DNA of 25,087 nucleotides from a virus. How positions within the stretch are numbered: the stretch's first letter is position 1; every line of letters starts with the position of its first letter. Where the stretch lies: the IMG/VR virus record IMGVR_UViG_3300014325_000039, positions 1 to 25,087 of that record. One strand, written 5' to 3'. Under the pieces are notes generated by a model, which was not told the origin of the DNA, did no database searches, and saw only the letters and a program-made list of their open reading frames with translations. The position numbers were made by a program, and so were the translations under genes. Shown here piece by piece: positions 1 to 25,087 of the stretch.

Positions 1-1230
1 ATCCGTGAGAGAGCCGGGATTGTGCTTCTTGGCCAGCTTCAAACCGCTAAGGGTCGCCGATGCTTTGCCTGCAATCTGATTTTTACCGAGAGAAATCAAA
101 GACTCGATTTGATTGTCAGTAAGCGGCTTGTTGCCCGTCGCTTTTCCGACGATGCTTTTCACACGGTCCGAAAGATTCGGGTTAGCAACAATGTGTTCCC
201 AATCTGTGATGACAGAGCGAGGAATAGAACCCTGTGCTTGGTTCTGCTGCAACTCAGAAAGAGTATAGACAAGACCGCGTTCAGCTTCCAGCCGTCGCTG
301 AACCGATTCCGGGTCCGTGCTGTTTTCTGACTCCTTGATAGTGTTCACAATGTTGTGAAACGTATCGATGTTCGCTTTGTTGCCTTCCCAGATTTTGAAA
401 CTCTGGTTCTTGTCGAGAATTTTTTCTCGCGCTTCGCCAACGTCCATCCCCGGCTTTGTGATAGCGCCTAAGTTCGGGTCGTAGCCACTGTCTGCGCTGA
501 CTGGAGCGCCCGAAGGTGACACGTCGCCGTGCCCCGGAACAGGAACGCCCTTCGCGGGATTCGCCGTGGGGTCTGGGGCCGTTCCCGGCGGAGTCTTGCC
601 CGGAAACATCCCCATCAAGCTGCGATAATAGGACTCGCCCGGACTCCCGGCAGTGATGTCCACGCCAAACTTATTGAAAACCTTTTTGCCTTTCTTTCCA
701 GAGGCATCCTGAGTCTCTTGAGTGCGTGCGGGGTCGGGAGTCAAACCTTGCTGCGCCAACTCCGCCATGTAAACAGGAGCCTTGAAGGTCTGGCCGAGTT
801 TTCCCATCGCTTGGAAGTCAGGGGTGCCGTCCGCCTTTGTGGGCACGGCAGAATGACCAAACCACGGACCGTATTGCTGGAAAGCGTCAACGCCTCCGTT
901 GAAAACTGAATTCCATTTGCTTCGTTCCAACTCCCATCGCTTCGCCTCAGTCGCGGGGTCAGAAAGAGTCAGTTCATTGTGCCGCGCTTTGATTGCGTCC
1001 GGGGAAACATACTCACCCAATTGCTGGAGCAGCGCCTTGTTCTTGGACTGCGCCACGTCTCCGATTCGGCTAACGATGTCGTCTTGCGTGATGAACCCTT
1101 GTCGAAAGGCGTCCACCAAATTCGTGACTGCATTCGAGTTTAGCGTGTTCGGGTCCGCCGGTGTAACCAACGGAGTCGGTTGAGCGCCAACCGAGATAAC
1201 GGGTAAATCACTTTGTCCTACTCCTGCCAT
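1..1230 (-). CDS. Large virion-associated protein, partial (3' end off window)
   Basis: There are 410 codons, open from ATG 1230 to the window edge without a stop; the ATG follows the upstream stop after 1 nt. The N-terminal 150 residues are helical and polar (NAVTNLVDAFRQGFITQDDI, KRWELERSKWNSVF). Residues about 210-252 are a Pro/Gly/Ala-rich linker, and after 255 there are helices rich in Lys and Asn (EAREKILDKNQSF). It ends in the visible part with LSGLKLAKKHNPGSLTD. No lysozyme or transglycosylase motif is seen. The position after the internal-protein genes suits a large ejection protein such as T7 gp15 or gp16; this is inference. Confidence 0.7.
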   Translation of the reverse strand, partial: MAGVGQSDLPVISVGAQPTPLVTPADPNTLNSNAVTNLVDAFRQGFITQDDIVSRIGDVAQSKNKALLQQLGEYVSPDAIKARHNELTLSDPATEAKRWELERSKWNSVFNGGVDAFQQYGPWFGHSAVPTKADGTPDFQAMGKLGQTFKAPVYMAELAQQGLTPDPARTQETQDASGKKGKKVFNKFGVDITAGSPGESYYRSLMGMFPGKTPPGTAPDPTANPAKGVPVPGHGDVSPSGAPVSADSGYDPNLGAITKPGMDVGEAREKILDKNQSFKIWEGNKANIDTFHNIVNTIKESENSTDPESVQRRLEAERGLVYTLSELQQNQAQGSIPRSVITDWEHIVANPNLSDRVKSIVGKATGNKPLTDNQIESLISLGKNQIAGKASATLSGLKLAKKHNPGSLTD

Positions 1231-1231
1231 A

Positions 1232-1918
1232 TTATTGTAGTGTTGGGGAAACTGGTTGCGATACGTTATAGACCGCGTTCGCCTGCTGCTTTTGCAGAGG
1301 CGTCATTCCACGATACAGAGATTCTTTGCCAGCGGAGAACCCTTGATTATATACGCTGTTCTGCCGGATTCCGGCTTCGCGAGGATTACCAGTCCCCGCG
1401 CCTATGGGCGGAAGACTTGGCTTCACGGTTGACGGAGCCGTCGCAGCTACCATTGGGGGCGGAGTAGCGCCGAGCATCCGGCCATAAAGAGCCGCCGCAG
1501 CCGGTGACATTTCGCCGCCAACAGAATTTTTGACGAGAGATTGAATGATGTCCTGCCCGCCAGCCGAAGGTTCAACACTTGGCGTTGCGACTTTCGGCAT
1601 ACTGCCCCAGTCAGGAGCAACCGGACCGCCGGTATTCGGGAATAGCGATTGAGTTGTCGCAATCTGCTGGCCGGGAGCCGGACCGCCGCCGCGCTGAAAA
1701 GTTTGAAGGTAAGACTGGAGAGAATTTCCAGACCAACCGTGCTGAGACGCAGTAGGAATTTTTACCGTCGCGGTATTCCAATCAGGTTGCGCCGAGGGCA
1801 ACGTCAGATGCACCGGGACAGGCTTCATCTGGACAAGCGGCTTGGGTTTGCCGCCGCCTCCGCCGCCTCCGCCGAAGATTGCCGCCGCCAAAGGATTTGC
1901 AAAATCAAGGAATCCCAT
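1232..1918 (-). CDS. Gly/Pro-rich hypothetical protein, 228 aa
   Basis: The ATG overlaps the preceding stop as TAATG, and its stop is 1 nt before the next ATG. After MGFLDFANPLAAAIF comes a run of eight glycines (residues 16-23), then low-complexity Pro/Ala/Gln/Thr-rich sequence with few predicted structured parts. The C-terminal 40 residues (GFSAGKESLYRGMTPLQKQQ) look more ordered. The MGF/MGN plus short hydrophobic N-terminus is like the preceding internal protein, so an ejected virion protein is possible. No family recognised. Confidence 0.68.
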   Translation of the reverse strand: MGFLDFANPLAAAIFGGGGGGGGKPKPLVQMKPVPVHLTLPSAQPDWNTATVKIPTASQHGWSGNSLQSYLQTFQRGGGPAPGQQIATTQSLFPNTGGPVAPDWGSMPKVATPSVEPSAGGQDIIQSLVKNSVGGEMSPAAAALYGRMLGATPPPMVAATAPSTVKPSLPPIGAGTGNPREAGIRQNSVYNQGFSAGKESLYRGMTPLQKQQANAVYNVSQPVSPTLQ

Positions 1919-2925
1919 TAGTCGAGCCCTTCACTTGAGAAATCTTCTTCGCTGCTTCCTCCGCCGGTATCCGAGCCTCCGGAGAGGTCCGCACTGGGAG
2001 CAGAATTTACCTTGGATGAGAAAAGGTTCTTGATGTCAGAGTAAGCGCCGGGAGCCGCACGAGTCGCGCCGCCGATTGCGTTGCCCCAGATGGAAGCCTG
2101 AGCGAGTGCGCCCTGTGACGCAGCGTTCGCCGCGCTTTGTGTAAGCTGATTGGTAGCGCCAACACGAGCCATCCAGATGTTCGCGATGTCCGTGCCAGAA
2201 AGACCGGCTTGCGGAACGGCAGCTTGGCTTGAACCGAAAGCGGAGCCAGTAGCGGCCAGCTTTGCGGTCTGCTGTGCGGTGAGATTAGGAAACAGAGCGC
2301 CGAGCACTTGAGAGCGTGCCGTATCGAGTTGCTGTGCGCTGTTCGCGAGAGTCGCGGCCTGCGCTTGTCGTTGAGCCTGTAACTTGATTCCTGCGTCACC
2401 GAAAAGGGTTCGTAGCATCGTCCCGCCGACACCTTGAGCGGTAGCCTTTCCAGTCACCATGCCGGACTGTTCGAGTCCGTGCTGGACAATCTGAGCCTCT
2501 ACGTCTGGCGGAAGCGTCGCGCCGTCTTTCAAATCAGCGAGGGCCGCGTCAACGAGTTTGTTCTTTACGTCATTAAGTCCCGGAGTCGGAGTCAACGCAG
2601 TGGATGCCGCAAGCTTCGCGACTTGGTCCGCCGGTGCATTCGATGCGAGAATCTGGTCAAGCTGGTTCTTGATTCCACCTTCTGCGGCGTATCGAGTCTG
2701 GAGAAGCGCGGGGTCAATCTGCCCCTGCAAAGCTAATTGCTGTTGGGCACGTTGAATGTCCGCAGTCGTCGCCTGTCCGCCGATGACGGAAGGGTCGAGA
2801 GACTTATAGACAAGGTCCTGCTGGCGCTTGATGGCGTCCAACTGCATTCGGGTAACATCTTTCGATGCCCCGGCCTGAATAGCCGAGCCTGCAATTTGAC
2901 CAACGAATCCTAAAATGTTGCCCAT
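1918..2925 (-). CDS. Internal virion / ejection protein-like, 335 aa
   Basis: The start is ATG 2925 (MGNILGFVGQIAGSAIQAG), one base after the preceding stop; an in-frame start at 3015 would lie within the GNAT gene. The N-terminus is amphipathic and Gly-rich, and the rest is helical and Gln/Ala-rich (ADIQRAQQQLALQGQIDPA, LQAQRQAQAATLANSAQQLD), the composition of podovirus internal core proteins such as T7 gp14 that are ejected and form a channel through the envelope. The C-terminus is acidic and Ser/Gly-rich. The call rests on composition, the N-terminus and order after a gp13-like gene. Confidence 0.62.
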   Translation of the reverse strand: MGNILGFVGQIAGSAIQAGASKDVTRMQLDAIKRQQDLVYKSLDPSVIGGQATTADIQRAQQQLALQGQIDPALLQTRYAAEGGIKNQLDQILASNAPADQVAKLAASTALTPTPGLNDVKNKLVDAALADLKDGATLPPDVEAQIVQHGLEQSGMVTGKATAQGVGGTMLRTLFGDAGIKLQAQRQAQAATLANSAQQLDTARSQVLGALFPNLTAQQTAKLAATGSAFGSSQAAVPQAGLSGTDIANIWMARVGATNQLTQSAANAASQGALAQASIWGNAIGGATRAAPGAYSDIKNLFSSKVNSAPSADLSGGSDTGGGSSEEDFSSEGLD

Positions 2926-2926
2926 G

Positions 2927-3403
2927 TTAAAAAGTCTTTGAGTAACTCTCCGAATGAAGTGTATAACCGCGAGCGGCGTAAATCTTCCGAAGAATTTCCG
3001 GTTGAGTGTGGGCACTCAGGCCCATGTAAACGTGTTTGCAACCTTGCTGCTTGCAGAAATTTTCCCAAGCGTCGAGCAGCGCAAGGCCGACTCCAGACTT
3101 TCGATGCTGGTCTGCTACAACCCAGAGAAGTTCGTAGCTGTTGATTTGATTGGGGACGTAAATCGATTCTCGAAGTTCTCCGCAGATATACCCGAGAGCC
3201 GCGCCGGTGTCACTGTAAGCCGCGAAAAAACTGAATCGAGGATTACACATGGCCTGCTGCGCGAGGTTCTTCGCGATGTTTCCGGGAGTCGGATGTTCCT
3301 CAACGTCGATATTCTTAATCTCCACTTGGGGACCGATAACGGCGGCAGCGGCATAGATTTCCTCTTGCCGCGCCACTGGTTTAATTGTGAAAGGAACAGC
3401 CAT
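2927..3403 (-). CDS. GNAT-family acetyltransferase-like protein
   Basis: A 158-aa protein with the GNAT fold signature: ELLWVVADQHRKSGVGLALL, in which R101-x2-G104-x-G106 is the acetyl-CoA pyrophosphate loop, then a helix, a strand VYMGLSA and ILRKIYAARGYTLHSESYSK at the C-terminus. This ordinarily transfers acetyl to an amine. The position before an internal-virion-like gene is that of T7 gp13, a GNAT-like virion protein. So it may be structural, enzymatic or both; the acetyl-CoA loop being intact favours some activity. It starts 21 nt after the previous stop, and its own stop is 1 nt before the next ATG. Confidence 0.8.
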   Translation of the reverse strand: MAVPFTIKPVARQEEIYAAAAVIGPQVEIKNIDVEEHPTPGNIAKNLAQQAMCNPRFSFFAAYSDTGAALGYICGELRESIYVPNQINSYELLWVVADQHRKSGVGLALLDAWENFCKQQGCKHVYMGLSAHTQPEILRKIYAARGYTLHSESYSKTF

Positions 3404-3406
3404 CCC

Positions 3407-3418
3407 TTAAAAGTTACC
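3407..3418 (-). promoter_or_regulatory. GTAACT-type motif before the GNAT gene
   Basis: GGTAACTTTTAA ends 3 nt before the ATG at 3403. It is one of three near-identical sites before genes whose start does not overlap the upstream stop. No purine-rich Shine-Dalgarno is present. It could aid ribosome binding or be a promoter -10-like element. Confidence 0.3.
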
Positions 3419-3424
3419 TGTTTC

Positions 3425-4252
3425 TTACTGCTTGTAGAGCGTCCATAGCGCCAACTGGGGCGGCACGGTAATCGAGCTAGGAGCGCCCGCCAGAGTCACC
3501 GTTTCCCCGGATGTCACCAGAGAAGTCTGGGGACTTACCCCCGGAGAGGTCGGAAAGTTACTGGCCGGATTAGTTCCGGGGTCCGTAGTCGCGCCAACGA
3601 GCACGCGCCCGCGCCACGACTGGTTTGTATCGCCAAGAAATCCCCATCCGGGATTCTGGGTCAGAGCGTCCTGCAAAAGTTCTGTGACTACCTGCTTCAC
3701 GTCTCCCTTGACGCCGTCCACGGTGCGCCAAGCGGACCGTTCCCACCAGATGAGAGTCTGGATGTCAGTGTCATAAAACTGCTGCAAATTTTCCGGAGAC
3801 GTTGGGCGCTGCGCCGTAGTTCCAGAACGAACAATAGGACTGATTCCTTCCCATGCGAGAGTGACCGAGTTCCATTGAAACCATCCGATGGCCGCGCCGT
3901 GAGACGGGTCAACATCCGTCGCATCTCTCTCAGTCTTCAACCAGACTTCCGGGTCGTGGGACACCGGCTGAGAATTTCCAATCCAAAAAGGAATGGTGAA
4001 CGAATCCGAAATATCAACCGGAACGTATCGCTTGGTTGCTTCATCCCAAACATACCAGCGGGTCCCGCCCTTGAGCCACGGTCCCACATTTGACGTTGGT
4101 TCGATGTCGCCGATGAAAATGAAGTTCGCGCCTCCGGGCGAAAGGATTTTGAACCGGCGGACCATTTCAGCCGCCAATTCGTTTGGCCCTCCCCGAAAAG
4201 TTATCGGGAGGGGCGACATCTGAATCAGGAGGTTAGTATTTTGCAGACTCAT
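3425..4252 (-). CDS. Tail fibre/collar-type protein
   Basis: A 275-aa protein. Residues 144-180 carry the motif GTTAQRPTSPENLQQFYDTD followed by TLIWWERSAWRTVDG, common in phage tail fibres. Residues 202-222 (GWGFLGDTNQSWRGRVLVGA) and the last 15 (ITVPPQLALWTLYKQ) match the start and end pattern of tail-collar domains (a GW...D, a GR-V-LVG strand and a final PP-hydrophobic-Lys). It is probably a short tail fibre or a fibre adaptor on the nozzle made just before it. The start is ATG 4252, overlapping the 51-aa gene as ATGA. Receptor unknown. Confidence 0.65.
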   Translation of the reverse strand: MSLQNTNLLIQMSPLPITFRGGPNELAAEMVRRFKILSPGGANFIFIGDIEPTSNVGPWLKGGTRWYVWDEATKRYVPVDISDSFTIPFWIGNSQPVSHDPEVWLKTERDATDVDPSHGAAIGWFQWNSVTLAWEGISPIVRSGTTAQRPTSPENLQQFYDTDIQTLIWWERSAWRTVDGVKGDVKQVVTELLQDALTQNPGWGFLGDTNQSWRGRVLVGATTDPGTNPASNFPTSPGVSPQTSLVTSGETVTLAGAPSSITVPPQLALWTLYKQ

Positions 4253-4404
4253 ACAGTGTTAAGGTCGATTAAAACTTCGTCTTCCGAAGAAGTAGGTATC
4301 ACTTCTCCAGAGCCAGACTCGTTGACGGTTGCTTCGCAAATCGGGGGAGACACGTATTCGATACGCGGCTTGCGAAGAAATAAATTGTCGAGAATTACGT
4401 TCAT
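4249..4404 (-). CDS. Small hypothetical acidic protein, 51 aa
   Basis: A 52-codon open frame filling the gap between the nozzle-like gene and the next fibre gene, with ATGA overlaps at both ends. That makes it very likely translated by coupling. The protein starts MNVILDNLFLRKPRIEYV and has an acidic, Ser/Glu-rich second half (SGSGEVIPTSSEDEVLIDL). No cysteine cluster or membrane span is seen; there is a single Cys. No family recognised. Confidence 0.7.
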   Translation of the reverse strand: MNVILDNLFLRKPRIEYVSPPICEATVNESGSGEVIPTSSEDEVLIDLNTV

Positions 4405-6428
4405 CCTGTGTGTTCGAGACCGAGGCCCACCGACGTAACTGGCGGGAGCATCGCTTGTAAATCTTTGTCTGCGCGTTTTGTCGCAACGATATTTGCAACG
4501 CGGTCCGCAGCGGCCTGCGAGAGAATGCTGGACGCGAATCCGATTCCAATGGCCTTGAATCCGTTCTTCTCCAGCACTACCGTTTTGCTGGACGTGTAAA
4601 AAGATTCAGGTGCGTCTGATAGCGCGTCAACCACCGATTTGAAATTATTAGACTTGGTCGCTAGTCCGTCGTATCGAACCGCGTTGAGACACGACTCGGG
4701 GCAGAACGCTTTTGGATTTCCCGCCGGATTTTCCGGTTCAGGAAGTGAGAACGCCCGAATCTCTCGGAGCGTGCAAGGCCCATGCCCAACAACAAGAAGC
4801 TGAAAGGAGCGGTCAATGTTCGAGATTTTTTCTCGTTCAACACCGGCAGACCCATCGTTCGTGAGAACAGATTGTTGGTCCGCATCAACAGTTTGGATGG
4901 TTCGAGATTGCGGCTTAAACGCAAAGATTTCCGATTCCATCGTAATCTCTGTGTCAGCATCCATCGAGCCCCGGAGAGCGCGAATCAAAGTGTTGGCGAT
5001 TGGCTTGAACGCGCCAGAAGTCCCGCCCGCGTAAAAGACTCCGAAGTCGAGGTCTTCTTCGACACCGGCAACGGTGAAATCGGCCCACTGGAATCGAACT
5101 TTGAACCCCGGCGGCTTGCCGGTTTGAGAAGTGGTGCCAAAATAGCCGCGAGTAAACAAGGCCCAAGTAATCGGACACCCATTGTCCAGACGATTTGGGT
5201 TAAAGGCTTCCCACAGACGATTTTTACCGTCGTAATCCACAGACACATGAAAAATTCTTTCCTGTCCGGCGAAAATACCGGATACCCATTCGACAGGGCG
5301 AGTCCCGAGCCAATACCCAGACCAAGACGGTCCAGATTCGTCGCTGAGGGTCGAAAGTGACGCGTGATTCAAAACCCAAGTGTGCCGATTGTGTGTATCC
5401 TCTGCCGGAACACTCATCAAGAGGTATTGGCCGAAGGCACCTGCCGCAACTTGACTCAAATCGTCCGAGAGAACGACTTTGCTGGTCAGCATTTCGTTGT
5501 CCCTTACTGGCAGGCGAGATGTCAACTTGCCGGATGTAGCGGGGTCGTAGATTGACACGCCAGAAGGCGAGAACCAAACCACTTGACCGTAATGCGAGAG
5601 CGCAGAACGGTTCGAGAGACATCCAACTTGGACAACTTCCTCTTGAAAATTCGGAGTCGTGGGCCACGAGTCCCGATTCCGGATGTTCGCTTGCAAAATA
5701 GAGCCGTTGACGCCGGTGAAAACCATCAACTGCGGCGATTCAATGCTTGGAGTCGGCACCATTGCCGTAACTTCACTCGCAAAGAAGAATGCGGACACCC
5801 CACCGAGGTAGATTTGTTCCCGGAAACTGAACGGATTAGCAATGTCACTGGCAAAAACCATGTTGTCGTTCGCAACCCAGAGCCTATCGCCAACCCAAGC
5901 CATCGGTCCACCTGCGGGAGTCTCAAAAAGATTGCCTTTTATGTGGCCCGCGTTAGAGCCGTCATACCATCCCGGCGCGGTGAAGCCTCCATCTTGAATC
6001 ATCAATACACTTTTCGGTTCGATGACAGTGATGGCAGACGCAAAATCAGTCGTGTCTCGCTTCGCGGCCTGAGTCGTGAGCGCCCAATAGATTTGTTTCG
6101 CAGTCGGAGAGAACTGGAGAGCCTCAATTAAATGAAATTCAGTATAAGGAAAGCTGGCCGCGTAAACTTTTCCCGAGACAGCAACCAAAATCTGTTCTTC
6201 GCCGAGCACCGGATGAAATCGAGCGACGCCTTGAAGCTTTCCATCCGGAAAAGTGGCGAGACAATGATAACCGGGACGGCAAGACCATAGCCCGCCGAGG
6301 TTCAGCATGTTAATCGCCATCCAACTTGAGCCGAGGGCGACTTGAGACGGTGAAACGTCAGACTCGCACCCGAGCAAAAAAGTCGAGTCGATGTCGATGG
6401 TCGAATTTGGCAGATTCGTGGTGTTCAT
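4401..6428 (-). CDS. Tail tubular protein B-like nozzle protein
   Basis: A 675-aa beta-rich protein with the entry typical of podovirus nozzle proteins: a strand, an Asn/Leu-rich stretch, then LGGLWSCRPGYHCLATF (RPG at residues 51-53), recalling GLQKRPP in T7 gp12. Propeller-like strands follow, such as VARFHPVLGEEQILVAVSGKVYAASF and MVPTPSIESPQLMVFTGVNG. In T7 the equivalent forms the hexameric nozzle through which DNA leaves and to which fibres attach. Length is close to T7 gp12 (794 aa) but shorter. Its TGA overlaps a 51-aa gene as ATGA. The assignment is from one motif, length and order. Confidence 0.68.
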   Translation of the reverse strand: MNTTNLPNSTIDIDSTFLLGCESDVSPSQVALGSSWMAINMLNLGGLWSCRPGYHCLATFPDGKLQGVARFHPVLGEEQILVAVSGKVYAASFPYTEFHLIEALQFSPTAKQIYWALTTQAAKRDTTDFASAITVIEPKSVLMIQDGGFTAPGWYDGSNAGHIKGNLFETPAGGPMAWVGDRLWVANDNMVFASDIANPFSFREQIYLGGVSAFFFASEVTAMVPTPSIESPQLMVFTGVNGSILQANIRNRDSWPTTPNFQEEVVQVGCLSNRSALSHYGQVVWFSPSGVSIYDPATSGKLTSRLPVRDNEMLTSKVVLSDDLSQVAAGAFGQYLLMSVPAEDTHNRHTWVLNHASLSTLSDESGPSWSGYWLGTRPVEWVSGIFAGQERIFHVSVDYDGKNRLWEAFNPNRLDNGCPITWALFTRGYFGTTSQTGKPPGFKVRFQWADFTVAGVEEDLDFGVFYAGGTSGAFKPIANTLIRALRGSMDADTEITMESEIFAFKPQSRTIQTVDADQQSVLTNDGSAGVEREKISNIDRSFQLLVVGHGPCTLREIRAFSLPEPENPAGNPKAFCPESCLNAVRYDGLATKSNNFKSVVDALSDAPESFYTSSKTVVLEKNGFKAIGIGFASSILSQAAADRVANIVATKRADKDLQAMLPPVTSVGLGLEHTG

Positions 6429-7432
6429 TACCGGATGTCGTAGTCATACTTGTCCCGAGGATTCGACATATCGATGACCTGCATCGGCATGAACACAGGA
6501 GGTTCTGCTTTCTGCTGCGCTTCCAGTTCCAAACGGAGCGCGTCAGCTTCGTAGCTGTGAGCCTCAGCGATGCGAGTGACATCCTTGTAACACCGGCGGG
6601 CCTGCAACCCCATCAATAGCGCGAGCGGAGAGCGAAGGGGAATGTGGTCCCACCGTGATTTGATTTTCGGATTGATACGAAGGAACGCGATTCTTGCCCA
6701 ACTGCACGAGCGGTTGAGTTGAATCCGACGATACTGCGGGAGAGTTTCATCCGGTTCCATCACAGTAAGCAGCGTGCCAGTAGAACCAGAACTGTCTGTA
6801 GTTGCCAAACTGATTTCTGCAACCGTGGGTTCTTTGTAAACACCCGTGATGCGAGCGATTGTGGGAGCCTCAGAATCCGGAATAGCGAGGCCATACATTG
6901 TAGGCACACGATAGCCGTCGAGCCAACATCCGTTTTCTTGACGACGAAGAACGTGCCCTGCATCATCATACCCATAAATTATTACTTTCTTCCCGTTGTC
7001 CTCTACGCTTCCCAAGTGAGCGACAATTTTGGATGGACGCACCAAGTCACGATAAGTCGGATGACCGCCGCCTTGGTCCTGCCACTTCCATTCGCAGACC
7101 GTTCGGCACGAGCCGGGGCCATTCAAATGAAATTCAAAAAGCTGGTGATAGCCAAGCACTGGTTGCCCGCCGATATTCACCCCGATGACTGTGTCCACTT
7201 CGCGGGGCAACGAAATACAGCGCCGTCCGCATCCTGCGGGATTGTTGCAAGTCGAAGTGTCGCTGCAAGAGCAGCCCGCCGAGCAAATATCGAGATAGCC
7301 TTTCCAGCCTTCGAGGTCGGCTTTGTTTGCCGTCATCGAAATGGCGTCAGACAACCACCGAAAAACTTTTCGGTTGTCACTCTCGCCAATAATCTGAATG
7401 GCGTCGTCGTAGATGTCGTCAACGGTGAACAT
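6428..7432 (-). CDS. Tail tubular protein A-like adaptor
   Basis: A 334-aa protein placed after the capsid and fibre block and directly before the large nozzle-like protein, the position of T7 gp11 (adaptor between portal and nozzle). The N-terminus MFTVDDIYDDAIQIIGESD with VFRWLSDAISMTANKAD is helical, as in that family's helical bundle, and the C-terminus has LALLMGLQARRCYKD with a long helix. An insert at residues 50-72 carries six cysteines (C50, C54, C56, C62, C68, C72), unusual for this family and perhaps a metal site or disulfide knot. TAATG overlaps join it to both neighbours. The family call is by order and N-terminal character. Confidence 0.62.
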   Translation of the reverse strand: MFTVDDIYDDAIQIIGESDNRKVFRWLSDAISMTANKADLEGWKGYLDICSAGCSCSDTSTCNNPAGCGRRCISLPREVDTVIGVNIGGQPVLGYHQLFEFHLNGPGSCRTVCEWKWQDQGGGHPTYRDLVRPSKIVAHLGSVEDNGKKVIIYGYDDAGHVLRRQENGCWLDGYRVPTMYGLAIPDSEAPTIARITGVYKEPTVAEISLATTDSSGSTGTLLTVMEPDETLPQYRRIQLNRSCSWARIAFLRINPKIKSRWDHIPLRSPLALLMGLQARRCYKDVTRIAEAHSYEADALRLELEAQQKAEPPVFMPMQVIDMSNPRDKYDYDIR

Positions 7433-7776
7433 TAGTAGCTTTCTTTTTCCTCACCTGATTCGTGTTCCTCCATCAATTTATCGAGCGCGTCAGCCGCCTC
7501 GCTTCCGCTTTTCGCTGGAGCAACGGCTTCCTCGCTTTTGACTTTTTCGATGGAAAGGATTTCGATGTCGCACTCGTAATAGTGCTTGCCGGTCTTCCGG
7601 TCAACTTCGCTGGTCTCGCGCTTCACATGGAACTTGACCGTCATGGTCCCGTCCTGCGGCAAGTCCAACTCATCGTCGCCACAATAATGCAGCACCGGAT
7701 ACCGAGGGCTACTAATATCAGACGGGACTGCGTTGCCGTATCCCTCGATTTCAAGATTGATTGGAAGGTCTTCCAT
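7432..7776 (-). CDS. Hypothetical acidic protein, 114 aa
   Basis: The start is taken as ATG 7776 (MEDLPINLEIEGYG); an in-frame start at 7866 would overlap the fibre gene by 65 nt and adds residues of poor quality. Residues 1-85 look like a small beta-rich domain (DGTMTVKFHVKRE, HYYECDIEILSIEKV). The C-terminal 30 residues are acidic and helical, with AADALDKLMEEHE, which resembles the AGDALD motifs of the scaffold protein. The TAA overlaps the next ATG as TAATG. Its place just before the tail tube genes suggests a minor head or neck component; the function is unknown. Confidence 0.68.
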   Translation of the reverse strand: MEDLPINLEIEGYGNAVPSDISSPRYPVLHYCGDDELDLPQDGTMTVKFHVKRETSEVDRKTGKHYYECDIEILSIEKVKSEEAVAPAKSGSEAADALDKLMEEHESGEEKESY

Positions 7777-7780
7777 ACAT

Positions 7781-7792
7781 TTAATAGTTACC
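7781..7792 (-). promoter_or_regulatory. GTAACT-type motif before the 114-aa gene
   Basis: GGTAACTATTAA ends 4 nt before the ATG at 7776 and differs from the GNAT-gene site by one base. It supports 7776 as the start. Confidence 0.3.
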
Positions 7793-7801
7793 GGATTGGG
7801 T

Positions 7802-8990
<1,189 letters not shown>

Positions 8991-8994
<4 letters not shown>

Positions 8995-10097
8995 GCGATT
9001 TGGACCCAGTTCAAATTAGTCGCCGAGGCTTTCACCTTCACAAGAGGCGCACTGTCTTGGTTCACATAGAGCCGGATAGTCCGGGGACTCACGGTGAAGA
9101 AAAATGTCTGGAGCAACCGAGGTTCATACGGAGTCGCCTGAAATGTAGTATCCAGAACTTCTTGAATCTTCACTTCAACGTGCTGGCCCGCCCTGACCGC
9201 CGCGTTAGCTTCTGCTTCTGTATTGTAAGTCGAAAGCGTTACGCTGGTCGCGTTGTCAATCACAGCCCAAGTAATGAGCGCGAGAAAAATCACGGCGGAA
9301 GTTCCGACAACTGTTTTCGTGGTTCCCACAATGTAGTAGGTTCCGGCAACAGTAATCGGTATGTCAACGAACGCGCCGTCGAACAATACTGGAACTGGAT
9401 TATTGTTGACTATGGTCGTGACAAAATCTGTTTTGCCTGCACCGAAGAAGTATCCGTTGATATTGGCGTTAGCGTCACGGCCTTTGTCGCCTTCGTCTCC
9501 GGGGTCGCCGTCAGGACCTTTGTCGCCGGGAGCCCCCTTGTCGCCGACGATTGGACGCCCGCCGGGAGATACCGGAACAATCACGGCACCCAGAGGAACG
9601 ACAACCGGCGCAAACGAGAGCGCCTCACGAAGCGTCAGGACTACCGTGTCCCCGTCGTTTTCAACAACATCATACCAGCCTGAGTTTTGAACAAACACAA
9701 TCAGTCCGGGCAAAAGTGCGCGAGTTGCCAAAACTGAAATCGTGATTGTGTCCCCAACATTCGGCTGGACAAAATCAGCGGTCGTAGCGGAGACCGCATT
9801 TTTACCGTTCACTCCGTCCGGACCTTTTTCACCTTCGTCGCCGGTCAACTCCAAGATGTTATCGTAGAGAAGCCGGAAGAAATAACACGCGACGCCCTCG
9901 CCGAATCCCCGAGGGTCGGCAGGAAGTCCAGTCTCCAGACCGCATCCGAGAGTCCAGATAACTTTTCCGTCAACGTCTGTCTTTGTGACGACGCCAAACA
10001 TTTGCGAAGTGAAATTCGCAACCTTGCTAGGAAGCGATTCACATGCGGCGGAATTATGTCCGCTTGTCGCCGTAGGGTTTAGGCAATCTGCGTCCAT
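8991..10097 (-). CDS. Collagen-containing tail fibre, paralogue of the preceding fibre
   Basis: A 368-aa fibre; its ATG overlaps the previous stop by 19 nt. The N-terminal module (SAACESLPSKVANFTSQMFG...VDGKVIW), the collagen tract at about 85-101, the beta module IVFVQNSGWYDVV, the second collagen tract at about 179-207 (GDKGAPGDKGPDGDPGDEGD) and the C-terminal head with AGTYYIVGTTKT and IRLYVNQ all align in order with the upstream fibre. The propeller is absent. The head resembles C1q/TNF-like domains in pattern. It is likely a trimeric receptor-binding or accessory fibre. The gene ends as ATGA with the next small gene. Confidence 0.78.
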
Positions 10098-12406
10098 GTG
10101 ATGTCAGTGTAGAGATACGGGATGGTTTGCGTTCCCGAAGGGACAGTATTCAAAGTTCCATCCGACAAGAGGCGAGCGATTCTCCCTCTTGGAATCGTTT
10201 GAACAGAAATGAAAGTTCCACTCACCAAAATTTTTCCGTCTGTCTGGACCCATGCAGAATACACAATGTCACCGGCAACGCCGATGTTCACGTCTCCGAG
10301 AGAGGTATCCAGAGCGCCGGTGCCCGGAATGATTCGGGACAAGTGAGTCTGGTTCGTGGTCGCCGGACCGAATTTCGTAAAAAGACCGCCGACTATAATG
10401 TTACCCGTCGAGTCGAGAGAAACAGTGTGAACGTCGTTATTGAAACCCGCCGAGGCAGTGGCAACCGCACCGGCAGAAGTCAATTGAATGAACTTCGGGG
10501 ATGAGGTCCCGTTGTAAGTGGAGAATGAGCCGCCCACCAGAATTTGTCCGGTAGTCGGAACATCAACCGTCTGTTCCTCGATGGAATACACTGTTGAGTT
10601 GAACTGGGACGCGGTAGTCGATGCCCACGTCGCATCCGGGAGTCCCGTGGTATTATCAAACCGAGCGATTCGACTCGTATGCGCGACGTTTGACGGTCCC
10701 GTAGTTTGTGCAGAAGTGAACGCGCCGCCAACCATCACGAGCCCACTGGCCAGAACTTTAATGGCGCGGCCTGTGTCATTCAGTCCGCTAGTGCTGGTTC
10801 CGAAAGTAGTGTCCAAGAATCCGGTAGTGCCGGGACCGCCAGACGTTTGTATCCGAGCGATTCTCCGACGAGTAGTTCCGCCGACAGTCGTGAATGCGCC
10901 GGTGATGACGGCCATGTTATTCGCATCGATGTCCAACGCAAAAATCGTATCGTTGATTACCGCGTGAGAAGTCACCATGTCCGCGTGCAAAGTCCCGTCC
11001 GAATTTAGGATAGCAAACTTGCTAACGGTGTGGACTCCAGCCGTGTCACGATAGGACGAGAAAGTTCCGCCGATGACGATATGCCCGTCAGCCATCAAAC
11101 CAACTGAGTAAACGGTAGCGCCGGAATTTACTCCGGGGACGGCGGGGCCTACAACACCCGCGTTGAATGATGCGTCAATCGTTCCGTCAACATTGAGTCG
11201 AGCAACCCCGTTGATAGAAGTCGAATTCATTGTGGTGAACACCCCGGCCACAATAATTTTTCCGTCACTCTGGACGGCGATGTCGTAAATGATGTTGTTC
11301 GCGCCCGCGAGCCCGCCATCCATGAAGCCGAGAATCCGGCTTGCATAAAGCTGAATCGTGTCCGCGCCGCCAGCCGTGTAGATGGCCGCGAAAGGGCAGT
11401 GACGAAACTCGTTGGCCGCGCTTGGCGCAATAAGTTGAGTCGTGCCCGGAACATCAAAATTATTTGTCACGCTGAACAACTTGATTTGCGTGTTCGACTG
11501 GACGTTAGCCGCAGTCTTTCCGACAATCAAATATGTTCCGGCGTTCGGCAGAGTGAATCGCGGGTCGGCGGCAGTCGGAGTCACTGGCGGATACCCCGGA
11601 GACGCAACCGAGAACCACACCGGATGAAAGTCTTCGTCCGTGAACGCGAGCAAATTGTAATCGAATCCAGTTGTAGTGAAAAAGAATCCGTTGTTCTGGG
11701 TGACAGATACCGCGTCATTTCCCGGCTGACCTTTAGGACCTTGGATTCCTTGGTCTCCAATCAAACCCTTGTCACCTTTCTCGCCCTTGGTTCCAACTCC
11801 GGTTTGACCCGCCGGGACCACGAGAGCGCCAACAGGAATAATCGCCGCAGCGTCAGACAATCGAGAAATCAAATTGCAGAACAGAACGCCGGTGCCGTCC
11901 GTGCCGACGACGTTATACCATCCGGAATCTTCGATGAAGATATTCGCGCCGGTGACAATGTTGGCGTTTAAGCGTGTAACAATCTGAACGTATGGATGTT
12001 CGAGACTGGGAGTTGCGAACGGAGCCAGCACGACAGTATAGGCGTCCACTCCGTTCGTTCCCGAATCTCCAGTAACACCCTTTGGCCCTTGTTCCCCGAT
12101 TATACCGTCTTCAAAAAGACGCAAGATGTAGCAGCCGAGGGGTTCGTCCGCGCCGCGAGGATTGGCCGGAAGACCTTGGTCGAGTTGACACGGCAGAGAC
12201 CAGACAACTTTTCCATCAACCTCAGTCTTGACGACTTCTCCGAAAAACTGGAGGGTGAAATTGTCTATCTGCGAAGGCAAAGTCTCGCACGCGGCGGAAT
12301 TGTTCGGGCCGGTATGCCCGCACGGATTGTCGAATCCAAGCTTGTCGCAAGAATTCAACGGGTTCGGATTATCGTGCCCGTCATCGCCGCATTTTGAGCA
12401 ACTCAT
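10079..12406 (-). CDS. Collagen-containing tail fibre with delta-60 propeller
   Basis: A 775-aa fibre. Residues 35-90 form a conserved N-terminal module (SAACETLPSQIDNFTLQFFG...VDGKVVW) shared with the next gene, probably the virion anchor. Short Gly-X-Y tracts follow at about 104-120 and 202-231 (KGEKGDKGLIGDQG), suggesting trimeric triple helices, with a beta module IFIEDSGWYNVV between them. Residues 245-360 look like a C1q/TNF-like head (AGTYLIVGKT, IQLYAS). From about 371 to 756 there are seven copies of a delta-60 type repeat (VQSDGKIIVAG.F..., ARLNVDGTIDASFN), expected to form a seven-bladed beta-propeller. The C-terminus TDITWTQIA matches that of the next fibre. The role is probably host-surface recognition. 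Confidence 0.8.
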   Translation of the reverse strand: MSCSKCGDDGHDNPNPLNSCDKLGFDNPCGHTGPNNSAACETLPSQIDNFTLQFFGEVVKTEVDGKVVWSLPCQLDQGLPANPRGADEPLGCYILRLFEDGIIGEQGPKGVTGDSGTNGVDAYTVVLAPFATPSLEHPYVQIVTRLNANIVTGANIFIEDSGWYNVVGTDGTGVLFCNLISRLSDAAAIIPVGALVVPAGQTGVGTKGEKGDKGLIGDQGIQGPKGQPGNDAVSVTQNNGFFFTTTGFDYNLLAFTDEDFHPVWFSVASPGYPPVTPTAADPRFTLPNAGTYLIVGKTAANVQSNTQIKLFSVTNNFDVPGTTQLIAPSAANEFRHCPFAAIYTAGGADTIQLYASRILGFMDGGLAGANNIIYDIAVQSDGKIIVAGVFTTMNSTSINGVARLNVDGTIDASFNAGVVGPAVPGVNSGATVYSVGLMADGHIVIGGTFSSYRDTAGVHTVSKFAILNSDGTLHADMVTSHAVINDTIFALDIDANNMAVITGAFTTVGGTTRRRIARIQTSGGPGTTGFLDTTFGTSTSGLNDTGRAIKVLASGLVMVGGAFTSAQTTGPSNVAHTSRIARFDNTTGLPDATWASTTASQFNSTVYSIEEQTVDVPTTGQILVGGSFSTYNGTSSPKFIQLTSAGAVATASAGFNNDVHTVSLDSTGNIIVGGLFTKFGPATTNQTHLSRIIPGTGALDTSLGDVNIGVAGDIVYSAWVQTDGKILVSGTFISVQTIPRGRIARLLSDGTLNTVPSGTQTIPYLYTDITWTQIA
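10130..11296 (-). repeat. Seven delta-60-type repeats in the fibre gene
   Basis: This tract encodes seven divergent units of about 50-60 residues with the pattern [VI]-x-D-G-x-I-[IV]-[VI]-[GA]-G-x-F followed by R-[IV]-A-R-[LI] and a DGT-type turn. Examples are QSDGKIIVAGVFT, STGNIIVGGLFT and QTDGKILVSGTF. Such repeats are known in secreted bacterial proteins and fold into propellers. The boundaries are approximate. Confidence 0.75.
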
Positions 12407-12409
12407 TTT

Positions 12410-13180
12410 TTACTGTGTAGGTTTAGCCGTCAGCACCTTGACTATATCCTTTGTGGATTGGTCTTGAGCAGACGCGTGAGCGTGAGAAAATAAATCGAGA
12501 ACCTTGGCCTTTACTTCGGCGGTCAACTCACTGTTCTGAACCTTCTCTTTGAACAACTCGCCGCCCTTAGAAAGTTCCGAGACCGCGCCGGACAGGACCG
12601 AGCTACCAACTCTGCCAACCACATTAGTCCCGAGGCCGACAACTGGGTTCACCGCGCCGTAAAGTTTCAAGCCGGTCCACACAATGAAACCGAGCACGAC
12701 GATACTGCCGATGTAAACGAAATAAGGAATCCGCACGAGGCCGGTGCCTTCGATTTTCTTACCAACAAGCGGTTCAACCCTATCGGAGTATCGAGCAATC
12801 TTCCGGTTCAACTCCGCCTTGTTTTCGATGACTCGATTCGCAAGGTTAGTGACAGCGCCGGACGGAAGCGATTGCGGAGGACCGAGGCTGGTCGAAACAG
12901 CGGCAGTCAAGGCTTCGGTGTTCTTGGCTGGAGTCACAACAGTCGCGGGGTCGTTATTGCTTATGGCCGCGTCAACAGTAAGGCGAGCCGCCAGAGAAGC
13001 CGCGTAAGCCGCTTGGCGTTCCGTCTCCAAGTCCGATGCAGTTTTTTCAGGGACCGCTTTAACCTTCTTCTGGAAGAATTCAACTTTCTTCGGAATCAGA
13101 GTCCCGCAACCGGCGAGCATTACGAGTGACACGACGAGCGTCGCGGTTTTTACCAAGCCTTTTAGTGTTTTTCGAGTCAT
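12410..13180 (-). CDS. Lipoprotein with internal membrane span; unimolecular spanin candidate
   Basis: A 256-aa protein with a lipoprotein signal: basic KTLKGLVK, hydrophobic TATLVVSLVM and lipobox LAGC with C25. A second membrane span IPYFVYIGSIVVLGFIVWTG lies at about 151-170. Residues 30-140 between them are charged and helical. A lipid-anchored N-terminus plus a transmembrane segment is the plan of a unimolecular spanin such as T1 gp11, which joins inner and outer membranes to complete lysis. Unlike T1 gp11, about 80 residues follow the span, so a different membrane role is possible. It starts inside the holin-like gene. Its TAA is 3 nt before the next ATG. Confidence 0.6.
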   Translation of the reverse strand: MTRKTLKGLVKTATLVVSLVMLAGCGTLIPKKVEFFQKKVKAVPEKTASDLETERQAAYAASLAARLTVDAAISNNDPATVVTPAKNTEALTAAVSTSLGPPQSLPSGAVTNLANRVIENKAELNRKIARYSDRVEPLVGKKIEGTGLVRIPYFVYIGSIVVLGFIVWTGLKLYGAVNPVVGLGTNVVGRVGSSVLSGAVSELSKGGELFKEKVQNSELTAEVKAKVLDLFSHAHASAQDQSTKDIVKVLTAKPTQ

Positions 13181-13382
13181 GGGATTTGAGGGATTTCTTT
13201 ACGATGTGGATGACGGTGTATAGCGCAATGATTAGCTGCGCGAGAACCAGAACGGCGTTCATATACGGCGTGAATTTTTGAATGAACCCTGCAATCGCCG
13301 CCGCCGAATAGTTGACGCTTACCAGCGCCAGCAATCGGTTATCGTCACCCACTAATTTGTGAAGGACATTCATTCTGCTCAT
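13080..13382 (-). CDS. Holin-like small membrane protein
   Basis: A 100-aa protein from ATG 13382; a second in-frame ATG at 13373 would give 97 aa, and a dual start is possible. A hydrophobic span MNAVLVLAQLIIALYTVIHIV covers about residues 41-61, and a weaker one lies at 17-34. A 39-residue tail rich in Lys and Arg follows (KKSLK...RRVTRNARRL), as in many holins where the charged tail stays in the cytoplasm. It begins just after the terminator and its 3' end overlaps the lipoprotein gene by 101 nt in another frame. A holin role, permeabilising the inner membrane at lysis, is inferred from topology and neighbour. Confidence 0.6.
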   Translation of the reverse strand: MSRMNVLHKLVGDDNRLLALVSVNYSAAAIAGFIQKFTPYMNAVLVLAQLIIALYTVIHIVKKSLKSHDSKNTKRLGKNRDARRVTRNARRLRDSDSEES

Positions 13383-13419
13383 TTGGAAAAGAGGGGCGAG
13401 ACTTATTCAGTCCCGCCCC
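13381..13419 (-). terminator. Rho-independent terminator after the capsid gene
   Basis: Read on the minus strand, GGGGCGGGACT, loop GAATA and AGTCTCGCCCC form an 11-bp stem with one G-U pair and a 5-nt loop, followed by TCTTTTCC. The stem lies at 13393-13419, 54 nt after the capsid stop. The tail runs directly into the next start codon. T7 has a terminator in the same place after its capsid gene. The tail is only moderately T-rich, so partial read-through into the lysis genes is likely. Confidence 0.82.
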
Positions 13420-13473
13420 GTTGTTCCCTACCCCCCATTCACCCTTGCGGATGAAAAGCGAGTCATTCCAGCC

Positions 13474-14790
13474 TTACAGCGTGGGGACGCCGGGGCCGAC
13501 TACCGGGGTCTCATCGTCGCCACAGACGCCGATGGACGTGAAGGAGTCAGCGCCAGAGTAGCTGGACGCGTCAGTCGTCGCGCAGTTGACCAAGCCGAGG
13601 TCAGCGATGCAGCGTTTATACAGAATGGGTATAATGTGCTGCGGGCGCAGAGGCCGGTAAGCGCGGGTGATTTGGTATTTGTGCCAACCGAAGTCACCCC
13701 ACTGATTGCACTGATTGTCAATCTGGTAGTGCCATTCGAGTTCGCCCATGTGAAGCTGAGGCGCGAATTTGAACGAGCCTTCGCCGACATACTTTTCAGG
13801 CACGAGCCTTTCAAAGCTGCCGTCAGCGATGAGCACGCCAACCTCATAGGCCGCATTCAACCAAGCCGGATTCGGCTTCGCGAACGCAGTGTTCGAGGCG
13901 GGTTTGCTGACCACAACCACGGGGTCAACGAGCGCCAAAGTGCCGTCCACGTTGAAGCCGGTCGCCCGCAGAGGCCGCTGGTCAACGCCGAAAGCGATGC
14001 CACGGTAAGCCGGGGACTGTTCAAACGAGTAGGCCGTCAGGGTCGTCTCGCCGAGTTTGTAACCGCCAGTCGTCAAAGCAACCATGACGTTCTGGACGCC
14101 AACCTCAGAGCGGAAGTATTCCACTTGGTCGGAGCCGCCGATGAAACGGAAGTGAGGCATTCCCTGCCCGGAGTCATACCATTCAGCGAACAGCACTTCG
14201 CGCAGATACCGAGCGATGAAGTGCAGCGCCTTGAAGGTCATAGGACCCGTAGGCAGGAGCGGAGCGAACTTGACGCCGAGGTCGGTCTCCAATCCGCCGG
14301 TGAACAGCGAGTTGAAGTCGTAGTTGGCATTCGCGGTGAACTTCGATGCACTCCGCAGATACAACTGAGCGCGGATGTCCGCGTTGATGTATTGGGTGAC
14401 GAGTTTCTTGAGCGAATCCTCAGCCATGACATACGAGCCCTTGAAGGCCGCGTAACCTTTCTTCACGCAGATGTTCGGACCCCGGCCACGAAACGATTCG
14501 AGGCGCAGAGTAAACTCCACAGTGTCGGTGAGGTCTTGCGAACCATTCTGGCCGCAGATGTCGGTGTCGCAAACGAAAGTTGGAATCGCCAGCGAGTCGC
14601 CGGGAGCAGCCTGCATTTGCACGATTGAGCGAATCGCATCGGACGTGCCGGAAGGAAACACCCCGCCCCCGATGACGTTCATGTAAACGGCATTGGCAGC
14701 GAGAGCCTTGGCGATGGTCCCTACGATTCGGTTTGTGTCCTTCGAGGCGATGTCAGAAATCGCAGAAGGGTCGTCGCAGAAAAAAGCCAT
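13474..14790 (-). CDS. Putative major capsid protein
   Basis: A 438-aa protein with no signal peptide or membrane span, starting MAFFCDDPSAISDIAS. The size and place (after portal and scaffold, before tail genes) match a major capsid protein. It is set off from neighbours by a leader and a terminator, as expected for the most abundant virion protein. The frame is so poor in codons giving reverse stops that a 330-codon antisense frame is open across it, consistent with strong codon bias of a highly expressed gene. Cysteines cluster near residues 73-79 (FVCDTDICG) and the C-terminus is Ser/Gly/Pro-rich. No capsid family motif was recognised, so an HK97-type fold is inferred. Confidence 0.75.
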   Translation of the reverse strand: MAFFCDDPSAISDIASKDTNRIVGTIAKALAANAVYMNVIGGGVFPSGTSDAIRSIVQMQAAPGDSLAIPTFVCDTDICGQNGSQDLTDTVEFTLRLESFRGRGPNICVKKGYAAFKGSYVMAEDSLKKLVTQYINADIRAQLYLRSASKFTANANYDFNSLFTGGLETDLGVKFAPLLPTGPMTFKALHFIARYLREVLFAEWYDSGQGMPHFRFIGGSDQVEYFRSEVGVQNVMVALTTGGYKLGETTLTAYSFEQSPAYRGIAFGVDQRPLRATGFNVDGTLALVDPVVVVSKPASNTAFAKPNPAWLNAAYEVGVLIADGSFERLVPEKYVGEGSFKFAPQLHMGELEWHYQIDNQCNQWGDFGWHKYQITRAYRPLRPQHIIPILYKRCIADLGLVNCATTDASSYSGADSFTSIGVCGDDETPVVGPGVPTL

Positions 14791-14977
14791 AAATTTAGCC
14801 TATCTGTTGGGGAGACTTTGTTACCGCGTCTCTTATTTTGCGGTTCCGGGAAAATCGTCCTACCCGGAGGGACTTTCTTCTCGCTGCGGCCAAACAGCAA
14901 ATAGGCTTTTCTCCGGTGGAGCCGCGTCGAAGGTTTTTTAAGGCTCCAAAAAGTAGTTACCGAAATCCGTCAACCTG
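14791..14977 (-). promoter_or_regulatory. 187-nt leader before the capsid gene
   Basis: This is the longest gene-free stretch between the genes here. It holds three short inverted repeats: TCCGGG/CCCGGA at 14845-14850 and 14863-14868, CTCC/GGAG at 14911-14914 and 14918-14921, and GGAGCC/GGCTCC at 14918-14923 and 14942-14947; the last two share bases and could be alternative pairings. A TTGACG at 14973-14968 resembles a -35 box, but no matching -10 was found at normal spacing. It probably carries a capsid-gene promoter, a structured mRNA leader, or both. The exact element was not identified. Confidence 0.4.
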
Positions 14978-15739
14978 TCAAGGGTGCCCGGAGACGTATT
15001 CGGTGCGAGCGCGACAGAGGTCGTCAAACACGCTTCGGTCTTTGATGGAATGGATGAATCGGATTCCTTTGTTGCGGACCAAGTCGAGCATCTGTCCGTA
15101 TCCCAAGTGCCGAGCGCCGGGAGTCGATGAACCGACAGGGCATTCGGAGGTCGGGCATGAAGCACCATCCAAGAACCGCATCATGGGAACATCAGTGTAG
15201 CACGCGAGCGCCATCATATACCAATCGATATACGGTGTCTGCACCCACCCCGGTTCATTCCCATATTGACCAAAAAGTTTTGTATCCCGAATGTCGAACT
15301 GTCCCTTGGAGAGAAGCCGTTCCAAAACCTGCCGAGAAAAAACATACGGCGGCTGGAGCGCGAATCTCGGAAGCGGATAAGTCGAGGCCCGGACATGGAT
15401 GTCGTCTGGAACTTTGTTTGACCAGATAACATCGGGACGTGATTTGATGTAGTCCGGAAGTCCCGGAGACAAAAGACAAGAGTCGGCGTCATTCGCGAGA
15501 TACCAGTCCGCATCGAAATCTAGCAACGCACTCAACTGGAGAAATTGGCGGTCCAAAGAATCGGGGCCGATGTAGCAACGCTTCCCGGCAGTTCGGCACC
15601 ATGCGCCAATCTTGATGACAGGCGAGTCGTCTGGAGAAAGAACAACAACCGGAGCGCCGTGCTGAATATGCGCGGGCCAGAGGTTGCCCATTTGGTTCAT
15701 GTCGCCTTGGTAGCAGTGAACAGATACTAGAAGTTTCAT
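14978..15739 (-). CDS. Glycosyltransferase-like protein (third of cassette)
   Basis: A 253-aa protein. The ATG at 15739 overlaps the upstream stop as ATGA and gives the clean strand MKLLVSVHCYQGD; an earlier in-frame start at 15805 would add 22 residues inside the previous gene and is rejected. A DxD-type motif WYLANDADSCLL (D84, D86) sits at the usual distance after the first strands, and IDWYMMALACY near residue 195 fits the acceptor side. It would transfer a sugar from a nucleotide donor, perhaps the GDP-fucose made by the gene before it; that link is inference. It is the last gene before a 187-nt gap. Confidence 0.68.
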   Translation of the reverse strand: MKLLVSVHCYQGDMNQMGNLWPAHIQHGAPVVVLSPDDSPVIKIGAWCRTAGKRCYIGPDSLDRQFLQLSALLDFDADWYLANDADSCLLSPGLPDYIKSRPDVIWSNKVPDDIHVRASTYPLPRFALQPPYVFSRQVLERLLSKGQFDIRDTKLFGQYGNEPGWVQTPYIDWYMMALACYTDVPMMRFLDGASCPTSECPVGSSTPGARHLGYGQMLDLVRNKGIRFIHSIKDRSVFDDLCRARTEYVSGHP

Positions 15740-16662
15740 TGTCGTGATAAGAAGTCCCTGTAGGCAATCGGAAGACCGTCCGCGAGCAACGTCTTCGGAG
15801 CCCAACCCATTTGCCGAATTTTAGAATTGTCGAGAAAGCGTATGGGGGTGCCGTCCGGCTTTGTCCGGTCCCAATTTATTTTTCCAGTGAAGCCAACCGC
15901 AGCGGCAATTTTGATTGCAAGAATTCCCAACTCACACCATTCGCCTGAGCCGAGATTGATTGGTTCTTCCCCGTTGTATCCGTTCATCAGCCACAAACAC
16001 GCAGCCGCTAAATCGTCAGACCACAGGAATTCACGGACCGGATTTCCAGTGCCCCAGAGTGTCACGTCTTCGCCGCGAAGTTTGGCCCAATGAAGCTTGT
16101 GAATCATCCCCGGAATAACGTGAGACTTGAGCGGGTCATAGTTGTCGTTTAAGCCGTAAAGATTCGTAGGGATGCACGAAATGAAATTGCATCCCTGTTC
16201 ACGTCGATAAGCTTTGCACAACTCGTGCCCCAAGATTTTGCATAAAGCATAACCCTTATTGCTTTCTTCAAGCGGGCCTGTGAGAAGTTCACTTTCAACA
16301 ATCGGGACGGCGGCGCGTTTTGGATACGCACACGCGCTGCCGAGGAACAAAAGTTTTTCGACTCCATACTCCGCCGAAAGAGAAATCACGTTGTTCTGGA
16401 TGGCGCTGTTCTGGAGAATCGCGTCAGTCGAATAGTGAGTGTGCGCCATAATGCCGCCAACCCAAGCGGCACAATGAAACACGTAAGCCGGACGATGAAC
16501 CGAGAAAAAGTATCGAGCGTGCGTATCATCCGCCAAGTCGATTTCAGAGTGCGGGGCGACTACGATGTTCTCGTGTCCGCGACTGCGAAGAAGCCTGTGA
16601 ATGGCAGAGCCAACTAAGCCCCGGTGTCCAGTGATGAAAACTTTCTTTCGGGGGTCAATCAT
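15736..16662 (-). CDS. fcl: GDP-L-fucose synthase-like epimerase/reductase
   Basis: A 308-aa short-chain dehydrogenase-type protein of the GDP-L-fucose synthase family, which turns GDP-4-keto-6-deoxy-D-mannose into GDP-L-fucose with NADPH. Seen in sequence: the nucleotide-binding loop GHRGLVGSA (G12, G15, G18), FLGSACAYPK with S109 and C111, GYALCK with Y138 and K142, and SHVIPGMI with H181. These match the E. coli enzyme residues S107, C109, Y136, K140 and H179 with a constant offset of two, so both the reductase triad and the Cys/His pair for epimerisation are present. WGTGNPVREFL is also family-typical. The family's usual AAxVGGI motif appears as AAWVGGI. No GDP-mannose dehydratase is in the window. 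ATGA overlaps link it to both neighbours. Confidence 0.88.
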   Translation of the reverse strand: MIDPRKKVFITGHRGLVGSAIHRLLRSRGHENIVVAPHSEIDLADDTHARYFFSVHRPAYVFHCAAWVGGIMAHTHYSTDAILQNSAIQNNVISLSAEYGVEKLLFLGSACAYPKRAAVPIVESELLTGPLEESNKGYALCKILGHELCKAYRREQGCNFISCIPTNLYGLNDNYDPLKSHVIPGMIHKLHWAKLRGEDVTLWGTGNPVREFLWSDDLAAACLWLMNGYNGEEPINLGSGEWCELGILAIKIAAAVGFTGKINWDRTKPDGTPIRFLDNSKIRQMGWAPKTLLADGLPIAYRDFLSRQ

Positions 16663-17399
16663 AAGTCAAGTGCTTTTCTTCCGTGCTTGATTAAGCTGCC
16701 GGACTTGTCTCCGTGAATCCAGACCCAGTGCTTGTCCACGAAGCTTTGATAATCCGCCGGGGTGAACAGCGGGGTGTTATATATGCTTTGTATCTCCGGG
16801 ATATTGGCCCATCCATGATTCCTAAACTCGGTCCGCATCGCGTAGTCCCACCCAGTCATGGGGTGAACAGTCGGAACGGTCTTGAGAATCCAGTCAAGAA
16901 CCTCGCGCCTGCAAGAGACCAAACAGTTGCCGTTGATGTGCGTCGCAATCGGCGCGTCCGGCGCATCACTGCCAACCATCGGGCCAGCAATCACGACTGG
17001 AGAAATAGAATTGACTCGGTCCCATGCTGAATGAAGCCGCAAAATCCAATCCTTGCAAAGCGGAGCGCCATCCGCTTCGCAAGTAAACACGCACTTGTAA
17101 TGCGGCGCTTTTCCCGCGTAGCACATGCTTCGCACCCATTCGATTGTTGATGTCCAGAGCCCATTGCAGCCGGACGGCCATCCGGTTTGCCTGCTTCGGG
17201 TGCGATACTGGAACACGTTAAATTTTCGAGCCAACGATTGCCTGACATTGTCTGGAAAATTGGGACAGTCAAATCGGTTCACGAGAAGAATGTCAGCCAA
17301 GTTCGTATGCTGTTTCTCGATGTCTGCAAGATACTGGCCGAGGGCCTTGGCGTGTTCTCGGTCTCCAGACCAGTATTGTAAAGCGATGAGTATTTTCAT
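16659..17399 (-). CDS. Glycosyltransferase-like protein (second of cassette)
   Basis: A 246-aa protein starting MKILIALQYWSGDREHA, a typical N-terminal strand and loop of a nucleotide-sugar binding fold. A metal-binding-type acidic motif TCEADGAPL (E108, D110) follows, and an acceptor-side region HPMTGWDYAMRTEF lies near residue 180. Both ends are coupled to neighbours by ATGA overlaps, so it belongs to one translation unit with the other cassette genes. A cytoplasmic sugar transferase is the likely role. The motif is a variant ExD rather than DxD, so a catalytically different or weak enzyme is possible. Substrate unknown. Confidence 0.62.
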   Translation of the reverse strand: MKILIALQYWSGDREHAKALGQYLADIEKQHTNLADILLVNRFDCPNFPDNVRQSLARKFNVFQYRTRSRQTGWPSGCNGLWTSTIEWVRSMCYAGKAPHYKCVFTCEADGAPLCKDWILRLHSAWDRVNSISPVVIAGPMVGSDAPDAPIATHINGNCLVSCRREVLDWILKTVPTVHPMTGWDYAMRTEFRNHGWANIPEIQSIYNTPLFTPADYQSFVDKHWVWIHGDKSGSLIKHGRKALDL

Positions 17400-18295
17400 T
17401 TGAGTCCGGTATTATGAAGACCGTAAACGCAATGGCCGATATGCCCGCACACGAGACCCATGTCAACGTATGGCTGGTGTCCGGCGGCAGACGCACGAAG
17501 ACAGAAAGAAACATCTTCACCAGAACCGAGCGGATTTTCTGTCCGCGCCTCTGCGAGCGCCGACTCCAATCCTTCAAGGGCCTTGAAAGCTTTTTCGGCA
17601 GTGAGAGCGCCGCCGTCAAGGAGCCGGTCCCGTATTGACTGAATGCGTTCGATAAGACTTGCTTCGGTCGAAGCAAACCATTGACCGCCCTTTTTGTCTC
17701 CGCCTCTTGCGAGCCGAGGAAAGCGTTTCTCGATGTCCTCGAACACCGAGCGGTGAATCAAAAGGCAACCAGTAGCAACCCACCGAGTCGGCTTGATTTG
17801 ATTGTATGGACCCCGGCGAGCCCAAGCACTTTCTTCGGGATTCGCCGCTTCACCATACATGAGATTAGAGCCCGGATACCGTCCGGAGTATAACGCGCCA
17901 ACCAAAGTCTTCTTGTGACTCATCAGCCGGTCAATCGCGTTGAAGTCTGAGAACGGTTGCGGGAAATTGAAACCAGTGGCCATACGAAACCACTTGGCGT
18001 TGCCGAAGGGGACAATCATGTCGTCATCGACAGTCAGCATCCACTCGCACGGAGAATTCAAGAACGCTTCCGCGCACTTGTTACGAGTGTGAGCAACGAA
18101 GGCGTCACCAAACTTTAACAGGTCGCCCGTTCGCCGGTGGTCGCAAAGCTGTCCCACACTGAAAGCCGTAAGCGGATGGACAGACTTTTGCCAAGGTTTG
18201 GCAACGAGAACTTTAGTCCCCAGTGTCTCAACAATTTCTTGCCGAGACACTGGCGGAAGTTCTGCACCTGAACCGAATCGGTCAGGCAGTGGCAC
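17396..18295 (-). CDS. GT-A-like glycosyltransferase (first of cassette)
   Basis: A 299-aa protein starting at GTG 18295, overlapping the scaffold stop by 14 nt; there is no ATG before about residue 86. It has hallmarks of a GT-A fold sugar transferase using a nucleotide-sugar and a divalent metal: MLTVDDDMIVPFG (D90-D92, DxD motif), ATGCLLIHRSVFEDI near residue 174, GSGEDVSFCLRA (E260, D261) and a late GHIGH. Residues about 205-255 form a charged helical insert between the acceptor region and the GED motif. No signal peptide or membrane span is evident, so it should act in the cytoplasm. Its TGA overlaps the next ATG as ATGA. The donor sugar and acceptor cannot be read from the sequence. Confidence 0.75.
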   Translation of the reverse strand: MPLPDRFGSGAELPPVSRQEIVETLGTKVLVAKPWQKSVHPLTAFSVGQLCDHRRTGDLLKFGDAFVAHTRNKCAEAFLNSPCEWMLTVDDDMIVPFGNAKWFRMATGFNFPQPFSDFNAIDRLMSHKKTLVGALYSGRYPGSNLMYGEAANPEESAWARRGPYNQIKPTRWVATGCLLIHRSVFEDIEKRFPRLARGGDKKGGQWFASTEASLIERIQSIRDRLLDGGALTAEKAFKALEGLESALAEARTENPLGSGEDVSFCLRASAAGHQPYVDMGLVCGHIGHCVYGLHNTGLK

Positions 18296-19694
18296 CTGCG
18301 GCCTTTCGTTCTCGTTCCTCCATCACTTGCTTTGCGATGGCGTCGAGAGCGTCGCCTGCCGGAACAGTATGGTCCGGTTTCTTCGCGGGCGGGGGAACTG
18401 CGCCCGGATTCGCGCCGGATTCGTTCAACCGAGACCGGCTACTGTTTTTGATTTTATCAAACTTGGCTTGGAGCGCATCACGTTCTTTCGTGATGGCCGC
18501 AAGCTGTGAATCTACTTTGGCCTTCTCGCGCTGCGTATTGAAAAGCTGCGCCATGCCAGTGATAAGGATTGCACGCATCGCCGGGGAATCATCCGCGAGT
18601 GCGGCGTCCAACTGAGGACGAAGTTCAGTCACAAACTTGTTGTGGTCTTCCACTTCGGCCTTCACTTCGGGAGTCGCATCCTTCGCCAGTTCCTTCTCTT
18701 TGAACCAAGGAAGATTCGGAAGCATCTGGTCAAGCTGCGCCTTCGTCTGGGTGACGTGTCCAGTGACAGACTGATTCAGTTCTGCCTCGCGAGCCTTCGC
18801 ATACTCCGTGAAATTCTGCTTCGCAACTTGAACGGCCTGTTCCTTGTTGTATCGAGCATGGAGAATGTCCGCCACTTTGGATTCGATGACGCGCTGGAGA
18901 GTTGGGTCTCCCATCGACTCGAATACTTTCGAGAGATTGGTTTTATCCGGACCACCAAACTGTTTAATCTTGGCGATGATTTCCGGAGTGACAACCGGAG
19001 ACTTCTGGAGTTGCGCGTAAATGAAATCTCGCGCCGACTCGATGGTCTTGTCAAACTCCTTGAACTTGGGGTCGAAATCGACATCAAGCTTACCGCGCCA
19101 CTCGCGCAACTCAGCCAGTTCTTTTTCTTTCTCCAGTTGTTCGGTCGTAGGATTCGCAGCCGCCTTTTTGATTGCGGCCAGTTCCTCTTTGGTCTTCAAC
19201 AACTCGGATTCAACTTTCGCAACCTCGCGGGCGGCGATGAGTTTCACGGTCGCGAAAGCTTCCGAAGATTTCGGCGCGGCACCTTGAGGCAGAGTAGGCG
19301 CGTCTTTGAACATCGCCTTGGCGCGTTCTTCTTCCGAGGCAGCACCTTTGGACGCAGCTTCGGCGGCGGCTTTTGCAGCGGCTTCCTTCGCGGCCTTTTC
19401 CTCTGGGGTCTCTGCGGCAGCGGCAGCTTTATCAGCGGCCTCTTTTGCAGCGGCTTCCTCAGCGGCTTTAGCTGCGGCTTCGTCTTCTGCGGTCTTGCCT
19501 TCGGCAGCTTTCTTCGCTGCTTCCTCAGCCTGTTTCGCCAATTGGTCTAGCGCATCCCCCGCGTCTGCGGTCGGGTCTGCTGCCGTCGATTGGCCCATGA
19601 TGTCCTGTGCAGCAACTTTCGCCGCAAGGTCTGCATTTACTTTTGCGTTATCCGGAGGTATTACAACCGGGACGACGAGGGGTGTTTCTGCCAT
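18282..19694 (-). CDS. Putative capsid scaffolding protein
   Basis: A 470-aa protein that would fill the prohead during assembly and leave before or during packaging. Residues about 45-130 are almost purely Ala/Glu/Lys (AAEEAAAKEAADKAAAAAE), and residues 150-230 and 390-420 are also helix- and coiled-coil-like, as expected for a scaffold. It lies between the portal pair and the capsid gene. No protease motif is visible. The sequence AGDALDQLAKQ at 45-55 is echoed by AGDALDAIAKQ at 446-456, close to the C-terminus. Its TGA lies 14 nt inside the next gene's start. The role is inferred from composition and order. Confidence 0.75.
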   Translation of the reverse strand: MAETPLVVPVVIPPDNAKVNADLAAKVAAQDIMGQSTAADPTADAGDALDQLAKQAEEAAKKAAEGKTAEDEAAAKAAEEAAAKEAADKAAAAAETPEEKAAKEAAAKAAAEAASKGAASEEERAKAMFKDAPTLPQGAAPKSSEAFATVKLIAAREVAKVESELLKTKEELAAIKKAAANPTTEQLEKEKELAELREWRGKLDVDFDPKFKEFDKTIESARDFIYAQLQKSPVVTPEIIAKIKQFGGPDKTNLSKVFESMGDPTLQRVIESKVADILHARYNKEQAVQVAKQNFTEYAKAREAELNQSVTGHVTQTKAQLDQMLPNLPWFKEKELAKDATPEVKAEVEDHNKFVTELRPQLDAALADDSPAMRAILITGMAQLFNTQREKAKVDSQLAAITKERDALQAKFDKIKNSSRSRLNESGANPGAVPPPAKKPDHTVPAGDALDAIAKQVMEERERKAAGATA

Positions 19695-19698
19695 AAAA

Positions 19699-20040
19699 TT
19701 ATATTGCTAAAGGGTCAGGGTTCTCTGGCCTCTGTTCTAGTTCAAGTTTTTGCCCATCATTCCAATGGGCGTCAGCCTCCAGCGGAGGATACTCAGGTTT
19801 CGACTCCTGAGACGGGGGCGGAGGATGCGCCAGAGAAATTAGTTCACGAACGACGACTTGAAACCCGCGCACTTCACCGGCGCGAATCATAATCTTGTTC
19901 GTGTCTCCGCCGTCCAAAAGGGGCGGAGCAACTTCAACGAGTTTTGGGATAAGACGTTTACCAGTATCGGTGTCCAAAAAAGCTGCTAACTTTTCGGCAT
20001 CGAACTGAGTCCAATCAAGGGAGCCTGCGAGAATTTCCAT
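19699..20040 (-). CDS. Hypothetical protein between portal and scaffold
   Basis: A 113-aa protein whose ATG overlaps the portal stop as TAATG, so it is translationally coupled to the portal; the scaffold ATG follows its stop after 4 nt. The N-terminal 70 residues look like a small folded domain (LDWTQFDAEKLAAFLDTDTG onward). The C-terminal third is proline-rich (HPPPPSQESKPEYPP) and acidic, so it is probably unstructured. Small open frames at this place are common in podovirus head modules, but no family was recognised. A structural or assembly role is inferred from context only. Confidence 0.75.
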   Translation of the reverse strand: MEILAGSLDWTQFDAEKLAAFLDTDTGKRLIPKLVEVAPPLLDGGDTNKIMIRAGEVRGFQVVVRELISLAHPPPPSQESKPEYPPLEADAHWNDGQKLELEQRPENPDPLAI

Positions 20041-22163
20041 TATTGCGGGGGAGGTTGCGCGGCGGGGGCCGCTTCTGGGGGAACAATCTGACCGTCATTG
20101 TGGGCGGCTACCATTTGCTGGTGCTGGTCAGCTTGAGCATCGAGCATTTTCAACTGAGCGATAGTAGGTCCGACTTGGTCGAGAAATTTCTTGACCGGGG
20201 CTAACTCATCAGGCTTGACGCCGTGAGATAGCGCCTGCTGATAGTGTTCATTGATGTGCGCGGCGAAAGCTTCAAGGGACGTGGTAGGATGTTCCCCGGC
20301 CTGAATGTGGGCACCAAGCTGTTCGACAGCGGGCATCAAAATCTGCAAGTGAATCAAGTGATTGTCCCGAGGCGAGACCGGCACCGGCTGGCCCGCAGTC
20401 AGCAACATGATTTCCATTTGCTGCAATCGGTCTTGTTCAGCGTGTTCGGTCGGGTCGTTGTCCGGCAACAAAAGCTTTTCAGCGAAATCGGCGGAGACCT
20501 TGGCAGTCAAGTCTTCAACTTCGAGTTGGCGCTGATTGTAGAGAGGGTTTCCTTTCTTCTCAGCGGCAATTGACGCAATCAACTGGCGTTCATACGGAGT
20601 CAAATCCTTGATGGTCCCAGATACCGGCTGGTGCGCCAGTTCTTGGATTTCCTCTTTGGTCATTTCCAACTCCAATTGCTTCCGCGCTTCGACAGCATCT
20701 TCATCATCGCAATCGGGGTCGCAGATTCTTTCCTGCATTGTCTGGAAAAGATTTGTGGTCTGTTCCATGAACCGAGTGATGCGAACGTCTTGGCCTTCTT
20801 CCTCGCGCTGCGCGAGCAAAGACCAAGCTTGCGGCGAGCGGAAAGCTTCGCCTTCAACTTGCGGCACCGAGGTCGAGCCGATGAGTTGATTTACAATTTG
20901 TCCGAAGTAGGCGTCGAGTTTAATGAACCCTTCGACATTTCCGTCGATTTTCTGTTCGAGAACAGTCCATCCGGACGGCACGATTATGGTTGACCCTACG
21001 ACGGACATCCGAAAAGTGTGAATGCGCTTGATGTCGCCCTGCACAAGAGTTTTGCCTGACATGATAAGACGGTCAACGACTTCGTTGCGCGTCCGGTCAA
21101 TCATGCCTGCGAGTTCATAAATATCGCGTCCAACTCCTTTACTGCCATGAAGCGTCCCGTTCCCTTTTTGGAACGAGAAGAACGATAGACAACTTTCAGT
21201 GGAGTCGAACCTATCGTCTCGATGGAAAATTTCTTTCATCTCGGGACCGGCAACGCGGTAATGCGATACTTTCCCGGAGACTTCGCGAGCCAGAAGTGAA
21301 TACACCACGATGACGGAAGAACCCGCCATGTAACTTGCACCAATCGTAAGTTCTCGCAGCGCGTTTTGATACCACGTTTCCAAAGTGCCTCCCACGTTGA
21401 GACGGTCGCGTATTTGGACAGGTGACGCACGATTGATTGCGTCACGGCAGTTTGCAAGGGACCATCCAGCGTCTTCTGCTGCTTGGGGGTCTTCTTTAAT
21501 TTGGGCAAAAAGTTCATGGGGGAGATAAACCTCTTTGAGCACGACTATCTGAGCCCAACGGACATCGGCCTTGGTTCCGTCAGCAACGAAAGATTCGTCC
21601 TGCTTGAAATGCTTCGGAAACCAACTGTATTCATCCAACCACGCACAGATGGTGTGTCCAAAAAGGGCGTTGTCGAAAGCGATGTCTTCAATGAGCGTGC
21701 GGAATCCTTTCCGGGCACGAATAGTCTTAGTGATAATTTCACGGAAGCGTTCAGACTTTTGGGTAGCGTTCTGGTTCTTGTTCGAGAGCGAGGCGTTAGT
21801 GAAATACTTGAGCCCGTCGATGGCCGCGACAAACCGAGGCGCGACTTTCTCAATCATCGCGGGGAGAGGCTTGGTCGTGAAGTTCGAGCGCCAGCCGAAG
21901 CCTTCGGCCTCCAGCTTGTAGGCGTCGTAGGGCCGTTCGGCGTTATACTTCGCGAGGATGCGCGAGTTGACGATGGAACGATTGCGCCCCGCCATGACGA
22001 CGGTCTTGATGACATCGCGAGCCATCCCCACGTCAGCGATTGACTTCTGGGTCGGCTTCCCGGACTGCAAACCAATCGCGGGCGACTGAATCACCGAGCC
22101 CAGATAGTTCTGGGGATAGCCGGTGTTGTTCAGACTACTATAGGGGCCTCTGTCTTGAGCCAT
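20040..22163 (-). CDS. Portal (head-to-tail connector) protein
   Basis: A 707-aa protein from ATG at 22163, 2 nt after the upstream stop. A TTG at 22169 would add two residues and overlap that stop as TTGA, so it is a possible alternative. The portal forms the ring at the unique capsid vertex that the terminase docks to and DNA passes through. Support is its length, its position between terminase and scaffold, and portal-like content: a mixed alpha/beta core, then a long charged, helical, Gln/Glu-rich C-terminal region from about residue 480 that ends in a Pro/Ala/Gln tail. Asp/Glu-rich DPDCDDEDAVEA lies near residue 490. No short diagnostic motif exists for this family, so the call rests mostly on synteny. 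Confidence 0.82.
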   Translation of the reverse strand: MAQDRGPYSSLNNTGYPQNYLGSVIQSPAIGLQSGKPTQKSIADVGMARDVIKTVVMAGRNRSIVNSRILAKYNAERPYDAYKLEAEGFGWRSNFTTKPLPAMIEKVAPRFVAAIDGLKYFTNASLSNKNQNATQKSERFREIITKTIRARKGFRTLIEDIAFDNALFGHTICAWLDEYSWFPKHFKQDESFVADGTKADVRWAQIVVLKEVYLPHELFAQIKEDPQAAEDAGWSLANCRDAINRASPVQIRDRLNVGGTLETWYQNALRELTIGASYMAGSSVIVVYSLLAREVSGKVSHYRVAGPEMKEIFHRDDRFDSTESCLSFFSFQKGNGTLHGSKGVGRDIYELAGMIDRTRNEVVDRLIMSGKTLVQGDIKRIHTFRMSVVGSTIIVPSGWTVLEQKIDGNVEGFIKLDAYFGQIVNQLIGSTSVPQVEGEAFRSPQAWSLLAQREEEGQDVRITRFMEQTTNLFQTMQERICDPDCDDEDAVEARKQLELEMTKEEIQELAHQPVSGTIKDLTPYERQLIASIAAEKKGNPLYNQRQLEVEDLTAKVSADFAEKLLLPDNDPTEHAEQDRLQQMEIMLLTAGQPVPVSPRDNHLIHLQILMPAVEQLGAHIQAGEHPTTSLEAFAAHINEHYQQALSHGVKPDELAPVKKFLDQVGPTIAQLKMLDAQADQHQQMVAAHNDGQIVPPEAAPAAQPPPQ

Positions 22164-22165
22164 AC

Positions 22166-22411
22166 TCAACTAAGAGTTACGCGTTTGCGCCAGATTCGCA
22201 ACCAGCGTTTGTCCGGGCACTGTTCGGTGGTCAACATCACCTTTGCCTCAGCCAGACAACCACACCGGCGACACTGGCCGTCTTTGAACTGCGGGCAAGG
22301 TTTGCAGATGTCGTATCTCTCTGCTTGTTCGCGAGGATTGCATAGCGTCCGGTATCCCCGGAGCCTCGCCCACTTGAGCAGCACCATCGCTTTGATGAAA
22401 GTGAAAATCAT
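22166..22411 (-). CDS. Small Cys-rich zinc-finger-like protein
   Basis: An 81-aa protein from an ATG at 22411 that overlaps the upstream stop as ATGA. An in-frame start at 22477 exists but would overlap the previous gene by 70 nt, so the coupled ATG is preferred. Cysteines lie at C24, C36-x2-C39, C47-x2-C50, C52 and C65, in the arrangement ICKPCP...CRRCGC...CP. Small phage proteins with this paired CxxC pattern are usually taken as zinc-binding; the function is not known. The first 20 residues are hydrophobic and basic (MIFTFIKAMVLLKW). Both this and the neighbouring 187-aa protein carry an IC-x2-CP...C-x2-C module. Confidence 0.75.
   Translation of the reverse strand: MIFTFIKAMVLLKWARLRGYRTLCNPREQAERYDICKPCPQFKDGQCRRCGCLAEAKVMLTTEQCPDKRWLRIWRKRVTLS
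22171..22180 (-). promoter_or_regulatory. GTAACT-type motif before the portal gene
   Basis: GTAACTCTTA lies 7 nt before the ATG at 22163, inside the 3' end of the 81-aa gene. It is the same pattern as before the GNAT and 114-aa genes. Confidence 0.25.
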
Positions 22412-22971
22412 ATCGTTCGTTTCCTCCAACAATGCCCCGGCAACGCGGGGCTGTCTATCGTTGGGCGTTCGAGCCACACAGCAACACAGTTATCTTCGCC
22501 AGTTTCAGCGCATCCGTGTAATCGCGAGTCTTGTCTTGTTCTCCCGAGGATTTCTTTACGTGCCTCTCCGAGCGCCTGCTTGCAAGAGCCGCATCCTTTT
22601 CCAATCTCAACATTGAGCGGGCATCCTGAACAAATTGTTGCGCGAGCACGGGCGACTTCATCGGGGACACACGGAGATTCATTGTGCGCTTTTGCCAGCG
22701 CGAGCCATTGAAGGACTCGTGACTTGAGCGAAGCGCGTTTCGTCTGTTCCGCACGGACTCCATTGTCGTTCCGGCATAGTCCGGGGTCTCGCGCACAAAC
22801 TTGGTCAATGACTTCTTGTGACGGGTTCCCCGGCGGAAGTCCGGCACGTTTGCGATAGTTAGCAACGCGAGAAATAACACCGGACCAAGTCTGGCCAACA
22901 ATCTTTGTGCCGTCAGATTCTTTGAAGTAGTGTCCGCCTTTAGGATATACATTTGGATTGAGAGTGTTCAA
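22408..22971 (-). CDS. Cys-rich zinc-ribbon-like protein, TTG start
   Basis: A 187-aa protein with a C-terminal cysteine cluster: C114-x2-C117, C127-x2-C130, then C154 and C162, the spacing of a zinc ribbon. The N-terminal 100 residues are basic and hydrophilic. No methionine codon occurs anywhere in the frame, so a non-ATG start is required; TTG at 22971 overlaps the terminase stop as TTGA and is the natural choice. The position between terminase and portal suggests a role in packaging or head assembly, or DNA binding, but this is inference. The CP-type cysteine module resembles that of the next gene. Specific function unknown. Confidence 0.8.
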   Translation of the reverse strand: MNTLNPNVYPKGGHYFKESDGTKIVGQTWSGVISRVANYRKRAGLPPGNPSQEVIDQVCARDPGLCRNDNGVRAEQTKRASLKSRVLQWLALAKAHNESPCVPDEVARARATICSGCPLNVEIGKGCGSCKQALGEARKEILGRTRQDSRLHGCAETGEDNCVAVWLERPTIDSPALPGHCWRKRTI

Positions 22972-24908
22972 AACAGTTCCCCCATTTCTGTTGGCAACTT
23001 CATTGATTCATCGAGGTAGTCGTGCCTGTTACTTTCATCGATGCGAGCGCCGCCCGGATAGCGGGCCTCCATCCAAGAGTCGTCTAATTCTCCCGGAACA
23101 TCCACATTGTCACCGCGCATGGAAAGAATCAAACCGGAGCCTTTCCGTGCGGCGTGAACCAAGAGCGTCAAAGAGTCGGCGTCATTGGGGGAACTGAAAC
23201 CGCGACTCATGTAGTCTCGCTTTGACTCCACCTTGGTCTTACCTCCTGCGGATTTGAAATTGCGCTGCGTTAGCTGCGGCGCAAGCTTTCCCAAATCCAT
23301 TGCTGGCGACAGTAGAAAATATCCAAACTCTCCCCAAGCGCGGAGAGCGAACCACAACTCGGTTGTCATCCGGTCGTATTGTTCCTTGCAAGTTTTGGTG
23401 TCTTCCGACATCAACTTTTGTTCGGATGCTGACTCCGAATAATTCAAATCGTGAATCAACTGGGACCACTCATACTTTATCAAGTCCGCAGTTCCAGCGC
23501 CGTGTCCTGTGCGGTCGCACGCGTAGTAGTCTCCTTTGACTCCAGCTTTTCGATTGAGAGAAATGATGGCCTCTTTCATAACAATTGTGTCACCTTTCGG
23601 TAGAACAAATTGTTGGGTAGCCATCAGGCCCCATCGCGGGACAACTTGACCTGCGCGGTCTTTGAACATCACCGTCCGGCCTCTAGGAAATTCGATGGAC
23701 GGCGGAAACTTGATGCCGGTCGCACGGCCAAATAATCCGAGCGTGTGAACCGCTTCATCGCCGCCGTCAAGAGCCAAGTCAGTAGCAGCAACAGGGGAGG
23801 GGTCTTCATACCAAATATATTCGCCTTTCCATTTTGGAAACATTCCCGAAGGAATCACCGTCGCCTCGATACCCGTGGCCGGATACATTCCGCGCCCCAT
23901 CGTCTGGTATCCCGGCGAGTTTCTTCCGCCCGCGTTCAGGGCAATAGCTTCGAGACCGGACCGAGTCTGGAGACCCGGAAAACGTATGCGCCCTTCAAGG
24001 ACGTTCTCGGAGCGTTCTCCGTCGAGACGCAAAACAGACCAGCCGCGTTTTGACTGCCAGCGGAAATGCTTGTCGGGGTCAACGCCTTCCCAACCGAAGG
24101 TAGGTTCTGCGCGTTTGCCGACTTCGTCGTAGGGGTTTGTGGGATTGTAAGCGCCTCCAATTTTGAAACCTTGAGCGCCTTTTTCTTCGATTTCCGATAG
24201 GACGTTGTCAACGTCTTTCCAGACGCCCTTCGCGATGTTTTCAATTTCATCGAGGAAAATAAACATGCGAGACAGAGGACCAAATACAGGATGCGGAGCG
24301 GGTCTGGGGATACGGTGTCCACCTTGTAGCCTCCCGGCTTTTATGTTGTTACCTTTGGGAATCACCACGCCCTTGATTGCCGAAGTTTGATTTCGGCGAG
24401 TCAAGCCGATAAACAACTCGCCGATTTCTCCGGGCATCGGAATCGATGCTTGGTTGTGGAGATTTACTAAGTGAGAAAAAAGATTTCCTTCCAAGTGGTC
24501 TTCGCTAGGACCGAGCACCCGGATGGTCGTGAACCGAGGGTCTCGAATCCATTCCAAGAAAAAGTAAACACCCGCCGAAAAAGATTTTCCCATCTTCGCT
24601 GCGCCCTCAATCAAAAACATCGAAGACTCATCTACGAGACTCCATACTTGTTTTACTGAGTTGGGTTCGCAAGTGAACTGGTTAGGAGTCCACAACATTT
24701 GCGCCGCTTCCTCGCGCCCGTTGTTCTCCAGCAATTCGTGAAGATACGGAGTGAGAATCGGCCAAGCTTGCGCGGGGTCGTGAGAACGTGCCTTGAATTG
24801 GACTCGGAAGAAGTCCGCAACCCGAGCCGCAGCGTCAAGTGGTTTTTCCGAATGAAGGGATTTCGCAACCTCTGCGGCTAGTTCCTTATGTGGTCCCGCC
24901 GGGAGCAT
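22968..24908 (-). CDS. terL: Terminase large subunit (packaging ATPase and nuclease)
   Basis: A 646-aa protein that would power DNA translocation into the prohead through the portal and cut the DNA. The ATPase half has a Walker A motif GAAKMGKS at about residues 102-109 and a Walker B IFLDE at about 217-221. The C-terminal half has spaced acidic residues typical of the RNase H-like terminase nuclease: TDLALDGGDE (D377, D381, D384), YYACDRTGHG (D465) and SPNDADS (D576, D578). Length fits the family. The ATG overlaps the upstream stop as TAATG, and its own TGA overlaps the next start as TTGA. Its place two genes before the portal agrees. Walker motifs and gene order are seen; the assignment of nuclease aspartates is inferred. 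Confidence 0.93.
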   Translation of the reverse strand: MLPAGPHKELAAEVAKSLHSEKPLDAAARVADFFRVQFKARSHDPAQAWPILTPYLHELLENNGREEAAQMLWTPNQFTCEPNSVKQVWSLVDESSMFLIEGAAKMGKSFSAGVYFFLEWIRDPRFTTIRVLGPSEDHLEGNLFSHLVNLHNQASIPMPGEIGELFIGLTRRNQTSAIKGVVIPKGNNIKAGRLQGGHRIPRPAPHPVFGPLSRMFIFLDEIENIAKGVWKDVDNVLSEIEEKGAQGFKIGGAYNPTNPYDEVGKRAEPTFGWEGVDPDKHFRWQSKRGWSVLRLDGERSENVLEGRIRFPGLQTRSGLEAIALNAGGRNSPGYQTMGRGMYPATGIEATVIPSGMFPKWKGEYIWYEDPSPVAATDLALDGGDEAVHTLGLFGRATGIKFPPSIEFPRGRTVMFKDRAGQVVPRWGLMATQQFVLPKGDTIVMKEAIISLNRKAGVKGDYYACDRTGHGAGTADLIKYEWSQLIHDLNYSESASEQKLMSEDTKTCKEQYDRMTTELWFALRAWGEFGYFLLSPAMDLGKLAPQLTQRNFKSAGGKTKVESKRDYMSRGFSSPNDADSLTLLVHAARKGSGLILSMRGDNVDVPGELDDSWMEARYPGGARIDESNRHDYLDESMKLPTEMGELF

Positions 24909-25087
24909 TATAGCGGTTTTCCGCAGTCGAGGACGAAATCTTCGGTGGTCCCCTCTGGGAATCGAACGAGTGCGGCCTCGCGCCAGCCCCGTTTGCCGTG
25001 CGCTACAATCCGCCGGGGGCCTCGCGTGTAAGAAAAATTGATGACATAGGGGGAAAGCCTGAGCGAGCGCCCTTGCTTAACAGAGTC
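24908..25087 (-). CDS. 3' end of an unrecognised protein (partial)
   Basis: Sixty codons are open from the window edge to a TAA stop, giving 59 residues; the 5' end lies outside the window. The stop overlaps the terminase start as TAATG, the same junction type used by several certain gene pairs here, which supports it being real. The visible part is basic in the middle (RGPRRIVAHGKRGWRE) and ends VLDCGKPL. Its position directly before the large terminase would suit a small terminase subunit or another packaging gene, but nothing in the visible residues identifies one. Function unknown. Confidence 0.7.
   Translation of the reverse strand, partial: DSVKQGRSLRLSPYVINFSYTRGPRRIVAHGKRGWREAALVRFPEGTTEDFVLDCGKPL

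Follow-up and report, generated by a model that had tools for sequence, protein, structure and literature searches.

What are four sugar-enzyme genes doing among the head genes of a phage, and on which molecule would their products act? The window (the whole stretch of DNA analysed here) is a linear virus record of 25,087 bp, IMGVR_UViG_3300014325_000039, whose minus strand carries every substantial gene. A sequence-only reading had described four ATGA-joined sugar genes at 14978-18295, and we confirmed them: between a scaffold-like and a capsid-like open reading frame the minus strand reads scaffold-like, GT1, GT2, FCL, GT3, capsid-like, with three 4-nt ATGA overlaps joining the cassette genes (17396-17399, 16659-16662 and 15736-15739). 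The features, in order of transcription, are as follows.

18282..19694, minus strand: scaffold-like gene, upstream neighbour of GT1 (470 aa, Ala/Lys/Glu-rich; assigned by synteny)
17396..18295, minus strand: GT1, GT-A glycosyltransferase by conservation and AF2 fold, core gene of the module (299 aa)
16659..17399, minus strand: GT2, GT-A glycosyltransferase by conservation and AF2 fold, second core gene (246 aa)
15736..16662, minus strand: FCL, GDP-L-fucose-synthase-like NAD(P)-dependent epimerase/reductase (308 aa; family and PDB matches)
14978..15739, minus strand: GT3, predicted GT-A-type transferase, variable gene (253 aa; invariant residues and distribution)
14791..14977, minus strand: capsid-gene leader, conserved, with predicted tandem pseudoknots
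13474..14790, minus strand: putative major capsid protein gene (438 aa; synteny and conservation)
13393..13419, minus strand: terminator-like hairpin directly after the capsid gene (11-bp stem, T-rich tail)
10079..12406, minus strand: fibre gene with collagen-like segments, alternative acceptor
8991..10097, minus strand: fibre gene with collagen-like segments, alternative acceptor
7802..8827, minus strand: collagen-like, Gly-X-Thr-rich fibre gene, alternative acceptor

Compared with close relatives, all four cassette genes were found to be under purifying selection (dN/dS about 0.05-0.16) and are therefore real coding genes, and hydropathy revealed no membrane segments in any of their products. 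The start codon of GT3 is the ATG at 15739, which relatives share, and not the TTG at 15805. The scaffold-like and capsid-like proteins were recognised by no family library, and capsid, portal, terminase and scaffold gave nothing significant against NCBIfam; the terminase identity comes solely from PHROG matches of relatives. The scaffold and capsid genes are thus named as putative, by synteny and conservation: each of the 68 non-redundant intervals described below has a scaffold-like homologue at the corresponding position, and the putative capsid gene is the most conserved (98-100% in the nearest relatives and 68-92% family-wide, dN/dS 0.008-0.05). The capsid-gene leader had no match in Rfam, and a consensus scan between GT3 and the capsid gene found promoter sites no more often than chance. 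Neither capsid nor portal matched any of 50,697 isolate phage records, the sole genomic match of the capsid being one contig of a Peribacteraceae MAG; as this contig may be mis-binned phage, we set Peribacteraceae aside as a host. Collagen-like segments were present in every relative examined, in several as short runs only, and in one relative a Gly-X-Thr fibre gene is directly followed by a group-1 glycosyltransferase gene. No lysyl hydroxylase was seen in the 25-kb window.

The three transferases gave no usable match in Pfam, NCBIfam or PHROGs (GT1 had one weak match, to a PHROG of unknown function), PDB sequence searches with their profiles and that of the capsid returned nothing credible, and profile-profile comparison linked neither GT1 to GT2 nor GT2 to GT3. 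Among isolate phages, the only GT1 match was to part of an unannotated marine virus, at 24% identity. That all three are transferase-like, as had been proposed, is nevertheless backed by GT-A-type residues invariant in alignments of 21-28 homologues and by the folds of GT1 and GT2. GT1 (28 homologues) retains D90, D92, E260, D261 and H285, to which the DxD (D90/D92), xED (E260-D261) and C-terminal His (H285) roles that define GT-A enzymes (PMC7185993) were assigned by position. The invariant residues of GT2 are D110 (in EADG), D185 (in WD) and H229, its DxD being degenerate only, and those of GT3 (21 homologues) are D85 and D87 (DxD-like), D173 and H231, from which a GT-A-type transferase is predicted.

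Structure prediction, which the sequence-only reading had recommended for the transferases, was run for GT1 and GT2 and yielded confident GT-A folds for both. The predicted GT1 fold (AF2 pLDDT 84) matched best to STIV A197 (2c0n; Z 17.0, rmsd 2.7, 173 residues), followed by LH3 (Z 16.5), Mimivirus R699 (Z 15.3) and COLGALT1 (Z 15.1); at 10-17% identity to LH3 and R699, this likeness could reflect the common GT-A core alone. The GT2 fold (pLDDT 96) aligned over 207-211 residues at Z 15.7, and its matches include the PBCV-1 capsid glycosyltransferase 2p73 (Z 13.4), xylosyltransferase-1, Fringe, core-2 GlcNAc-transferase and chondroitin synthase.

The fourth gene had been called GDP-L-fucose-synthase-like, and both an NCBIfam model and solved synthases bear this out. 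FCL matched PF01370 (E 3e-53) and the solved GDP-L-fucose synthase 7ll6 (E 6e-91), and it scored 354 bits (E 7e-106) on the NCBIfam GDP-L-fucose synthase model NF047922, below the 500-bit equivalog cut-off, and is therefore filed as a homologue only. Its catalytic Ser, Tyr and Lys are kept, GSACAYP and GYALCK aligning with GSSCIYP and AYAIAK. GDP-mannose 4,6-dehydratase is absent from the 25-kb window fragment; a close relative (G023, which shares 99% capsid-protein identity with the window) has one, and a strong GDP-mannose dehydratase was found in 17 of 23 large records, within the cassette or elsewhere (position 3043-3999 in L269). Relatives also carry pyruvyltransferase (PF04230) and Polysacc_synt_2 genes.

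The window belongs to a family of uncultured phages with genomes of about 70-75 kb, and gene order was counted in 68 non-redundant relatives having both the scaffold-like and the capsid genes. The cassette had been thought to interrupt a normally adjacent scaffold-capsid pair; this does not hold, as the two genes are adjacent in 0/68, and an order of scaffold, GT1 and, further on, capsid is the fixed state. Insertion of a foreign cassette was accordingly rejected, the arrangement being family-wide. In 68/68 intervals GT1 immediately follows the scaffold gene, and it is single-copy in 23/23 large records; GT2 lies within the interval in at least 63/68 and is single-copy in 23/23 near-complete records. 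When the four genes were sought in the same place in relatives, as the sequence-only reading had suggested, the others proved less constant, FCL-like genes being found in 37/68 intervals, GT3 in 31/68 (at times in two copies) and GDP-mannose dehydratase in 16/68; these three are the variable members, and the FCL and dehydratase genes are sometimes distant from the capsid gene. The interval of relatives also holds homing-endonuclease genes and an intein-like insertion.

With moderate confidence, we read the four genes as the local version of a late virion-glycosylation module whose likeliest target is the major capsid protein. This reading is supported by the position, single copy and fold of GT1 and GT2, by the sugar-supply genes and by the precedent of Corndog-type phages; the structures that GT1 and GT2 match best are, for the most part, transferases acting on proteins or glycoproteins. 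More generally, members of this family probably decorate their own capsids or fibres with sugars. The enzyme activities, the sugar, the sequence of steps and the choice of the capsid as target are inferred, as follows. GT1 and GT2, soluble and cytoplasmic, would be translated together with the scaffold and capsid protein and, as the virion assembles, would begin the glycan on one of its proteins, likeliest the major capsid protein. FCL, working with a dehydratase from the host or from another part of the phage genome, would convert GDP-mannose to a GDP-deoxyhexose, e.g. GDP-L-fucose, with which GT3 may extend or cap the glycan. Other phages of the family swap the sugar-making and capping genes, so that capsids almost alike would probably bear different glycans.

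A more far-reaching version, which we put forward only tentatively, is that capsid glycosylation is obligatory in head assembly throughout this lytic family: scaffold, GT1 and capsid would form one morphogenesis unit, GT1 and GT2 would build an invariant glycan core linked to the protein, and exchange of FCL, dehydratase, GT3 and pyruvyltransferase genes would switch the outer sugar.

The acceptor is not identifiable from gene neighbourhood alone, and a fibre is the main rival candidate, because collagen-like fibres are universal in the family, GT1 resembles collagen transferases and the FCL and dehydratase genes can lie away from the capsid gene. By analogy with Bacillus BclA and with animal and mimivirus collagens, the module might glycosylate Gly-X-Thr or Lys repeats of collagen-like tail or head fibres, stiffening them or tuning adhesion; the array that holds the module continues downstream into the three collagen-like genes (7802-12406), and LH3, COLGALT1 and Mimivirus R699 are among the closest folds of GT1. 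We regard this as rather unlikely, since the module's fixed place adjoins the capsid gene and not the fibre genes, the top VIA match of GT1, STIV A197, is a candidate capsid transferase, several relatives have just short collagen-like runs, and the main LH3 alignment covers residues 293-536, the accessory rather than the catalytic domain.

The sequence-only reading had favoured virion glycosylation over modification of DNA or of the host surface. That part stood when 23 near-complete genomes were searched. None of the 23 contained an integrase (PF00589; controls 14/14 positive), a base-modifying thymidylate-synthase-family enzyme (PF00303) or an initiating sugar-phosphate transferase (Bac_transf, PF02397; the polysaccharide-pathway search covered this initiating step). 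These absences speak against lysogenic conversion, against hypermodified DNA and against synthesis of host polysaccharide; the family is apparently strictly lytic. That the enzymes alter host surface polysaccharide late in infection, against re-adsorption of progeny or superinfection, would fit the GDP-fucose enzymes, PF04230 and Polysacc_synt_2 genes, typical of polysaccharide clusters, but is improbable given these absences, soluble cassette proteins and late head-operon expression. Sugar hypermodification of DNA, an activity of some phage glycosyltransferases, is highly improbable for genes that lie in the head module and not among replication genes, in genomes lacking the thymidylate-synthase-family enzyme. 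A host-derived passenger cassette in a permissive scaffold-capsid site, with no fixed virion role, could explain the variable FCL, GT3 and dehydratase genes, the homing-endonuclease genes and the intein-like insertion, but is scarcely credible for a universal, always-first GT1 and a nearly universal GT2, both single-copy and under strong purifying selection.

Virion glycosylation also has its counterparts elsewhere. In the mycobacteriophages Corndog (cluster O) and Che8 (cluster F), capsid and tail-tube proteins are reported to be glycosylated (Freeman et al. 2023; PMC4351075, PMC12363180, PMC11600133). In the two cluster O phages compared, which are phages other than Corndog, three transferase genes with overlaps of 4 bp separate the portal gene from the protease/capsid genes of the head operon, so the sequence-only reading's remark that it knew of no phage system arranged in this way does not hold for the literature. 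As in the window, Corndog-type transferases are phage-encoded and belong to the head operon, close to the capsid gene; unlike the window, the cluster O interval has an O-methyltransferase and is without GDP-fucose genes. Homology was rejected, the layout being similar and the family different: cluster O transferases and capsid gave no significant BLASTP, HMMER or hhalign match to the window's. In Maravista (F1), by contrast, the transferases are near the genome end.

Among other viruses, the closest fold to GT1 comes from STIV A197/B345 (Turriviridae), in which a virus-encoded GT-A enzyme is proposed for the capsid protein; A197 is essential, and it is a candidate for the enzyme that glycosylates the STIV capsid protein (PMC10551542). 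STIV differs in being archaeal, membrane-containing and double-jelly-roll, with a single transferase of 16% identity. Chlorovirus PBCV-1 likewise encodes a GT-A transferase (2p73) and its own capsid glycan machinery, but it is a eukaryotic algal virus, and 2p73 is just one of a great number of structures that matched through the common GT-A fold. The collagen glycosyltransferases LH3, COLGALT1 and R699 are among the best folds of GT1, and the phage has collagen-like fibres, but identity is 10-16%. The Gtr serotype-conversion cassettes of temperate phages share phage glycosyltransferase genes with the window, whereas here the enzymes are soluble, the genomes are lytic and without integrase, and the position is in the head operon.

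To our knowledge, experiments have established phage virion glycosylation for a few mycobacteriophages only. The lineage described here is unrelated to those phages; it keeps two transferases without exception, often with its own nucleotide-sugar supply, which suggests that glycosylated capsids have more than one origin and are commoner in environmental phages than known. The unit of scaffold, GT1, GT2 and capsid is a clear genetic one for testing capsid glycosylation, and, if the obligatory version is true, the switching of outer sugars on an almost unchanging capsid would be a phage counterpart of bacterial serotype switching.

The window record is linear (25,087 bp) and its genes lie on the minus strand, arranged as follows.

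Gene layout of the window (coordinates, strand, feature)
22968-24908, minus, terminase-like gene
between terminase-like and portal-like genes, minus, two small ORFs
20040-22169, minus, portal-like gene
between portal-like and scaffold-like genes, minus, 113-aa ORF
18282-19694, minus, scaffold-like gene
17396-18295, minus, GT1, predicted glycosyltransferase
16659-17399, minus, GT2, predicted glycosyltransferase
15736-16662, minus, FCL, GDP-L-fucose-synthase-like gene
14978-15739, minus, GT3, predicted glycosyltransferase (start at ATG 15739, not TTG 15805)
13474-14790, minus, capsid-like gene
13393-13419, terminator-like hairpin, 3' of the capsid gene
after the capsid-like gene, minus, small membrane or lipoprotein-like ORFs
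after these, minus, three fibre genes with collagen-like repeats, then further structural ORFs

The placement of the sugar genes between the scaffold-like and capsid-like genes, noted in the sequence-only reading, is real, and the three cassette joints are each a 4-nt ATGA overlap. Given the hairpin after the capsid gene, and nothing above chance in the gap between GT3 and the capsid gene to separate the two, the cassette and capsid gene are likely co-transcribed. A GNAT-type acetyltransferase gene (2927-3403, minus; phrog_1249, E 1e-14), which recurs in relatives, lies among the virion genes and may be another enzyme that modifies virion proteins.

Using the capsid protein and GT1 as queries, we collected more than 200 loci of an uncultured phage group, on contigs of up to 75 kb, and from these derived 68 non-redundant intervals holding both scaffold-like and capsid genes. 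The cassette had been read as an insertion into a normally adjacent gene pair; this was not borne out, as GT1 was the first gene after the scaffold in 68/68 intervals and scaffold and capsid genes were adjacent in none (interval 1.0-6.0 kb). GT2 was likewise nearly constant (63/68 when counted automatically; of the five without it, L031 is an artefact of overlapping-ORF removal and does have a GT2 homologue), and only part of the intervals carried FCL-like genes (37), GT3 (31) or GDP-mannose dehydratase (16). GT1 was single-copy in all 23 large records, and GT2 in all of an overlapping set of 23 near-complete records. Some relatives carry a pyruvyltransferase-family gene (PF04230), a Polysacc_synt_2 gene or other transferase-like genes in place of FCL/GT3, and part of the genes labelled FCL are only 25-28% identical and, judged by sequence, may encode another nucleotide-sugar enzyme. 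Several relatives have FCL, dehydratase, GT3 or GT2 genes beyond the interval, often immediately 5' of the terminase gene (L072, L075, L076, L216) or elsewhere (G001, G002, G023), with GT1 still beside the scaffold. Homing-endonuclease genes and an apparent dehydratase intein (L050) mark the interval as recombination-active; HNH/Endonuclease VII-type genes recur between the sugar genes and the capsid leader, just 5' of it (L003, L007, L008, L021, L047 and others), and GIY-YIG-like and other HNH-like genes also occur in the interval. L272 (record G009, 3806-5630) has another sugar locus besides that at the capsid gene: a gene for a collagen-like Gly-X-Thr fibre and, immediately after it, one for a group-1 glycosyltransferase (PF00534, E 6e-19). 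Giant ORFs of 2.6-2.7 kaa lie downstream of the virion genes in L269 (4871-13114, minus) and L270 (4247-12130); they have ADP-ribosyltransferase domains of polyvalent-protein type (PF18760), and one also has a methyltransferase-like stretch.

GT2 and GT3 were recognised by no Pfam, NCBIfam or PHROG model, and GT1 only weakly by one PHROG of unknown function. Structure prediction placed GT1 (pLDDT 84) and GT2 (pLDDT 96) among GT-A enzymes. GT1 matched STIV A197 (Z 17.0, rmsd 2.7 over 173 residues), LH3 (16.5), Mimivirus R699 (15.3), COLGALT1 (15.1) and Mnn9 (14.7), Foldseek returning the same group; for GT2, many GT-A enzymes aligned at Z 13-16; most are protein-glycan transferases, and 2p73, the capsid transferase of PBCV-1, is among the matches. 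The A197 transferase is essential for STIV, with the capsid protein as its proposed acceptor (PMC10551542). In GT1 homologues, the residues that match by position the DxD, xED and C-terminal His of GT-A enzymes (PMC7185993) are invariant; comparable Asp and His residues are also invariant in GT2 and GT3, the DxD being degenerate in GT2. The modelled fold is no proof of activity or acceptor. FCL is homologous to GDP-L-fucose synthases: it matches 7ll6 at E 6e-91, with the catalytic Ser, Tyr and Lys in register, but scores below the NCBIfam equivalog cut-off. The usual partner of this synthase, GDP-mannose 4,6-dehydratase, is absent from the 25-kb window; it lies elsewhere in the genome of a relative with a 99%-identical capsid protein (G023 3076-3990; L269 3043-3999), and 17/23 large records gave a strong match.

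All 23 near-complete genomes lacked matches to Phage_integrase, to the thymidylate-synthase family and to Bac_transf, to which the control genomes responded; this speaks against lysogenic conversion, DNA modification of the hydroxymethyl type and initiation of lipid-linked polysaccharide, respectively. As the four enzymes also have no obvious membrane segment, virion proteins are left as the probable target, in line with the sequence-only reading, which suggested the capsid or fibres. A collagen-like fibre is a serious rival acceptor, since such fibres were seen in every relative inspected and the GT1 fold resembles collagen transferases. The capsid, favoured by the constant position of the cassette beside its gene, is our best guess, not a result. 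In comparison with close relatives, identity is 98-100% for the capsid protein (dN/dS 0.008-0.05), 94-97% for portal and terminase and 74-95% for the four sugar genes (dN/dS about 0.05-0.16); as expected for surface-modifying enzymes, the sugar genes are constrained yet faster-changing than the shell, a pattern that may have other causes.

The capsid-gene leader (14791-14977, minus), conserved family-wide and found at the same place in about 80 non-redundant relatives, appears to hold two predicted tandem H-type pseudoknots. With a strict grammar, a tandem score of at least 15 was reached by 59% of leaders vs 1.4% of dinucleotide shuffles; the window's own leader needed a 3-bp stem to pass. 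When the leaders were aligned by sequence alone, the first pseudoknot was misaligned, and the second paired in 94% and 83% of cells and showed numerous double changes, far exceeding slid controls. The leader matched nothing in Rfam; translational control of capsid synthesis is possible.

The claim that no described phage system has this layout is not true in general: in cluster O mycobacteriophages, three transferase genes and one for an O-methyltransferase lie between the portal and protease/capsid genes (PMC4351075), as we found in the FoulBall and Idergollasper records, and later papers citing Freeman et al. 2023 report glycosylated capsid and tail-tube proteins in such phages. The cluster O transferases and capsid have no sequence relation to those of the window, so the shared layout looks convergent. 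The window's capsid and portal had no relative among 50,697 phage records, so there appears to be no earlier description of the lineage, of its universal GT1/GT2 pair or of the GDP-deoxyhexose supply often encoded in it. The cassette is probably a core virion-glycosylation module of this uncultured phage family.
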